Shown: positions 1-64,000, numbered from the stretch's first letter. The stretch: 64,000 nt of DNA from Candidatus Bathyarchaeia archaeon (GCA_038873195.1 JAVZEV010000001.1:896490-960489); one strand, 5' to 3'. A program made the numbers and translations. The notes: generated by a model not told the origin, from the sequence alone.

Positions 1-1020
1 GGGTACGAGATGAATGTTGGAAAAGTTGTCTATCAGGAGCTTGAGAAATGCGCGGATTCCATTGAGATGGATAATTTTGGGAATGTGATATCGCTTAAGA
101 AGGCTTCTGTGAAGAATGCTCCGAAAGTTATGCTTGCGGGACACATGGACGAGATTGGGCTAATTGTTAAACATATTGATGATAAAGGTTTTCTGTACTT
201 TGAAAAAGTCGGCGGGGTTTTTCCGAGAACTTTGTTTGCTCATCCCGCAATAGTCCACGGCAAGAAAGGCCCAGTCTATGGCTTAATAAACTGTAAATCA
301 CCAGAAACGCCCGAAGAAGCCAATAAAGTGCCTGATTTGAAGACGTTTTTCATTGATGTAGGTGCAAAGAGTAGAGCTGAGGCTGAAAAGTTGGGCGTGC
401 GAATAGGCGATTCGGTTACTTTTGAGCGCCCGTTCAGGGTTTTAGGTTCTGGGAATATTCTTGCGAGTAAGGCGTTTGACGACCGTGTGGGCGTTTGCGT
501 GATTATTGAGACTATGAAGCGACTAGCGAAAGAGAAGGTTGAAGCGAATGTTTATGGCGTAGCGGACGTGCAGGAAGAGGTCGGCTGCCGTGGAGCACAA
601 GTTGCAGCCTATAGGATAGCGCCAAACATGGCTATAGCCGTTGATATAACGCTTGCGGGAGACATTCCAGGCGTAGCCGAGAAGGATCAAGTCACGAAGC
701 TTGGTGCGGGTCCAGCGATTAAGGTTATGGATGAGGCTGGTGGCGGTTTGGGTTTGATTTCTCACCCGAAAGTGAGGGAGCTTCTGGTTGCGACGGCTGA
801 GGAAGAGAAGATTCCGTATCAAATGGAAGTCTTGCCCAGAGGTTCTACCGACGCAGCGACAATCCATTTGACAAGAGAAGGAGTCCCAAGCGGCGTAATA
901 TCAATACCAACAAGATATGCGCATTCATATGAGGTTCTGGACGTTAACGATGTCGTCAACGCCGTAAAACTCCTAACAGCCACCATCAAAAAAATCAAGA
1001 AAAACATCAACTTCAAATAA
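1..1020 (+). CDS. M42-family metallo-aminopeptidase (5' end outside window)
   Basis: Cytosolic zinc/cobalt aminopeptidase of the M42 (TET/glutamyl aminopeptidase, 'endoglucanase M') family, which trims peptides from the N-terminus. The frame is open from base 1 and reads Gly-Tyr-Glu just before the first Met, matching the family's N-terminal 'SGYE' region, so the true start lies upstream and the ATG at 10 is internal. Metal-ligand motifs appear in the expected order: AGHMDEIG (near 136-160), KAFDDRVG (near 471-495), VQEEVGCRG (near 568-595), AVDITLAGD (near 640-666) and YAHSYEVLD (near 916-945). About 339 residues are visible, close to the family length of about 350, so little is missing. The family is confident; substrate preference cannot be read. 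Confidence 0.9.
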   Translation, partial: GYEMNVGKVVYQELEKCADSIEMDNFGNVISLKKASVKNAPKVMLAGHMDEIGLIVKHIDDKGFLYFEKVGGVFPRTLFAHPAIVHGKKGPVYGLINCKSPETPEEANKVPDLKTFFIDVGAKSRAEAEKLGVRIGDSVTFERPFRVLGSGNILASKAFDDRVGVCVIIETMKRLAKEKVEANVYGVADVQEEVGCRGAQVAAYRIAPNMAIAVDITLAGDIPGVAEKDQVTKLGAGPAIKVMDEAGGGLGLISHPKVRELLVATAEEEKIPYQMEVLPRGSTDAATIHLTREGVPSGVISIPTRYAHSYEVLDVNDVVNAVKLLTATIKKIKKNINFK

Positions 1021-1072
1021 CAGATATACACTGCCACCTTGACTCGCTCCTTTGCATAGAAAATAAGCGTTC

Positions 1073-2353
1073 TTAAGGAATATTCGCTAAATCTATTTCT
1101 ATGAAAAAAGATCTGCCGGTTCCTGTGCTGTTTACAATAAAATTACTGTCTCTGTCGTTGACATAAACTCTGTAGTAGGGCTCGGCTGGTTCTATGCCAG
1201 TGTTATTATAAGTTGAGGGGCCTAAATTCAATGTAAGCATACCATCAGGACCAGAATGAAATTCTGGTAAAGAAAATTCAGTGCCATGGAACATATGTTT
1301 AAAAATGATTCGGGCATTAATCACGGGCTCGCCATGTTCAGTTACTCTTATTGTTATCTTATCTGTTGTCACATAGTATGTGGTCAACTCTATCAACCCT
1401 TGACCCGTCTCTGCAACAACATAAGATAAGCCGCCCATCTCTGCAAGTCTTTTAGACGCTCTCTCCTCTCTTGTTACCAAATTATAGCTATAGCCTGGAT
1501 CGACAACCATCCAAGTGCCATTAAATTTGATTTCTACGAACATATGGTCTTCCCCAGACAGGTGCACTATACGTGATTCTATGCCTAGATTGTCAAGCAA
1601 AGTTTTTGCTGCATAAGCCATCTCTCCACAGTTTCCCACACCAAGCATTAGAAATTGCAAAAAGTTGCTTGAACATCGATGAAGATACACATACCAGCCT
1701 TCAATCCCATCAGGTCCTCCAGCCCAAATCGTGGAATTAAGAACATAAGACGAAACAAATTTCACCCTCTCTATGTCGCTCCGTATGCCTCTAGCATTTG
1801 AAAGAGTCACGCTGATGCCTATATATGTCATCACATAAGGCGCCAAAAGAGTAACAATTAGCATGAGAGCTGAAATCATTGAGGCTTTCTTTTTTGATAG
1901 CGAAAAATCATCAGGCTTTCTGAAATAGAAATACAAGCAAGCGACCGGAATGGAGACCAATGGAAGGTATACGTAAGGTAAAGACGTAGCAAAGTCATAA
2001 CCGATGGTTAGCATAACATAGTAGACACGGATCAGTAGCATCATGAAGACCGAGAATAAGATTGCACACCCTAAGACTCTGAGACTCTTCATTTTATTGG
2101 TTTTCTGAGACTGCCGACTGATCAACATAAGTATAAGGATACTGATTCCGATTGAGGGCATAAAGCCATAGTAAATATCAAAAAACACAATATGAATCAA
2201 ACCAACATTAACAGTATAAACCAGTCTTAGAAAAATAGCAAGAGAGAAAACTAGGGAAAAGATAAAATAGACTCCGAGATACAACAAGGGAGATGGGTGT
2301 TTTTTGATGCATTTAGTTAAGTATGTTGAAACGTACTTAATCGAGGTTTTCAC
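1073..2353 (-). CDS. Membrane protein with transglutaminase-like domain
   Basis: 426 residues, GTG start preceded by a GGGTGA Shine-Dalgarno-like stretch. The N-terminal half has about five hydrophobic segments (roughly residues 24-48, 52-80, 92-118, 125-145, 158-182). It is followed by an external transglutaminase-like cysteine-protease fold with the triad C242 (GNCGEMA), H270 (GEDHMFVEI) and D285 (VVDPGY). The last ~90 residues look like a beta-rich Ig-type domain. In archaea such proteins are thought to act on surface proteins or peptides, but the substrate is unknown. It is transcribed convergently with the M42 peptidase gene. The domain call is firm; the role is inferred. Confidence 0.75.
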   Translation of the reverse strand: MKTSIKYVSTYLTKCIKKHPSPLLYLGVYFIFSLVFSLAIFLRLVYTVNVGLIHIVFFDIYYGFMPSIGISILILMLISRQSQKTNKMKSLRVLGCAILFSVFMMLLIRVYYVMLTIGYDFATSLPYVYLPLVSIPVACLYFYFRKPDDFSLSKKKASMISALMLIVTLLAPYVMTYIGISVTLSNARGIRSDIERVKFVSSYVLNSTIWAGGPDGIEGWYVYLHRCSSNFLQFLMLGVGNCGEMAYAAKTLLDNLGIESRIVHLSGEDHMFVEIKFNGTWMVVDPGYSYNLVTREERASKRLAEMGGLSYVVAETGQGLIELTTYYVTTDKITIRVTEHGEPVINARIIFKHMFHGTEFSLPEFHSGPDGMLTLNLGPSTYNNTGIEPAEPYYRVYVNDRDSNFIVNSTGTGRSFFIEIDLANIP

Positions 2354-2390
2354 TTTAATTCGTCACCCTGAAAGGCATAACTGCATCGTT

Positions 2391-2969
2391 TTATTGAAAA
2401 CATAAAGTCAAAATTCCATCCAGACAAAGTGGAGAAAATTTTCCTTCAGACTTCTCCCTTACACACAGTTTCTTTATGTCGCATTTTGGGCAAACATCTT
2501 CTCTGATTTTGTTGGCACCTAAATTTAACAGATTTTTTTCTTTTAGAACTTCGTAAACTAGTTTGAGATATTTGCCTTCTGCTATTCTAGGCACTTCATA
2601 TTTAGCTCCCTCTAAACCTTTCTTAATGGTCCAAAACTCGTAAAGCCTCTTTGAACCTTTAGATGAAATGCATTCTTGACAAACCCAAATTACATTTTTC
2701 TCATCATCTGGTCCATTAAAACATCGAGGCAACATATGGTCTATCGTCAAGTTTGTTTTAGCTCCGCAGAATATGCACTCATCTTTTCTCTCTCTTTCCT
2801 TCACATACTCTCTAATTTCATTCCAGAAAATTTCGCCCTCCTTAAGCTGCCAAAACTTCTTCATAACAAAACCATAATTCTTCTTCCCAAAACCCGCAGA
2901 CTCAGCAATAATCTTAGCATACTGCCAAAAAATCAAATCCCTAACGCTCCTAACCACTGGCGGAGGCAT
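2391..2969 (-). CDS. HNH-type nuclease-fold protein
   Basis: 192 residues, ATG start after a GGGTGGGAA stretch. The centre holds an HNH signature: CIFCG, then LTIDHMLPRCFNG with the catalytic-type D-H pair, then Asn in EKNVIWVC and a closing CQEC, making two zinc-binding CxxC pairs around the ββα-metal core (about residues 62-105). A further Cys-rich stretch (CPKC and KKLC) lies near the C-terminus. HNH proteins cut DNA in restriction, mobile-intron or repair settings. No methyltransferase or intron is adjacent, so the role is unknown. It could be a stand-alone defence or repair nuclease. Confidence 0.7.
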   Translation of the reverse strand: MPPPVVRSVRDLIFWQYAKIIAESAGFGKKNYGFVMKKFWQLKEGEIFWNEIREYVKERERKDECIFCGAKTNLTIDHMLPRCFNGPDDEKNVIWVCQECISSKGSKRLYEFWTIKKGLEGAKYEVPRIAEGKYLKLVYEVLKEKNLLNLGANKIREDVCPKCDIKKLCVREKSEGKFSPLCLDGILTLCFQ

Positions 2970-3077
2970 GTTCCCACCCAGAAGAACTTGATTAACAAGA
3001 AGCTTATATTTTTAACATCTACGAGATTATGGGGTACTATTTTTATTTGTCCACATGAATGACACACGATTAAACGT

Positions 3078-3260
3078 TCATTTTTGTTTCTTGAAGGGGC
3101 TTGGGAAGTATACTGCTTTTTTGGTAATTTCAACAGAGCATGTTCCGGTTTTCTTACACCATTCTTCGCATTCGCGAGCAGTCTCTTCATCCAAGTAGCC
3201 CAAACCGCACATTTCACAAAGAAAAAGAATCTTAACGCCAATTTTCTCCTTTTTAACCAA
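3078..3260 (-). CDS. Small Cys-rich zinc-binding protein (DUF7128-like)
   Basis: About 60 residues, TTG start. The sequence holds CEMCGLGYLDEETARECEEW followed by C-K-K-T-G-T-C, a pattern seen in many small archaeal proteins that have one CxxC pair, a helix and further Cys. These are presumed to be zinc-binding and possibly nucleic-acid-binding. An AAGGAG sits just inside the annotated start, so the exact start is uncertain and could be a few codons downstream. The function is unknown. Confidence 0.6.
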   Translation of the reverse strand: MVKKEKIGVKILFLCEMCGLGYLDEETARECEEWCKKTGTCSVEITKKAVYFPSPFKKQK

Positions 3261-3306
3261 ACTGAAAGCCCCTATGCAACTTGGTTATGTAAGTAAAAGC
3301 GTGTTC

Positions 3307-3666
3307 CTAAAGAATCATAAGTTCTAATGGCGTCAATTTTCCAGTAACTGGGTCAACCTGCATGCCTAACAATTCCAGAGTTGTAACTCCTAACAGTATA
3401 GGTGTTTTCTCTGGCGCTATAGCAACCAGCGACGTAACCCCTTTCCCTTCAATCATTATGTATGCTTCAGAAACGGGATATTCAACAACCTCTCCGCTGG
3501 CAATCTTGAACTTCCTCATATCCACAACTTTCAACTGTAATCTTTCAGCAACGCCTTGAGGGATTACCGTATAAATCGCGCCCGTATCAACAATAAACTC
3601 CAACTCTTCCTTCAAATTACGGTCTAAAGGATTAGCAATAACTCCACGAATTCGCACATAACCCAT
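3307..3666 (-). CDS. Clan AA (retropepsin-like) aspartic protease
   Basis: 119 residues, ATG start. FIVDTGAIYTVIP carries the DTG(A) catalytic signature of single-domain retropepsin-like proteases, and ILLGVTTLELLGMQVDP matches the second hydrophobic-Gly (ILLG) element of the family. These proteins work as homodimers and are common as small archaeal and bacterial stand-alone genes of unknown substrate. It has no signal peptide, so it is probably cytosolic. The fold is confident; biological role is not known. Confidence 0.75.
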   Translation of the reverse strand: MGYVRIRGVIANPLDRNLKEELEFIVDTGAIYTVIPQGVAERLQLKVVDMRKFKIASGEVVEYPVSEAYIMIEGKGVTSLVAIAPEKTPILLGVTTLELLGMQVDPVTGKLTPLELMIL

Positions 3667-3711
3667 AGTACCACGGGAATTAAATGGTCAACTTGATATA
3701 AAAGGCTTAAC

Positions 3712-4824
3712 TCACGAAAGCAAATGAACATTTCCCACACGCACATTCTTTAAATGTTTCTCAGCCGCCTCTTGACACTCCAAGGCTTGCTTTCTACTAG
3801 TAGTCGGCAAATCATCCATCACATAGCAAGGGTAAAACGCCAAAAGCGTGTAAGGAATACTCGCGTCTATTTCGCTTATGAACTTGGCAATACCCTCAAT
3901 TTCTTTCACATCCACGTAGCCCGGAACAAGAAGCGTACTCGCACCAAGCACCGGCAACTCCCTACGCTTCGCATAAAACTTCTCTCCAATCATCCGGAAA
4001 TTCTCAATCGTAGGCTTGTTCGAAACTCCACACAACGCAAGGCTTAACGGTTCACTCCAACACTTCAAATCAAACTTAATGTTACCACCACTCTCCAAGG
4101 CGATTTCTGCTGCTTTCTCCGCCAACCGAGGATTCATGTAACCATTCGTTTCCCAACAAACCCGCAAAATACGCTTCTCCGTTTTTGCCTTTTCCAACGC
4201 TATACGCGAGGTCTCAAGACTATGCGGCATTTGAGGCGACGGGTCACCACCAAAATAGCAAATACAAGAAACATGCGCATCCACTTTCGCCGCCAAATCC
4301 GCTGCATTCAAAACAGGCTCATGCTTAACAGACAAACGCCGATAATGCCAGTTCTGACAAAACAAACAATCGTAGCTGCAAGCGCCGTAAAAAACCGCCA
4401 AATTCGCATACCCAAACTCCGCAGTAGGCTTAAGCGCGTAACGCGGATAACCAGCGCCCGTGCAGCCTGGACAAAACCACCAACTCACGCAGTTCGTCGG
4501 CAAACCATCATAATACCACTCCAAAACACCCCGCTCAGCAGTGCCACCGTAACGCTCCAAACGTCCACCAACATTCCCTACAAGCCCACAAAACCCACGC
4601 TTACCATCGCCAATCACACACTCGTTCGCACATACGCCACAAGCCAAACCACCCGCATCACGCGGCGGCTCAGCAGGTAAACCAAACACACCGCAACTCT
4701 TTGCATGAACACTACGCGTTATCTCAAGCGCCTTCTCCGGTTTATCCCTAATACACCTTAAACAAACGCCTAAACCATCCGAAACCGTCTCGGCACTATA
4801 ACCACAAACAAGACATTTACCCAT
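3712..4824 (-). CDS. Radical SAM protein (pyruvate-formate-lyase-activase-like)
   Basis: 370 residues. The radical SAM cluster motif CSYDCLFC (C149, C153, C156) lies in an AmmeMemoRadiSam/PflA-like context (COG1180/COG1313). The N-terminus has a zinc-ribbon-like pair (CLVC at 4-7, CLRC at 21-24) and a second Cys group (CGVCANEC near 62-69, then RGFCG) that often accompanies this subfamily. It follows the MoaD-like gene by only 5 nt and so is probably co-transcribed with it, which hints at a cofactor or sulfur-transfer link. The actual substrate is unknown. Confidence 0.75.
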   Translation of the reverse strand: MGKCLVCGYSAETVSDGLGVCLRCIRDKPEKALEITRSVHAKSCGVFGLPAEPPRDAGGLACGVCANECVIGDGKRGFCGLVGNVGGRLERYGGTAERGVLEWYYDGLPTNCVSWWFCPGCTGAGYPRYALKPTAEFGYANLAVFYGACSYDCLFCQNWHYRRLSVKHEPVLNAADLAAKVDAHVSCICYFGGDPSPQMPHSLETSRIALEKAKTEKRILRVCWETNGYMNPRLAEKAAEIALESGGNIKFDLKCWSEPLSLALCGVSNKPTIENFRMIGEKFYAKRRELPVLGASTLLVPGYVDVKEIEGIAKFISEIDASIPYTLLAFYPCYVMDDLPTTSRKQALECQEAAEKHLKNVRVGNVHLLS

Positions 4825-4829
4825 AACCG

Positions 4830-5144
4830 TTAACCGCCGCCCACAGGCGGAACAATCGCCAAAACATCCCCATCTCTAAGAGGCGTGTCCAAACCATTAA
4901 GCGTTGACGCACTTCTTCCATTAACAAGAAACTGCAAGAAACCCTTCACTTCACCCGTCTTCCGGTCAAAAACGTAATCAACAAACTCCCGCCCATAACG
5001 CTTCGAAAGCCTCTCCAAAACCAAACCAATGGTAATCTTCTCCTTACCTGAAAACTCCAACGTCTCCTCTCGCTTGCCAGTCAACTCTCGCAGGCTAGTA
5101 AAGAACCGCACCGAAACACGCACTGCAACACTCACCAAAAACAC
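4830..5144 (-). CDS. MoaD/ThiS-family ubiquitin-like sulfur carrier
   Basis: 104 residues ending in Pro-Pro-Val-Gly-Gly-Gly, the di-Gly-type tail that an E1-like enzyme adenylates and thiocarboxylates in molybdopterin or tungstopterin synthesis. The beta-grasp pattern is visible (VRFFTSLRELTGKREETLEF, then LRDGDVLAIVPP). It is longer than a typical 80-90-residue MoaD because of an insertion around residues 60-75. It is first in a two-gene operon with the radical SAM protein and divergent from the thermosome gene. It may serve a pterin cofactor or act as an archaeal SAMP-type modifier. Confidence 0.8.
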   Translation of the reverse strand: MFLVSVAVRVSVRFFTSLRELTGKREETLEFSGKEKITIGLVLERLSKRYGREFVDYVFDRKTGEVKGFLQFLVNGRSASTLNGLDTPLRDGDVLAIVPPVGGG

Positions 5145-5208
5145 AAGAGCAAAGCCACAATTTTAACCCTTATGCATTCAATTATACAATCGCAACAAAC
5201 CAAAGTAA

Positions 5209-5221
5209 AAGTTTATATTTT
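5209..5221 (+). promoter_or_regulatory. TATA box of the thermosome gene
   Basis: AGTTTATATTTTT lies about 80 bp upstream of the thermosome ATG, in the 148-bp divergent region shared with the MoaD-like gene. With archaeal initiation about 25 bp downstream, the mRNA would carry a 5' leader of roughly 50 nt with the Shine-Dalgarno AAAGGTGAG before the ATG at 5293. Confidence 0.5.
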
Positions 5222-5292
5222 TGTGCCTTTTGCTTATTCCGAATTGGCAAAAAACTAACATTTTAACAATAAAGGTGAAAGGTGAGTTAAAA

Positions 5293-6936
5293 ATGGCATA
5301 CTTAACAACAACAGCATCTGGACAACCCGTACTCATACTAAAAGAAGGCACATCAAGAACCCGCGGACGCGAAGCCCAAAGAAACAACATAATGGCAGCC
5401 CGCGTAATCGGCGAAGTACTCAAAACCACGCTGGGACCACGAGGCATGGATAAAATGTTAATCGACAGCCTCGGCGACATAACAATAACCAACGACGGCG
5501 CAGCCATACTCAACGAAATAGAAGTCGAACACCCAGCAGCAAAAATGATGGTTGAAATCGCAAAAACACAAGACGACATGGTAGGCGACGGAACAACAAC
5601 CGCCGTAGTACTAGCCGGCGAACTACTCAAAAAAGCAGAAGAACTCCTAGACCAAAACATCCACCCAACAATAATCGTAAGCGGCTACCGCAAAGCAGCA
5701 AACAAAGCCGTAGAAATCATAAATAAAATCGCCACACCAGTAAACATCGAAGACCGCCAAACCCTCAAAAAAGTAGCATTAACCTCAATGGCAAGCAAAG
5801 CAGTAGGCACAGCACGCGAACACCTAGCAGAAATAGCCATAGACGCAGTCAAACAAATAGCAGAAAAACGCGGAGACCGCATGATAGCCGACATAGACAA
5901 CATCCAAATAATCAAAAAAACAGGCAAAAGCCTACTCGAATCACAACTAGTCCAAGGCTTAATAATCGACAAAGAAGTCGTCCACCCAGGCATGCCCAAA
6001 AAAATCGAAAAAGCCAAGATCGCCTTACTAGACTGCCCATTAGAAATTGAAAAAACAGAATTCAGCGCCGAAATACGCATACGAGACCCCAACCAAATGA
6101 AAGCCTTCCTAGACCAAGAAACCAAAATGCTCAAAGAAATGGTTGACAAAATCAAAGCCTCAGGCGCAAACGTGGTGTTCTGCCAAAAAGGCATAGATGA
6201 CATGGCACAGCATTTCCTAGCAAAAGAAGGAATACTCGCCGCCAGACGCGTAAAGCAATCAGACATGGAAAAACTTTCACGCGCAACAGGCGGACGCATA
6301 ATCACAGACTTAGCCGACTTAACAAAACAGGACTTTGGCGACGCAGGCGTAGTTGAAGAACGCAAAATCGGCGAAGACAAAATGATTTTCGTCGAAAAAT
6401 GTAAAGACCCGCGTTCTGTAGCCGTGCTAATCCGCGCAGGACTGGAAAGAATGGTTGACGAAGCCGAACGTGCAATGACAGACGCGTTATCAGTCGTGTC
6501 AGACGTGATAGAAAACAACAAAATCGTCGCAGGCGGAGGCGCAGTAGAAGTTGAAATAGCCAAAGAACTGCGAGACTACGCAACAAAAGTCGGCGGACGC
6601 GAACAACTTGCAATAGAAGCCTTCGCAGACGCCATAGAAGTAATACCGCGCACACTAGCCGAAAACGCTGGGTTAGAACCTATAGACATAATCGTTGAAC
6701 TACGCGCTGCACACGAGAAGACAGACGGGAAGCACATGGGCGTGAATGTTTTCACAGGCAAAACAGAAAACACCTACAACAACGGCGTAGTCGAACCACT
6801 AGTGGTTAAGGAACAAGCAGTCAAATCCGCCGCAGAATCCGCATCAATGATACTCCGCATAGACGACGTCATCGCCGCAACAAAACCAAAAGAAGAAAAA
6901 CCACCAAAAGGCGGAGAAACCGAAAGCGAAGAATAG
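5293..6936 (+). CDS. ths: Thermosome (group II chaperonin) subunit
   Basis: 547 residues. The ATG at 5293 is preferred over upstream in-frame codons because AAAGGTGAG precedes it and the protein then begins [19 protein letters not shown], as in archaeal thermosomes. ATP-site motifs are intact: [10 protein letters not shown], then NDGAAIL, then [15 protein letters not shown], and later [10 protein letters not shown]. It forms a double-ring chamber that folds cytosolic proteins using ATP. The C-terminus ends in an acidic Pro/Lys/Glu tail (GGETESEE) without the Gly-Gly-Met repeats of some homologues. A large antisense open frame across it is a codon-bias shadow. Confidence 0.97.
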
Positions 6937-6957
6937 CCCCCCTTTCTAATTTTTTCT
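6937..6957 (+). terminator. Pyrimidine-rich terminator after thermosome gene
   Basis: Directly after the stop codon the + strand reads six C, then TTTCTAATTTTTTC. A T-rich tract without a hairpin is the usual archaeal intrinsic termination signal. Confidence 0.4.
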
Positions 6958-7025
6958 CACTCCCAAAACCCCACGTTTTAATACACCAAAAATTTAAACA
7001 ACAAAACCATATTCTATTAGCGGAA

Positions 7026-7049
7026 GCTCCGGTAGTATAGTCCGGTCAA
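7026..7049 (+). repeat. Truncated copy of tRNA-Glu 5' end (candidate attL)
   Basis: The first 24 bases of the intact tRNA-Glu at 40362-40385 are reproduced exactly here, from base 1 of the acceptor stem through the D-loop. Similarity then stops abruptly: no anticodon stem or 3' half follows. An AAATTTAAAC TATA-like box lies about 30-40 bp upstream (near 6985-7000), as expected for a former tRNA promoter. Together with the integrase next to the intact tRNA, this looks like the left attachment site left when an element entered the 5' half of the tRNA gene. Confidence 0.65.
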
Positions 7050-7161
7050 ATCTATTAGAAGTTGTCGATTTCTCCCGCACCTTCCCCCTTTTTCTATTCT
7101 ATTGTTAAGGTGCCGTTAATTTGTTACCCCCGTAAGCACTTACACCCCATAAGTAAACAAC

Positions 7162-7187
7162 TTTCCGTTAACTGCAACTAACAGAGG
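7162..7187 (+). repeat. 26-bp inverted repeat, site A
   Basis: Arms TTTCCGTTA and TAACAGAGG flank the 8-bp spacer ACTGCAAC. It ends 83 nt before the TTG start of the C39-peptidase gene and 41 nt before its TATA box. It belongs to a seven-member family confined to 7.1-34.7 kb. Its role may be as an operator or as a recombinase site. Confidence 0.6.
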
Positions 7188-7227
7188 TTGGAAATAAAAG
7201 TTTGGTGTGAAGTTTTCTAAAGAGTAT

Positions 7228-7238
7228 CTTTTTATATC
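7228..7238 (+). promoter_or_regulatory. TATA box of the C39-peptidase gene
   Basis: CTTTTTATATC lies 43 nt before the TTG start. The box-to-start distance is the same as for the M14 carboxypeptidase gene at 12400, and both have a 26-bp inverted repeat 41-42 nt upstream of the box. Confidence 0.5.
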
Positions 7239-7270
7239 GGCTATTCCGAATTTCTTTTGGAGGAGGGTTA

Positions 7271-9931
7271 TTGTTAAAGTTTAGATTGAATCAATGGTTT
7301 ATTCTGATTTTGATTTGCGTATCTATTTTGCCTGCGTTCACTGTAAGTGTTTCAGACGCTCCAGCGGGTTTGCCTAACGTTGCAGAGGCTATTATTATTG
7401 CGGAAGGCCATTTTATCGATGTTCCATTTTATTATCAAGTGAAAACTTACTATTGCGGCCCAGCTGCTTTGCAAATGGTTTTTGATTATTTTGGTGAGAA
7501 TGTTTCTCAGTTTGAGATTGCTGATGTTGCGCGAACAGTGCCTTATGTGACTTATACTGATGAGCTTAGGAGGGCGGTCCATTTTAGTGATATGAGCACT
7601 TCTATGGGAAGCGAAATGCCAGAAAACATAACTGGATACTCAGCCAGAAAACTTGGATATGCAGCTTTTGAAATGTTCAGTATGACATTGGATGATTTGA
7701 AGGCTCTTATTGATAGGGATTTTCCAGTAATCTTGCTCATGAGGTGGATTCCGGGCGAATCTTATGGCCATTATAGGGTTGCTGTGGGCTATAATGCGAC
7801 GCATGTTTTCTTGCATGATCCGTGGAATAATGTCCTTTGGGGCGGAGACTATGGCGGTCCAAACCTACCTATGAATTACACATTCTTTAATGAGATGTGG
7901 GACTACTCTGGCCACTGGGGATTATTTGTTTCTCCATGGAACGTTAAAATTGAAACACCAAGCAATATTTACGTGGGCCAAACTTTTACTGTTACGGCAA
8001 CAGTTTTCTATGTTTGTCCCCTTCAAACTCCCATTTATGTTTATGAAGCCTCTTCATGCAATGCGACAATAACCTTACCAGAAGGATTAGCCCCCGCTGA
8101 TGGTGAATCACCAACTAAAACCCTCGGAGAAATTTACGCTGGTGGCAGTGCTCAAACTTCTTGGAGGGTTAAAGCTGAGCGTCCAGGAAACTATTCAATA
8201 ACAGTTGAGGCAGAAGGGAAGATTACAGGAATTGTTGGAGAAAAAGCTGGTGTTGGCCCAAGTTATCAATATGAGGATAGGATTGGAGGATACAGCTCGA
8301 GCTTTGTAAATGCGGAAGTTGCCTCGCACATCTACATCGACGCCATCAAACCAATTAAAGGCACCCCGGGAACAGAAGCCTTCATTTTCGGAGGGGGAGC
8401 CACTCCGAACGGGACGGTTGTTGCCTTGCTGAGCGGCCCAATAAATCAGACAATTGTTATTATAGATTCACAATCCACAAAAATCCAAGAAAACGTAACA
8501 ATTATAATCAACATGACTTTAGGGTGGACTGTAGCAGACTCCGATGGATTCTGGTCTATACCCTTCACTGTGCCTGAAGCGTCTCCAGGAGAATACGAAA
8601 TTTTTGTTTTAGATAACTTCACCCAAACAAGCGATGTAACCAAATTTTACGTATTACCGCCAACTCCTACCAAAATACGAATAGAAAATATTAGTCCAGT
8701 TGAAGGATACCCAGATACTCTAGTTTTCATAGCAGGACATGGAGCAACCCCAAAAGGTGAAGTCAAAATCTACTTTGACCATTTAAATGCCGCAAACACA
8801 ATAGCTTATGACGACGGAGGGTGGTCAACAACTTTTATCGTACCGGACGTTAGCCCTGGAAACTACACGATTCTGGCATTGGATGTCGCATCAAACACCT
8901 CTGACAACGTGATGTTCATAGTGCTGGAATTTGCTCAACGAAGCGTCGGAGTAAAAGAAGGCGACTGGGCAAAATATAACGTGATCTTCAACTATTCAAC
9001 AAATGATCCTACTATGCCAGTTCCTCCCCTCGCGGACATAGATTATTTATTAATAAGAATCGTTTCAGTTGTGAGAACTAATGTCACCTATGAGTCTATT
9101 GTGCGCTACAAAAATGGAACTGAACAAAAAGAAGTTTCGTGGCTGGACATAACTACAGGACTAACCTGCTATGGAGCCACAATGTCGTATGGACCAATCA
9201 TTGCAGCAAACCTAACAGCGGGCGATAAAGTATATTTCAATGATTACGCCCCAACAATAAACTTAACATCCGTAGCGTTCTACGCAGGTTTGCAAAGGGT
9301 GGTCAATTCTCTATTAATAAAAACAGATACAACCATTCCAGGCTATTATAGAACCGTTATGGACTTCGAAATTCACTGGGATAGGATAAGCGGCATATTA
9401 TGCGAACAAAAAATGAACGCCAGTTACACCAACATAGAGAAGGGCTACGAAACCAGCATGTTTCTCCAGATGGTCATAACAGAAACAAGCATTTGGATCA
9501 AACCAAGCATAATAAACGTCAAAGTTAGTTTCTGTCCACGCACGTTAAATTTGAAGAGCAGAGGCAAATGGATAATCTGTATTGTAAAACTTCCTAAAGG
9601 CTATACCGTGAAAGATGTCGACAAGTCAACAATTATGCTAAACGGCACCATCAAAGGCGAAGTTATCAACAAAGCTGAAAGAAGTCGCTATTTAATAGTT
9701 AGATTTGACAGAAAGGCCGTCATTGAACTCATCTCTAAAGAGATCATTTGCAAGAAGAAGTCCATGGAAGTATCGCTAACAATAACTGGCGAATTCAAAG
9801 ATGGAACAACATTCTCTGGAACAGCCACTATAAGAATAATAATACCGTCGAATAAAAACGCCAAAGAACACACTGCTTGCTTGTACTTCAAAAAACCACA
9901 TTTGCCACGAGATTCCGTTAACAGCGACTAA
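7271..9931 (+). CDS. Exported C39-type cysteine peptidase with Ig-like domains
   Basis: 886 residues, TTG start behind GGAGGAGGG. The signal sequence (residues ~8-25, FILILICVSILPAFTV) sends it out of the cell. A peptidase C39-like domain follows, with C62 (YYCGPAALQMVFDYFG), H167 (GHYRVAVGY) and D183 (HDPW) as the papain-like triad. Next comes a beta domain, then two related Ig/IPT-type repeats (IKPIKGTPGT... and ISPVEGYPDT..., about residues 350-555), and an unassigned C-terminal ~330 residues. No transmembrane anchor is visible at the C-terminus. The last codons, including the stop, lie inside inverted repeat site B. It is probably a surface or secreted protease; its substrate is unknown. 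Confidence 0.75.
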   Translation: MLKFRLNQWFILILICVSILPAFTVSVSDAPAGLPNVAEAIIIAEGHFIDVPFYYQVKTYYCGPAALQMVFDYFGENVSQFEIADVARTVPYVTYTDELRRAVHFSDMSTSMGSEMPENITGYSARKLGYAAFEMFSMTLDDLKALIDRDFPVILLMRWIPGESYGHYRVAVGYNATHVFLHDPWNNVLWGGDYGGPNLPMNYTFFNEMWDYSGHWGLFVSPWNVKIETPSNIYVGQTFTVTATVFYVCPLQTPIYVYEASSCNATITLPEGLAPADGESPTKTLGEIYAGGSAQTSWRVKAERPGNYSITVEAEGKITGIVGEKAGVGPSYQYEDRIGGYSSSFVNAEVASHIYIDAIKPIKGTPGTEAFIFGGGATPNGTVVALLSGPINQTIVIIDSQSTKIQENVTIIINMTLGWTVADSDGFWSIPFTVPEASPGEYEIFVLDNFTQTSDVTKFYVLPPTPTKIRIENISPVEGYPDTLVFIAGHGATPKGEVKIYFDHLNAANTIAYDDGGWSTTFIVPDVSPGNYTILALDVASNTSDNVMFIVLEFAQRSVGVKEGDWAKYNVIFNYSTNDPTMPVPPLADIDYLLIRIVSVVRTNVTYESIVRYKNGTEQKEVSWLDITTGLTCYGATMSYGPIIAANLTAGDKVYFNDYAPTINLTSVAFYAGLQRVVNSLLIKTDTTIPGYYRTVMDFEIHWDRISGILCEQKMNASYTNIEKGYETSMFLQMVITETSIWIKPSIINVKVSFCPRTLNLKSRGKWIICIVKLPKGYTVKDVDKSTIMLNGTIKGEVINKAERSRYLIVRFDRKAVIELISKEIICKKKSMEVSLTITGEFKDGTTFSGTATIRIIIPSNKNAKEHTACLYFKKPHLPRDSVNSD

Positions 9932-9937
9932 CAGAAA
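9912..9937 (+). repeat. 26-bp inverted repeat, site B
   Basis: Arms ATTCCGTTA and TAACAGAAA flank the spacer ACAGCGAC. The stop codon of the upstream peptidase gene is the first three bases of the right arm, and the left arm and spacer encode its last residues (Ser-Val-Asn-Ser-Asp). The site ends 89 nt before the next start codon, so it could also be a promoter element for that gene. Confidence 0.6.
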
Positions 9938-10026
9938 TATATGTCATTTCGTTAAGGGTGAATGTTATAGAGGATATTTCCAAAAAAATTATAGCTTTAG
10001 TGATTGCATTTTAGTTTTAATGTTTT

Positions 10027-11511
10027 ATGAATGGGGATGTTGGTTTGTGGCTTGGATGGTTTGCGGGTAAGGTTTCTTCTTGGTTTGTTAAGAGGCGTAG
10101 GGATTTGGTTGCCAAGAAGGTTAGGAGGGCTTTGCTTTCTATTCCCTTCTATAGAGAGAAGCTGAAGAAAAACTCTATTGGGCTTCATGAGGTTAAGGGG
10201 ATTAACACCATTGAGAAGCTTGACGTTTTCCTTCAAAAACACAAGATAGAATGGGTGAAAAGCGAAGACCTTATTGACGGAGATTTTTCCTCCCACTTAA
10301 GCCTTACACCTAAAAGCGAAAGAACTTGGGTTCAATATTCGTCTGGCTATACGTTAGTTGAGCGTTTAAGAAAAGGTGAAAAGTTTCTGGAGGCTGCAAG
10401 AAAGTTTAGAAGGAAAAAGGTGGCTTTTACAGAGAACGATTTAAAGCTTGTAATAAATGAAGCCTATAGTCGTGGCTTAGAAAGACTATTTCCAAACAAC
10501 ATTATACCAAGAATTGCAATTTTCTCGAGGTTTTATGTTTACGGGGGGTCTGGAACCTATCCGTTCGCAAGCCTTTTAAGAATATCCTGTAAGCGTCATG
10601 TCATAGTTTTTCCGTATAGTGAACCTTCAAGTAAAGAACAGCTTTGCGACTATGTTCTTGATTCAATCGAAAACGACACAAATGGTATAATCATTCCCCC
10701 ATCTACTCTTTGCGATGTAGGCGATTTTATGGTAGAGAATAACCTCAAATATCCAAATTTAAGGTATATAGGAACCGGTGGTTTTAAGGTTACAAAAGAG
10801 GCTGTGGAGTTAGGACATGAAATAGGTGCACAACTAATTATAAACGCATATAGCGTGCAAGAATGTATGCCTTTAGGCTGCATAGCCTCTGGAACCATTT
10901 CAAGCCTAGATAAGAGCTGGGAGCCTACTGAAGGTTTGATGGTTATGGGAAATCTCTGCCATGTTAGGGTGGTGGACAGGAATGGTGAAAACGTTGAGGA
11001 AGGCGAGGAAGGCGAAATAAGGATAACTTCCCCGTTTGAAGGAACAACCCTAATCGATTATGCTCCTGGAGATGTTACAAAACTATTAAGCTACAATAGC
11101 GCTGTTGAATTTAAAGGGTGGAGAATAAACCTGCCGTATGCGTTGCTTTCATACGATATTAAAAGGAGCCATGAAAGCTCTTATGTTAAAATAAGGGAGT
11201 ATCCCATGTCCCTGCCAATTTTGAATGAAATTCTCGCAACACACTGCAGCTATGACTATGCGATCTTTAAGCCTCAATTAAAAGATGAACTCATAATACT
11301 CGTTCCAGAAAGCATTAAAAAAAGCGACTTTGATGAAATATGCCAAAAAATTAGATACATCGCATATCCGCCAATTTACGATTTTGTAAGAGTGAAAAGG
11401 GTTAAAGAGGACAAATTAAGGAGAATAGTCTACTCGAACATTCACCATAAACCCCACAACATCATCCTCGAGCCTTCACGGCAGCTTGAGGAAGAAATCA
11501 ATGCGCTTTAG
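10027..11511 (+). CDS. Divergent adenylate-forming (PaaK-like ANL) protein
   Basis: 494 residues, ATG start. The order of elements matches phenylacetate-CoA-ligase-type ANL enzymes: a Ser-Ser-Gly P-loop-like patch (VQYSSGYTL), YIGTGGFKVTKEAVELG, YSVQECMPLG (the YGxTE-type motif), EGEEGEIRIT and APGDVTKL (the adenylate-binding Asp). Several positions are unusual, such as the reduced Thr/Gly-rich P-loop and the lack of an obvious C-terminal catalytic Lys, so activity may be altered. The next gene, a methyltransferase, overlaps it, implying a shared pathway such as activation and methylation of an acyl or aryl acid. Its position between repeat sites B and C is notable. Confidence 0.6.
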   Translation: MNGDVGLWLGWFAGKVSSWFVKRRRDLVAKKVRRALLSIPFYREKLKKNSIGLHEVKGINTIEKLDVFLQKHKIEWVKSEDLIDGDFSSHLSLTPKSERTWVQYSSGYTLVERLRKGEKFLEAARKFRRKKVAFTENDLKLVINEAYSRGLERLFPNNIIPRIAIFSRFYVYGGSGTYPFASLLRISCKRHVIVFPYSEPSSKEQLCDYVLDSIENDTNGIIIPPSTLCDVGDFMVENNLKYPNLRYIGTGGFKVTKEAVELGHEIGAQLIINAYSVQECMPLGCIASGTISSLDKSWEPTEGLMVMGNLCHVRVVDRNGENVEEGEEGEIRITSPFEGTTLIDYAPGDVTKLLSYNSAVEFKGWRINLPYALLSYDIKRSHESSYVKIREYPMSLPILNEILATHCSYDYAIFKPQLKDELIILVPESIKKSDFDEICQKIRYIAYPPIYDFVRVKRVKEDKLRRIVYSNIHHKPHNIILEPSRQLEEEINAL

Positions 11512-12217
11512 AACCGTTTTAAATGATTGGCTGTGGACGCTTTATCCCTTTTTCTATGATAGGATGCGCATTCTCCCCTCATACAGAGAGATGATGGAGA
11601 AAGTTGCTGAAAGCTTGTCTCCCAAAAAGAATAGCGTATACCTTGATTTGGGGTGTGGAACAGGCAACCTAATACAACTGCTCATATCAAAGGGCGCAAC
11701 CGTATACGGTTTAGATTCCTCATTTTCAGCATTAAAAGTGGCTTATGCAAAAATAAAAAAGCAAAAAACAAGTGGTTCTGCCAGAATTCACCTTTTTAAG
11801 TTCGTGGACAAGCTACCCCTCAAAGACGAATCTTTAGATGGGATTTCCGCTGTAAACTTCATCAATTACATAGAACCATCTTCCGTGCAAAACCTGATTT
11901 CAGAGGCGAAAAGGGTTTTAAAGAAGGGCGGTAGGCTAAGCCTCGTATACGTGCAAACGGTCGCCTACACAAAAGGAGTAAGCGACTACAAGCTGCTTAT
12001 AAAACAGAAACCGCTCCAAGCAATAACTTCAACACCATTCTACTTGGCTGTAGCCCTAATGAACCTCCCCATGAAACTAAAAACAAACATAATCCACTAC
12101 AAAAAAGAATACATCGAAAACCTCATGTCCAAAACAGGCTTCAAAAACATCAAAACAACCCCCACATACTACGGAAAAACAACCCTATTAACTACAGGAG
12201 AAAAACCTGCAGAATGA
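11501..12217 (+). CDS. Class I SAM-dependent methyltransferase
   Basis: 238 residues from the ATG at 11501, preceded by GAGGAAG. An upstream in-frame TTG at 11486 would only lengthen the overlap with the preceding gene. Motif I is DLGCGTGN (residues 49-56), the acidic end of strand 2 is YGLDSS, and VLKKGGRLSLVYV is the usual post-motif strand. It overlaps the ANL-like gene by 11 nt, so the two are translationally coupled. The substrate is unknown; a small molecule or lipid linked to the neighbouring ligase is a reasonable guess. Confidence 0.75.
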   Translation: MRFRTVLNDWLWTLYPFFYDRMRILPSYREMMEKVAESLSPKKNSVYLDLGCGTGNLIQLLISKGATVYGLDSSFSALKVAYAKIKKQKTSGSARIHLFKFVDKLPLKDESLDGISAVNFINYIEPSSVQNLISEAKRVLKKGGRLSLVYVQTVAYTKGVSDYKLLIKQKPLQAITSTPFYLAVALMNLPMKLKTNIIHYKKEYIENLMSKTGFKNIKTTPTYYGKTTLLTTGEKPAE

Positions 12218-12289
12218 AATAGGTAAAACGAAGGAAAGCTAAAAATTTTCGTAAAAGACAGCGGCAACAAACACCATCAAGGGTTAGGT

Positions 12290-12315
12290 TTTCTGTTAAC
12301 GATGACTAACAGAAA
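12290..12315 (+). repeat. 26-bp inverted repeat, site C (perfect arms)
   Basis: Arms TTTCTGTTA and TAACAGAAA are exact reverse complements around the spacer ACGATGAC. It is the best-formed member of the family. It ends 84 nt before the TTG start of the M14 carboxypeptidase gene and 42 nt before that gene's TATA-like box, nearly the same layout as site A. Confidence 0.7.
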
Positions 12316-12356
12316 ATAGTTGTTAGATAATAGTAATAGAGGATTTCTTCACAAGT

Positions 12357-12368
12357 CTTATTTTTTAG
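12357..12368 (+). promoter_or_regulatory. TATA-like box of the NosD/M14 gene
   Basis: CTTATTTTTTAG begins 43 nt before the TTG start codon, the same offset as the box at 7228. AGGAG precedes the start codon. Confidence 0.4.
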
Positions 12369-12399
12369 AACGTATTAAGCAGAGTAGGAGAATGATGGA

Positions 12400-15300
12400 T
12401 TGTTTAGGAAAACTGCTGCAGAAATATTGTTATTCCTTCTTTTGGCAAACATGTTGATGTTCGCATTCAAAATTGAACTGACTGAGGGTTGGACTGGAAC
12501 TGTTTATGTTAGGGCTGATGGGAGAATAGATCCAGCAGACGCTCCTATGTCAACCGTTGACAATGAAACTTATACTCTAAAAGATGACATCATCGGCAAT
12601 GCCAATGGAATTGTTATTGAACGGAATAACATTGTGGTTGATGGAGCAGGCTATGCCCTCGAGGGAACAGGAGCGTCTGATTCGAGAGGAGTAGACCTAA
12701 CTGGAAGAAACAACGTTACACTCAAGAACTTGACAATCAAACAATTCTCTTACGGCATCAATCTTGAGAACTCTAGCAACAATACCATTTCGGGCAACAA
12801 CATAACAAACAACAATGTTGGCGTTAGACTTTGCTATTCTTCAAACTACAACCTCATTTTTGGTAACAACATAACAAACAATAGCGATGTTGGCTTACTC
12901 TTGCAGATATCTGAAAACTATAATCAGATTTTCTACAATGAAATAAACGAAAACCGTTGGGGCATTTGGCTTTGGTATTCTTCATTCAACAATATCTGGG
13001 GTAACAATATCACGGCTAACGCGCGCGGTATAATCCTTTTCCATTATTCCTCCAACAACGCCTTATATATGAATCACATCGAGGACAATGTTCAATATGG
13101 GCTTTCGATTTCAAGCGATTGTGCCAGCAACACCATTTATCATAACAACTTTGTAAATAACACTTGTCAAATGTATAGTGGTGCAGTGAATAGGTGGGAT
13201 GATGGCTATCCAAGTGGCGGAAACTACTGGAGCAACTATAATGGCGTTGACTTATATAGTGGCCCATATCAGAATGAAACTGGAAGCGACGGAATAGGCG
13301 ATGAACCATACGTAATTGACGAGAACAACCAAGATCGCTATCCACTTATGAACCCTATTACTTTGTCTTTACCATGGCGTGATTGGACACATTACCACAG
13401 TTACAATGAACTTGTCAGCACCATTTTCCACTTATATATGACTTATCCAGAAATTGTAGATGCCTTTCCAATTGGAAAGAGTTGGCAGGGCCGAAGCATT
13501 TACTGCATCAAACTAACTAACGAAAGAATAACAAATCCGAAGCCCAAGTTACTATTCATAGGTTATCACCATGCCCGAGAACCCATAAGTGCAGAATTAC
13601 CATTATACTTTGCAGTAGACGCTGCTACAAATTTCGGCATAAATGAAACTATAACTCGCATGCTAAACTACAGCGAAATTTACATAATCCCAGCATTAAA
13701 TGTGGATGGCTTCGATGCCGTTAAATTAAATGAATGGCAACGTAAAAACGTCCACCCATACGACGAAGATGGAGATGGTCTACTTGACGAAGATCCACCA
13801 GATGACGAAGACGGAGACGGCTACATAGAAAACCTTTTCTTCCGAAATGAAACCCACTCTTGGTTCATTAGAGTGGAAGGATTCGACGATGATGGCGACG
13901 GCTTATATAACGAAGACTGGATTGGAGGAGTCGACCTAAACAGAAACTACAACTGGGATGAGTTCTATGCTCTTGGAAGCCCAAATCCCTGGGACGAAAC
14001 ATACAGAGGACCAGAACCCTTCTCAGAACCTGAAACACAAGCAATACGCGATTTCACGCTCCAACATTATTTTCAATATGCCATAAGTTTTCATTCTGGT
14101 GCTGCTTCGATAGGTTGCCCGGAAGGATATACTGAAGAAGAGAGTAGAAAATTTATTGAAATTGCAGCAAATCTTTCAGATCTTGTAGGAGTGCCATGGT
14201 ATTTTGCAGGTCAATTGGGGTTTCCAACAGGCTTCTGGGATGACTGGATATATCCCAACATAAGCAAATTCCCATTTACATGCGAAATTTACGGTAATGA
14301 AAGTGCTTGGCAATATGAGCCTGGCCCCGAACCTGACACATATTGGGAGAAAGGTATAACACAAGTCTTCAACCCAGAACCAACTCAAATAATGGCGGTA
14401 ATTGAACGATGGCTACCAGTTTTTACATACTTGGCAAACAGAGCAATAGTTGAAGCTTCAAAGGTTAGAAATAGCAACACACTCTTGGGCTACATGAGTA
14501 TACAGGAGGCAATAGATGCATCAGAAACCTTGGATGGACACACCATCATGGTCGGAGCTGGAACCTACTATGAGCACGTTACAGTAAACAAAGCCGTGTC
14601 ACTTGTCGGAGAAAATCCGGCAACTACAATTATTGACGGAGGAGGTTTCGGAACTGTTATAAATATAACAACATCCAATGTAAGCATAACAGGTTTCACG
14701 ATACGAAACGGTGGCGAGGGAGTTCTTGATGCTGGAATTTGCTTAGATAACGTAGATAATTGTAGCATTACCAGAAACTATATAACAGCGAACAACAACT
14801 TTGGGATCTTTATTTATAATTCCTATAACAGTATTGTTTCAGAGAATAACATAGCTGGCAATGACTGGTTTGGTATCGACCTGGAAGCATCCTCTAACAA
14901 CACTTTTTCAGGAAACATCTTCGTTGAAGATGGTTTGGTCATTTATAATTCCTATGGAAACATTGTAGCAGATAACCTTGTTAACGGAAAGCCTTTAGTT
15001 TATCTTGAGGGTGCTTCAAACATGACTGTTATCGACGCTGGGCAAGTTATACTTGTTAACTGCAATCACATAATAGTGGAAAATCTCAACTTATCAAACA
15101 CAGACATAGGAATACAGCTTTCAATGACAAATGATACAATAATAGCCAATAACATCATAACAAACAACAACATTGGCGTTCAATTCGAAGCTTCTTATAA
15201 TAACATAGTTTCGAAAAACAATATAGCAAATTACTTGGTAGGCTGCGCACTATTTAATTCAAAACAAAATACGGTTTCAGAAAACACTATAAAAGATAAT

Positions 15301-16335
15301 GGTGATGGAGTATTGTTGTATAATTCCTCGGACAATTTGTTTTACCACAATAATTTTGTAGATAACTTCGCACATGTGCGTTTATACGTGAATTCTTACA
15401 ACATTTGGGATTATGGTTATCCTTCTGGCGGAAACTATTGGAGTGATTATGGTGGAGTTGATTACTATAGTGGTGCATATCAAAACGAAACGGGCATGGA
15501 TGCCATTGGGGACAACCAATACTTCATTGATCCAAGTAATGCGGACAGATACCCGCTCATGAACACTTGGCCTACACATGATCTCGCAATAATCAATGTT
15601 GTTCCTTCTTCTTTAAGTGTGAAACGAGGAGACTATTTAACCATTAATGTGACGGTTATTAATCAAGGAGATTTTGTTGAGACCTTTAATCTAACAGTTT
15701 ATGCCAACACAACAGTTATCGGAACAGAAACGATAACAGATTTGCCCATCAGAACCTCAGCAACATTCTCTTTCACATGGAATACAGCAGGCTTTACCAC
15801 AAGCAACTACATCATCAGTGCTTATGCCACCCCAATTCAAGACGAAACTGATGCCGGAGACAACATCTATGTAGATGGAACAGTCACGATAGAAGAAATA
15901 GACGTAATACATGACATCGCTATATCAAACATTACATTTTCAAAGCAAAACCCCTCTGTCAACGAAACGATCTTCGTTTATGTAACAGTGGAAAACCGAG
16001 GCAACTTCACAGAAACCTTTGATGTAAGCCTCAACTATACTTTACTCTTTGACCCATTAATCGGAACAAAAACAGTAACCTTAGAACCCGGAGGACTCGT
16101 AACATTAAATTTCACGTGGACGCCGAATGCTACAGGTCGCTATGAAATAAAGGCCTACACAAATGAAATAACTGAAGACATAAACCCATCAGACAATACA
16201 AAAATAACCTATCTCTACGCTTCGGCAGCTTACACTTCAGACTTTTCTACAGAGGTAACTGATTGGCTATATATGAATCTGAGAAGCGTAAGATTTCGTT
16301 ACTTGGCGTATCCACTAACACTCCAAATTCTCTAA
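12400..16335 (+). CDS. Exported NosD / M14 carboxypeptidase / NosD / CARDB protein
   Basis: 1311 residues, TTG start with upstream AGGAG. The order is a signal sequence (~8-26), a NosD-type right-handed beta-helix (~70-320), an M14 zinc carboxypeptidase (~323-690), a second beta-helix (~697-1053) and two CARDB domains (~1060-1275). The M14 centre is intact: HHAREPISAE gives the HxxE pair, DLNRNYNW the substrate-binding Arg/Asn, HSGAAS the third zinc His, and CEIYGNE the catalytic Glu. Asp-rich loops (DEDGDG) near residue 450 may bind calcium. The C-terminus lacks the membrane anchor or sorting signal usual for such proteins and ends in a short basic stretch, so it may be truncated. It is probably a surface enzyme that trims peptides. 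Confidence 0.8.
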   Translation: MFRKTAAEILLFLLLANMLMFAFKIELTEGWTGTVYVRADGRIDPADAPMSTVDNETYTLKDDIIGNANGIVIERNNIVVDGAGYALEGTGASDSRGVDLTGRNNVTLKNLTIKQFSYGINLENSSNNTISGNNITNNNVGVRLCYSSNYNLIFGNNITNNSDVGLLLQISENYNQIFYNEINENRWGIWLWYSSFNNIWGNNITANARGIILFHYSSNNALYMNHIEDNVQYGLSISSDCASNTIYHNNFVNNTCQMYSGAVNRWDDGYPSGGNYWSNYNGVDLYSGPYQNETGSDGIGDEPYVIDENNQDRYPLMNPITLSLPWRDWTHYHSYNELVSTIFHLYMTYPEIVDAFPIGKSWQGRSIYCIKLTNERITNPKPKLLFIGYHHAREPISAELPLYFAVDAATNFGINETITRMLNYSEIYIIPALNVDGFDAVKLNEWQRKNVHPYDEDGDGLLDEDPPDDEDGDGYIENLFFRNETHSWFIRVEGFDDDGDGLYNEDWIGGVDLNRNYNWDEFYALGSPNPWDETYRGPEPFSEPETQAIRDFTLQHYFQYAISFHSGAASIGCPEGYTEEESRKFIEIAANLSDLVGVPWYFAGQLGFPTGFWDDWIYPNISKFPFTCEIYGNESAWQYEPGPEPDTYWEKGITQVFNPEPTQIMAVIERWLPVFTYLANRAIVEASKVRNSNTLLGYMSIQEAIDASETLDGHTIMVGAGTYYEHVTVNKAVSLVGENPATTIIDGGGFGTVINITTSNVSITGFTIRNGGEGVLDAGICLDNVDNCSITRNYITANNNFGIFIYNSYNSIVSENNIAGNDWFGIDLEASSNNTFSGNIFVEDGLVIYNSYGNIVADNLVNGKPLVYLEGASNMTVIDAGQVILVNCNHIIVENLNLSNTDIGIQLSMTNDTIIANNIITNNNIGVQFEASYNNIVSKNNIANYLVGCALFNSKQNTVSENTIKDNGDGVLLYNSSDNLFYHNNFVDNFAHVRLYVNSYNIWDYGYPSGGNYWSDYGGVDYYSGAYQNETGMDAIGDNQYFIDPSNADRYPLMNTWPTHDLAIINVVPSSLSVKRGDYLTINVTVINQGDFVETFNLTVYANTTVIGTETITDLPIRTSATFSFTWNTAGFTTSNYIISAYATPIQDETDAGDNIYVDGTVTIEEIDVIHDIAISNITFSKQNPSVNETIFVYVTVENRGNFTETFDVSLNYTLLFDPLIGTKTVTLEPGGLVTLNFTWTPNATGRYEIKAYTNEITEDINPSDNTKITYLYASAAYTSDFSTEVTDWLYMNLRSVRFRYLAYPLTLQIL

Positions 16336-16416
16336 ATTTGCGCTACTTTCATTCAATCGAGAAAAGATGAGCCTTTATTTGCACTAAACTAAAATATCTA
16401 TCTATTTCTGTCACTT

Positions 16417-16442
16417 TTTCTGTTAAGAGACACTAATAGAAA
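16417..16442 (+). repeat. 26-bp inverted repeat, site D
   Basis: Arms TTTCTGTTA and TAATAGAAA (one mismatch) flank the spacer AGAGACAC. It lies 82 nt after the stop of the M14 gene and between two convergent genes, so it is not placed as a promoter element there. Confidence 0.55.
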
Positions 16443-16504
16443 ACAGTTTATGCGACAAGATTCGGTGGTTTGTGGTAAATGGCGAATATCTTAAAATAGT
16501 ATGG

Positions 16505-17467
16505 TTAGAACTTGTAGAGGTTCCCAATGCTGTTCCAGACGTAGGATTCTGGCATTGCCTCAGCAATGGCGTGGTTTCCGCGCCAGCCCGTGCAGTGTGA
16601 AGACGCTACTAAATTGGGTTTTATTCTTTTCAGCTCTTTCACTGTTTGGCCAATGCGTGGTTCATATTCTTTTCCCGCTAGGTGGAATCCGCCTAATATG
16701 GCGTGGATGGTTTTTACCCTTGTGAGTTTTTGTGCGTAAAGTATAGTGTTTATTATGCCTGCATGGGCACATCCAGATACGATGACTAAGCCTTTATTCT
16801 TAACGCTGATTACTAGGGCGCGGTCATCCCATATCCACGGGTCAGACTGCCATTTGCCATCTATGAAGGCTCTGTGTTGAGGGTATCCCTTTTCGAAGCT
16901 TGTTGTTCTTGGGATTTCGCCTGTGACGAGTATGAGGTTGTCTGCTATTAGGTATGGTTGTTTGGTTTTGATGTATTTGGCTGGCTTCACCCTTTCTTCT
17001 TCCGGGAACGCGGGATATTCTCTTATGGTTCCGTTTGGGTTGGCTACGCCTCGCTTTTTGAACATGTCTTCATGCACTATTATTGGCAATTTATTCTTCT
17101 TAATAGCTTTGACTGCGGCGGGTAACCCGCCGAAATGGTCGTAATGTCCATGGGAGAGAACTATACATTCTATTTCCGACAGGTCTATTCCCATCCTTTT
17201 AGCGTTTGTTACAACGCCATTGGGACTGCAACCCGTGTCGAACAATATGCTGTGAACCCTGCCTTCATCAAAGACTCGGACAAGCATTGAAAATCCATGT
17301 TCGGCTATTGGAAGGCGAAAGTGTTTCTTAGTCCACTCCCTGACGCTTTTAACTTCACTTCTCTGGATCGTTGAAAGAATATCCACCGAATTATCCATTA
17401 AACTGATTATTTCCGCGCCTTCTGCTTCTTTGAGCTTCAAATCTGGTTTGTCATTGCCTTCGGTCAT
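16505..17467 (-). CDS. MBL-fold metallohydrolase (COG1237 type)
   Basis: 320 residues from the ATG at 17467, which has AAGGAGG nine bases upstream; a longer frame to 17551 would overlap the preceding gene. The metal-binding signature is SHGHYDHFGG (H106, H108, D110, H111). Later ligands are GCAHAG and GGFHLAG, plus SSHCTGW near the end. The family includes 7,8-dihydropterin-methyl-ribofuranosyl-aminobenzene phosphate synthase-like proteins and hydrolases of unknown substrate. It is the second gene of an operon behind the Cys-tailed Lrp regulator (14-nt gap). Cytosolic. Confidence 0.75.
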   Translation of the reverse strand: MTEGNDKPDLKLKEAEGAEIISLMDNSVDILSTIQRSEVKSVREWTKKHFRLPIAEHGFSMLVRVFDEGRVHSILFDTGCSPNGVVTNAKRMGIDLSEIECIVLSHGHYDHFGGLPAAVKAIKKNKLPIIVHEDMFKKRGVANPNGTIREYPAFPEEERVKPAKYIKTKQPYLIADNLILVTGEIPRTTSFEKGYPQHRAFIDGKWQSDPWIWDDRALVISVKNKGLVIVSGCAHAGIINTILYAQKLTRVKTIHAILGGFHLAGKEYEPRIGQTVKELKRIKPNLVASSHCTGWRGNHAIAEAMPESYVWNSIGNLYKF

Positions 17468-17481
17468 ACGGTTTAACCTCC

Positions 17482-18051
17482 TTAAAGGGTTCCCCTGTAA
17501 TGGATTGTTGCGGGGCATCCGACACATTTTCCGTCCGCATATCTTATGCATGGTCTACAGTCTACGTTGCATGGCGCGGTTTCCATTTCTTTGTGGGTTA
17601 AGTGTTCTCTTACTGGAAGGAACGGCGAAAAGTGAACCTCGCCTATGGGATAAAATTCTGATCTCCGTATGCCAGCGCTGCTTCTTAATGAGCATTTTTC
17701 TATGGATATGCTTTCGAGGGTGTCCTGGTTTTCCGCAACAACTAGGGCGATTAGGTTGTAGCCGCCTATAGTCTTAAAAATGTGAATTACTCTTGGGCAA
17801 TCTTTGAAACGTTCAAGCAGCTTTTGCATCGCCTCAGCGCTTTCCATTTCCAATAGAACCACAGCCGGAAAAAGTTTGAAAAAGAATGGGTTTATTGAAG
17901 CGGAAACTTTTATGGCGCCTTGTTGAACAAGCCGTTGCAGCCTTTTCTTTACTCCCATGCTTGTGAATCCAACATTTTTAGCGATGTCTTCCAAGGTGGT
18001 TCTTCCGTCCATTTGAAGCTGCGAAATTATCTTTCTGTCAACATCGTCCAA
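17482..18051 (-). CDS. Lrp/AsnC regulator with C-terminal cysteine cluster
   Basis: 189 residues. The N-terminal winged HTH (DRKIISQLQMDGRTTLEDIA, then an MGVKKRLQRL recognition helix) precedes an Lrp-type alpha-beta sensor region (~55-145). The unusual part is the tail: C161, C165, C168, C176 and C179 in the order CNVDCRPC...CVGC, a pattern fit for an Fe-S cluster or zinc. It sits divergently from Mrp and the hydrogenase genes with a palindrome between them, so it probably senses metal or redox state and regulates both directions. That regulatory role is inferred. Confidence 0.75.
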   Translation of the reverse strand: MDDVDRKIISQLQMDGRTTLEDIAKNVGFTSMGVKKRLQRLVQQGAIKVSASINPFFFKLFPAVVLLEMESAEAMQKLLERFKDCPRVIHIFKTIGGYNLIALVVAENQDTLESISIEKCSLRSSAGIRRSEFYPIGEVHFSPFLPVREHLTHKEMETAPCNVDCRPCIRYADGKCVGCPATIHYRGTL

Positions 18052-18092
18052 GGCTTGTTCCTCTGTTTATTTTCTAAACATAAAGTATTAAT

Positions 18093-18113
18093 ATAGTTTG
18101 CGCATCAAACTAT
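18093..18113. promoter_or_regulatory. Palindromic operator between Lrp-like and Mrp genes
   Basis: Perfect 8-bp arms ATAGTTTG and CAAACTAT surround CGCAT in the 123-bp divergent region. It abuts a TATA-like ATTAATATAG for the rightward Mrp-hydrogenase operon. The likely binder is the Cys-tailed Lrp-type protein encoded next to it. Confidence 0.5.
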
Positions 18114-18174
18114 TATTCACAAACAGATCGAGATAATCAATGGGTAAATAGCAAAAAAGCGAAGAGGAATTACC

Positions 18175-19110
18175 ATGAGCGCAGAGTGTGACGGCAAATG
18201 TGAATCTTGTTCAAAGAAGGGTGAATGCACAGACCCGCGAAAGGAAAGGTGGGAGGAGCAGCAGAGGCTAAAGCAGAGAATAAGCAGGATTAAGCATAAA
18301 ATAGCGGTTATAAGCGGCAAAGGCGGAGTTGGAAAAAGCACAGTAACTGTTAATCTTGCCATGGCTTTTGCAATGCACGGCTATGCAAACCGTGTAGGCA
18401 TTCTAGACGCTGACATTCATGGTCCAAGCATCCCAAAAATGCTTGGCTTAAGGGGGCAGAGGCTTCAAGCCCTTGCTGCTGGAGTAATTTTCCCAGTTGT
18501 TGGGCCTTTGGGAATAAAGGTTGTTTCCATGGACTTTCTGCTTCCGAGTGACGAGTCGCCAGTGATTTGGCGTGGACCCTTAAAAATGAGGGCTATTCAA
18601 CAGTTTTTGTCGGACATTACTTGGGGAGAGCTTGACTTCCTTCTTGTGGATCTGCCGCCAGGAACAGGTGACGAGCCGTTAAGCGTTGTGCAACTTATCC
18701 CGGACATGGACGGCGTGGTCATAGTCACTATACCATCAGAAGTTTCCCAGATCGTCGTGAAGAAGGCTGTGACATTCGCTAGGCAGTTGGGTGCTCCAGT
18801 GATTGGCATAATTGAAAACATGAGCGGTTTCACCTGCCCAAAATGCGGAGCAGAAATAAACATCTTCAAAACAGGAGGGGGAAGAAAAATAGCCGAGGAC
18901 CTGGCGGTTCCATTTTTGGGAAGCATACCAATAGATCCAGAGATCTGCACAGACTCAGACGAAGGCAAACCCTTCATAGTTGGGCATCCGGACTCGCCAG
19001 CCTCAAAAGCATTTACAGATATTGTTAAGAAAATTGAACATTATCTGGAGCAGAGAAAGCAGCTGGCAACCCCGCTTAAACAGGTGAAGCGTGAGGAGGC
19101 TGAGAAATGA
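18175..19110 (+). CDS. mrp: Mrp/NBP35-family Fe-S cluster carrier ATPase
   Basis: 311 residues, ATG start after AGAGGAATT. The deviant Walker A GKGGVGKST (~48-56), DADIHGPS and LVDLPPGTGD identify the Mrp/ApbC/NBP35 group. The bridging cluster Cys pair is C221-x2-C224 (FTCPKCG). A second Cys group at the N-terminus (C5, C9, C12, C18) matches NBP35-type proteins. It dimerises, binds a [4Fe-4S] cluster between subunits and passes it to apoproteins. It overlaps the hydrogenase gene by 4 nt, so hydrogenase or neighbouring Fe-S proteins are likely clients. Confidence 0.9.
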   Translation: MSAECDGKCESCSKKGECTDPRKERWEEQQRLKQRISRIKHKIAVISGKGGVGKSTVTVNLAMAFAMHGYANRVGILDADIHGPSIPKMLGLRGQRLQALAAGVIFPVVGPLGIKVVSMDFLLPSDESPVIWRGPLKMRAIQQFLSDITWGELDFLLVDLPPGTGDEPLSVVQLIPDMDGVVIVTIPSEVSQIVVKKAVTFARQLGAPVIGIIENMSGFTCPKCGAEINIFKTGGGRKIAEDLAVPFLGSIPIDPEICTDSDEGKPFIVGHPDSPASKAFTDIVKKIEHYLEQRKQLATPLKQVKREEAEK

Positions 19111-20561
19111 AAGAGATAACAATAAGCCCCATCACACGCCTTGAAGGGCATGGCAAAATATCCATTTTCCTTGATGAGACGGGAAATGTGGAGAACGCAT
19201 ATTTCCAAGTTCCAGAGCTGAGGGGTTTTGAGAAGTTTTGTGAGGGAAGAAAGGCTGAAGATATGCCTATTCTGACCAGTAGAATTTGTGGTGTCTGTCC
19301 TGTTGCGCATCACCTCGCATCTACAAAGGCTTTAGACGCCGCATTCAATGTTGAGCCGCCATCAGCGGCTAAAAAGCTTAGGGAGCTCATGTATTGTGGC
19401 TACATGATTTATGACCATACACTTCACTTCTACTTTTTAGGAGCGCCAGATTTTGTTGTTGGTCCAGACGCTTCGCCAGCCGAAAGGAACATTTTCGGAG
19501 TTATAAAGAAAGTAGGCTTAGATGTTGGAAGGGAGGTTATTAAACATAGGGCTTACGGGCAGAAAATAACGGAAATGATTGGAGGTAAGGCAACACACCC
19601 TGTTTGCGGGCTTCCAGGAGGAGTTTCTAAACCCATTTCAGAGGAGGAGCGCCAACAAATAGAGAAAATGGCTGAGTCATGCGTTGAATTCGCAAAACTT
19701 AGTTTGAAACTGTTTAATGAAGTTGTTCTAAAGAATAAGGATTACGTGGATATGATTTTGAGCGATGCCTACACTTTAAAGACTTATTATATGGGATTAG
19801 TTGACGAAAATAATAAGCTCAACTTTTATGATGGCAAAGTGCGGGTTGTTGATCCAGAAGGTAGAGAATTTGTAAGGTTTGCTCCACACGAATATTTGAA
19901 TGTGATTGAGGAACACGTTGAGCCTTGGAGCTACGTCAAGTTTCCATACTTAAAGAAGGTGGGCTGGAAGGGGTTTGTTGGAGGATCAGACAGCGGCATT
20001 TACCGTGTTGGACCGCTTGGAAGGCTTAATGTGGCTGACGGCATGGCAACATCCCTAGCTCAAGAAGAATATAAGAGAATGTTTGAGACGCTTGGTGAAA
20101 AACCTGTCCATTCAACCCTTGGGTTTCACCGGGCTAGGTTGATAGAACTGTTATACGCGGCTGAAAGATGTTTGGAGCTGAGCAGAGACAAGGAAATTAC
20201 AAGCAAAGATGTCCGAAACAAGCCTGGAAAACCTGGAGAAGGCGTTGGAATTATCGAGGCTGCAAGAGGCACCCTCATCCACCATTATGTTTTAGATGAA
20301 GAGGCCTTAGTTAAGGATGTTAATTTGATAGTAGCCACAACAAACAATAGCCCAGCAATATGCATTTCCATAAGAGATGCCGCCAAGGCCTTAATAAAAG
20401 GCGGGAAAGTAAGCGATGGACTATTAAACAGGGTGGAGATGGCTTTCAGAGCTTACGATCCCTGCCTTGCATGTGCAACCCACTATGCCATAGGGCAGAT
20501 GCCCCTTCAAATAAACATTTACAATCATGAAGGAAAACTGTTAAAAACCCTTGAAAGGTGA
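19107..20561 (+). CDS. [NiFe]-hydrogenase large subunit (group 3-like), orphan
   Basis: 484 residues. Both nickel-binding pairs are present: RICGVC (C61, C64) near the N-terminus and DPCLACATH (C453, C456) near the C-terminus. A 25-residue tail after His459 would be removed by a maturation endopeptidase during insertion of the NiFe(CN)2CO centre. The sequence resembles MvhA/group 3 cytosolic enzymes. No small subunit, Hyp maturation gene or protease lies in the window, and the next gene is not a recognised hydrogenase subunit. It may pair with subunits encoded elsewhere or do something other than H2 turnover. Confidence 0.85.
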   Translation: MKEITISPITRLEGHGKISIFLDETGNVENAYFQVPELRGFEKFCEGRKAEDMPILTSRICGVCPVAHHLASTKALDAAFNVEPPSAAKKLRELMYCGYMIYDHTLHFYFLGAPDFVVGPDASPAERNIFGVIKKVGLDVGREVIKHRAYGQKITEMIGGKATHPVCGLPGGVSKPISEEERQQIEKMAESCVEFAKLSLKLFNEVVLKNKDYVDMILSDAYTLKTYYMGLVDENNKLNFYDGKVRVVDPEGREFVRFAPHEYLNVIEEHVEPWSYVKFPYLKKVGWKGFVGGSDSGIYRVGPLGRLNVADGMATSLAQEEYKRMFETLGEKPVHSTLGFHRARLIELLYAAERCLELSRDKEITSKDVRNKPGKPGEGVGIIEAARGTLIHHYVLDEEALVKDVNLIVATTNNSPAICISIRDAAKALIKGGKVSDGLLNRVEMAFRAYDPCLACATHYAIGQMPLQINIYNHEGKLLKTLER

Positions 20562-20565
20562 GTAA

Positions 20566-21099
20566 ATGTCCAAAAAAGCTGCCCATATAAAAATAGGCGA
20601 GTTAAAATCCGATGTCGCCACCGTGAAGAACCTTGAAATATCGATTGGAAGAATTTTTGAAGAAACATGGGAGGAGCCTGTTGGTCCACACGGCACAAAG
20701 TATAGACGCATGCTTCTAGGAAGAAAAGACTGCGAAGAAGACTGGTATGTCTATGACGCCCGCACTGGAGAACGCGTTTACGCCGGTCCAGTTCCAGAGC
20801 ATTTGTTTGTTGCAGCTGAAACCAAAGAGGAAGCCATGGTTATGATAGCTAAGCTTTGTATGCGCCCCAACGACACCACTAAAGGAAGAGCAATAAAGCT
20901 CACCCATTACATTGATTTACACAAACGCTTGTATGGCGTCGTGCCAAGTGATATTCACCTTTTTGTTCGCACAGTGGCAGATGTTCCTGTAACCATGAAG
21001 GATGAAATAATCAAAATTTTGGAGGAGAAAAAATGGAAAGAGCAAACAATCCCCGATCCCACACTTCTTCCAAGACTGATAAGAAAAAAGAAGGAATAA
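20566..21099 (+). CDS. Unknown protein in hydrogenase operon
   Basis: 177 residues, starting 4 nt after the hydrogenase large subunit stop, so certainly co-transcribed. I do not recognise a family. It is soluble and mixed alpha/beta, has only two Cys (in RKDCEED and KLCMRP), and so does not look like a hydrogenase small subunit or ferredoxin. The middle (RTGERVYAGPVPEHLFVAAE) looks like a compact beta region. It may be an assembly factor or partner of the large subunit. Confidence 0.6.
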   Translation: MSKKAAHIKIGELKSDVATVKNLEISIGRIFEETWEEPVGPHGTKYRRMLLGRKDCEEDWYVYDARTGERVYAGPVPEHLFVAAETKEEAMVMIAKLCMRPNDTTKGRAIKLTHYIDLHKRLYGVVPSDIHLFVRTVADVPVTMKDEIIKILEEKKWKEQTIPDPTLLPRLIRKKKE

Positions 21100-21117
21100 T
21101 CAATGAGAGGATGTTAA

Positions 21118-21525
21118 ATGAAGATTTGTGTGTCTGCATCTGCAAATAGCCTAGATGCGCCTATAGATCCTAGGTTTGGCAGATGCCCATACTTTGTCAT
21201 AGTTGATTCAGAGACTATGCAGTTTGAGGCTATTCCAAATGTGGCTTCTGGCACTATGGGCGGTGCTGGGATACAGGCAGCCCAAACCATAGCGAGCAAA
21301 GGAGCCAAAGTGCTTATAACTGGAAACGTTGGGCCCAACGCTTTTCAGGCTTTGTCGGCTGCAGGGATAAAAATTGTTACAGGTGCCGCTGGGACTGTGA
21401 GGGAAGTTGTTGAAAAATACAAGAGAGGAGAACTAGAAGGGACAAGTGCTCCAACTGTTGGAGGGCATTTCGGAATGGTGGCGGGTAGAGGGCGCGGCTG
21501 GAGGCAAAGGCGGTGGGAGCCATAG
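21118..21525 (+). CDS. NifX/NafY-like (dinitrogenase FeMo-cofactor type) protein
   Basis: 135 residues, ATG start. The fold of NifX/NifB-C-terminal/MTH1175 proteins is recognisable: MKICVSASANSLDAPIDPRF, GRCPYFVIVD, then ITGNVGPNAFQALSAAGIKI. These bind Fe-S or FeMo-cofactor precursors in nitrogen fixers, but in non-fixing archaea they are thought to handle Fe-S or other metal clusters. A Gly/Arg-rich tail ends the protein. It is the first of two tandem copies after the hydrogenase, with a third at 28119. Confidence 0.75.
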   Translation: MKICVSASANSLDAPIDPRFGRCPYFVIVDSETMQFEAIPNVASGTMGGAGIQAAQTIASKGAKVLITGNVGPNAFQALSAAGIKIVTGAAGTVREVVEKYKRGELEGTSAPTVGGHFGMVAGRGRGWRQRRWEP

Positions 21526-21587
21526 AAAACGCAGATGACAAAGAGCTTGAGAGGTTGAGGCGGAAAAAGCTTGAAAAATTGTTATAA
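21513..21587 (+). CDS. Possible 24-residue leader-like small ORF
   Basis: A GTG-initiated frame of 24 codons overlaps the end of the NifX-like gene and has a charged helical character (DDKELERLRRKKLEKLL). It ends 27 nt before the next gene. It might be a real micro-protein or only a by-product of the reading frame; there is no strong ribosome binding site. Confidence 0.2.
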   Translation: MGAIENADDKELERLRRKKLEKLL

Positions 21588-21614
21588 GCATCTAGAAAAG
21601 AGGGAGGTGAAAAG

Positions 21615-21989
21615 GTGAAGGAAAGAATAGTTATTCCAGCTGAAGATGGAAATGGGCTTAACGCAAGGCTTTCGGAGCATTTTGGGAGAGCGTCATACTT
21701 CATTGTCATAGAGTTAAACGAAGACGGCAGCATTTCAAACGTCCAAGCAGTGTCCAACGAAAGTGAACATTTCGGCGGGACAGGACGTCCACCAGATCGC
21801 CTACTACAATTCAAACCTAACGCCGTAATCACTTATGGAATGGGACCACGAGCACTGAGCATTTTCCAAGAGGCTAGAGTGGCTGTGTTAAAGGCTAACG
21901 CGGACACTGTTAAAGAAGTTGTTGAGGCGTATAGGCAAGACAGACTAGAGGAACTTACAGAAGGCTGTCGTCACGCTCGCCATCGATAA
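21615..21989 (+). CDS. NifX/NafY-like metal-cluster protein, second copy
   Basis: 124 residues, GTG start after GGGAGGTGAAAAG. It follows the same plan as its upstream neighbour (LSEHFGRASYFIVIEL, then VITYGMGPRALSIFQEARV) but is divergent in sequence, so it is an old paralogue. It ends in a His/Arg/Cys tail (GCRHARHR) that could add a metal ligand. Probably a carrier or chaperone for an Fe-S or related cluster in the hydrogenase operon. Confidence 0.75.
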   Translation: MKERIVIPAEDGNGLNARLSEHFGRASYFIVIELNEDGSISNVQAVSNESEHFGGTGRPPDRLLQFKPNAVITYGMGPRALSIFQEARVAVLKANADTVKEVVEAYRQDRLEELTEGCRHARHR

Positions 21990-22025
21990 GGGTTGCCGTA
22001 GACGCAACAAATGGGAGGTTTATAA

Positions 22026-22454
22026 TTGACCAAGAAACTAAAGGAAGAAGAGCTGCGGTTGATGGCAGAACTAGGCTATCCCAAGAAAGCTATCCAATTG
22101 TATGCAGACAAAGTGAATTTAGGAGCGCTAAAGAAACCGGATATAGTCACAACATATCTTGGTCCATGTGGAGATTTTATAGAATTACATTTGAAGATTG
22201 GTAAAGCAAGCATCATAAAAAATGGCAAGTTTTGTTATGTAGGTTGTCCCGGCTCAGCCATGTCTGTATCTGCCATGATTGAACTCGCAAAGGGCAAGAC
22301 TGTTGATGAGGCAAAGAAAATAACAGAGCAGGATATAATAAATGCGCTTGGAGGATTACCGACCGAAAAGCTTGACTGTGCAAAGCTAGCTATGACAACA
22401 CTTCGAAAGGCAATAGCGGAATATGAAAAAATAAGGGGTCGTTCAGAAATTTGA
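22026..22454 (+). CDS. IscU/NifU-N-like Fe-S scaffold
   Basis: 142 residues, TTG start eight bases after GGAGG. The three scaffold cysteines are in place: C48 in GPCGD (as in IscU's PxCGD), C74 in GCPGSA and C118 in LDCAKLA. An extra Cys at 70 is present. The C-terminal helix pattern KGKTVDEAKKITEQDI also matches IscU. The N-terminus has an ~35-residue helical extension not in IscU. No cysteine desulfurase (IscS/NifS) is in the window. It would assemble [Fe-S] clusters for the neighbouring Fe-S ATPases and hydrogenase. Confidence 0.75.
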   Translation: MTKKLKEEELRLMAELGYPKKAIQLYADKVNLGALKKPDIVTTYLGPCGDFIELHLKIGKASIIKNGKFCYVGCPGSAMSVSAMIELAKGKTVDEAKKITEQDIINALGGLPTEKLDCAKLAMTTLRKAIAEYEKIRGRSEI

Positions 22455-22469
22455 GGAGGAGCGTATAAA

Positions 22470-23153
22470 TTGGCTATTCACCCTCAATGTGCAAAGTGTC
22501 CACAAGCTTACTGCAGCCGCATGCCCTTCGAGGAAATCGACAAAAATTTGCTTCCAAATTTCTGCCCAATGAAAACAAGCGAGAAAATAATTAAGTCAGC
22601 AATTGAGAAGTATGCAGAAGACGACGTAAAGAAAATTTATGTTCCCGCCACCATCACAGAAAAGGAGGCTTATGAATTTGTTAGAGGCGCGTTGATGGCT
22701 GTGCGCCCCAGAATCAAGGAGATCATAGAGTTTAGCAAGCTTGTTCACGCCAAAAAGTTGGGAGTAGCCTTCTGCGCTGGATTGCAAGACGAAGCCGCTA
22801 GAATAGTCACCATTCTGGAAAAGGCAGGATTTGCCGTTGCGTCTGTTAGGTGTAAATGCGGCGCAACTGATAAGACAAAACTTAACGTGGCTAAAGAATA
22901 CAAAATTGGCGATCCATTAAAATTTGAGGCTGCTTGCAACCCAATAGTCCAAGCCAAACTTCTGAATACAGCAGGAACAGACATCAACATCATCGTTGGC
23001 TTATGCGTGGGACACGACATGCTTTTCACCACGAACTCGAAAGCTCCAGTGACAACCCTAATTGTCAAAGATAGACTTTTAGGCCACAACCCAGTCATAG
23101 CGCTTTATAGCGACTACCATAAGGACATAATAGAATCGCAAAAAAGAACTTGA
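22470..23153 (+). CDS. DUF1847 putative metal-binding protein
   Basis: 227 residues, TTG start after GGAGGAG. The N-terminal Cys cluster (C7, C10, C15, then NFCP) and later conserved Cys pairs (KCGAT, ACNP, GLCVGHD) match the DUF1847 family, predicted to bind a metal or Fe-S cluster. The repeated alpha/beta pattern suggests a small-molecule or metal-handling enzyme. It lies 15 nt after the IscU-like gene and is expected to be co-transcribed. The activity is unknown. Confidence 0.75.
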   Translation: MAIHPQCAKCPQAYCSRMPFEEIDKNLLPNFCPMKTSEKIIKSAIEKYAEDDVKKIYVPATITEKEAYEFVRGALMAVRPRIKEIIEFSKLVHAKKLGVAFCAGLQDEAARIVTILEKAGFAVASVRCKCGATDKTKLNVAKEYKIGDPLKFEAACNPIVQAKLLNTAGTDINIIVGLCVGHDMLFTTNSKAPVTTLIVKDRLLGHNPVIALYSDYHKDIIESQKRT

Positions 23154-23183
23154 AAATTGAGAGATTAAAGAAAGCAGATTATT

Positions 23184-24020
23184 ATGATTGTTTCCATTGC
23201 CAGCGGAAAAGGTGGAACAGGGAAAACATCGGTAGCCGTAAACCTTGCAGTTTCTATACGGAACGTTCAGCTTTTAGACTGCGATGTGGAAGAACCAAAC
23301 GCTCATCTGCTCTTGCATCCCAAAATAAGCCATGAAAAACCAGTTTACACAGTAATCCCCAATTTAAACGAAGAATTATGCGATCACTGTGGAAAATGTG
23401 CAAATTTCTGCCAATACAACGCCATTTTCGCCAGCTCCGAAAAAGTTCTAATTTTTCCAGAGCTTTGCCACGGATGTGGCGGATGCATTCTTGTCTGCCC
23501 TAAAAAGGCTTTAACCGAAGGAAAACACAAAGTTGGGACATTAAAACGAGGTTTTGCCAACAATTTAGAGCTTGTTTACGGCGAGCTTGAAGTTGGCGAG
23601 CCCATGGCTGTTCCACTAATTAGAGAAGTTAAAAAATGCATTAACAAGAGCAGAGATGTTATTCTAGATGCGCCCCCTGGGACATCATGTCCAGTAATCG
23701 AAACTGTTAAAGACAGCGACTTCTGTATTCTCGTAACTGAACCCACACCTTTCGGTCTACATGACTTGAAAATAGCAGTTCAAGTTTTAAAGGATATGAA
23801 AATTCCATTGGGCGTTGTTGTTAACAGGGCTGGCATAGGCGACGAGAAAGTTTACGAATATTGCAAAGAGGAGAACATACCAATTCTACTTGAAATTCCT
23901 TATCAGAGGAGAATTGCTGAACTTTATTCGGAAGGAATTCCCTTCAGCCAAGAAATACCAGAATGGAAAGAAAAATTTAGAATGTTGTTTAATGAAGCAA
24001 GAAGGCTTGTTGGCAAATGA
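23184..24020 (+). CDS. MinD-superfamily ATPase with inserted ferredoxin domain (1)
   Basis: 278 residues. The deviant Walker A is GKGGTGKTS (~8-16) and the later ATPase motif is ILDAPPGTSCPV. Inserted at ~65-105 are two [4Fe-4S] motifs, CDHCGKCANFC and CHGCGGCILVCP. This is the archaeal/clostridial MinD-with-ferredoxin family that almost always comes in tandem pairs. Its function is unknown but it is linked to redox or metal-cluster maturation. It overlaps the second copy by 4 nt. Confidence 0.85.
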   Translation: MIVSIASGKGGTGKTSVAVNLAVSIRNVQLLDCDVEEPNAHLLLHPKISHEKPVYTVIPNLNEELCDHCGKCANFCQYNAIFASSEKVLIFPELCHGCGGCILVCPKKALTEGKHKVGTLKRGFANNLELVYGELEVGEPMAVPLIREVKKCINKSRDVILDAPPGTSCPVIETVKDSDFCILVTEPTPFGLHDLKIAVQVLKDMKIPLGVVVNRAGIGDEKVYEYCKEENIPILLEIPYQRRIAELYSEGIPFSQEIPEWKEKFRMLFNEARRLVGK

Positions 24021-24895
24021 AACAAATCACAGTTCTAAGTGGCAAGGGTGGAACAGGCAAAACGACCATAACTGCCTCATTTGCGGTTTTGGCAAAAAGG
24101 GCTGTTGTGGCTGATTGTGATGTGGATGCTCCAGACCTGCACATGCTTTTGCATCCAGAAATCATTGAAACACAGGAATTCAAGGGCTCCAAATTGGCAG
24201 TTATTGATGAGGCAAAATGCGTAAAATGCGGTCTGTGCCGAGAAAAATGCAGATTTGACGCTGTAACGCAAAACTTCACCGTGGACCCATTTTCATGCGA
24301 AGGATGCGGCGTCTGTTCCCTTGTTTGTCCAGTTAACGCCGTAACATTGACGAATCGAATTTCTGGGCATGCTTACATCTCAAAGATAAAACATGGGTTT
24401 ATGGCACATGCCATGCTTAGCCCAGGTGAAGCAAATTCGGGGAAACTTGTAACTTTGGTTAGACAGAATGCCAAAGTGTTAGCTGAAAAAGATAAAATCA
24501 ACCTCATAATAATAGATGGTCCGCCTGGAATCGGTTGCCCAGTTATAGCTTCAGTCACAGGCGTGGATGTTGGTTTGGTTGTTACTGAGCCTACAACGTC
24601 CGGGTTTCACGATCTTAAAAGGGCATTGAAGTTGTTGGCGCATTTTGGTGTTCTGCCCTTTGTTTGCGTGAACATGTATGACATAAACATGGATAACACT
24701 GGGAAAATTGAGCGTTTTTGTAAAGAAAACAGCATAGAGGTTATTGGCAAGGTTCCCTTCAACTCCATAGTTACGGAAGCCATGGTAAACGGAAAGCCAA
24801 TCATGGAATATTCTCCGAGAAGCGATGTTGCTAAAGAAATTGAAGGTATTTGGGAAAAGCTTTCCACATTAATATTGGAGAAGCCCTTAACATGA
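24017..24895 (+). CDS. MinD-superfamily ATPase with inserted ferredoxin domain (2)
   Basis: 292 residues, partner of the preceding gene. The P-loop is GKGGTGKTT, and the inserted ferredoxin has CVKCGLCREKC and CEGCGVCSLVCP. IIDGPPGIGCPV is the switch region. The pair probably forms a heterodimer that couples ATP hydrolysis to electron or cluster transfer. Overlap and order suggest one operon from Mrp through this gene. Confidence 0.85.
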   Translation: MKQITVLSGKGGTGKTTITASFAVLAKRAVVADCDVDAPDLHMLLHPEIIETQEFKGSKLAVIDEAKCVKCGLCREKCRFDAVTQNFTVDPFSCEGCGVCSLVCPVNAVTLTNRISGHAYISKIKHGFMAHAMLSPGEANSGKLVTLVRQNAKVLAEKDKINLIIIDGPPGIGCPVIASVTGVDVGLVVTEPTTSGFHDLKRALKLLAHFGVLPFVCVNMYDINMDNTGKIERFCKENSIEVIGKVPFNSIVTEAMVNGKPIMEYSPRSDVAKEIEGIWEKLSTLILEKPLT

Positions 24896-24927
24896 AAGTT
24901 ATTGATTGACAAAAGGAGGTGATAAGA

Positions 24928-25209
24928 TTGTTGTCAAAAATTCCGATAAACCTTGAAAGAATAAGCAAGGAAACCTTAGACAAAGAAATACTGAGAGCCG
25001 GAATTATTGCTGAACTGGATGCCATAAATCTCTATGAACAGATGGCAGCCATGACCGAAAATGCAGAGATCAAAAGAATTCTCTTGGACATAGCGAAGGA
25101 AGAGAAAACGCATGTAGGCGAGTCTCAAGCTTTGCTGTTGATAAAAGACAAAGAACAAGAAAAGGAGTTAGAAGAAGGCAAAAAAGAAGTTGAAGAGTTA
25201 AAGAGATAG
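24928..25209 (+). CDS. Small ferritin-like protein (encapsulated-ferritin type)
   Basis: 93 residues from the TTG at 24928, chosen because AAAGGAGGTGAT ends five bases upstream. Two helices carry AELDAINLYEQMA and DIAKEEKTHVGE, the Glu/Glu-x-x-His di-iron pattern of the short EncFtn-like group, which assembles as decamers and loads iron in encapsulin shells. No encapsulin gene is visible. It is followed by a coiled, charged tail. Likely iron oxidation or storage; rubrerythrin-type two-helix proteins are the alternative. Confidence 0.65.
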   Translation: MLSKIPINLERISKETLDKEILRAGIIAELDAINLYEQMAAMTENAEIKRILLDIAKEEKTHVGESQALLLIKDKEQEKELEEGKKEVEELKR

Positions 25210-25225
25210 AAAGGTATTAAAAGCC

Positions 25226-26200
25226 ATGAAGTTTCTTGATGAAGAGAACATAGCTTTCGGACCAGTTCCATCAAGGCGTCTAGGAAGAAGTTTGGGGATA
25301 AACAATATTCCACAAAAAACATGTTCTTACTCATGCGTCTACTGTCAATTAGGGAAAACCAGCCATATGCTTGTTAATAGGCAAGTCTTCTATAAACCGG
25401 AACACATTTTGATGAGAGTTAAAAGGAAAGTGAACGAATCTGTCTTGAGAAACGAAAGAATCGATTATCTAACTTTTGTGCCGGACGGAGAGCCTACGCT
25501 TGATGTTAACATAGGCAAAGAAATCTCACTCTTAAAGCATTTGGAGATTCCTGTAGCTGTTATAACGAACGCTTCTCTGCTTTGGCAAGAAAAAGTAAGA
25601 GAAGATTTGCTAGCTGCAGATCTTGTTTCATTAAAAGTCGACGCAGTCAGCCAAGACTTATGGAAGCGCATAAACAGGCCGCATAAAGACTTAAAATTGG
25701 ACACGCTTTTAGATGGCATAAAGGAGTTTGCAAAAACTTTCAAAGGAATCCTTGTGAGCGAGACAATGCTTATTGATGCTGTAAGTTACGAAAGCGAATT
25801 GGAAAAGATAGCAGAGTTCTTAGGAGATCTGGCTAAACTGGACAAGGCTTACGTCGCTATACCAACGCGACCGCCTACGGAAAAGTGGGTTAAACCAGCG
25901 AGGGAGGAAATTGTAAATGTAGCTTTTCAAAAATTTGTTGGAAAGCTTGGAAGCGACAAGGTGGAATACTTAATAGGATATGAGGGAGACGCTTTCGCCT
26001 TCACGGGAGATGTTAAAGCAGATTTGCTGAGCATAACAGCTGTTCATCCCATGCGGAAAGAAGCGATAGCAGAATTTTTGAAGAAAGCAAACGCCGACTG
26101 GAAAGTTGTTGAGAAACTCCTGAAGGAAAATAAACTCATAGAGCTTGAATACGAAGGAAAGAAATATTACATGCGAAAACTTCACAGTTTGCCCGTGTAA
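25226..26200 (+). CDS. Radical SAM protein, COG0731 type
   Basis: 324 residues, ATG start 16 nt after the ferritin-like gene. The cluster motif is CSYSCVYC (C33, C37, C40), and GPVPSRRLGRSLG before it is typical of COG0731 Fe-S oxidoreductases related to TYW1. A C-terminal winged-helix-like region (KKANADWKVVEKLLKENKLI) may bind a nucleic acid or partner. The substrate is not known; tRNA modification is possible by family, but the genomic context here is metal/redox. Confidence 0.75.
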   Translation: MKFLDEENIAFGPVPSRRLGRSLGINNIPQKTCSYSCVYCQLGKTSHMLVNRQVFYKPEHILMRVKRKVNESVLRNERIDYLTFVPDGEPTLDVNIGKEISLLKHLEIPVAVITNASLLWQEKVREDLLAADLVSLKVDAVSQDLWKRINRPHKDLKLDTLLDGIKEFAKTFKGILVSETMLIDAVSYESELEKIAEFLGDLAKLDKAYVAIPTRPPTEKWVKPAREEIVNVAFQKFVGKLGSDKVEYLIGYEGDAFAFTGDVKADLLSITAVHPMRKEAIAEFLKKANADWKVVEKLLKENKLIELEYEGKKYYMRKLHSLPV

Positions 26201-26203
26201 ATA

Positions 26204-26788
26204 CTATTTATCGGCTAAGGAAAAAATCATGAAGGATTGTTCTAGCAAGAAATCCAAGTCGTTCATCAGTTTATATCCAGCTTCTTCCATTTCAGCCATT
26301 ATAATTTCTTTAGGGACGTAATGCCCAAACTTTCTGTGAAAGCTAAAACGTCCACCGCTAGAACTATACTCGATTATGGCAATTCTTCCGTTAGATTTAA
26401 GCGCATTTTTTAGTTTCTTGAAGTATTCCATCCTGTTTGTTAAATGATGGCATACGTTTCGCATAAAAATCAAATCTATGCTTTTATCAGGTAAATTTGG
26501 AGCATCTTCAGCGGCAAAAATAGTTTCAATATTCTCAAATCCATTTCTCTTCGCACAATGCCTAATGTATTCCAAAAATTTCGGATTTGTATCCACAGCA
26601 AAAACTCGCCCATCTTTTCCAACAGCCTCAGCAAACCGCAGAGCAAAATAACCACCACCAGCCCCAATATCAGCAACCTTTTGTCCTTGCTGTAACCCTA
26701 AGGCCTCTATTATCTCATTAGGTTTATTTTTTGGATCAGCTGCCTTTTTGTTAAACATCTCTGCCCTAAGATTTCGCATTTTCCTCAC
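26204..26788 (-). CDS. Class I SAM-dependent methyltransferase (arsenite/ubiE-like)
   Basis: 194 residues, convergent with the radical SAM gene (3-nt gap). Motif I is ADIGAGGGYFA (~40-50) and motif II is VFAVDTNPKFLEYI. LIFMRNVCHHLTN and IIEYSSSGGRF are later motifs. A C-terminal hydrophobic stretch is typical of small cytosolic methyltransferases. The substrate is unknown. Its operon with CoA-binding and VIT1 genes (downstream of 26809) does not define it. Confidence 0.75.
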   Translation of the reverse strand: MRKMRNLRAEMFNKKAADPKNKPNEIIEALGLQQGQKVADIGAGGGYFALRFAEAVGKDGRVFAVDTNPKFLEYIRHCAKRNGFENIETIFAAEDAPNLPDKSIDLIFMRNVCHHLTNRMEYFKKLKNALKSNGRIAIIEYSSSGGRFSFHRKFGHYVPKEIIMAEMEEAGYKLMNDLDFLLEQSFMIFSLADK

Positions 26789-26808
26789 CTTCCAGTTTCG
26801 CTAAATTT

Positions 26809-27216
26809 TTAACTGGTTGCGACATGTTTTGCTCGTTCAATCATTACGCAAACGCCATACACTACATCAATACCGTTGTCTTCACAGAATTTGATTGCTT
26901 TATCTGATTCTGAGCCTGGTTGCATCCACACTTTTGTAATTCTAAGTTTATTGCAAGTTTCAACAGTATACTCTGTTACTTTCGGAGGAACCACCACATC
27001 AACAACATCAGGTTTTACTAGCAACTTTTCCAAACTTGGATAACACTTGTCACCTAGAATTTCCTCTGCGTTAGGATTTACGGCATACACTTTATAACCA
27101 GCACTCTTAAGATCTTTATATACTTGATAACCATACTTTCGAGGATCACGGCTTGCACCAACTACAGCAAAAACGTTTCGCTTATCCAAAAACACTTTGA
27201 TTAATTCTTCATTCAT
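26809..27216 (-). CDS. CoA-binding (YccU-type) protein
   Basis: 135 residues from the ATG at 27216; a longer frame into the upstream gene is not convincing. NVFAVVGASRDPRKYGYQVY is the Rossmann CoA-binding core, followed by VDVVVPPKVTEYTV and KVWMQPGSES as in YccU/CoA_binding_2 proteins. Such stand-alone domains bind CoA or nucleotides, and function in archaea is unclear. It starts 9 nt after the VIT1-like gene stop, so the two are one operon. Confidence 0.75.
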   Translation of the reverse strand: MNEELIKVFLDKRNVFAVVGASRDPRKYGYQVYKDLKSAGYKVYAVNPNAEEILGDKCYPSLEKLLVKPDVVDVVVPPKVTEYTVETCNKLRITKVWMQPGSESDKAIKFCEDNGIDVVYGVCVMIERAKHVATS

Positions 27217-27224
27217 CACCATCA

Positions 27225-28094
27225 CTACACTTCTATGTTCAATGATGCTTTTATGAAAAATCCTATAATGAAGGTTATGCTGGCTATCCCAAGGCTGATC
27301 AGCGTCATTTCCAGAAACCTCCTCTTGAATGGAAGACCTTTTGCAACCGAAATATAGAAGGTGAACAAGAAAATAACGATAATTGCAGCCAGTATTGTCA
27401 AGCCTAGGCAAGCATATGCGTCTGTGAAAAGCAGATAAGGCGATATTAAAAACAGAACCGTTAAAACATAAGCAATGCCCGTATATGTTGCCGCCTTAAG
27501 AGGATTTTTGGCATTTCCTTCCGATTTTGTGGATAGGTATTCTGATGTAGCCATCGACAGCGACGCTGCCACCCCGGTAATCAAACCCGTCATAGCGACC
27601 AAACGAGTGTTTTGAAGAGCAAGTGTGAATCCCGCAAGGGCTCCTGTAAGCTCGACAAGGGCATCATTCAAACCTAAAACTATAGAACCCACATATCTCA
27701 GCCTTTCTTCATCAATTAATTCCATGAGTCGCTTTTCATGCTCATCCTCATCTTTTACAATGCCTTTGGCATCGGGCACAAACTCAGATATTTTTTCATA
27801 AGTTGCTTGAGCTTTCTCTTCGCCCTTTTCCATAAGCTTTATTCCAAAAGTTATTCCGAAAATTTTTGAAATCAAAAAATACTTCCAAACTTTCAACTTA
27901 TCAGAATTCACGTCTTTATGGGCATATCCTTTCCAAAAACCATAGTGTTTTAGTTCATCGTTTGAAATATGTTTTAAAACTTCCCTGTTATGCGAGTCTT
28001 TTGTCGACTGCGCCAACTTTTCATAGATGTGATGCTCTGTGATTTCATTCTTTTGAGCAGTCAATATCGTCTTCTCAGCTTCTTTATCTAACAT
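27225..28094 (-). CDS. VIT1/CCC1-type iron transporter with ferritin-like domain
   Basis: 289 residues. The N-terminal ~135 residues form a ferritin-like four-helix unit with EITEHHIYEKLA, DELKHYGFWKGY and DEDEHEKRLM. The C-terminus is a five-helix VIT1/CCC1-like membrane domain (GLNDALVELTGALAGFTLAL, then MATSEYLSTKSEGN). Together they match the archaeal/bacterial rubrerythrin-VIT1 fusion (MbfA-like) that exports or sequesters Fe2+/Mn2+. It fits the surrounding iron-storage theme. Confidence 0.8.
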   Translation of the reverse strand: MLDKEAEKTILTAQKNEITEHHIYEKLAQSTKDSHNREVLKHISNDELKHYGFWKGYAHKDVNSDKLKVWKYFLISKIFGITFGIKLMEKGEEKAQATYEKISEFVPDAKGIVKDEDEHEKRLMELIDEERLRYVGSIVLGLNDALVELTGALAGFTLALQNTRLVAMTGLITGVAASLSMATSEYLSTKSEGNAKNPLKAATYTGIAYVLTVLFLISPYLLFTDAYACLGLTILAAIIVIFLFTFYISVAKGLPFKRRFLEMTLISLGIASITFIIGFFIKASLNIEV

Positions 28095-28118
28095 TTTAAT
28101 ATCACAATTTGTGTATGG

Positions 28119-28475
28119 TTACCTAATTTCTACATTTAAAAGATATCTCGTAAAATCTTTTATAGCATCTGCAACTTTTATGTTGGGTTTTACTGCAACC
28201 TTCCTTATATGATAGTGCTCAAGCAATCCAGAAGCGCCTGGACCAAGCTCTACGGCTAATACAAAATCTACCTTTAGGTCTGCAAGCGTTTTCACGGCAA
28301 CTGGTCCAGAACCATACTCGTAAGTTGCACCAGGATTATCGATTACTTGCACATTTCTAATTTGACCATTTTCAACTTCCACTATAGTGAAAGTTTTAGC
28401 TTTGCCAAAAACTTCCGATACAACATCTTCTAAACCGTCATAACTTTTTGTTGGAACAGCTATCTTCTTTCCCAT
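28119..28475 (-). CDS. NifX/NafY-like metal-cluster protein, third copy
   Basis: 118 residues, ATG start. It has the same family plan as the two upstream copies: EVFGKAKTFTIVEVE, IDNPGATYEYGSGP and VLAVELGPGASGLLEHYHI. It reads away from the other cluster and sits just upstream of the VIT1-like gene (24-nt gap), so it may be co-transcribed with it. Likely a metal- or cluster-handling protein. Confidence 0.75.
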   Translation of the reverse strand: MGKKIAVPTKSYDGLEDVVSEVFGKAKTFTIVEVENGQIRNVQVIDNPGATYEYGSGPVAVKTLADLKVDFVLAVELGPGASGLLEHYHIRKVAVKPNIKVADAIKDFTRYLLNVEIR

Positions 28476-28531
28476 ATCCTAATCAACTCCTAGCGTGCTT
28501 ATTTGAAAACTCTAAAACTAAAAAAGGGAGA

Positions 28532-28738
28532 TTATGGTGGAGTTCGCAGCCACGGAGGCCCTCCGCCTCTACCGCCTCCCCTTCCTCCAGGCGGACCCTT
28601 ATCCAGCCTGTGAATCATCATTGCTGGCGCTCCGCATCTTGGACAATTAGCTGGTTTTGGGGCTCCTTGAGGAACTTCTATTATTTGTCCGCAGTTGCTG
28701 CATTGAAAATGCTTCATTGGTAAACTCAACGTTTTCAC
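28532..28738 (-). CDS. Small zinc-ribbon protein
   Basis: 68 residues if the GTG at 28738 (overlapping the previous stop as GTGA) is used, or 61 from the ATG at 28717. A single zinc ribbon is built by CSNCGQ and CPRCGAP, and a Gly/Arg/Pro-rich tail follows. It is the last gene of the three small low-complexity proteins. Function unknown; zinc-ribbon adaptor or RNA-binding protein are possible. Confidence 0.55.
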   Translation of the reverse strand: MKTLSLPMKHFQCSNCGQIIEVPQGAPKPANCPRCGAPAMMIHRLDKGPPGGRGGGRGGGPPWLRTPP

Positions 28739-29073
28739 GGTCCTGACGGTTGTCCTCCGCCTTTTTCAAGCATCGCTTTTAACTCTTTTATTCTTGCTTC
28801 CACATCGTTGATTTCCTGTTCTATGCTGGCTTTCTCATCTTCAAGCTCCTTCTTATAGTCTTCCAAGGCTGCCAATTCATCTTCTGGAGACTGCGGCACT
28901 GGCTGTGCAGTTGGCGGATATTGCGGATACATTGGCGGTGGATAAGCATAAGGCGTGTAAGGATATTGCTGCGGCGGAATTTGTCCAGGCGGTGGATATG
29001 CGTATGGGTATTGAGGCGGGTAACCCCACCAACATCGATATCTTCTACCTCTTCTCGGCCAAGCCATTTTCAA
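28735..29073 (-). CDS. Pro/Tyr-rich coiled-coil protein (DUF5320-like)
   Basis: 112 residues. The first ~65 are Pro-Tyr-Ala-rich after an N-terminal basic patch (MKMAWPRRGRRYRC). The last ~45 are a strongly charged coiled coil (EDELAALEDYKKELEDEK). DUF5320 proteins of this type are encoded next to NifX-like and DUF134 genes in many anaerobes. Function unknown; the composition suggests multivalent binding or an oligomeric scaffold. Confidence 0.6.
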   Translation of the reverse strand: MKMAWPRRGRRYRCWWGYPPQYPYAYPPPGQIPPQQYPYTPYAYPPPMYPQYPPTAQPVPQSPEDELAALEDYKKELEDEKASIEQEINDVEARIKELKAMLEKGGGQPSGP

Positions 29074-29082
29074 TTCACTCCT

Positions 29083-29445
29083 TCACCAATATGTCATGTA
29101 TGGTGCTGGAGGATATGCATAGGCATACGCTCTAGGATGATAGGCATAACCAGGCATTGCATAGGTGCTAAAGGGATACCAATATCCCCCGCCAAAAGTC
29201 ATGTATGGTAACATATATCCATATTGTGGATAAGCCCACCACCATCGTGGAAGCCAAGGAAACCTAGCGCAAACCCATGGATTATACGGGTAGCCACACC
29301 ACCATCTGCCGAACCCTCGTCCGAATCCCCTGCCAAAACCAAATAACCATCCAAGTCTCTGCCAAGGCGGTAAATAGCTGAATGGCCCTCTTCCAGGATA
29401 AGGTCCAGTCCAGCCGCCACCTCTACCTCTCCAACCCCATGCCAT
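29083..29445 (-). CDS. Gly/Trp/Tyr-rich low-complexity protein
   Basis: 120 residues, unusually rich in Gly, Trp, Tyr and Pro (GFGRGFGRGFGRWW and WRGRGGGWTGP are typical), with only two Cys. It has no signal peptide or hydrophobic membrane stretch. It lies 9 nt before the Pro/Tyr-rich gene in the same direction. It is probably a real gene, since it lies between two plausible ones in a row and has a Shine-Dalgarno-like AAAGAG upstream; no function can be assigned. Confidence 0.45.
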   Translation of the reverse strand: MAWGWRGRGGGWTGPYPGRGPFSYLPPWQRLGWLFGFGRGFGRGFGRWWCGYPYNPWVCARFPWLPRWWWAYPQYGYMLPYMTFGGGYWYPFSTYAMPGYAYHPRAYAYAYPPAPYMTYW

Positions 29446-29565
29446 GTTCTTTTCACCTCTTAAACTCTATTTTGTGCTTATGCACATTTTCAATTATGTG
29501 AAAACGCACAGAAATATATAAATGTTCCGCTTAACATAAAATACAATAAAAATGGATCGAAAATC
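29446..29565. promoter_or_regulatory. Divergent promoter with palindromic repeats
   Basis: Between the Gly/Trp-rich and DUF134 genes lie GTGC-TTAT-GCAC (near 29475-29486) and TTTTC/GAAAA arms around nine bases (29487-29504). These form a loose larger inverted repeat. A TATA box AAATATATAAATG (29512-29524) drives DUF134 rightward. It is a candidate operator for DUF134, which would then regulate both directions. Confidence 0.4.
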
Positions 29566-29892
29566 ATGTGGCGACAAAGACGTAGATACGGCAGGAGAGG
29601 AAGATTTCCCAAACCTGTTATGTTAGGAATTATGCCGCCGATAAACGGTTTTACACCAAACCCACCACGCGGCTTAGAACCCATATTTCTGGAACCAGCG
29701 GAACTTGAAGCTTTTAGGCTGGTCGATTTAGAGGGGCTATCCCAAGAAGAAGCGGGACAAAAAATGGGGGTTTCAAGAGGAACAGTCTGGCGCCTCGTCC
29801 AAAGAGCAAGAAGAAAAACAGCCCAAGCCCTAAGCGAAGGAAGACCCCTATACATCGTTCCACATGGTTCCGAGAGCAATTCTCAACAGTAA
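29566..29892 (+). CDS. DUF134 HTH regulator
   Basis: 108 residues, ATG start. The N-terminus is Arg-rich with PKPVMLGIMPPINGFTPNP. A sigma-70 region-4-like HTH follows: LEAFRLVDLEGLSQEEAGQK then VSRGTVWRLVQRARRK. This is the COG1342/DUF134 family, found next to DUF5320 and NifX-like genes. It probably regulates the divergent low-complexity genes and itself. Confidence 0.75.
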   Translation: MWRQRRRYGRRGRFPKPVMLGIMPPINGFTPNPPRGLEPIFLEPAELEAFRLVDLEGLSQEEAGQKMGVSRGTVWRLVQRARRKTAQALSEGRPLYIVPHGSESNSQQ

Positions 29893-29900
29893 TCCTATTT

Positions 29901-30662
29901 TTATCTTTTAAAAATCATAGAGATTACAAACAGAAAAGCGCTAGAAACAATGATTAATGGACCAGCTGGCAACAAGGTTAGTTGTGAGAGGAAAATTCCG
30001 ACAGCTGAACTTAAAATGCCAAAACTTAAAGCCAAAAGTTTGTATTGGGCAAGGTTTTTAGCCAAGTTTTTTGATGTGACGGCAGGTATTGCAACAATAG
30101 CGGCAGTTAGTAGTCCGCCAACAACCTTTACTCCCAAAGCAACAATCAAAGCAATCAACAGAAGATAGACCAAATTGTATTTTCCAACATTAATCTTTTG
30201 AGACTTCGCCAAATCTTCAGAGATATTTATCAGAGTCATTTTAGAATAGATTTTTTCAACAACAAAAAAGACGAGCACACACAAGGCGATGGAAAAAACT
30301 GCATCATTAAATTGAATGTTTGAAATGTCTCCAACCAAAGCAGCTTCTGCCTGTTCAATTGGCAAAAAGAAAAAGGCAACTGCAACACCTGTGGCGAAAA
30401 CAACAGCTGTTAAAGCCTCAGCTGGCAGTTTTGTTCTTCTCTCAAAAAGCCAAATCAAAACTATTCCTAAAATAACAAGTGGAAAAGCTCCTAAAGAAAT
30501 ATCAAAGCCATAAATCAAAGCTAAAGCGATTCCAGGCAAGGCTAAATGACCTAGAGGACCAGCCACCAAAGACATCCGTTTCGGCAACATCAACGAACCT
30601 AAGAAACCAGCAGCTCCTCCAATAAAAATTCCGGAAAGTAAACTTAGAAGAAACTGACTCAT
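29901..30662 (-). CDS. ABC transporter permease, zinc/manganese (ZnuB) type
   Basis: 253 residues, about eight hydrophobic segments. The pattern GPLGHLALPGIALALIYG and GLLTAAIVAIPAVTSKN matches the COG1108 family of Mn/Zn/Fe permeases. Start overlaps the ATPase stop by 4 nt. No solute-binding protein is seen, so the transporter is incomplete here. Inner-membrane location, import of Zn2+ or Mn2+ inferred. Confidence 0.85.
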   Translation of the reverse strand: MSQFLLSLLSGIFIGGAAGFLGSLMLPKRMSLVAGPLGHLALPGIALALIYGFDISLGAFPLVILGIVLIWLFERRTKLPAEALTAVVFATGVAVAFFFLPIEQAEAALVGDISNIQFNDAVFSIALCVLVFFVVEKIYSKMTLINISEDLAKSQKINVGKYNLVYLLLIALIVALGVKVVGGLLTAAIVAIPAVTSKNLAKNLAQYKLLALSFGILSSAVGIFLSQLTLLPAGPLIIVSSAFLFVISMIFKR

Positions 30663-31363
30663 GTCGTTCCGCCTTCTTCGTGTTTATGCTGGTAAAACTT
30701 TACCGGACTTGCGTAAAGATTTGAAATAGCCTCCGGAGTTAACTTTTCTTTCGGCGCACCACAACATAACATCCTCTTGTTCAAGCAAAGAACCTTGTCA
30801 GCTAATCTGTAAACTATTGACAACTCGTGAGTAACAAATAAAATTGTTAAATTTCTTTCACTTTTCAACCTTTCAAGAAGATTATAAACCGACTCTTGAC
30901 CGCCGATATCGATGCCCGCTAAAGGTTCATCAAAAAGCAGAACATTAGGATCAGAAGCTAAAGCCCAACCAACCAAAATTCTCTGAAACTGACCAGAAGA
31001 CAAATCTCCAATTTTCCTCCACAAAAATTCTTCTCCTAAACCAATTGATGTCAAAATCTCCTTCATTTCGCTTTCTGAAACATTTTCCAACTGAAAAAAT
31101 TCCTTAACACTCAAAGGCACATCCTTAATGAAAGGCAACCTCTGTGGAACATAACCAATCTTAACTCCTTTCTTCCATTCCACCACACCTTCATACGGAA
31201 TAATCCCAAGCAACGCTTTCAACAAAGTTGTTTTCCCAGCCCCATTCGGACCCAAAATAGCCAAAACTTCACCTTCATAAACATTAAAAGACAAACCTGC
31301 GAGAATCTCTTCCCCATTCAATTCAACATTTAAATTTCCAACACTTAAAATAACATTCTCCAT
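30659..31363 (-). CDS. ABC transporter ATPase, zinc/manganese (ZnuC) type
   Basis: 234 residues, ATG start. Walker A is LGPNGAGKTT, the signature is LSSGQFQRI, Walker B is VLLFDEPLAGID and the His switch is FVTHELS. It precedes the permease gene in a two-gene operon. The C-terminus has a His-rich end (FYQHKHEEGG) that could bind metal. Upstream is a 322-nt gap with repeat sites E and F. Confidence 0.85.
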   Translation of the reverse strand: MENVILSVGNLNVELNGEEILAGLSFNVYEGEVLAILGPNGAGKTTLLKALLGIIPYEGVVEWKKGVKIGYVPQRLPFIKDVPLSVKEFFQLENVSESEMKEILTSIGLGEEFLWRKIGDLSSGQFQRILVGWALASDPNVLLFDEPLAGIDIGGQESVYNLLERLKSERNLTILFVTHELSIVYRLADKVLCLNKRMLCCGAPKEKLTPEAISNLYASPVKFYQHKHEEGGTT

Positions 31364-31685
31364 CTTCTTCTAAATCCTCAACACTATAAACTGAACAACT
31401 TCAGTCCTCTTCTTAAATTTAAAACTTTCTTAACATTATATACTCAAGAAAGATGAAGAAAACAAACCATAAGATAAGGTAAATAGCCTTTTTACCCAAA
31501 CTCCTAACGATCATTCTCAATACTTTTATTTTGTGTAAGGTCCCGTCCTTTCATTAATAACGTCTAACAGAAAATCAATTCTCTTGCTGTGTATATAGAT
31601 GAAGAGGACATGATGCCAGAACTTAAAACTCAATTTCTCTGATGTCTGCTACGTTTAAACATTATTTTATCGTAAGCAAATTAAT
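31364..31685. other. Intergenic region with repeat sites E and F
   Basis: No gene is seen. The region separates the ABC ATPase (leftward) from the end of the NosD-anchor gene (leftward). Site E (31548-31573) and site F (31680-31705, which overlaps the upstream stop codon) are the only clear structures. Local AT-richness upstream of the ATPase could hold its promoter. Confidence 0.5.
31548..31573 (-). repeat. 26-bp inverted repeat, site E (degenerate left arm)
   Basis: The right arm TAACAGAAA is perfect on the + strand; the left arm CTTTCATTA is degenerate; the spacer is ATAACGTC. It lies 184 nt upstream of the ABC ATPase start, on the opposite side from site F. Confidence 0.45.
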
Positions 31686-31705
31686 TTAGTAAACACTTAC
31701 AGAAA
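31680..31705 (-). repeat. 26-bp inverted repeat, site F (degenerate)
   Basis: On the minus strand it reads TTTCTGTAA, spacer GTGTTTAC, then TAAATTAAT. The arms match only partly, but the stop codon of the NosD gene falls at the same place as in site B: directly after the spacer. The encoded end is also alike (Ser-Val-Ser-Val-Tyr versus Ser-Val-Asn-Ser-Asp). Confidence 0.4.
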
Positions 31706-34211
31706 ATATTTGTGTTGGGGTTCGTCGCGGTTTTAATGAGATATCCAAGTTTGTTTTTGATGTTTTGGCTTTTGTTCTTAATAATATGATTTCGATCAGT
31801 GTTGCTGTTAGGAATAGCAATAGTATCGAGGTGAAGGTGAATTCTGGGATTATTATTACCTCATGTTTTGTGTGGTTGTAAGTGAAGTATAGGTAGGTGT
31901 GGGTGCTGTTTGAAACATCAAGTTGATACGATGGCACTATTGTCCAGTCAACTAACACTATATATGAATCGTTTAGTAAAGCTCTTGAAATGGTTATCCT
32001 GCAAAATCCGCTAGTATCGTTTTCGCCTTCTACATAAAATTGTAGGAATTCTTGTCCAGGCTGTAGATATTCGTTTGGGGAGCTAAGCCAAACAGCCAAA
32101 TTAAGCTCAGACACGGTAGAGTTGCTTATCACTTGAACGTGGTATATTTCGTTGCCTGGTCCAGCCACTTCAAAATCGTAGAACATTCCCATTAAAGGAT
32201 AATTGTCAAACTGCACTAATTCAGGAGGTGTTCCAGGACCGCTGTTTATCCTGAACTTTGAATCTCCTATTCCATCACTGCCAGTCTCATTCTGGTAAGG
32301 TCCATTATGAAAATCTACTCCAGCATAGTTGCTCCAGTAATTTCCACCGTTGGGATAGCCATCATCCCAAATGTTGTTTGAATATGGTGCAGATTGCGGT
32401 GGAGACTGGAATGGTGAGTAGAAGTTAGAAATTAAATGTATTGTGTTGTTGATGAAAGCATTATGGTAAAAAATATTTCCATTCGACTGGTAGGTGCATA
32501 TGCCCACGCTGTTGTTGCTGATTAGACTGTTAACTATTTTGTTGTTGGTTGAGTTGAAGAGAGTTAAACCTCCGTAAATTAGTGGACCTCTATTTCCGTC
32601 TAGGGTTATGTTTATTAAACTGCAATTGGACGATTGAGCCAGTATTAAGCCATCTTTGTTCAAGGAAAGATCAATGTCCTTTATCGTTGTATTAGTGCAG
32701 TTTACAATTGCTAAATAGCCAATGTTTGGGCAGTTAGATGGATTTATGAGTAGATTATGGGCGCTGGTGAAGTAAAAAACTGTCTTACCATTTACAATGT
32801 TTGTTGTGTCAAAATCTTGCATAAAGGCGTCAAGAGTCCAACCCCAAATTATTAGGTTATACCAATCACTTGTCATGTTGTTTTCTCTGAAGGTATTCAA
32901 ACCATTACACTGATTAAGCACTATGCTCACATTGTTGCCTTCCAGTAGGTTTCCTACAACATAATTTCCAGCAGATGTCTCTACTTCTATTCCCTCTAAA
33001 GTGTTCATGACAGTGTTGTTTATAATGTCGCAGCCAGTGCTACTTCCATCAAGGTGAAGCCCCATTAATCCACAATTATCTACAAGGTTTTGATTTATTA
33101 CAATGTTGGATGAGGCATATCCAATTATGCCAGCCGCTATCGCGTTAGTAACACTGTTATTACTGATGTTTATGAATGTTGAGGAATAAAACCATGTGCA
33201 AACAGCAGCGTTAGTTAAAACGTTATTTGTGATATTAACATATGCGACGTTATTGCCGCTGATGCAGCTTGGTGGATAACCAATTCCGCTCCATGTTTTT
33301 CCAGCATTTCTAATCGTAAAATTGATGACGCTGACATTATTGGCTGTTATTTGAATTACAGTTCCCGTTCCATTCCCGTCAATTATCGTCATGTCCCTAT
33401 TTTCGCCAATTAACGATACAGATTTATATACAATTAAGTGTTCATAATAAACTCCATTTTTAACAAAAATAGTGTGACCGTTAAGGGTCTCTGGAGCATC
33501 TATAGCCTCTTGAATCGCTGTGTAGTTTAATCCTGTATTAAGGTTATGGACTGTCTGAACCACGATGTTTGTCTGAAAAACTGAAATATCCAAATACCGA
33601 TCATTTTCATATTCAATCATTCTAACTAAATGCCCAGTTGACTTATCAAACCATGCAGTTTGATTAAGATCTTTTGGATCAGGCGAAATTCCCGATACAT
33701 TGCAACAAGTTTTCCAACAATTAATTTCCCGTCCCATCAAGTTTAATATTTCGGAAGCCAGAACCGTTGCGTTTGCCCAAGGAGTCGTCCACCATGTCAC
33801 ATTCTCCCCTATTTGAAGCGGCAATTGCATCCAGAACTCGTAGTATGTCGCTCCAGACCAAAAGGAAGCTGATTGATCAACTATTTGGCGATTGGATACA
33901 TTCACAAGCTGCCAACCAGAAATAAGACCCCAAATAGGAAGAAACAGATCACGAGTTGCGTTAATACAATTCTCCCAACTAGGATCGGGCTGCTGATAAG
34001 TTATGTTATAGTATCCAGACGAAACAAACGTTCCATTATAGCTGAATACTGACAAAGAGAAATTAGCATATTGACCAGGTATGGGCTGAATTGGGCCTGT
34101 CTGCGCAGAGCCACTCATTATCTTTGGCGAACTGAATAGGTGTAAACTCTGATTAAACGGAAAGAATAATAGGACAAATGCTAAAACAAATATTGTAGGC
34201 TCAACCTTCAT
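31686..34211 (-). CDS. Exported NosD beta-helix protein with PEF-like C-terminal anchor
   Basis: 841 residues from the ATG at 34211, after GAGAGGATG; longer upstream codons lack a signal peptide. The N-terminal signal (~6-20) is followed by an unassigned ~220-residue domain, then NosD right-handed beta-helix repeats (~250-610) and the usual NosD end-block (NIWDDGYPNGGNYWSNYAGV). The beta-helix start is close in sequence to the second helix of the M14 protein at 12400. Near the C-terminus, IIPEF then a hydrophobic span (~21 residues) and LLRTKAK resemble a PEF-CTERM sorting signal, although about 20 further residues follow. Probably surface-anchored through an archaeosortase. Confidence 0.75.
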   Translation of the reverse strand: MKVEPTIFVLAFVLLFFPFNQSLHLFSSPKIMSGSAQTGPIQPIPGQYANFSLSVFSYNGTFVSSGYYNITYQQPDPSWENCINATRDLFLPIWGLISGWQLVNVSNRQIVDQSASFWSGATYYEFWMQLPLQIGENVTWWTTPWANATVLASEILNLMGREINCWKTCCNVSGISPDPKDLNQTAWFDKSTGHLVRMIEYENDRYLDISVFQTNIVVQTVHNLNTGLNYTAIQEAIDAPETLNGHTIFVKNGVYYEHLIVYKSVSLIGENRDMTIIDGNGTGTVIQITANNVSVINFTIRNAGKTWSGIGYPPSCISGNNVAYVNITNNVLTNAAVCTWFYSSTFINISNNSVTNAIAAGIIGYASSNIVINQNLVDNCGLMGLHLDGSSTGCDIINNTVMNTLEGIEVETSAGNYVVGNLLEGNNVSIVLNQCNGLNTFRENNMTSDWYNLIIWGWTLDAFMQDFDTTNIVNGKTVFYFTSAHNLLINPSNCPNIGYLAIVNCTNTTIKDIDLSLNKDGLILAQSSNCSLINITLDGNRGPLIYGGLTLFNSTNNKIVNSLISNNSVGICTYQSNGNIFYHNAFINNTIHLISNFYSPFQSPPQSAPYSNNIWDDGYPNGGNYWSNYAGVDFHNGPYQNETGSDGIGDSKFRINSGPGTPPELVQFDNYPLMGMFYDFEVAGPGNEIYHVQVISNSTVSELNLAVWLSSPNEYLQPGQEFLQFYVEGENDTSGFCRITISRALLNDSYIVLVDWTIVPSYQLDVSNSTHTYLYFTYNHTKHEVIIIPEFTFTSILLLFLTATLIEIILLRTKAKTSKTNLDISLKPRRTPTQIFSVSVY

Positions 34212-34881
34212 CTTGCATCCTCTCTTATTAATACAATTAACTTTAATTCTTATGTTTTGTGAAAACACTTCGATTGATACTAGCTGATCATGATTCTCTT
34301 ATGAATGGCTGTTGGAGGGAATAGACAAGTTCAAGGAATTATGAAAGGTTCTAAAACGCCTTAATGTGGTTAGGTTGCGTAAAATGCGCTTGGTAATTTA
34401 AGTGTCCGCAAATTTCAAAGAACCTTCACGAAAAATAGAAAACATAGCAGTTTTTAGGGCTATAAACCACATCGCTTTTAATATCGCAAAGGCCTAATGC
34501 CAACAGTTCGTAATGTCTCGACATGCGTGCGTTAATCGAGAACAAGTAAAAAATCTTGGCTTTAATTTAATGCCAGTAGCCCTTGACAGGGTTGCCACAG
34601 AAAGGCTGTATATAAGGCGCGGTTTAAGGTTTTGAAAAATTTTCTAATAGTTATTTTTTGGGCGTTGTCTGTTAACGTGAATTAACAGAACATCCATTAT
34701 CATGGGTTTCTAGGAGGGTGGAGGGGTTTTCTAACAGGAAAAACAGAAAAATTGCCAAAGTGAAAACGCAATGAGAGTATAAGTATTGTTGAGGCTTTAT
34801 TCTCTATAATAGTATATTATTATTACTAGTGTGGAGGGGAGGGGGTGTTTGAGTTTTCTATTTTTCTAATGGGAAACACGT
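34212..34881. other. Long intergenic region with TATA boxes and site G
   Basis: No protein-coding frame of weight is seen in 670 nt. A strong TATA-like GTATATAAGG lies at 34608-34617 and an AT-rich TATA at 34800-34820 (CTCTATAATAGTATATTATT) just before the first element gene. Site G lies between (34666-34691), and a further TAACAGG-like half site is near 34732. A noncoding RNA is possible but nothing supports one strongly. Confidence 0.4.
34666..34691 (+). repeat. 26-bp inverted repeat, site G
   Basis: Arms TGTCTGTTA and TAACAGAAC surround ACGTGAAT; the inner seven bases of each arm are exact complements. It lies 455 nt upstream of the NosD-anchor gene and 190 nt upstream of the first replication-module gene, so promoter-type spacing like sites A and C does not hold. 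Confidence 0.6.
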
Positions 34882-35397
34882 ATGCCTCGTCCAAAAAAGT
34901 ATGTTGATGCGGAACCGCATTGTTTTCATGTTGACGGACAGGTTTATGCTAGGCTTAAGCAGGTATTATCTGAGAGGTTTGGTAAATCCGTAAGCGAAGA
35001 GGTTAATGAGTTCTTGAGGAGGCGTTTGGCTGAGTTGGAGGGCATTCAGCCGCCTGCTTATGAGGCTGTTGATTATGAGGCTCTGAAGCGTGAATATGTC
35101 AAACTGTTTGATGAGGTTGAGCGTCTTAAAGCTGCGCTTAAGAAGGTTGGATGTTACGATGAGCTGATGAGCTTGGTCCATGAATTGGGCTTAGACTTCG
35201 GCGACTTGCACAACATGTGGGATATTGTGCCAAAACTTATGCAAAGCTGGGAAGACCGAGGACAAGCCCACCTCTTCATAAACCTAATGGAAAAAACCAA
35301 AAAGAAAAGAGAACTAGAACGCGAACTCACAGAAGCCAGAATGGCTATGTCGCAAAAACCAAGACAAACAACAGCAGTACCGCATCTTAGACTATGA
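34882..35397 (+). CDS. Element-borne putative DNA-binding coiled-coil protein
   Basis: 171 residues, ATG start. The N-terminus (PKKYVDAEPHCFHVDGQVYA then RLKQVLSERFGKSVSEEVNE) resembles a ribbon-helix-helix-type DNA-binding unit, followed by a coiled coil (YEALKREYVKLFDEVERLKA) and a charged tail. Small proteins of this sort head archaeal plasmid and provirus modules. The likely role is repressor or replication accessory protein; family not recognised. Confidence 0.5.
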   Translation: MPRPKKYVDAEPHCFHVDGQVYARLKQVLSERFGKSVSEEVNEFLRRRLAELEGIQPPAYEAVDYEALKREYVKLFDEVERLKAALKKVGCYDELMSLVHELGLDFGDLHNMWDIVPKLMQSWEDRGQAHLFINLMEKTKKKRELERELTEARMAMSQKPRQTTAVPHLRL

Positions 35398-35401
35398 AAA
35401 A

Positions 35402-35417
35402 TTTGCCCCGGGGCAAA
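35402..35417. repeat. 16-bp perfect palindrome TTTGCCCCGGGGCAAA
   Basis: It sits between the 3' ends of two convergent genes and could be a bidirectional terminator hairpin or a protein-binding site. Its CCCCGGGG core recurs at 36013-36020 on the other side of the winged-helix gene. Confidence 0.5.
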
Positions 35418-35457
35418 AAATGCTTGAAGCTGGATCACGAACTTATAGCACGCGATA

Positions 35458-35913
35458 TTATAAGAGGTGTTGAAACTCGTTGAGTATGTTGAGGATTTCG
35501 TTTCGAATTTTATGGGCTTCCATTCTTCCCTTTTCTGATAAGCTGTAAAGGTGACCATGACGCCCAGGAGAAACCTCTTTCAATACGTCTACTAACCCTA
35601 GTTTTACTAGACGCCTTAAGCTACGGCTAAACGAAAAGTCCACAGAGCCATGGATGTAAACATGTTTTTTGTTCGGAAGCTGGCGGACGGTAATAGCTGA
35701 CGGTTTTATGACCATTAGTAGGCTGTCCTTAGTCATTTGTGGTACGGTTTTCTTAACCATTTCACCAGAACCTATTTCACCTCTCATGATTTTCGCAAGC
35801 ATTTTCAGGTCTTTTTTATGCCAAATTTCCACTTTTCCCTCAAAAAATTCCGGGTTCAACTCCGCCTTAAGTAATGTCAAAAGAATCTTTTTCATCTGAA
35901 CACTAAGTCGCAA
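35458..35913 (-). CDS. Winged-helix transcription regulator of the element
   Basis: 151 residues. The C-terminal ~75 residues have a winged-helix pattern: FSFSRSLRRLVKLGLVDVLK then GRHGHLYSLSEKGRMEA. The N-terminal half (WHKKDLKMLAKIMRGEIGSG) is helical and unassigned. It reads opposite to the primase and small genes, with CCCCGGGG palindromes on either side and a 28-bp palindrome just upstream, so it is probably the element's repressor and autoregulated. Confidence 0.6.
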   Translation of the reverse strand: MRLSVQMKKILLTLLKAELNPEFFEGKVEIWHKKDLKMLAKIMRGEIGSGEMVKKTVPQMTKDSLLMVIKPSAITVRQLPNKKHVYIHGSVDFSFSRSLRRLVKLGLVDVLKEVSPGRHGHLYSLSEKGRMEAHKIRNEILNILNEFQHLL

Positions 35914-35964
35914 ACGCTCACCACCTGAATACTGCTTTTAAAAATGGCATACATTTAGCACTTG

Positions 35965-36020
35965 TTGTATCATGACTCGCGTCACGATACAATTAGCTCT
36001 TATTGTATTTTACCCCGGGG
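35965..36020. promoter_or_regulatory. Palindromes and TTGTAT repeats: operator or origin
   Basis: A 28-bp near-perfect palindrome (35965-35992) has arms TTGTATCATGAC and GTCACGATACAA. ATACAAT/ATTGTAT arms (35987-36008) overlap it, and CCCCGGGG (36013-36020) follows. All are in the 274-bp divergent region between the winged-helix gene and the AbrB-like/primase genes. It could be the repressor operator or the replication origin of the element. Confidence 0.5.
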
Positions 36021-36187
36021 CATGAAACTCAACGACAGCTCTTCTTGCCTATTAATAACGTCTAGCTTGTGTTAATGCAAACTTTTGCTTGCTCTGTTTT
36101 CTTCGTTACACATTATTTTAAGTTTGGTTTGTCGTCTTAGAGCCCACTCTAATTCTTGCGTATTTATCTAGTGGGTGAGCAGTAAGC

Positions 36188-36433
36188 GTGCACGTTCCGA
36201 AAGTTGAAGAGAGGCGAATTATATGCTCATGGAAAAATGGCTATGCTCAATATTCTTTGACGTTACCTAAGAAATTTGTTGAGTCTCTAAAGGCAAAGAA
36301 GGTAACAAGCCTTTATGTGATTTACGATGGTGTTCTCATAGCTTTTCCAGCAAACATCGTTTCAAAGGACGAGCTGATAGCGCTTCTGAACATCCAAAAT
36401 GAACTTGAAAAGCTGCTTGCCAAGGAGGTCTAG
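36188..36433 (+). CDS. AbrB/SpoVT-like small DNA-binding protein
   Basis: 81 residues, GTG start after GGGTGAG. NGYAQYSLTLPKKFVESLKA then KVTSLYVIYDGVLIAFP has the swapped-hairpin AbrB pattern (aligned strand, LPKK loop, beta hairpin). The C-terminal helix is Glu/Leu-rich. It precedes the primase-helicase gene (4-nt gap), so it is probably an operon regulator. Confidence 0.6.
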   Translation: MHVPKVEERRIICSWKNGYAQYSLTLPKKFVESLKAKKVTSLYVIYDGVLIAFPANIVSKDELIALLNIQNELEKLLAKEV

Positions 36434-36437
36434 AAAA

Positions 36438-39065
36438 ATGGGGGAGGAGGGAGCCCAAAAGAGAAATACGCTGACCGTGAAGGCTGAGGCTTTCCAATAT
36501 TTTGAACATGGTTTTAATGTTGTTGCCGTGTTTTTAGAGCAGAGCATTGATGGTAAAGTGATTAAGAAGCCTCTTGTTGAATGGAGCAGGTGGCAAAAGC
36601 AGAGGCAAACCATTGAGGAGTTTGAAACTCAACCATGGCAAAATGCGGATGGATTTGGCGTAGTTTGCAGTTGGCCAAACAAAGATGGTTTGTTTTTGGC
36701 AGTTGTTGATTACGACGTAAAGAAGATAAGTGAAGAGGCTAAGAAGAAAGGAATGGCACTTTTAAGGAATTTTCCTGTCACACAAATTGAGCAAACAGTT
36801 TCAGAAGGACTGCACTATGTTTACTTGAGCAGGGTTAAACCGTCGCCAATAAGCGAATATCATGACAGCCACGCATTGGAGCTTATCGCAGGACCAAAAA
36901 TTTGCATTATGGCTCCAAGTGAAGGCTACGTTAGACTTAACGACAACATGCCTACAGTAATCGAGGACGCTGAAGCTCTTTTCTATAAAGCTTTAGAAGT
37001 AACCGACAAACGTGAAGATACAAACAAGGGTGTTGCGACAAAAGTTTTGCAGAAATGGCTTGAACAGCTCAAACAGCACCTAAAAATGGCAGGCGAAGGA
37101 AATCAATACTTCTACACACATTGCCCATTTCACAAGCCAGACAATAACCCAAGTTTCGCAATTCATAAAACCAAATTTTACGCAATCGATTACCATGATG
37201 GAAAAGTTTACAGCATAAAGGAGTTGGCCGAAGCTTTAGGTGTAACGCTTCAAGGAGCAAAAAATTTTGAAGGGGTTGAATATGAAGAAGAGAAGATTAA
37301 CCTTTACATGTTAGCCAATCGACTCTTAGAGGAAACGCCGATAGCCACAGACATCCGCACATATTTGATGTTCCGTTGGAACGGTAAATATTGGGTTGAT
37401 GATGCTGAAGGCGTTATACATAAACGCCTAGTTGAGGAGGAAGGCGAAAATTACAAGCCCTATCACTTGACAACTTTAACACAAATCATTCAAGCGTTAA
37501 CGTTCCAGAACGGATTAGAGGAGCCACCGCATAATCTGATATGTTTTGAAAATGGCGTCTTAGACTTAGCCACTATGGAGCTTAAGCCACATAGTTCTAA
37601 ACTATTTTTCCGTAATATCATCCATGCTGAATACAACTTAGCTGCTCGGGCTGAGGAATTTTTGAATTGGCTTAAAGAAGTTTTACCTGAAGAGGACGCG
37701 CAAAAATGCGTTCAAGAAATGTTTGGGTATTGCTTGCTTCGAGGCTTTCCTTTTCATTTTATATTCTTTTTGGTGGGTCCTGGGAGAAACGGAAAAGGAA
37801 CACTCGTGCGTACTTTGATAAGCTTGTTAGGAAAAGAAAACTGTGTAAGCATTCCCCTTGAGAGGTTACCTGAACGGTTTCAAGCAACCAACTTGATTGG
37901 AAAATTGGCTAACGTTGTAAGTGAACCTAAAACCACTTTGGTTACAACGGAAACCATTAAAATGCTTACAGGCGAAGATTTGATAACGGCAGAGTTTAAA
38001 AATAAACAGAAAACTGTTCAGTTTACCAATTATGCCAAGCTTATTGTGGTTGCAAACAGGCTTCCACCTATTAATGATTCAAGCCTCGCTTGGTGGGAAC
38101 GTGTAATCGTAGTAGAGTTTCCAATAGCAATTCCAGAGGACAAGCGGATACCAAACATAGAGGAGAAATGGCTTAATAGCCCTGAAGAGCGAAGCGGAAT
38201 AATTAACTGGGCTTTAGAAGGCTTGAAAAGACTTCTGGAAAATAAGCGGTTTACACGAAGCGAAACAATGCTCAATGTTGTGGAACAATACAAACGTTGG
38301 AGCCAACCAGCACAATATTTCTTGGACAAATATTGCGCTTATGGATCTAACCTATGGGTCACAAAAAAGGCGCTATATGAAGGATTCAAGCTGGTATGCG
38401 AAGAAGAAGGCTTACCAATCGTAAGCGAAGAAGTGTTCTCTCGAGAAGTTAGGAAAAAACCCCGAGTTATGTTAGTTAAGAAACGTATCGGCGGCGAAAA
38501 CCAGCGAGTATGGATTGGAATAAGCGTAAAAGAAGAAACGGGGCAGGTGGGGCAAGTGAGGCAAGTTTTTCTCTCCCCGAAAAAAGTTGAAGCAAAACAA
38601 GAGAATAACAAGGAAAGCATAAATTTTAAGAGTAAAGAGGAACCCGACCCACTTGCCTCAGTTGCCCCAATTTCATTTCCTTCTAATGATGAACTATCGC
38701 ATTCTGGGCAGGTGCCAACTCTTTACAAGTTAAAGGATCCAGAGATGTTTCCTACTGAGAGATGTTTTAAATGTGGTGCAAAGCCTGTCGCTTTTCAAGT
38801 GAATTATCCGGACGGGTCGTGGGGGCTATTATGCGCGAAATGTGCAAGTCAACTTTACACGCGCAGCCCATTTTTAACTAGAGAAAATGTAGAGCGGATT
38901 TTCAATGCCCTTGCTGAGTTAACTCATTTGAAGAGTTTAGCTCATGAAAGCGAACTAGTGGCGGCTACGGAATTACCATTTGAAGCCGTCATGGCGATAC
39001 TTGAGCAGCTACAACGCGAGGGCAAGGCTGTTTCAACGGGCAACGGTTTCTGGAAGGTGGTTTAA
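36438..39065 (+). CDS. Primase-polymerase / D5-type SF3 helicase replication protein
   Basis: 875 residues from the ATG at 36438 (AAGGAGG upstream). The N-terminal Prim-Pol domain (~25-170) has VDYDVKK (metal-binding Asp pair), GLHYVYLS (His) and ELIAGPK. A primase-linked zinc region (YTHCPFHKPDNNPSFA) follows. The SF3/D5 helicase (~390-620) has Walker A VGPGRNGKGT, then Walker B-like and sensor elements (ANVVSEPKTT, KLIVVANRLP). The C-terminus adds a zinc finger (CFKCG...CAKC) and a winged helix. This is the replication initiator of an archaeal plasmid or provirus. About 130 residues around 700-770 are low-complexity and may be a linker. Confidence 0.85.
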   Translation: MGEEGAQKRNTLTVKAEAFQYFEHGFNVVAVFLEQSIDGKVIKKPLVEWSRWQKQRQTIEEFETQPWQNADGFGVVCSWPNKDGLFLAVVDYDVKKISEEAKKKGMALLRNFPVTQIEQTVSEGLHYVYLSRVKPSPISEYHDSHALELIAGPKICIMAPSEGYVRLNDNMPTVIEDAEALFYKALEVTDKREDTNKGVATKVLQKWLEQLKQHLKMAGEGNQYFYTHCPFHKPDNNPSFAIHKTKFYAIDYHDGKVYSIKELAEALGVTLQGAKNFEGVEYEEEKINLYMLANRLLEETPIATDIRTYLMFRWNGKYWVDDAEGVIHKRLVEEEGENYKPYHLTTLTQIIQALTFQNGLEEPPHNLICFENGVLDLATMELKPHSSKLFFRNIIHAEYNLAARAEEFLNWLKEVLPEEDAQKCVQEMFGYCLLRGFPFHFIFFLVGPGRNGKGTLVRTLISLLGKENCVSIPLERLPERFQATNLIGKLANVVSEPKTTLVTTETIKMLTGEDLITAEFKNKQKTVQFTNYAKLIVVANRLPPINDSSLAWWERVIVVEFPIAIPEDKRIPNIEEKWLNSPEERSGIINWALEGLKRLLENKRFTRSETMLNVVEQYKRWSQPAQYFLDKYCAYGSNLWVTKKALYEGFKLVCEEEGLPIVSEEVFSREVRKKPRVMLVKKRIGGENQRVWIGISVKEETGQVGQVRQVFLSPKKVEAKQENNKESINFKSKEEPDPLASVAPISFPSNDELSHSGQVPTLYKLKDPEMFPTERCFKCGAKPVAFQVNYPDGSWGLLCAKCASQLYTRSPFLTRENVERIFNALAELTHLKSLAHESELVAATELPFEAVMAILEQLQREGKAVSTGNGFWKVV

Positions 39066-39067
39066 AC

Positions 39068-40345
39068 GTGACTGAGGCTGAGGAGCGCGATTCTTTTCCG
39101 CACGAATGTCTTGAGGCTTCAGGCTCTTCGACGCAGTCTCCTAAATCTCCTCAGCCAATAAGTTGCCCAGAATGTGGTTCTACGAAACTTTATAGAGATG
39201 GGCTAAGATACCTCAGCGATGGCTCAAGTGTTCAGCGTTGGCTTTGTAGAAACTGCGGCTACCGCTTCACAGACCCCAACCAAAAAGCCAAAACCGGATG
39301 GAGGATTCTTCCATCCGGCTTAAATTCGCGTTCTAGCTTATTCTATTCCTGCCAAGGGAACAATGACCCAGACGGGCGAGGGCCCTCCGCCCTTGAGGCG
39401 GTGCAAACCTTGGCCACAGTAGAAAAAGAGAGTGAAAAGCAGGCTGCGGGAGCCACAGAGACAAATACAATTGCAGCGCACATCTTAGATTACGCTTGGA
39501 ACGCTAAAAAGCGCGGTCTTGCTGAACAAACTATAAAGCAACGTGTATGCAGACTCAAGCAGTTGGTCAAAAGAGGCGCTAATCTCTTAGATCCAGACAG
39601 TGTGTTGACGGTTTTAGCTACGAACAACTGGACCGACTCAAACAAACGTGTATTTATAGTAGCCTACAAAAGCTTCGCTAAGACATTTAATATAGCATTT
39701 GAACCGCCAAAAACAAGGGTTGAAAGGAAACTGCCTTTCATCCCGACTGAGGAAGAACTGGATCAGTTAATCGCTGGTTGCGGCAAGAAAACAGCAACTT
39801 TTCTTCAAGTGCTGAAGGAAACGGGCGCTAGAACTGCTGAGGCATTAAAATTGAAGTGGATCGACATCGATGAAAAATCATGTGTTATCAGAATTAACAA
39901 CCCAGTTAAGGGAAGTTTGGCTAGAGCTATCAAGGTATCAGCAGAAACAATCGCCATGATTAATGCGTTACCAAAAACAAGCGAATACGTATTCAACACA
40001 AACCAGTATACTTTGCGTGCAAATTTCTACGACCAACGCAAAAAGATTGCAAGAAAACTTCAGAACCCACGACTACTGCAGATTCGCCTCCACACTTTTA
40101 GACATTGGAAGGCTACCATGGAATATCATAAAACTAAAAACATCAAATGGGTTCAGCAACTTCTTGGGCATAAAAAACTTGAAAACACAGATTTCTATAC
40201 ACAGTTAATAAACTTTGAAAGCGACGAATACCATGTGGCTTACGCCAGAAACTTAGAAGAAGAAAGCAAATTAATAGAAGCTGGCTTCGAATATGTAAGG
40301 TATAGCGAGAAAGATGGCGTGGCCATATATCGAAAAAGAAAGTAG
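39068..40345 (+). CDS. Tyrosine integrase with N-terminal zinc ribbon
   Basis: 425 residues, GTG start 2 nt after the helicase stop. The N-terminus has a zinc ribbon (CPECG near 33-37 and CRNCG), then ~70 linker residues, a SAM-like core-binding domain and the catalytic domain. Catalytic residues: Arg in ETGARTAEALKLKW, Lys in VKGSLARAIKVS, HTFRH (HxxR), LLGHKKLENT and the Tyr of DFYTQL. It would recombine the 24-bp repeats in tRNA-Glu. The coding sequence ends 16 bp upstream of the tRNA. Confidence 0.85.
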   Translation: MTEAEERDSFPHECLEASGSSTQSPKSPQPISCPECGSTKLYRDGLRYLSDGSSVQRWLCRNCGYRFTDPNQKAKTGWRILPSGLNSRSSLFYSCQGNNDPDGRGPSALEAVQTLATVEKESEKQAAGATETNTIAAHILDYAWNAKKRGLAEQTIKQRVCRLKQLVKRGANLLDPDSVLTVLATNNWTDSNKRVFIVAYKSFAKTFNIAFEPPKTRVERKLPFIPTEEELDQLIAGCGKKTATFLQVLKETGARTAEALKLKWIDIDEKSCVIRINNPVKGSLARAIKVSAETIAMINALPKTSEYVFNTNQYTLRANFYDQRKKIARKLQNPRLLQIRLHTFRHWKATMEYHKTKNIKWVQQLLGHKKLENTDFYTQLINFESDEYHVAYARNLEEESKLIEAGFEYVRYSEKDGVAIYRKRK

Positions 40346-40361
40346 ACTAGTATAGTTCAGG

Positions 40362-40436
40362 GCTCCGGTAGTATAGTCCGGTCAAGTATAGCGGCCTCTC
40401 GAGCCGCGGACCCGGGTTCAAATCCCGGCCGGAGCA
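40362..40436 (+). tRNA. tRNA-Glu (CTC)
   Basis: A 75-nt cloverleaf with acceptor GCTCCGG/CCGGAGC, D stem GTAT/GTAT, anticodon stem GCGGC/GCCGC around loop CTCTCGA (anticodon CTC), and T stem CCGGG/CCCGG with loop TTCAAAT. Discriminator A; CCA is not encoded. No intron. Its first 24 bases are duplicated at 7026. A TATA-like CATATATC lies about 38 bp upstream within the end of the integrase gene. Confidence 0.95.
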
Positions 40437-40458
40437 CTAAACTCTATCTTGAGGTTTT

Positions 40459-41460
40459 TTATAGGTCGTATACTAGTCCTGGGATTTTTGGGAACATTTG
40501 CGTTTCTCCCACGTGTCTAGCGCTTGCTATCCAGCTGACTAGTCTTTCTATTCCTATTCCGGCGCCTGCGGAAGGTTTTAGTTTTCCTTGTTTAGCCAGA
40601 TTCAGTAGTAATGCGAAATTTTCTTGTTTGACGTTGTCTCTTTCCATTTTTCTTATTAATTTGTGGTATTCCCATTCTCTTTTTGAGCCAGAAAGCACTT
40701 CTCCATACCTTGGCAACAGCAAATCATAGTTGTCCCACTTGCCGTTCTCAAAGTCTTCGAAATCGTAGAATTCGCGGGGAACGTTAGTTATCCATACAGG
40801 GTTGGCGATTTCAAGCGTGAGTTGTGTTTCCCAGTTTCTTCCATACTTGTTTTCAAGTTCCTCTCTATCATAAACCTTGAATGGTGTTTCGGGAATCTTT
40901 AAACTGTGGTTTCTGTTGAGAAAAGACAATTCAAAACTCAAATTACTTTTCACATTTCTTACCAGCCCAGAAATCATTCTTTCAACAAGGCTTCTCACTT
41001 CGCGTGAACTTGCATTTCTGATTTCAAAATCTAACTGTGTAAACTCGTAGGCATGCAATCCACTGTTTGCTCTTTCTATTTTCTCGATTCTCACGTTGGG
41101 CGAAAGCACAAATAGTTTTGGCTGGACAAGAGAGCATGCAACAATTTTGTGAACTATCATGCTTTGTGTTGCTCTAACAGTTTTTCCGTAAATCTCTACT
41201 TCTACACGCTTCTCGATAGATGCTCCTGGATCTGGCCATAGAGGGTCAGTGGATTTGGAAAATATCACTGGTAGCAGCCACTCGAATCCACTTTTTAGAA
41301 ATTCGCTGGTGAGATATTCCAGGGTGAAAGTTGTTATTTTGCTGACGTTTTGTTTTCTTTGAATCTCGCTTTGAGAGAGCAACTCTAGAGGCTTTGGTAT
41401 CTCAACTAGTTTATTCTGAGCTATGGTTATACTTCTTGCGAATGAGGGAGTCCTCTTCAT
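40459..41460 (-). CDS. Archaeal asparagine synthetase (AspRS catalytic-domain paralogue)
   Basis: 333 residues, ATG start. It resembles class II aspartyl-tRNA-synthetase catalytic domains without an anticodon-binding domain, the archaeal asparagine synthetase-related family. Class II motif 2 (AYEFTQLDFEI) and motif 3 (GAGIGIERLVSWI) are intact. It would make asparagine from aspartate, ammonia and ATP. An AsnC-type regulator is divergent. Confidence 0.8.
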   Translation of the reverse strand: MKRTPSFARSITIAQNKLVEIPKPLELLSQSEIQRKQNVSKITTFTLEYLTSEFLKSGFEWLLPVIFSKSTDPLWPDPGASIEKRVEVEIYGKTVRATQSMIVHKIVACSLVQPKLFVLSPNVRIEKIERANSGLHAYEFTQLDFEIRNASSREVRSLVERMISGLVRNVKSNLSFELSFLNRNHSLKIPETPFKVYDREELENKYGRNWETQLTLEIANPVWITNVPREFYDFEDFENGKWDNYDLLLPRYGEVLSGSKREWEYHKLIRKMERDNVKQENFALLLNLAKQGKLKPSAGAGIGIERLVSWIASARHVGETQMFPKIPGLVYDL

Positions 41461-41531
41461 ATAATAGCCTCTATACGTCGTTGCTGCAAAATTTGATGCA
41501 CATTGTTGATTATAAATTTTTTATAAGAAAA

Positions 41532-41580
41532 ATTACACATTTTCCAAAAAAACAAGATTTTTATAGAAAAAAAGTGTAAT
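41532..41580. promoter_or_regulatory. Divergent operator with ATTACAC/GTGTAAT arms
   Basis: Inverted arms ATTACAC (41532-41538) and GTGTAAT (41574-41580) lie 35 bp apart in the 129-bp region between the asparagine synthetase and AsnC-like genes, around the TATA-like GATTTTTATAG. The right arm lies just before the regulator ATG. Binding by the AsnC-like protein is inferred. Confidence 0.5.
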
Positions 41581-41589
41581 AATTCCAAC

Positions 41590-42126
41590 ATGGAACCCAA
41601 ACTTGATGAAAAAGATTTAGCAATTCTCGCTTTATTACAGAAAAATTGCAGATTGACCGCGAGAGACATCGCTAGAAAGGTTAATTCACCGATAACGACG
41701 GTTTTCGCAAAAATAAAGCGTATGCAAAAGTTAGGCGTAATAAAAGCGTACAAGGCAATTCTAGATTCAAAGAAGCTTGGTAATGCCACAACAGCTTTTA
41801 TTCTTGTCTCAGTTTCCTACAGAACCAAAAATGATGGAGAACTAATCTCGCAGAGGGAGATTGCGAACGAAATAGTGAAGTTCCCCGAAGTTCAAGAGAC
41901 TCACATAATCACTGGTGACTGGGATTTACTGATAAAACTTAAGGCTGAAGATGTTGATGCCGTTGGAAAATTTATCATTGATAGACTGAGGTTTATCAAG
42001 GGTATAGAGAAGACGCTTACATGCATGGTTTTTGAGACTTGTAAGGAGACAACAGAAATACAAATTAGTGCTAAGAAGAAATCGGACAAATCTTACGAAG
42101 AGATAATAAAGAAGCTAAAACGCTAG
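41590..42126 (+). CDS. Lrp/AsnC-family regulator
   Basis: 178 residues, ATG start. The winged HTH (LDEKDLAILALLQKNCRLTA, then ITTVFAKIKRMQKLGVIKAY) is followed by the Lrp effector domain (IITGDWDLLIKLKAEDVDAV) of the RAM type. It is divergent from the asparagine synthetase gene and so is probably its regulator, in the manner of AsnC. The last 30 residues are Lys-rich. Confidence 0.85.
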   Translation: MEPKLDEKDLAILALLQKNCRLTARDIARKVNSPITTVFAKIKRMQKLGVIKAYKAILDSKKLGNATTAFILVSVSYRTKNDGELISQREIANEIVKFPEVQETHIITGDWDLLIKLKAEDVDAVGKFIIDRLRFIKGIEKTLTCMVFETCKETTEIQISAKKKSDKSYEEIIKKLKR

Positions 42127-42143
42127 AAAATGCACGTTCTTGG

Positions 42144-42296
42144 TTAGTATCTGACGCAAACTCTTCCGCCAAGCTCTTCAACAGTTAACCTTAATTTTTC
42201 TATCGCCTTTCGCATTCTATTGTTCACTTCTTTTTGCCAGCCTCGTGAACCGTTCGGAACTTCCACTTCAATTACATATGCGTATTTCTTACTCAT
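42144..42296 (-). CDS. Small conserved-looking protein of unknown function
   Basis: 50 residues from the ATG at 42296, which has GGAGGCG six bases upstream; a longer frame upstream lacks support. Composition: KKYAYVIEVEVPNGSRGWQK then an amphipathic helix and VCVRY. It may be an oligomeric or nucleic-acid-binding small protein. It is convergent with the AsnC-like gene. Confidence 0.4.
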   Translation of the reverse strand: MSKKYAYVIEVEVPNGSRGWQKEVNNRMRKAIEKLRLTVEELGGRVCVRY

Positions 42297-42506
42297 AAGT
42301 TCCGCCTCCATCTGCCGCGTTATTAAAAAATGCCACTGCAGAGTATATAATGGATGTGAAGTTGAAGTATGAATTCTACGTATTTGTAAGTCAGATTCAG
42401 AATCCATCTTCACAAAAGTAAATATGCAAATGCATGGAAAACTTAAGCGTTTATTTTAAGAAAAACTTAATTCCGCAGTTGTCATGTCGATATTGCTGGG
42501 AAAAGC

Positions 42507-43544
42507 TTGGGCAGATTAGCCGAGTTAAAGTTTGCAATGGGAACATCCATATTTCTAGTGGCATTAATATTTGCCGTGTTCTTATCCGCCATAATGCTCA
42601 TTCTCAACTTTCCATTAATCTACGCAGTGATAGGCACAGTGCTGTTTATTTTGCTTGAATATCTCATCGGACCAGCCATCGTTGCAAGCTCAACCCGCCT
42701 ACGCTACTTAGAAGCAGGAGAAAATCCATGGCTCGAATCAACAGTGAAAGAGCTTGCAGAAAAAAGCGGAATTCCAATGCCAAAGCTGGCTGTAGTGCCA
42801 GAAGACACGCCTAACGCTTTCGTGTTTGGCAGAACCGCAAAAGGTGCCACTCTCGCGGTTCACGAAGGACTCCTAACAAAACTTACCCAAGAAGAAATCA
42901 AAGGCGTTATCGGGCACGAGTTGGGTCACATAAAACATAAGGATTACATTGTAATGACCGTTCTTTCGGCAATACCGCTTCTCGCTTATCTCATCGCGAG
43001 AGGAACATGGGAAGTAGTGAGGTTCAGCGGCTCATCGTCAAAGAAGAAAGAAGAAGGCAGCATAAAAGCAGCTTTCATCGCAGCGGCAATAGTATCATAC
43101 ATCGTCTACATAATCTCGCTTTTATGCGTGATGCGCCTCAGCAGACTTCGCGAACATTACGCTGACGCCTATTCTGCCTATCTAACAGGTTCACCTAGAA
43201 GCCTACAAAGCGCGCTGGCAAAAATCACATATGGCTTGTCGCTTTCTTCAAAACCTCCGTCTGGAGCCAGAGCTTTCTATATAGGCGACCCCGCAATGGC
43301 TAGAGAGGAAGTTGATATTGTGATGGAGAAAAAGCAGGAGTATGACCTAGACAAGGATGGAGTGCTTGACGAGAGAGAACTGGAGTTAGCAATGGAAAAA
43401 GAAGCCAAATCAGCATGGGCAAGAATAAACACGTGGTTTGCTACCCACCCGCCAACATTTAAACGAATATTGCTTTTGCGTGAAATAGAAGGGGAAATGC
43501 AAAGCGGAAAATACACAAGCGACCGCATATATGCCAAAATATAG
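42507..43544 (+). CDS. htpX: HtpX-like M48 membrane metalloprotease with EF-hand-like loop
   Basis: 345 residues; TTG start at 42507, though GTG at 42486 in frame is possible. Two N-terminal membrane segments, the zinc motif HELGHIKHKD, two more membrane segments after it and the second Glu in LREHYADAY. It degrades misfolded membrane proteins. An insertion before the C-terminus carries DLDKDGVLDERE, a perfect EF-hand calcium-binding loop pattern, not usual for HtpX. Confidence 0.85.
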   Translation: MGRLAELKFAMGTSIFLVALIFAVFLSAIMLILNFPLIYAVIGTVLFILLEYLIGPAIVASSTRLRYLEAGENPWLESTVKELAEKSGIPMPKLAVVPEDTPNAFVFGRTAKGATLAVHEGLLTKLTQEEIKGVIGHELGHIKHKDYIVMTVLSAIPLLAYLIARGTWEVVRFSGSSSKKKEEGSIKAAFIAAAIVSYIVYIISLLCVMRLSRLREHYADAYSAYLTGSPRSLQSALAKITYGLSLSSKPPSGARAFYIGDPAMAREEVDIVMEKKQEYDLDKDGVLDERELELAMEKEAKSAWARINTWFATHPPTFKRILLLREIEGEMQSGKYTSDRIYAKI

Positions 43545-43549
43545 CAGGG

Positions 43550-44266
43550 TTAAGGTTGAGCCGTTGCTGTTTGACTGGACAAAACGCGTCTCGGAGTTTT
43601 CTTTGGGTTAATCAAATCCTCAACTATTTTGAACTGTCTTTCGTATATGTGGCAATTTTTGCTGTGAAAGATTAGTTTGCCTGTTTGAAGGTTTAAATTT
43701 CCTCGTTCATTGATTTCTGACACAAGCGCTTCTGCAAACAACTGAATCCCCGCGATGTTAGCTGGCAAACCGGCATAGGCGTCCCATGACCTAAAATAGC
43801 AAGTCAAGTGCAATTGCTCATCAAGTATTTCTGTGTCTATTAAACTCAAACATGGAGGCTCATGTTTCTCGTTTCCAATTTTCTTTTTAATGTCCTCTGG
43901 CATTCTTATAACAAGAGTTACTTGCCTATCGTTTCTTTCCTCCAGATATCTTTTAATTGCTTCTTCGACTTGGTCAACTGGTTTTCTGAGCCTAGAGCCG
44001 TACGTGTAAGTTTCGTCTTCAATAAGTCCCGACCACAGGTATTTTAGTGCGTACCATTGAACGTATTTCATGTCGCATGGAGCCTTATCATCCACTAAGG
44101 GTCGGTTTTCTGGGTGGAGAATTTCTATGCTTACGTTAAGCTTCTTTGTAAGAGAACATTCAGACCCGTACTTAACCTCGAACGTGTCGCCGTTCTTCCA
44201 TATCTCATTCAACGTTTTATACCAAGCGTCGGGACAGTCGAACGCTTGAATTTTAACGTGTTTCAT
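43550..44266 (-). CDS. thyA: Thymidylate synthase, archaeal ThyA type
   Basis: 238 residues, ATG start. Catalytic Cys139 in HEPPCLSLID, folate/dUMP-binding YGSRLR, and DAYAGLPANIAGIQLFAE with HIYERQF near the end match archaeal ThyA. It methylates dUMP with a tetrahydrofolate or tetrahydromethanopterin C1 donor. It is shorter than bacterial ThyA (~264) in the N-terminal third. Confidence 0.8.
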   Translation of the reverse strand: MKHVKIQAFDCPDAWYKTLNEIWKNGDTFEVKYGSECSLTKKLNVSIEILHPENRPLVDDKAPCDMKYVQWYALKYLWSGLIEDETYTYGSRLRKPVDQVEEAIKRYLEERNDRQVTLVIRMPEDIKKKIGNEKHEPPCLSLIDTEILDEQLHLTCYFRSWDAYAGLPANIAGIQLFAEALVSEINERGNLNLQTGKLIFHSKNCHIYERQFKIVEDLINPKKTPRRVLSSQTATAQP

Positions 44267-44437
44267 TAATTTTGAAACCCCCTCTGAACAGTGCCCTCTG
44301 CATGCACGCGTTAATCGGTCAGTATAGTTTAAAACGTTATTTATTTCCTTTTAACAGTTCTAAATCTTTTTTGACAAAGTGTATTCCGAAGCTTTTAACA
44401 ATTTAGCGCGGTATTTTGAAATGCTGATGCGGTTTAA

Positions 44438-45280
44438 ATGGTCAAGTATAAAGTGCGAGTTGTAACAACAAAATATTGGCGTCCGGGAGAGGATTACTTA
44501 AGAGAAATAATCCATAATGTCAAGGGAAAGATTGCTGATGGAGATTTTGTTGTTGTTTCGGAAAAGGCAATCTCAACAGCATCAAATAATATTATTGACG
44601 AAGGCACTGCTGAGCCAAGCTCCAATGCCAAGTTGATTGCCAAGTTCTGGATGCGCATAGTTTGGGGCTATTTTCTGGGTCGGCTGTGTCGCCTTCGTAG
44701 GAGACTAATCCAGCATCTCAGAAACTATCCTTTAGACAGCGGAAGCCGTCACAAACAAGTTGCACTACAATATGCAGGGCTTTTGCAAGCTTTAATGTTT
44801 GGTTCGGAAGGCGGCATCGACGGAAGCAACTTACCATACTCGTATGTTAGCCTGCCATTAAACAACGCACAAGAGATAGCACAAAAAATACACTCGCAAA
44901 TTTGGCTGAACTTGCATAAGAAAGTATCAGTGATAATTGTGGATACTGACAAGACCTACTCGATTATGAATTTTCACTTTACTCCACGCCCAAAACCAAT
45001 CAAAAGCATCCATTCATTCGGCGGTTTCCTCGCATATGTTGTTGGACGATTTTTAAAGCTCAAGCGAAGAGCCACACCAATAGCTGTGGCTGGATGCAGA
45101 TTGCCTACGGAAAACGCTTTAGAAATAGCTGAAATTGCGAATCGCGCTAGAGGTTTTGGCGCTGGAAGAACTGTTTGGGACATGGCGGAAAAATTCAAAG
45201 CTGGACTAACTGACGTTAGCTGGGAGATGCTTGAGACAGTAAAGCATAAACCCATAGTCATTGTTAGAAGCAAAAGGTGA
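44438..45280 (+). CDS. CofE-like F420-0:gamma-glutamyl ligase
   Basis: 280 residues, ATG start. GDFVVVSEKAISTASNNIID, then KVSVIIVDTDKTYS, and TPIAVAGCRLPTENALEIAE are CofE-family motifs. The family adds glutamates to F420-0 with GTP. The sequence has an insertion near residues 65-100 and differs at several core positions, so the precise substrate is uncertain. Directly upstream of an ADP-forming acyl-CoA synthetase subunit (likely one operon). Confidence 0.7.
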   Translation: MVKYKVRVVTTKYWRPGEDYLREIIHNVKGKIADGDFVVVSEKAISTASNNIIDEGTAEPSSNAKLIAKFWMRIVWGYFLGRLCRLRRRLIQHLRNYPLDSGSRHKQVALQYAGLLQALMFGSEGGIDGSNLPYSYVSLPLNNAQEIAQKIHSQIWLNLHKKVSVIIVDTDKTYSIMNFHFTPRPKPIKSIHSFGGFLAYVVGRFLKLKRRATPIAVAGCRLPTENALEIAEIANRARGFGAGRTVWDMAEKFKAGLTDVSWEMLETVKHKPIVIVRSKR

Positions 45281-45288
45281 AAAACTTC

Positions 45289-46785
45289 ATGGAATCAACA
45301 ATTAAGCAATTAGACGCCTTCTTTAAACCAAAATCCGTCGCAGTTGTCGGAGCAACAAAAAGGATAAACAAGGCTGGGCACGTGATTTTCAAAAATTTTG
45401 TTGAAAACAAGAGAAGAGGAGTTTTCGAAGGAGAAGTTTTTCCAGTTAACCCCAACGAGGACTCCATTTTAGGATTCACATGCTACCCCACATTGACGAA
45501 AATTCCCGGCAAACTTGATTTGGTCGTGATTGTTGTTCCCGCAAACATTGTTCCAAAAATAATGGAAGACGCAGCATCCAAAAAAGTGAAAGTTGCAGTC
45601 ATCATCAGTTCAGGATTCAGCGAAATCGGAAACTACGAACTTGAAAACAAAATTGTAGCAACTGCCAAAAAAGCAGGAATACGCGTTCTAGGACCAAACT
45701 GCCTCGGAGTTTACGACACAAGAACAGGCGTGGACATGCTGTTTCTGCCAGAAACAAAAATTCTCACAACCGGAGACGAGGTTGTAGCAACTCCAAGACC
45801 GTTAAAAGGAGACATCGCAATCGTCACACAAAGCGGCGCCTTCGGCGTTTCAGCACTTGACTATTTAACCGGACGCCAAATCGGAGTCAGCAAGTTTGTA
45901 AGTTTCGGCAACAAATGCGACGTAGACGAAGCTGAAATGCTACATTACCTTTTGTATGATGACGAAACCAAAGTTGTTCTGCTGTATGTTGAAGATATAA
46001 AATCTGGAAGAGAATTCATCAAAATAGCTAAAAATGTAACAAAGAAAAAGCCAATAGTGGCGCTTAAAGCTGGAAGAACAGAAGCTGGCGCAAGAGCCGC
46101 CGCCTCGCACACTGGCGCCATGGCTGGTTCAGACAAAATATATGATGCTGTTTTTGCACAGACTGGAGTCTTAAGAGCAAAGGACATGGAAGAGTTTTTT
46201 GACGCGGGAAAAGCATTGGCTATGCAGCCGCCAGCAAATGGAGAAAACGTGGGGATAATCACCGACGCAGGCGGTCCAGGCATAATGGCTGTCGACGAAT
46301 GCGAATTGAGAGGATTAACGGTTAAACGTTTTTCTGAAAGCACAATTCGAAAGTTTGAACGCTTAAAGGAAGAAGGGAAACTTCCAAAGTTTGCAACCAA
46401 CTCAAACCCGGTGGACGTGACAGGATCTGCAACTTCGGAGATGTTTGAATATGCAACGGAAATTCTCTTTCAAGACCCAGAAATCCATGGCATAATACTG
46501 CTAGGTTTACATCACACTCCCGCCTTGCAGGAAGACTACATTGACAGAGTAGCAAAAGTCGCAAACAAATACGAAAAACCCATAGTCGCATGTGACATCG
46601 GAGAGACAGAAATGGCTTTACACACGCGCTTCAGATTTGACAAACTAGGCATTCCCGCTTATCCTTCGCCGGAAGACGCTGCAAGAGCTATGAACGCCTT
46701 GGTAAAATATGGACTCTACTTAAAGAAAAGTGGATGCTTACGGGAATATGTGAAAAGTTTTCTGAAAAACAAACAGAAACAGTAG
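45289..46785 (+). CDS. ADP-forming acyl-CoA synthetase, alpha subunit
   Basis: 498 residues from the ATG at 45289, after AAAGGTGA; a GTG at 45277 is also in frame. CoA-binding Rossmann domain (VAVVGATKRINKAGHVIFKN), succinyl-CoA-synthetase-like ligase domains, and the phospho-His in AASHTGAMAGSD. It makes acetate or a branched acid plus ATP from acyl-CoA, ADP and phosphate in anaerobic archaea. The beta (ATP-grasp) subunit is not in the window. Confidence 0.85.
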   Translation: MESTIKQLDAFFKPKSVAVVGATKRINKAGHVIFKNFVENKRRGVFEGEVFPVNPNEDSILGFTCYPTLTKIPGKLDLVVIVVPANIVPKIMEDAASKKVKVAVIISSGFSEIGNYELENKIVATAKKAGIRVLGPNCLGVYDTRTGVDMLFLPETKILTTGDEVVATPRPLKGDIAIVTQSGAFGVSALDYLTGRQIGVSKFVSFGNKCDVDEAEMLHYLLYDDETKVVLLYVEDIKSGREFIKIAKNVTKKKPIVALKAGRTEAGARAAASHTGAMAGSDKIYDAVFAQTGVLRAKDMEEFFDAGKALAMQPPANGENVGIITDAGGPGIMAVDECELRGLTVKRFSESTIRKFERLKEEGKLPKFATNSNPVDVTGSATSEMFEYATEILFQDPEIHGIILLGLHHTPALQEDYIDRVAKVANKYEKPIVACDIGETEMALHTRFRFDKLGIPAYPSPEDAARAMNALVKYGLYLKKSGCLREYVKSFLKNKQKQ

Positions 46786-46788
46786 CTT

Positions 46789-47196
46789 TCAAAGCATTAG
46801 ATTAACTTCGACCAAGTCGCCATCTTTAAGCTGAAATTTTTCTTTCAAATTTATCGGCGCAATAACTTCAACAACATCATCTGGATAATTTGCGATTTCG
46901 GGAATAACAATCGCACATTTCGTTTCACCCATAAAAAAGGCGGGTAAGCATCTTCCACGGCAGAAACCCTTTTCAGGCAGAATCTCTATCGATGCCTTTT
47001 TTAGCTGTTTCTTAAAACCAACGTAGCCGTCGAGTAATTTTATGTTTAATGTGCCAACGTAGGGTGTGAAGCCAAGTTTCTCCTCTATTTGCTCTTTCAC
47101 CCACGGCAAACTAGTGAATCGTGAACCTTCGCCGCTTCCAGAGAAAACCTTCCCTTTAACATTCAGTGTTTTCAGTTTTTTTATCGCATGATTCAT
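46789..47196 (-). CDS. ribK: Archaeal CTP-dependent riboflavin kinase
   Basis: 135 residues from the ATG at 47196, which overlaps the previous stop as ATGA. VKGKVFSGSGEGSRF is the Gly-rich nucleotide-binding motif. TPYVGTLNIKLL and IAPINLKEKFQLKDGD match the RibK family (RIFT barrel). It makes FMN from riboflavin using CTP. Confidence 0.85.
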   Translation of the reverse strand: MNHAIKKLKTLNVKGKVFSGSGEGSRFTSLPWVKEQIEEKLGFTPYVGTLNIKLLDGYVGFKKQLKKASIEILPEKGFCRGRCLPAFFMGETKCAIVIPEIANYPDDVVEVIAPINLKEKFQLKDGDLVEVNLML

Positions 47197-47561
47197 TTTT
47201 GTTCTTTCAACCAACTCGCAACTTTTCGGAACATGGGGTTAGAAGACATGTCTATGATGGGAACTATTATCTTTTCTTTCGTTTCAATCGTGGATTGATA
47301 TTTTGGCATCAGTGAATATCCAACAAAGGTCCAATAAACGCGTTTTTCTTCAATTAACGCCTTTGCGGCGATTTCTGTTGAAGCGGGAAGCGGAAAATAA
47401 AGAAATACGACACCGTCTGCCCAGTAAAGTCCAGCAGGTTTGCCTCCGGCGATGACGGAAATGAATCTTGCTATGTCGTCTGGGTTTGAGAAGTAGTTGC
47501 GTTCCATTATGACTATTTCTTTAAAGGGTTCAAATTTCACATCTACGTTGCCTTCGCTCAT
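47193..47561 (-). CDS. Conserved-looking archaeal protein of unknown function
   Basis: 122 residues, ATG start, overlapping the riboflavin kinase gene by 4 nt. No motif recognised; a mix of short strands and helices without Cys. FISVIAGGKPAGLYWADGVV then VVFLYFPLPAST suggests a compact alpha/beta domain. Co-transcription with ribK suggests a flavin-linked or housekeeping role. Confidence 0.5.
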   Translation of the reverse strand: MSEGNVDVKFEPFKEIVIMERNYFSNPDDIARFISVIAGGKPAGLYWADGVVFLYFPLPASTEIAAKALIEEKRVYWTFVGYSLMPKYQSTIETKEKIIVPIIDMSSNPMFRKVASWLKEQK

Positions 47562-47691
47562 TCCTTTTCACCAAATTCTCAACTATTCATTAATGCTGGG
47601 ATGTTCCCTTTTAATCTTGTCATGTTTCTAGAAAAAGTTATAGAGTAGGCAGTTCCTAAAGCTTGACCAAAAGCAACGAAGAGGAATATGT

Positions 47692-48771
47692 TTGCCAGAA
47701 ATTCGAGTAGCGCTCGTAGGCGTCGGCAACAGTGCATCTGCACTCATCCAAGGAGCTCAATACTACAAAAATGCAAAAGAAGACGAAACAGTGCCGGGAC
47801 TCATGCACGTGAACTTCGGCGGATACCACATTAGAGATGTAAAGTTTGTTGCCGCTTTCGAAGTGAACAAAAACAAAATTGGAAAGGACTTAGCTGAAGC
47901 CATATTTACCGAACCGAACTGTGTTGCCAAATTTGCAGACGTGCCCCATTTAGGCGTTAAGGTTTCGCCCGCCCCAATACTAGACGGCGTAGCCGAACAC
48001 ATGAAAGAAACATTCAACATTCACGACGACAGCAAACTCAAACAGACAGACGTGGTAAACGTCCTCAAAGAAGCCAAAGCAGAAATCCTTGTCAACTACT
48101 TACCCGTTGGAAGTCGAAACGCCACGCGCTTTTATGCTCAAGCAGCTTTGGATGCTGGATGCGCCTTTGTAAACTGCATACCAGAGTTTATAACTTCAGA
48201 CCCGGTTTGGAGCAAAAAATTTGAAGAGAAAGGATTACCTGTGGCTGGAGACGACGTGAAAAGCCAGTTGGGTGCAACCATTCTCCACCGTAACTTGGTT
48301 AGGTTATGCGTGGATAGGGGAGTGATTGTCGACGAGACTTATCAGCTTAATCTCGGCGGCGACACGGATTTCCAGAACATGACCGTGGAAGAGCGTTTAC
48401 ACACTAAGCGTATAAGCAAAACCGAAGCAGTAACAAGCCTTGTCCCCTACGAGTTGCCAACAAGAATAGGTCCTTCTGACTATGTGCCCTTTCTGGGAAA
48501 CAAGAAAATATGCTACATTTGGCTTAAAGGCAGAAAATTCGGCGACAGACCCTTAACAATAACAGTCAAGCTAGAAGTAGAAGATTCGCCAAACAGCGCT
48601 GGAGTCGTAATCGACGTTATAAGAGCAGCAAAACTTGCATTAGACCGCAAAATCGCCGGTCCACTCATAAGCATATCCTCATACGCTTTTAAGCATCCGC
48701 CGATACAAGTGCCAGACCCCATAGCCAAAGAGTGGGTGGAAGAATACATACAAGGAAAAAGAGAACGCTAG
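47692..48771 (+). CDS. Inositol-1-phosphate synthase
   Basis: 359 residues, TTG start with GAGGAA upstream; the nearby ATG is out of frame. NAD-binding VALVGVGNSASALIQG at the N-terminus, then NCIPEFITSD and LGGDTDFQNM match archaeal myo-inositol-1-phosphate synthases. It converts glucose 6-phosphate to L-myo-inositol 1-phosphate for inositol phospholipids or di-myo-inositol phosphate. Confidence 0.85.
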   Translation: MPEIRVALVGVGNSASALIQGAQYYKNAKEDETVPGLMHVNFGGYHIRDVKFVAAFEVNKNKIGKDLAEAIFTEPNCVAKFADVPHLGVKVSPAPILDGVAEHMKETFNIHDDSKLKQTDVVNVLKEAKAEILVNYLPVGSRNATRFYAQAALDAGCAFVNCIPEFITSDPVWSKKFEEKGLPVAGDDVKSQLGATILHRNLVRLCVDRGVIVDETYQLNLGGDTDFQNMTVEERLHTKRISKTEAVTSLVPYELPTRIGPSDYVPFLGNKKICYIWLKGRKFGDRPLTITVKLEVEDSPNSAGVVIDVIRAAKLALDRKIAGPLISISSYAFKHPPIQVPDPIAKEWVEEYIQGKRER

Positions 48772-48922
48772 CCCTTCTAAGCGTTTTTTCATAAAGTGTT
48801 TCGCTTAAGCTTGACGGAATTTTCTTAAACAGATAATACTTCAACGACAAAATCCACCAAGAGACAGTTAATTTTAAAGGCTAAGATGTGACAGAATAAC
48901 AACTACAAAAAAGGTGAAAAAC

Positions 48923-49333
48923 ATGGTAAAAGTAAACGGATACGAAGTGCCAGAAGGACTGTATTACACAAAAGATTTTGAATGGGCCAAAATTGAAGGA
49001 GACAAAGTTCGCGTAGGTATAACAGACTACGCACAAAAACAACTAAGAGAAATAGTCTATGCAGAACTGCCAAGCCCTGGGTCAACAACCAAACAAAACG
49101 AACCCTACGGCACAGTGGAATCTGTAAAAGCCGTTTCAGATTTAGTCGCACCCATAAGCGGAGAAATCCTCGAAGTAAACGCGGAAGTCCAATCGAAACC
49201 AGAGTTGCTAAACGAGGACCCCTACGGAAAAGGCTGGTTGCTAGTGATTAAACCCTCTAACCTCAAAGCGGAATTAGCCAACATAATGGACTTCAACAAA
49301 GCTGTCGAATGGCACAAAAGCTTAGCAAAATAG
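48923..49333 (+). CDS. gcvH: Glycine cleavage H protein
   Basis: 136 residues from ATG at 48923, preceded by AAAAGGTGAAA. Lipoyl-Lys motif ESVKAVSDL, with GLYYTKDFEWAKIE at the start and GKGWLLVIKPSN near the end. It is a lipoyl carrier. No GcvT/P gene is next to it; the following gene is a flavin disulfide reductase, so an alternative lipoyl role is possible. Confidence 0.9.
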   Translation: MVKVNGYEVPEGLYYTKDFEWAKIEGDKVRVGITDYAQKQLREIVYAELPSPGSTTKQNEPYGTVESVKAVSDLVAPISGEILEVNAEVQSKPELLNEDPYGKGWLLVIKPSNLKAELANIMDFNKAVEWHKSLAK

Positions 49334-49346
49334 AAGGAAAAAGCAA

Positions 49347-50693
49347 ATGCCGAGACGCATAGTAATAATTGGCGCACATGCCGCAGGCGTCGATGCAGCA
49401 TCAGCAGCTAGAAAAACCGACCGCACTGCAGAAATAACGCTAATAACCGAGGAAAAACACGCGGGTTACTCACGTTGTGGACTGCCCTTCGTGCTCGCAG
49501 GGCACATACCAAGCTTCCAAAACCTAATCGTTTTCCCACCATCCTTCTACCAAATGATGAAACTCAACCTTAAAACCGAAACCAAAGTCACAAAAATTAA
49601 CGCTGGAAACAAAACCGTCGAAACAGTAGACAAAGCTGGCAAAACTGAAGCTTTACCTTATGACAGTCTAATCCTAGCCACAGGCGCAAACTCCTTCACG
49701 CCGCCCATAAGAGGAAAAGAAAAACAGGGCATACATTCCCTAAGAACATTAGAAGACGGAGAAAGAATAGAAGAAGCAATCAGAAACGGAGCCAAAACCG
49801 CAGTAGTCATGGGAGCGGGTCTAATCGGTCTCGAAGTGGCAGTAGCTCTCCGAGAAAGAGGCTTAAAAGTCACGGTTGTCGAACTGTTGCCTCAGATTCT
49901 CCCAATGATGCTTGATGCAGGCATGGCAAGCATGATTCAAGAAATGCTCCAAACAAAAGGAATAAACATCCTCACCGGAAAAGGCGTTGAGGAATTTCTT
50001 GGAACAGAAAAAGTGACAGGCATAATGGCGGGTGGACAACAAATTAACGCAGATTTGTTCGTCAGCGCATTCGGCGTGAGAGCCAACACTCAACTCGCAG
50101 TTGACGCTGGCATCGCTTTGGGAGAAACCAAAACAATAAAGACAAACGCGAGAATGGAAACAAACGTCAAAGACATTTACGCAATAGGCGACTGCGCAGA
50201 AAGCACCCACATAGTCACACAAAAACCAGCCGTTCAACAACTTGGAACAGTCGCCGTAAGACACGGAAAAGTTGCAGGAATCAACGCCGCCGGAGGCTAT
50301 GCACTTTTCACTGGAGTTTTAGGCTCGGCTGTAACGAGACTTTACGACACAGAAGCAGGCGTTACTGGATTGACTGAAGCTGCAGCGCAAAGAGCAAGAA
50401 TTGATGTTGTGACTGGAACAATCACTTCGAAAACGAAAGCAGACTATTACCCGGGTGCAAGATCAATCAAAGTGAAACTTGTCGTCGAAAAAGAATCACA
50501 GCGAATAATTGGAGCCCAAATAATCGGCGGAGAAGAAGTAACCCAACGCATAAACGCCATATCCTTCGCAATACAGAAACAAATGACAGTCCGCGAATTA
50601 GCCAAAGCAGACACCGCTTATGCACCGCCAGTATGCGAAACTTGGGAACCATTGGTTTTGGCTGCTGAAATGGTACTAATGAAGCTGAAGTAA
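49347..50693 (+). CDS. CoA-disulfide-reductase-like FAD/NAD(P)H oxidoreductase
   Basis: 448 residues, ATG 13 nt after gcvH. FAD site IVIIGAHAAGVDAASAARK; active Cys in YSRCGLPFVLAG (single-Cys type of NADH oxidase/CoA disulfide reductase); NAD site VVMGAGLIGLEVAVALRE; C-terminal dimer domain. It reduces CoA disulfide, polysulfide or oxygen. Its operon with gcvH points to a lipoyl or thiol link. Confidence 0.85.
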   Translation: MPRRIVIIGAHAAGVDAASAARKTDRTAEITLITEEKHAGYSRCGLPFVLAGHIPSFQNLIVFPPSFYQMMKLNLKTETKVTKINAGNKTVETVDKAGKTEALPYDSLILATGANSFTPPIRGKEKQGIHSLRTLEDGERIEEAIRNGAKTAVVMGAGLIGLEVAVALRERGLKVTVVELLPQILPMMLDAGMASMIQEMLQTKGINILTGKGVEEFLGTEKVTGIMAGGQQINADLFVSAFGVRANTQLAVDAGIALGETKTIKTNARMETNVKDIYAIGDCAESTHIVTQKPAVQQLGTVAVRHGKVAGINAAGGYALFTGVLGSAVTRLYDTEAGVTGLTEAAAQRARIDVVTGTITSKTKADYYPGARSIKVKLVVEKESQRIIGAQIIGGEEVTQRINAISFAIQKQMTVRELAKADTAYAPPVCETWEPLVLAAEMVLMKLK

Positions 50694-50752
50694 CCGCAAA
50701 AAATTAATTAGTTGAATGAGAGTAAACCACGAGTAAATTAAAGGTGATTTAA

Positions 50753-51766
<1,014 letters not shown>

Positions 51767-51834
51767 CACTTTAAAGGCTTAAATTTTTAAACAAACCTCC
51801 TTCCTATTTTTCTGTTCAAGAAAGGTGAAGTGAA

Positions 51835-53064
51835 ATGGTGAAATATCTAACTATAGATGACGTAAAAGTGAAGGACAAAGTCGCTCTCGTAAGAGTGGAC
51901 TTTAACTCGCCAGTAGACCCAAAAACTCAGAAAGTCTTAGAAGACGTGAGAATCAGAGCACATGGTGAAACAACAATAAAGGAGCTTGCAGAAAAAGGCG
52001 CAAAAGTCGTGGTTTTAGCACATCAAGGACGAAAAGGCGACCCAGACTTTATACCACTGAAGCAACACGCAGAAATTCTGGGTAAGATTCTGGGAAAACC
52101 AGTCAAGTATGTAGACGACGTTTTCGGCGAGAAAGCAAAAAATGCTATTAAAAATCTCAAAAGCGGCGAAATCTTAGTTTTAGACAACGTCAGAAACTTT
52201 GCTGCTGAAACAAAGGAAGGCACACCAGAAGCTCACGCCAAAACAGAGCTTGTCCAAAACCTTGCTCCTTTGGCACAATTGTTTGTGAATGACGCGTTCG
52301 CTGCAGCTCATAGAGCACACGTCTCAATAATAGGCTTCACGGCTGTTTTGCCAAGTGCAGCTGGACGTATAATGGAAAGAGAACTAAAATCTTTAAGCAA
52401 AGTCCTAGAGAACCCAGAAAAACCATGTGTGTTCATTCTTGGAGGCGCAAAGGCAGATGACTCCTTAGAAATTTCAAAGTATGTTTTGACTAACAAAATC
52501 GCTGATTATGTGCTCACCGGCGGAGTTGTCGGTCACGTGTTTCTCGTTGCGAAAGGCGCCAACCTTGGCAAGGCAAACATGGAATTCTTAGAAAAGAAAG
52601 AACTCATGGGCTTAGTGCCGGGTATAAAAGAGCTTATTCAAAAATATCCTGATAAAATCAAAACTCCTACTGATTTAGCGGTAGAAGTAAACGGCAAACG
52701 AAAAGAAATTTCCATAAACGAATTACCCACTGACCATTCAATATTCGACATTGGACCAAAAACTGTAGATGAATACGCTAAGATTATACGAAAAGCAAAA
52801 TCAATCGTCATCAGCGGACCAATGGGAGTATACGAAAACAAAGAATTCGTTTACGGAACAAAGAAAATCTTCGAAGAAATCGCAAATTCAAAAGCATTTT
52901 CTCTCGCAGGAGGCGGACACACAATATCTGCCCTACAAGAGCTTAAACTGTCAAACAAAATTTCCTACGTCAGCACTGCAGGCGGAGCTTTAATAGAATT
53001 CTTAATGGGCAAAAAATTGCCGGGCGTTGTTGCATTAGAGAAGGCTGCATCCAGAAAAGCCTAA
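51835..53064 (+). CDS. pgk: Phosphoglycerate kinase
   Basis: 409 residues, ATG at 51835 after AAAGGTGAAGTG. VALVRVDFNSPVD, ANKxx-type VLDNVRNF, LGGAKADDSLEISK and SLAGGGHTISALQE are PGK elements. It transfers phosphate between 1,3-bisphosphoglycerate and ADP. Full length, with some substitutions at the substrate-binding Arg loop typical of archaeal PGK. Confidence 0.95.
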   Translation: MVKYLTIDDVKVKDKVALVRVDFNSPVDPKTQKVLEDVRIRAHGETTIKELAEKGAKVVVLAHQGRKGDPDFIPLKQHAEILGKILGKPVKYVDDVFGEKAKNAIKNLKSGEILVLDNVRNFAAETKEGTPEAHAKTELVQNLAPLAQLFVNDAFAAAHRAHVSIIGFTAVLPSAAGRIMERELKSLSKVLENPEKPCVFILGGAKADDSLEISKYVLTNKIADYVLTGGVVGHVFLVAKGANLGKANMEFLEKKELMGLVPGIKELIQKYPDKIKTPTDLAVEVNGKRKEISINELPTDHSIFDIGPKTVDEYAKIIRKAKSIVISGPMGVYENKEFVYGTKKIFEEIANSKAFSLAGGGHTISALQELKLSNKISYVSTAGGALIEFLMGKKLPGVVALEKAASRKA

Positions 53065-53088
53065 TCTTCCCTACTTTTTATATTATGT

Positions 53089-53122
53089 TAGACCTCTAGT
53101 TAGAATAATTACTTGAGGTCTA
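53089..53122 (+). terminator. Hairpin 1 after pgk (18-nt loop)
   Basis: Arms TAGACCTC and GAGGTCTA with an 18-nt loop, 25 nt after the pgk stop. It could end the pgk transcript or be the first of two related structures before the solute-binding gene. No U-tract follows directly. Confidence 0.4.
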
Positions 53123-53295
53123 CTTGTTCATTTTGGTCACTTATTCTTTCAAGATGGAATACTATAAAATGTTTCGTAAGTATAACCAGAAGTTGTATTT
53201 ATAGCTTCAAACTTAAAGGACTTCGAGGCGTTGATTCACTGAAACAATGTTTCAACTTATTTTAAATAACCCCTTCAAAATAATCTTAGTGAAAG

Positions 53296-53336
53296 AAGAG
53301 ACCTGTTTTCAACACTTGAGAGAGGTCTCTTTTTTC
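53296..53336 (+). terminator. Hairpin 2 with U-tract upstream of solute-binding gene
   Basis: Arms AAGAGACCT and AGGTCTCTT, also with an 18-nt loop, followed by TTTTT. The start codon is 27 nt further on. The AGACCT/AGGTCT core repeats hairpin 1. It could be an attenuator in the leader or a terminator for an upstream RNA. Confidence 0.45.
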
Positions 53337-53362
53337 GACACAATATAAAGGAGAAAGAAAAA

Positions 53363-56300
53363 ATGAATCATAAGATTACTGCACTTGCAACTGCAGCTTT
53401 TCTTTTGCTAGTTTCTATAATCGAACCAATAAATATATCGTACGCTCAAACACCGAATAACCAGTATGAGCTTATTGTTGATGTTCCTCTAGGTTATCAT
53501 CCGGTGACTTTTGACCCGGCAAACTGTTATGACATGGCTAGTGCGGAGTTGTTGTTTAATGTTTATGAGACGTTGATAACTTTTGATGGGGAACGTTATG
53601 ATTGTTTTCTTCCGCATTTGGCAACGCAGGTTGTGGTTGCTCCTCCAGATCCAGCGGCACCTGCCTACACGAACTTCACTGTGTACTTCGAAGTTCGCGT
53701 TGGTGTGCCATTCCATACTTGGTGCAGGAGTGACTTGGGCACGATAACTTTCACACAGTACTATTTGACTACGGCTGATGTTGAGCACAGTTTTGAGCGT
53801 TGGATGGTTCTTGACTATGTTGGTGGTCCGCAGTGGATGATTTACGAGCCACTGCTCAACACTTACGGTGCAGACCCAACATGGCCTTCAGACCCGTCTA
53901 ACCCAATAAACCAGGCTGTACAAAGCAACAGCACTCACGTTTGGCTTAACATAGCAAACCAAGGCTTAACACCAGGAGGCCCAGTATCATTCGCGCCAGT
54001 CAAACTCTTCGACGACAACCCGAGCAGCTACTGGTATGGTCGAACACGCCAAGCATTCTGGGACGATGTTGGAGTGTTGCCGCTTGGTTATCCATTGAGA
54101 ATCTTCTTCCAAGTGGTTAGCCAGTTTTGGGCTTCAATAATGAGCAAGAGTTGGCTGCTGGATTATGTTGGTCCAGAAGCTCAACTTGCCGATCCAACAC
54201 ATCCAGGAGAATGGGACGGAAACTGGGCGACGTGGCTCAACTATTGGAACCCAGATGTGGGACAAAACCCAGCCGTGGACATTGTACCAGGCGCTGCAGC
54301 AGACCCAGGAGTAACATGCGGAACAGGACCATACATACTAGATCGGCTACAATGGGCATATGGCTGGTCCCTGGTCAAATACGACAACTACTGGCGCGGT
54401 TGGCCTGCAGACTGGCCAAGTCCACCGTATCCGCCGGAAATCTCTTCAAGCATAAGACCAGCAGGGTGGATTGAGAGGTTAACAGTTAGGCAAGTGAGTA
54501 CTAGTACAGGCATTGCCGAGTTTCTTGCTGGAGTTGCGGATTTTGCAGCGGTTCCGCGTGCAAGATGTGGCGAGTTGCATGTAAACGGCGACAAATATGG
54601 GCCCACAAGAGAAGGTATTAGATTGGACTATCCAATACCTAGTTTATCCATTGACTCGTTCCATATGACTTTTGACGTTGAGCCTACGCCGGACAACCGT
54701 TATGGAGAAATATATGACTATGATGTGCTTAATCCCAATGGTATTCCTAGGAACTTCTTTGGCAATGTGAACGTGCGCAAAGCCTTTGCGCACTTGATAA
54801 ACTTCACAATGATACTTCAAGATCAGCTGCTAGGCGAAGCCTACCAGCCCAACACTTTCGCTCCAGGAGGCTTCCCATACATAGACGCTTCAATACCCAA
54901 ATACTACTATGACGAAAGCTTGGCTGCAAGCTACTTTGCTGCTGCAAGCTTCAACGGAGTACCGCTAACAAGCGTAGGCTTCACAGTTTACATCTGCTTT
55001 AACAGTGGAAACACCATCAGACAAGCAATAGCCACACAATTAGCCACCTCAATAAACAAGGTAGCCAGCGACCACGGCTGGCCATTCACAGCATACACTG
55101 CTGGACCACCATGGAGCGCTTATCTAACCGACATGGACGCTCACATGCTGCCTGCTTTTGTCATGGACTGGCAGGCGGACTACGTTGACATCCACAGTTA
55201 TGCCTATCCATACGCCCACAGTCAAGGAGCCCTAGCCGCGGCACAACGTTACAGCAACCCAACAGTAGACGCTTTAATAGAACAAGGACTATACACGCCA
55301 GACGGTCCAGTAAGACAAGCCATATACTACCAAGTGGAAAACATCTTCTTCCAGGAAGCGCCAACAATCCCACTGTATGTAGCAATAGAAAGAGGATACA
55401 TGAGAGACTGGGTCCAAGGACACTACTATAACCCGCTGGCTCCAGGAATATACAGCTACGACATGTGGAAGTGGCCAATGACAGACACGCCAGGTGCAGA
55501 AGGATACTGGCCGGGAGATGTTAATTACGACGGAATAGTAGATACTTTAGACGTACTCATCATACGTATGGCGTATGGTTCATTCGCGGGGAAGGTGGGA
55601 ATGCCTATTTCCAGTCCTAGGTGGAATTTCCACTGCGACATAGCAGGACCACGTTACGGTTGGCACGACCGAAAAATAGACTCCTCAGACATAGCAAGTG
55701 TACTCTTAAATTTTGGTAAATTCAGCCAAATCTGGATTCCTCCAATTATGGGCTCGGTGTTGCTTGAAAACAAAAAGTCCACAAAATATAGAGATGGCGA
55801 TTTATCTGTAGGTAATAAAGACATTTCAGTTAATTATGCTAGCAACCCAGAAAGCGATACGCTCGTGATGGAGTTTCACGTGGTAAACGTTACCGATATA
55901 ATTGCTTGGCAAATACGAATCTCTTGGAACAACAGCATAATAAACTACGCAGGCTGCATCATACCATCAGAAGAAAACATTTTCAAAGGCAAAGATCCTG
56001 CTGGACCACTTCAATATTTAGAAGTCGACGGTATTTCTAACATTGGAACCTTAATGTGCGGCACCTTTGAGTCAACCTTTGAAGGAGTTAACGTAACAGG
56101 TTGGGGACTACTCTGCAGAATAAACTTCACCGTAATTGGTCACACACAACAAAAACAAAATCCCGTCGAATTCATAATATATGAGTATTATCCATCACTC
56201 TTGACAACATATATAATTAAAAAAGCACCACTATGGAAAAGACAAGCGACTTTTCTAAGCAGGCTCGTAGGAGATGTTGACTGCGATGGCAAAGTTAAAA

Positions 56301-56488
56301 TGGATGACGTAATAAGCGTGTGTGACGCCTTCGGCTCAACACTTGGCACAGACGGCAACTTCTGGCACCAGAACCCATGCCCGCCCGGCTGTCCCCACTC
56401 TCCCGGATGCAACTTATACTGGGACAACAAAATAGACATGGGCGACGTAATCGTTGCATGCGACAACTTCGGAAAAACCTACCCATAA
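53363..56488 (+). CDS. Family 5 solute-binding protein with dockerin-like and cohesin-like domains
   Basis: 1041 residues. The ATG follows AAAGGAGAAAG. Signal peptide (~8-26), then a family 5 (peptide/oligosaccharide) ABC solute-binding protein (~35-700). The tail has a dockerin-type calcium loop (DVNYDGIVDTLD), a degenerate second loop, a cohesin-like beta domain (~815-950), and a C-terminal dockerin-like pair (DVDCDGKVKMDD and DNKIDMGDV). No lipobox or anchor is seen. ABC permeases are not in the window. It may assemble with other surface proteins. Confidence 0.75.
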   Translation: MNHKITALATAAFLLLVSIIEPINISYAQTPNNQYELIVDVPLGYHPVTFDPANCYDMASAELLFNVYETLITFDGERYDCFLPHLATQVVVAPPDPAAPAYTNFTVYFEVRVGVPFHTWCRSDLGTITFTQYYLTTADVEHSFERWMVLDYVGGPQWMIYEPLLNTYGADPTWPSDPSNPINQAVQSNSTHVWLNIANQGLTPGGPVSFAPVKLFDDNPSSYWYGRTRQAFWDDVGVLPLGYPLRIFFQVVSQFWASIMSKSWLLDYVGPEAQLADPTHPGEWDGNWATWLNYWNPDVGQNPAVDIVPGAAADPGVTCGTGPYILDRLQWAYGWSLVKYDNYWRGWPADWPSPPYPPEISSSIRPAGWIERLTVRQVSTSTGIAEFLAGVADFAAVPRARCGELHVNGDKYGPTREGIRLDYPIPSLSIDSFHMTFDVEPTPDNRYGEIYDYDVLNPNGIPRNFFGNVNVRKAFAHLINFTMILQDQLLGEAYQPNTFAPGGFPYIDASIPKYYYDESLAASYFAAASFNGVPLTSVGFTVYICFNSGNTIRQAIATQLATSINKVASDHGWPFTAYTAGPPWSAYLTDMDAHMLPAFVMDWQADYVDIHSYAYPYAHSQGALAAAQRYSNPTVDALIEQGLYTPDGPVRQAIYYQVENIFFQEAPTIPLYVAIERGYMRDWVQGHYYNPLAPGIYSYDMWKWPMTDTPGAEGYWPGDVNYDGIVDTLDVLIIRMAYGSFAGKVGMPISSPRWNFHCDIAGPRYGWHDRKIDSSDIASVLLNFGKFSQIWIPPIMGSVLLENKKSTKYRDGDLSVGNKDISVNYASNPESDTLVMEFHVVNVTDIIAWQIRISWNNSIINYAGCIIPSEENIFKGKDPAGPLQYLEVDGISNIGTLMCGTFESTFEGVNVTGWGLLCRINFTVIGHTQQKQNPVEFIIYEYYPSLLTTYIIKKAPLWKRQATFLSRLVGDVDCDGKVKMDDVISVCDAFGSTLGTDGNFWHQNPCPPGCPHSPGCNLYWDNKIDMGDVIVACDNFGKTYP

Positions 56489-56575
56489 CCCCTTATTTTT
56501 TATTTTTAGACCAACAAAAAACGCGTTTAAAATTCTATAACAAAAACTAAACAATTATTATATAATAAAAAAGTT

Positions 56576-57874
56576 TTATGTTCGAGTCATTTTCTCAATT
56601 AAATCTACTACGTGATATTCTCCATGCTCTTGTGGATGCTGAAGCGTCTGGTACAAGTGAAGCGTTTGTTCAGCAGCTTTTCTCCACGTAAAATACTGCA
56701 ACACACGTTTTCTGCCGTTTTCTCCCCACCGTTTCGCTCTTTCAGTATCACATAACACTTGCTTAATACCCCATGCAATGTCTGCAGCGTTTCCGCCGTT
56801 AACGTGAACGCCGTTTTGGTCGGGTCCAGAAGAGACAACTTGTTCTCTGAAGCCAACCACGCCTTGTGCACCTACGATTAGCGGTTTTGCCATGGACATG
56901 GCTTCTAGGCTGACTATGCCGAAGGGTTCGTAGGTGGATGGGAAAATGCACACGTCAGACGCAGCATAATGTAGTATTCGTTCTTTTTCTGGCACAAACT
57001 CAAATTTACAAGCAACCTTATCGCTTATTCCCAGCCTCTTTGCAGTTTCAATTATGTCATTCTGCTGTTCACCCTTGCCTAAAATTACAAGCTTAGTTTT
57101 AGGATATTCCTCCAAAACTGTCGGCATTGCTTGAACCAGGTTTCCAACACCCTTCACCCAAGTGAGCCTTCCTAGAAAGAGAAGCATTTTTTCGTCTGGC
57201 TTTATGCCGTATCTACTGCGGATTGCATCTACTTCTTCAGGTTTGCAATTGCGTGGATTATAACGTTCTGGGTCCACACCGTTCCAGACTACGCTTATTT
57301 TTGAGTTTGGCCATCCATGTCTTACTAAGTCTTCTTGCATAGCGTGGCTTACTGTGATTATTTTGTCTGCTTTCTGTGCGGTTGCCCACTCTAGATAGGA
57401 AACAACTTCAGAGCCCGTTCCGCCCGCTCTTCCCCATTCCGTGCTATGAACGTGAAATGTCACTGGAACTTTGGTTTCATTTTTTATTATAATCCCTGCT
57501 ATGCTGCTTAACCAGTCGTGTACGCAGACAACATCGTAGTTGCAGCCTTCCTTTTTCAACATGCTGTTTATGAATTTTGACGCGCTCAGAATGTTATAGA
57601 TGAATATGTCATTGAACATGCGGATGTTTGTTCCCCACTTTTTCAGGTCGTCAATGACGAACATTGGAAAAACATTGCTTGCATCCGCGATTAAGGGTCT
57701 GTGAACTTCCACGCCTTTTATGATTTCTCTAGTTTTTAAGTTTCCTGGGTTAAGAGTGAAAACTGTCACGTCATTACCCATAGAAACAAATTCTCGAGTG
57801 ATATATTCAGCGTAAGTTCCTAAGCCGCCAACAAGTGCTGGCGGATACTCCCAAACAAAAAACCCAATTCTCAT
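56576..57874 (-). CDS. GT4-family glycosyltransferase (glycogen-synthase-like)
   Basis: 432 residues, ATG start. N-terminal WEYPPALVGGLGTYAEYITR acceptor/glycine loop, GT-B fold, C-terminal E-x7-E in YEPFGIVSLEAM. ADP/UDP-glucose-dependent alpha-glucan synthesis is likely by similarity and by its neighbours (GH57, two more GT4-like genes). Confidence 0.8.
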   Translation of the reverse strand: MRIGFFVWEYPPALVGGLGTYAEYITREFVSMGNDVTVFTLNPGNLKTREIIKGVEVHRPLIADASNVFPMFVIDDLKKWGTNIRMFNDIFIYNILSASKFINSMLKKEGCNYDVVCVHDWLSSIAGIIIKNETKVPVTFHVHSTEWGRAGGTGSEVVSYLEWATAQKADKIITVSHAMQEDLVRHGWPNSKISVVWNGVDPERYNPRNCKPEEVDAIRSRYGIKPDEKMLLFLGRLTWVKGVGNLVQAMPTVLEEYPKTKLVILGKGEQQNDIIETAKRLGISDKVACKFEFVPEKERILHYAASDVCIFPSTYEPFGIVSLEAMSMAKPLIVGAQGVVGFREQVVSSGPDQNGVHVNGGNAADIAWGIKQVLCDTERAKRWGENGRKRVLQYFTWRKAAEQTLHLYQTLQHPQEHGEYHVVDLIEKMTRT

Positions 57875-57962
57875 GCGAAAGCACCTCAGATAGCATTTTT
57901 CACAAGAAAAGTTTTTGAGAGGAAACTTAAAGACGGGACGAAACTACTAGGCGCAGTCTTAT

Positions 57963-58649
57963 TTAGAATAGCTTTAGCTTCCTCTTCGGCTCTTCCTCTT
58001 TCGGAGGCACTGGTGGTGGCGGAGACAACGGAAACTCTTCTTTCGGTGGTTCTGGTTTAGGCTTTGGCGGTTCTGGTCTAGGTTCTTCCTTCTTTTCTGG
58101 TTTAGGTTCTGGCTCGGGTTCCTTCTTCTTTACTGGTTTTGGTTCGCGCTTCTTCTCTGGTGGTTTTTCCTCACTTTCATTTGGTTTCTCATGCGGAGCC
58201 CAGGTAAAAATGGGTTGGAGACGGAGGCCTTTGTGGTCTCCAAGCTTTAGGTATTCCCATTCGTAGAGGTCGATGCGCATTCCCTTCATGCTTTCAACTG
58301 CACGTTTTAGCGCGTCTGAAAAGCTTGGCGCGATCAAGATCAATCGTGGTCTTTCTTTGCCGTCGATTTTGTGTTTGTTGTATGTGGCTTTCAAGAATGA
58401 CTTGAACTTGTCAACGTAGTCGAGGCTTTGTATTCCTTGCAGCAGCATTATGTCGTCTTCTTTGACGCTTAATTGTATAATAACAAGTTGACCATTGTTG
58501 TCGTGGCACAAAACATCCAATGTGGTTCTGTCATTTATTGGAACGTTACTGCAGATCATTGTCAAGTCTTTTTCGATTTGGCTCATTTCTTTGGTTATCA
58601 TTTGTCCCAGTTCTTGTGGATTATCCACTCTAATTTTTTCTATTGACAC
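57963..58649 (-). CDS. NucS-like protein with altered active site and Pro/Glu-rich tail
   Basis: 228 residues, GTG start. The core (TTLDVLCHDNNGQLVIIQLS) aligns with the PD-(D/E)XK region of NucS-type endonucleases, but the E-x-K is Q-L-S. So cutting activity may be lost. The last ~75 residues are Lys/Pro/Glu-rich and end KRKLKLF, like a PCNA-type tail. Divergent from the GH57 gene. Confidence 0.5.
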   Translation of the reverse strand: MSIEKIRVDNPQELGQMITKEMSQIEKDLTMICSNVPINDRTTLDVLCHDNNGQLVIIQLSVKEDDIMLLQGIQSLDYVDKFKSFLKATYNKHKIDGKERPRLILIAPSFSDALKRAVESMKGMRIDLYEWEYLKLGDHKGLRLQPIFTWAPHEKPNESEEKPPEKKREPKPVKKKEPEPEPKPEKKEEPRPEPPKPKPEPPKEEFPLSPPPPVPPKEEEPKRKLKLF

Positions 58650-58784
58650 GCGGTTTCACCTTTGTTGTAAAACAAAGAAGGTTCGAGTGCGGATAAATAA
58701 GTTATGAATTCAGAATTCGAATCAAACCTAAACTTTTACGTTGCCTTCCTTCACGCATGTTTAGCATAGCAAATTAGAAATAAT

Positions 58785-60368
58785 ATGCAGTTTGATAATG
58801 AATACACAGAGGCTAAAGCTTTGGTTGACATAGTGTTCGTTTTCGAAGTCCATCAACCACACAGGATTAAGAAAAACTTCTTTTGGGAAAACAAACTCTT
58901 CAAACGCATAAAAAAGGAAGAACTTTTCGACTATTATTTTGACCATTCAGTGAATAAGGAAGTTTTCTTGAGAGCATGCAGAAAATGCTATTTCCCATCC
59001 AATCAGATACTGCTAGACTTAATAGACAAATATAAAAGAGAGAAGAAGCAAGTCAAAGTTTCATTCAGCATCTCCGGCGTTTTCTTAGAACAGTGCGAAA
59101 TGTTCAACAAAGACCTGTCAGAATCGTTCAAACAGCTTTCAGAAACTGGATGCGTGGAATTCCTAAGCCAAACCTATTATCACTCGCTGGCAAGCCTATA
59201 CCCGGAAAGAGACGAATTTATCGAACAGGTAAAAATGCACCAGCAAATTATGAAAGATTTACTTGGTTACACGCCTAAAGTTTTCGAAAACACAGAGCTA
59301 CTTTACAACAATGCGATAGCAAACACTGTAGAAAAGTTGGGTTTCAAAGGAATTTTCACGGAAGGCGTAGAAAGAATACTCCACGGAAAATCGCCTAACT
59401 ATATTTACACGCCGAAAGGCGACAGGAAAATCAAGGTATTATTGCGAAACTACAAGCTAACGGACGATATAGGATTCAGATTCTCAGCAAGATGGTGGAA
59501 CGAGTGGCCCTTAACCGCAGACAAATACGCAAGCTGGCTGGCAGCAACACCCGGACAATGCATTAACATATTCCCAGACTACGAAACTTTCGGCGAACAC
59601 CACTGGCCAGAAACAGGCATACACGAGTTTCTAAAGCATCTGCCACGGGAGATTCTAAAATGGTGGCATCTACACATGTCTACGCCCTCAGAAGTCGTGG
59701 AAAAGTATGAACCATCTGGAGAAATTGATGTTCCAGAGCTCGGCGGAACAGTTTCTTGGGCAGATTTAGAAAGAGACGCAAGCTGTTGGCTTGGAAACAC
59801 GATGCAGTGGGCTTACTATTCGACTACGAGAAGACTGGAACCGCTTGTAAAGGAAACCGGAGATGAGGCGCTTTTGAAAATGTGGCGGTATTTCCAGACA
59901 AGCGACCACCTCTATTACATGTTCACAGCAGGCGGCGCACCAGGCGAAGTCCACTCTTATTTTAGTCCTTTCGGGTCTCCAATAGACGCTTTTGTGACAG
60001 AACAAGCGGCAATACTAGATTTTGAAAACAGAGTGAGACTCGCAGCTGCAGTTGCGGACGAGCCGTTCTTATTTTATGCCGGAGTAGGAGAAGACAAGTT
60101 CACCGGCATCATGGCGTGGAGTTTGAAAGGATTCGGAAAAGCTCTTCAAGAAATTAACATAAAATCTATAGAATTTCACAATTCTCGTGGAGACTTCGAA
60201 AAGTGGGCGGAAAAATCGCTTCAAGACAAGACATTAACGGCGCAGTTGAAGAAAGTTAGACTTTCAAGAGTGAAGAGTGAAGCGCTTCGAAAAGCACTCG
60301 TTAAGGTTGTCAATGAAAGATTCAGAGAACTTAGCAAGCAGACACAAATGGCAACCAAATATTTCTAA
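58785..60368 (+). CDS. GH57-family alpha-amylase-like glycoside hydrolase
   Basis: 527 residues, ATG start. GH57 conserved regions: FEVHQPHR near the start, VFENTELLYN with the catalytic-nucleophile Glu, and DYETFGEHHW with the acid/base Asp. It lacks a signal peptide, so it acts on intracellular alpha-glucan. Together with the GT genes it forms an alpha-glucan synthesis and breakdown cluster. Confidence 0.85.
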   Translation: MQFDNEYTEAKALVDIVFVFEVHQPHRIKKNFFWENKLFKRIKKEELFDYYFDHSVNKEVFLRACRKCYFPSNQILLDLIDKYKREKKQVKVSFSISGVFLEQCEMFNKDLSESFKQLSETGCVEFLSQTYYHSLASLYPERDEFIEQVKMHQQIMKDLLGYTPKVFENTELLYNNAIANTVEKLGFKGIFTEGVERILHGKSPNYIYTPKGDRKIKVLLRNYKLTDDIGFRFSARWWNEWPLTADKYASWLAATPGQCINIFPDYETFGEHHWPETGIHEFLKHLPREILKWWHLHMSTPSEVVEKYEPSGEIDVPELGGTVSWADLERDASCWLGNTMQWAYYSTTRRLEPLVKETGDEALLKMWRYFQTSDHLYYMFTAGGAPGEVHSYFSPFGSPIDAFVTEQAAILDFENRVRLAAAVADEPFLFYAGVGEDKFTGIMAWSLKGFGKALQEINIKSIEFHNSRGDFEKWAEKSLQDKTLTAQLKKVRLSRVKSEALRKALVKVVNERFRELSKQTQMATKYF

Positions 60369-60430
60369 AGCAGTATTGTATGCTTTTATAAAAGAAACAG
60401 CATTAAAAAGTAAGTTTAAGGCTAGTTAGG

Positions 60431-60691
60431 GTGAACTCTTTGAGAGAAGAACTACCACTTCCGGAGAAAATATTACAGACATTACACAACCTATGCGCAA
60501 CAGCCCCGGACTTAGCGAGAAGAAGCGAAGAGTTGGCACAGGTCTTACAAATCGACATAAACGAAGTGGAAAGAACTCTAGACAATTACAAGCTTGAAGG
60601 TTTTGCAGAAAGCTTCACGGATAATGAGGGAAAGAAAAGGTATTATTTGACAGGACGGGGAATAATAAAAGTCTGTGCATTTTTCACGTAG
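60431..60691 (+). CDS. Small winged-helix protein in the glucan cluster
   Basis: 86 residues, GTG start after GTTAGG. LARRSEELAQVLQIDINEVE then RTLDNYKLEGFAESFTDNE resembles a winged helix. It precedes the half-length GT by 9 nt and may regulate the cluster or be a subunit. Confidence 0.6.
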   Translation: MNSLREELPLPEKILQTLHNLCATAPDLARRSEELAQVLQIDINEVERTLDNYKLEGFAESFTDNEGKKRYYLTGRGIIKVCAFFT

Positions 60692-60700
60692 TGAAAGCGA

Positions 60701-61327
60701 ATGCAAGTCACCATTTTTTCGTGGGAATATCCGCCGAGAATTGTCGGACAACTTGCAGACCATGTTCGAGAGCTTGCTATACAACTTGTCAAAAATAATG
60801 TAAAAGCCTTCGTGGTTACTTATCATGATTATTTGACGGGGCAATATGAGGAGCCGGAAGGCGTAAAAGTCTACAGAGTAACGAATCCTGTTCGCACGCA
60901 TATTGGTGTTCTCACGTGGGTTCTCACTTTAAATCAAGAAGTTGAAAGAGCAGCAGCAAACATCTATTACAACGTGGATAAGCGGCTTGACCTCATCGAC
61001 GTCCATGATTGGCATTTCATACCAGCCGCGGTTACTCTGAAAAAAGCACTTGGTGTGCCGTTTGTTTATTCTGTGGAAAGCCTTGAAGAGCATCGTTCTC
61101 ATGGCGCAAATTCACCGTTTAACATGGCTATTAAGAGCATTGAATGGTTGGGCATGTATGAAGCGGCAAAACTTGTTGTTAAATCTGAGTGGATGCGAGA
61201 CGAGGTTTATCGACTATACAAGGTCCCATTAGAAAAGGTAAAAATTATTCCGCCGAAATCCACGCATTGGGCGAGAAATGTTCTAGAAATTTATAAGAGT
61301 GTTGCTGGAGGCGCTCTCTCCGAATGA
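60701..61327 (+). CDS. Half-length GT-B protein (N-terminal glycosyltransferase domain only)
   Basis: 208 residues, ATG start. It matches the N-terminal half of GT4/GT5 synthases (SWEYPPRIVGQLADHVRELA, VHDWHFIPAA, ANSPFNMAIKSIEWLGMYEA) but ends where the nucleotide-sugar-binding half should begin; no E-x7-E. It overlaps the full GT4 by 4 nt. It may be a regulatory or acceptor-binding subunit of the downstream enzyme. Confidence 0.7.
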   Translation: MQVTIFSWEYPPRIVGQLADHVRELAIQLVKNNVKAFVVTYHDYLTGQYEEPEGVKVYRVTNPVRTHIGVLTWVLTLNQEVERAAANIYYNVDKRLDLIDVHDWHFIPAAVTLKKALGVPFVYSVESLEEHRSHGANSPFNMAIKSIEWLGMYEAAKLVVKSEWMRDEVYRLYKVPLEKVKIIPPKSTHWARNVLEIYKSVAGGALSE

Positions 61328-62532
61328 CTGATGAATTATCTGTTATGATGCTTACTTGGGAGTTTCCGCCCAGGATTATTGGAGGAATATCACCGCATGT
61401 CTATAACTTGTCTCGCAGTTTAGCAAAGAATGGCACAAAGGTTTATGTGGTTACCTGTGATTTTCCAGGTGCGCCTCAGCATGAAGTTATTGATGGTGTA
61501 GAAGTTTTCAGGATTGATTCTTACAAGAATCCTTCACCAGATTTTGCAACATGGGTTTACTTGATGAATGTGAACATGCAGAAGGAAGCCGCAGCGCTTG
61601 TCAAAAGTTTAAGTGGAAAAGTTGATGTTTTTCACGCTCACGACTGGCTTGTTGCAAACGCGGGAATCGGATTAAAACATGTTTTTAGAAAGCCACTTTT
61701 GACTACTATGCATTCGACTGAGATTGGGCGGAGAAATGGAATTCATTTTGACTATGAACGGATGATTCACGAGACAGAGGCGTGGCTCACGTATGAGGCG
61801 TGGAAAGTGATATGCTGCAGCAATTATATGGTTTCGCATGTTCAATGGGCTTTTGGGCTGCCACCAGACAAGCTGGTTATGATTCCAAACGGCGTTGACG
61901 CAGAAGCCTACGCAAAAGTGGAAAATTCGGATTTACGCGGTTTTAGAGGCAAGTTTGCTTTGCCTGAAGAGAAAATTGTGCTGTTTGTGGGCAGACTTGT
62001 TTACGAAAAAGGAGTTCAGGTTCTTGTCAATGCGGTTCCAAAAGTTTTGGAGAAAGTTAACGCGAAATTTGTAATAGTAGGCAATGGTTACATGAAAGAG
62101 CAGCTTTCAGGCATCATTAAAAGTTTAGGATTATCACATAAAGTGCTTTTCACTGGATTTGTTGATGACGAAACATTGAAGAAATTGCAGAAATGTGCAG
62201 ATGTTTCAGTAGTGCCCTCGCTTTTCGAACCTTTCGGGATAGTGGCTCTTGAAGCGATGGCGGCGAAGAGTCCTGTTGTGGTTTCGGACACGGGTGGTTT
62301 GTCAGAAATAGTCGAGCATGATGTGACGGGCGTTAAAACGTACGTTAATAATCCAGACTCGTTGGCGTGGGGGATAACGAAAGTGTTACTTGACGAAAAA
62401 TACGCAGATTGGATAAGAACAAACGCGTACAAGAAAGTTCAAGAAAAATACGATTGGAACAACATAGCCCAACAAACAAAGGCGATTTACCAAACAGTCT
62501 TAAAAGACTACTCAAAGAGCTTCTGGGCATAA
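61324..62532 (+). CDS. GT4-family glycosyltransferase (glycogen-synthase-like), full length
   Basis: 402 residues, ATG overlapping the preceding stop. TWEFPPRIIGGISPHVYNLS, HAHDWLVANAGI, IPNGVDAEAY, FVGRLVYEKGVQVLVNAVPK, and FEPFGIVALEAMAAK (E-x7-E). It likely elongates an alpha-glucan from a nucleotide-glucose donor. Part of the operon with the winged-helix and half-GT genes. Confidence 0.8.
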   Translation: MTDELSVMMLTWEFPPRIIGGISPHVYNLSRSLAKNGTKVYVVTCDFPGAPQHEVIDGVEVFRIDSYKNPSPDFATWVYLMNVNMQKEAAALVKSLSGKVDVFHAHDWLVANAGIGLKHVFRKPLLTTMHSTEIGRRNGIHFDYERMIHETEAWLTYEAWKVICCSNYMVSHVQWAFGLPPDKLVMIPNGVDAEAYAKVENSDLRGFRGKFALPEEKIVLFVGRLVYEKGVQVLVNAVPKVLEKVNAKFVIVGNGYMKEQLSGIIKSLGLSHKVLFTGFVDDETLKKLQKCADVSVVPSLFEPFGIVALEAMAAKSPVVVSDTGGLSEIVEHDVTGVKTYVNNPDSLAWGITKVLLDEKYADWIRTNAYKKVQEKYDWNNIAQQTKAIYQTVLKDYSKSFWA

Positions 62533-62589
62533 ACTTGTTTAGAACATTTCTTAAAAGATAGAAAAAGGGAAAGTTTTAGGCTTTGGTGG

Positions 62590-63768
62590 TTAAGGTATTT
62601 TCATGTTGTATCCGTTTATTTCGAATACAAAGTGGGCTGTTTGAGTGTATGGTATTGAAGGTAGGAATTTTAGGTCTATGGTTTGTGTTGGTGTCAAGTC
62701 CACACGCTTTTCATCGTCTAACATTAGTTTGGTTGTTACATAGCCAAGTTCGTTGTGATAAGCGTATATTAACGGACACGGGTTCCATTTTCCTTGATAA
62801 TCCACAGCATAAAGCTTCACTTGGTCAATATGGCTAGTGTAATTGTCTAACTCTCTTAATTGAAGCTTGTAAACACCGTTTTCTAAGGCTAAAGAGTTCT
62901 CTAGTGTGTGCTGAACGGTTATGTCCGATTCTGCATGAATATTTAACACGCCTTCATCAGCGTAGTCTGTGCCATTCCAAACAAACAACGTTGGACAACC
63001 ACCACCGCCACCACCGCCTCCTTCTACAGTGAATGACGTATCGCCTTGCTCCACTGTCAACCAGCAATCTGTTTCAGATGGGATGTCGTCTCCTATTATA
63101 AAGTTGGTATCCATTAAAGCGATGCCTATTGGCACCAAACCATACAAGTACTCCCACCACATTGCACGTACATGAATCCATATGGTAGCATGATGCCCTT
63201 GGTGAGCTTGTGCAAGACCATTTTGAATTCCGATACTTCCTGCTCCTTCAGTGTAAACGCTACCTCGAAAAGGGTCGTAACCGTACATTTCTGCAAGCTG
63301 TTGTAGATGAGTATATCCATCCTTCTCGTATCTAGTGTAGTTAGTGTAAAAGTCACCGCTTATGGCGTTGATTGTTGCTCCCAAAGATAGAAATTCGGTT
63401 CCAACTGTAAGTGTCCATGAGACGGGCTGTCCACTTTGAGACGATGAGGTAGGATACCATCTTTTATATACCGCGTAATCACAGTTTCCACAATCGCATT
63501 TATAAAAGACCCATATAGCCCATCCATGAGGAATAAAGTCACTAAAGAATTCGTGCCAGCAATATTGCCATATATAAAATTTGAAGGCAAATTCCTCATT
63601 AGCCGTTGGATATGTAGGGTTGTAGGGAATTATTGGGAAATACTCAACATAGAATTCGCATTTGTCATCTTTGTATCTTTCGTACCCTGAAGATAGAGCG
63701 TACACATGGCTTGTTTGAAGCAGAGGTACTAGCAATAGCAAGATGAACAGTAAGGATACTTTCTTCAT
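62590..63768 (-). CDS. Secreted protein with poly-Gly linker
   Basis: 392 residues, ATG start. Signal peptide (LLFILLLLVPLLQTSHVYA), an unassigned first domain with several Cys (CDCGNC), a poly-Gly linker (eight Gly then Cys), and a C-terminal beta domain (FVWNGTDYADEGVLNIHAES) seen in other archaeal surface proteins. No anchor is visible. Function unknown. Confidence 0.6.
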   Translation of the reverse strand: MKKVSLLFILLLLVPLLQTSHVYALSSGYERYKDDKCEFYVEYFPIIPYNPTYPTANEEFAFKFYIWQYCWHEFFSDFIPHGWAIWVFYKCDCGNCDYAVYKRWYPTSSSQSGQPVSWTLTVGTEFLSLGATINAISGDFYTNYTRYEKDGYTHLQQLAEMYGYDPFRGSVYTEGAGSIGIQNGLAQAHQGHHATIWIHVRAMWWEYLYGLVPIGIALMDTNFIIGDDIPSETDCWLTVEQGDTSFTVEGGGGGGGGCPTLFVWNGTDYADEGVLNIHAESDITVQHTLENSLALENGVYKLQLRELDNYTSHIDQVKLYAVDYQGKWNPCPLIYAYHNELGYVTTKLMLDDEKRVDLTPTQTIDLKFLPSIPYTQTAHFVFEINGYNMKIP

Positions 63769-64000
63769 TTTTCGAAACCTCTATTTTTCTAGGGGGTGTC
63801 GTCTGTTTGTAGGTTAGATAGAGAGTATATGCAAAGATAGCCCATGCGACAACCGTGCCTACGTTAATAACCCAAAGAAGTACATGCTCTCCCAATGTCC
63901 GTTCTACTTCTGGGAAATAGGCTATTTGGATGTAGTAGTAGTCACTGTAGTATTTTATTATGTCATGCCCTTTTGAATAGTTGAAGTATTCTTCAAACCA
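63665..64000 (-). CDS. Membrane protein C-terminal fragment (continues beyond window)
   Basis: The frame is open from the right edge of the window, so the start is outside. It reads an extracytosolic Tyr-rich part, a transmembrane span (VLLWVINVGTVVAWAIFAYT) and a short tail. It overlaps the start of the next gene by 104 nt, unusual for real genes; either the overlap is real or a frameshift ends it late. Confidence 0.4.
   Translation of the reverse strand, partial: WFEEYFNYSKGHDIIKYYSDYYYIQIAYFPEVERTLGEHVLLWVINVGTVVAWAIFAYTLYLTYKQTTPPRKIEVSKNEESILTVHLAIASTSASNKPCVRSIFRVRKIQR

Follow-up and report, generated by a model that had tools for sequence, protein, structure and literature searches.

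In an uncultured archaeon of the Bathyarchaeota, short palindromic sites separate the gene cassettes of an integrative element, and we consider it quite likely that such elements trade these cassettes by a natural form of recombinase-mediated cassette exchange, acting at Xer/dif-like sites that are incompatible with one another, although the reaction, the matching rule, and the enzyme are inferred. The genome comparisons themselves establish the integrated element and its empty site in a relative (G001), the conservation and order of the site cores, the sharing of cassettes between genera, and breakpoints that lie inside the sites. The window, i.e., the whole stretch of DNA analyzed, is 64,000 nucleotides long (C1:896490-960489) and comes from a 1.63-Mb genome in two contigs (C1 and C2); its features are collected in Table 1.

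Table 1. Sites, cassettes, and element genes in the window (positions counted from its first nucleotide).
Feature	Position	Strand	Details
Integrative element	7050..40361	+	33.3 kb; contains all sites A-G and cassettes
Left attachment repeat	7026..7049	+	First 24 bp of tRNA-Glu duplicated; 100% identical to 40362-40385
Site A	7161..7188	+	Core CTGCAA
Cassette A-B	7189..9910	+	886-aa protein with C39 peptidase domain, ORF 7271-9931
Site B	9911..9938	+	Core CAGCGA
Cassette B-C	9939..12288	+	AMP-ligase-like protein (10027-11511) and methyltransferase (11486-12217)
Site C	12289..12316	+	Core CGATGA
Cassette C-D	12317..16415	+	NosD/beta-helix, M14 peptidase, CARDB protein (12400-16335)
Site D	16416..16443	+	Core GAGACA
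Cassette D-E	16444..31546	.	Fe-S/hydrogenase-related proteins, ABC transporter, others
Site E	31547..31574	+	Core TAACGT; left arm weak
E-G module	31575..34664	-	NosD/beta-helix protein 31686-34268, minus strand; right border half-site only
Site G	34665..34692	+	Core CGTGAA
Conserved 171-aa protein, beside G	34882..35397	+	78% identical copy at C2; fragment at C1:16.9 kb
Element primase/helicase, P4/D5 type	36399..39065	+	Pfam D5_N and DUF5906; TIGR01613 203.6 bits, above cut-off
Tyrosine integrase IntI, N-terminal zinc ribbon, adjoins tRNA	39068..40345	+	Pfam PF00589
tRNA-Glu (CTC), integration target and right attachment site	40362..40437	+	ARAGORN; empty-site comparison

The sequence-only reading had proposed that repeats A to D, at 7.1-16.4 kb, separate consecutive modules. 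These repeats, at 7.16, 9.91, 12.29, and 16.42 kb, are real: the pattern TTCTGTTAA-N7-TAACAGAA, with at most 3 mismatches, gave 11 strand-matches at six places in the window, compared to 0.60 expected from shuffles (maximum, 3). The six sites (A, B, C, D, E, and G) are 28-bp imperfect palindromes composed of 11-nt arms around a 6-nt core, and a single, nearly symmetric consensus describes both arms (~YTAACAGAAAN, read outward from the core). The exact pattern with TTAA on both sides had no match in the genome. Between A and D lie the three modules that had been described, one with the C39 peptidase, one with a ligase and a methyltransferase, and one with NosD, M14, and CARDB domains; the stop codon of the C39-peptidase-domain ORF falls in site B, and the Pfam match of the AMP-ligase-like protein is slightly under the cut-off. 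The series of modules runs on past D, with a fourth module from D to E and then the E-G module, all inside one integrated element. Genes of D-E encode a metallo-beta-lactamase-fold protein, an AsnC regulator, Mrp-type ATPases, a NiFe-hydrogenase-like protein, FeMo-Co-type proteins, a radical SAM protein, and the ABC transporter. A further NosD gene, at 31.7-34.2 kb, had been thought to be bordered by repeats labeled F/E and G. Sites E and G are genuine, but no recognizable site "F" exists at the right border of this gene (31.7-34.3 kb), where there is only a half-site like the right arm of E at ~34532; similarity to two other loci resumes at this point.

All of these sites and cassettes belong to a mobile element. 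In G001, which belongs to the same genus, the flanks corresponding to window positions 3712-7049 and 40362-47405 are contiguous and overlap by 24 bp, constituting an empty site; we therefore delimit the DNA between them as the integrative element. It fulfills the criteria for an element that targets a tRNA gene: an integrase beside the tRNA, a direct repeat of part of the tRNA, and an empty site in a relative. By alignment, the catalytic R, K, HxxR, GH, and Y of IntI are all present. The conserved 171-aa protein had no family match in Pfam, NCBIfam, or PHROG.

The cores are conserved by position. Genome sequence was sampled as stretches around sites and recombinase genes (921 kb of DNA in total); most regions were chosen by arm-only matches that favored no core, and the exceptions (L066-L081) were picked with a D-core pattern, five of them duplicating other stretches. 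Arm-only searches of this genome found ~20 sites, and every strong one carries one of the six cores; when applied to relatives, these searches recovered them in further genera of the family. Across the 921 kb, 114 of 146 strong sites match one of the six cores exactly and 17 more are one base off, and few strong sites carry any other core; shuffled DNA gave seven matches, none closer than three mismatches to a core. That the core is invariant within a type follows from how the set was constructed, yet the sites themselves were found by their arms only. Low-scoring matches with other cores that overlap real sites (e.g., TTTCTG at L067:4707) were treated as scan artifacts.

The order of the sites is conserved as well. 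Identical cores in identical order occur at other loci of this genome and in seven or more further genera; C2, for example, carries a B-C-D-E-G series with unchanged order and different spacing. The order A-B-C-D-E-G is kept in 27 of the 29 loci with two or more exact sites, and the strand of the core agrees with the direction of the array at 75 of 76 sites. Only one of the 29 loci has a repeated core type (12.1 expected), and its two sites are on the same strand. Loci of one clade are not independent, so these figures serve as description only. When 84,980 species were scanned with a D pattern, 16 matches were returned, 15 of which are labeled archaeal, mostly Bathyarchaeota; for about 10 of these 15, the stretch retrieved, or a longer version of it, contains a further site of the series. 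The bacterial match (L066, Psychroflexus) has no further site and was taken as chance. In IMG/VR, the D pattern had no match and the two C-pattern matches were attributed to chance; the three B-pattern matches have both arms, and one has a C nearby.

The sequence-only reading had also suggested comparing the locus across strains for module shuffling with breakpoints inside the repeats. This comparison, carried out across loci and genera, bore the suggestion out: when all alignments of 150 bp or longer are considered, 19 of their ends lie within sites in both of the aligned sequences, compared to 0.014 in shifted controls (maximum, 1 in 1,000). Modules that always stayed together would have spoken against exchange, and they do not stay together, since the window and G030:C15 share A-B and part of D-E and differ in B-C and C-D. 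Cassette A-B of the window is 92.2% identical over 2,779 bp to that of G030:C15 (L082), another genus; both ends of this similarity lie in A and B and the flanks are unrelated, while most other aligned DNA of the two genomes has 68-77% identity. Homology in D-E is partial and involves DNA that adjoins D in G030. Cassette B-C matches C2 with 92.8% identity over window positions 11544-12317 and stops inside site C, and a separate B-C block (88.8%), bounded by sites at both ends and with unrelated flanks, is common to G030 and G008. C-D blocks that are likewise bounded by sites and have unrelated flanks recur within this genome, at C2:164.4 kb and C1:474.8 kb (92.6% identity), and between G016 and G028 (84.2%). 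Homologous pairs of cassette genes occupy the same interval in 7 of 10 cases, compared to a permutation mean of 2.3 (7 reached in 2 of 2,000 shuffles). Several of the relatives are fragmented metagenome assemblies; misassembly nevertheless seems an unlikely source of these patterns, because identity between shared cassettes is 82-97%, not complete, and the genomes were assembled separately. The proposal that surface-protein modules can be exchanged at the sites is supported, with amendments: exchange is inferred from sequence comparison, and the cargo is broader, with surface proteins not the main part, and includes methyltransferases, a ligase, and redox genes.

Homologous recombination between elements would leave the sites as conserved islands between diverged cassettes, and the elements do have common stretches of backbone (E-G, primase, and integrase) in which ordinary recombination could act. 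The one alignment that runs through a site does so at G, in the element backbone, and the identical 28-bp G site recurs at C1:16549 and C2:161265 with homologous flanks on both sides. The DNA past the 28-bp sites argues against this explanation, as the flanks are unrelated in 982 of 1,008 pairs of same-type sites. Where a pair has any flank similarity, it is one-sided in 23 of 26 cases, and the arm on the shared side is better matched (1.4 to 1.7 mismatches versus 2.3 to 2.8), which places the switch at the core, with each arm following its own flank. A length of 28 bp offers very little homology for ordinary recombination, and we regard this explanation as very unlikely.

Cassettes might instead have arrived singly, by integron-like insertion of a circular molecule at a site or by a site-targeting transposon. 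A lone C-D cassette at C1:474.8 kb is compatible with this, as is the NosD module at the E core of the window, given that E and G are merely 119 bp apart at C2 and 95 bp apart at C1:16.4 kb. Independent insertion would, however, give the same core at both ends of a cassette, whereas the cassettes have two different cores and a fixed order, and repeated core types are confined to the single array noted above. The integrase of the window is also far below integron-integrase cut-offs (TIGR02249, 62 bits versus a cut-off of 265). As a general account, independent insertion is highly improbable; it may still apply to the NosD module on the E side. There is similarly little to recommend the idea that the sites are operators or other transcription signals that serve an element regulator and were retained at their positions while modules changed by ordinary divergence and insertion: the sites are palindromic and mostly intergenic, and A, B, and C of the window lie 82-88 bp upstream of an ORF start, but a downstream ORF starts within 300 nt of only 31 of 101 sites (37 have a divergent ORF start), and operators predict neither cores conserved per position across genera nor breaks in similarity inside sites. 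Each of these three explanations accounts for part of the data.

Site-specific cassette exchange, the reading we prefer, can be pictured as follows. The sites would be tyrosine-recombinase (Xer/dif-like) core sites at the cassette junctions of an integrative element, each junction having a different 6-nt core and the same core marking the same position in related elements. The arms would bind one recombinase, and strand exchange would need matching cores, a specificity rule that is itself inferred. When two elements meet in one cell, A could then recombine with A, B with B, and so on, whereas A and B could not recombine with each other. Through two such crossovers, or through cointegrate formation at one site followed by resolution at a different one (the route is inferred), a cassette would be replaced with the cassette from the same position of the other element without deletion of its neighbors. 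Recombination restricted to identical cores would account for the fixed order, for the scarcity of loci with repeated types, and for similarity limited to one side of a site. The sites appear not to be interchangeable, which is supported insofar as each has its own core and exchange is observed at matching cores.

Several observations do not fit a strict rule. In G030 and G008, one particular cassette occupies B-C, but in G023 it lies between D and C, and the DNA to the left of A in L111 resembles that to the left of C in L093. In addition, the C core is inverted in G030:C15, L111 has the order D-E-A, L094 has two B sites 10 kb apart, and the cores at the A and G positions are more variable than those at B to E. 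Judged from sequence alone, these exceptions may stem from decay or from exchange that is occasionally mismatched, and they make a strict matching rule less secure.

The enzyme is probably a tyrosine recombinase, although none has been identified. Three recombinase families flank the arrays: IntI, at the right end by the tRNA in this window; RecII, at the left end of several elements, by a tRNA and with site A adjoining; and RecIII, near B, C, or other sites in G008, G016, G019, G028, G030, and G032. RecII was rejected because, adjoining tRNAs at the left ends of elements, it looks like a second tRNA integrase. IntI was also set aside, though not excluded, as many genomes with IntI have no excess of sites; its attachment core in tRNA-Glu is unlike sites A-G. 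The candidates are RecIII or, acting in trans, one of the element integrases. RecIII is Xer-like, and its best match among solved structures is Pyrococcus abyssi XerA (4a8e; E value, 0.0011); its score with NF040815 is far below the cut-off. It is absent from this genome and often broken elsewhere, although G008 has an intact copy (C9:184532-185497), and Ser replaces its first catalytic Arg. An AlphaFold model of RecIII made without an alignment reached a pLDDT of only 36.6.

Modular exchange by site-specific recombination is known in bacteria from integrons and dif modules, and the dif modules of Acinetobacter are the closest known system. These plasmid modules are bounded by pdif sites, are acted on by XerC/XerD, and are common among plasmids (PMC13141974, PMC6449649). 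Sites whose 6-bp cores are identical or nearly so have been shown to recombine there, and exchange of a single module via cointegrate formation and resolution has been proposed (PMC13141974). Both systems have 28-bp 11-6-11 sites at module junctions, modules shared between replicons, and switches inside the sites. In Acinetobacter, the sites alternate in orientation and have distinct XerC and XerD arms, and the modules are shuffled and excised; here, the two arms follow one consensus, and the cores nearly all point in one direction, are position specific, and keep a fixed order across several genera, and the carrier is a tRNA-integrated element in an archaeon. The 11-6-11 geometry is common to archaeal and bacterial dif (PMC2958812), and XerA/dif chromosome resolution in archaea resembles the present case in this geometry and in that the best structural match of RecIII is a XerA. 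That system has essentially one site per chromosome, in contrast to the many sites in mobile elements found here, and no XerA above the NF040815 cut-off was present in this genome or 40 relatives. Integrons, which have been reported in archaeal metagenome-assembled genomes (PMC9668308), likewise contain gene-cassette arrays with tyrosine-recombinase sites between cassettes, but attC cassettes carry a single type of site and are inserted at attI without a set order, whereas here the two ends differ and the order is fixed. The sites here are double-strand palindromes of 28 bp, in contrast to attC sites that fold as single-strand hairpins. Shufflons and other invertible DNA are not matched, as no locus among the 29 arrays has same-core sites in opposite orientation. 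In laboratory cassette exchange with heterospecific lox or FRT sites, two incompatible end cores permit replacement of a cassette and not its excision; the archaeal elements differ in that the arrangement is apparently natural and comprises up to six successive cores per element. We found no fixed series of different, incompatible cores across genera in the open-access literature searched, an absence that is not proof of novelty.

The broadest interpretation is natural positional addressing, in which Bathyarchaeota elements share at least six ordered, incompatible cores that are constant across genera, so that any two elements could trade the cassette at the same address without losing the rest. 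We put this forward tentatively, as a possibility that falls somewhat short of an even chance; if true, modular gene exchange would follow a standard common to the whole family. Should the mechanism hold, it would explain how genes are traded in an uncultured, widespread class of archaea, would allow cargo cassettes in these genomes to be delimited from their sequence alone, and could provide a recombinase together with a set of orthogonal sites that match it naturally.

The 33.3-kb integrative element that carries all of the window's sites (28-bp palindromes with type-specific 6-nt cores) is integrated at tRNA-Glu; the full tRNA at its right end is regenerated by integration, and the empty site is present in a same-genus genome (G001).

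Positions of the features described (C1 and C2 are contigs of the window genome)
Feature	Position	Remark
tRNA-Glu 5' fragment	window 7026-7049	element left end
Conserved 171-aa protein	window 34882-35397	adjoins site G
Full tRNA-Glu	window 40362-40437	element right end
Tandem repeat array	L018:13496-14689 (C2)	~15 copies, ~76-bp unit
Lone C-D cassette stretch	L033 (C1:470441-479306)	
RecIII, Xer-like recombinase	L091:6532-7500 (G008:C9:184532-185497)	
Strong site, core outside the six types	L094:5615 (G016:C10:25615)	CACTTC
Strong site, core outside the six types	L102:10337 (G028:C69:19337)	CACCTC
Strong site, core outside the six types	L076:7798	GCACAA

In the window genome, the 171-aa protein lies beside site G at three loci; it has no family match in Pfam, NCBIfam, or PHROG and is a possible accessory factor. 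The A-B cassette gene ends within site B (window 9911-9938), whose right arm supplies its TAA stop codon, and the tandem array, with copies roughly 70 to 80% alike, begins 15 bp from a B site. The chromosomal flanks of the lone C-D cassette are similar to the outer array flanks in two relatives (G030, L082; G008, L087), which suggests that the locus is shared and that this stretch is a reduced remnant.

In several genera, RecIII lies close to sites. Its sequence has Ser in place of the first catalytic Arg of XerA, and stops or frameshifts disrupt most copies other than that of G008. RecIII genes or fragments immediately follow the three tabulated sites, which are possibly an additional address or RecIII's own site.

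A Baldrarchaeota-labelled contig (L070, JAEOSG010000237.1) has a D site together with near-B and near-E sites; thus, unless this contig is misbinned, the site system may extend past Bathyarchaeota.
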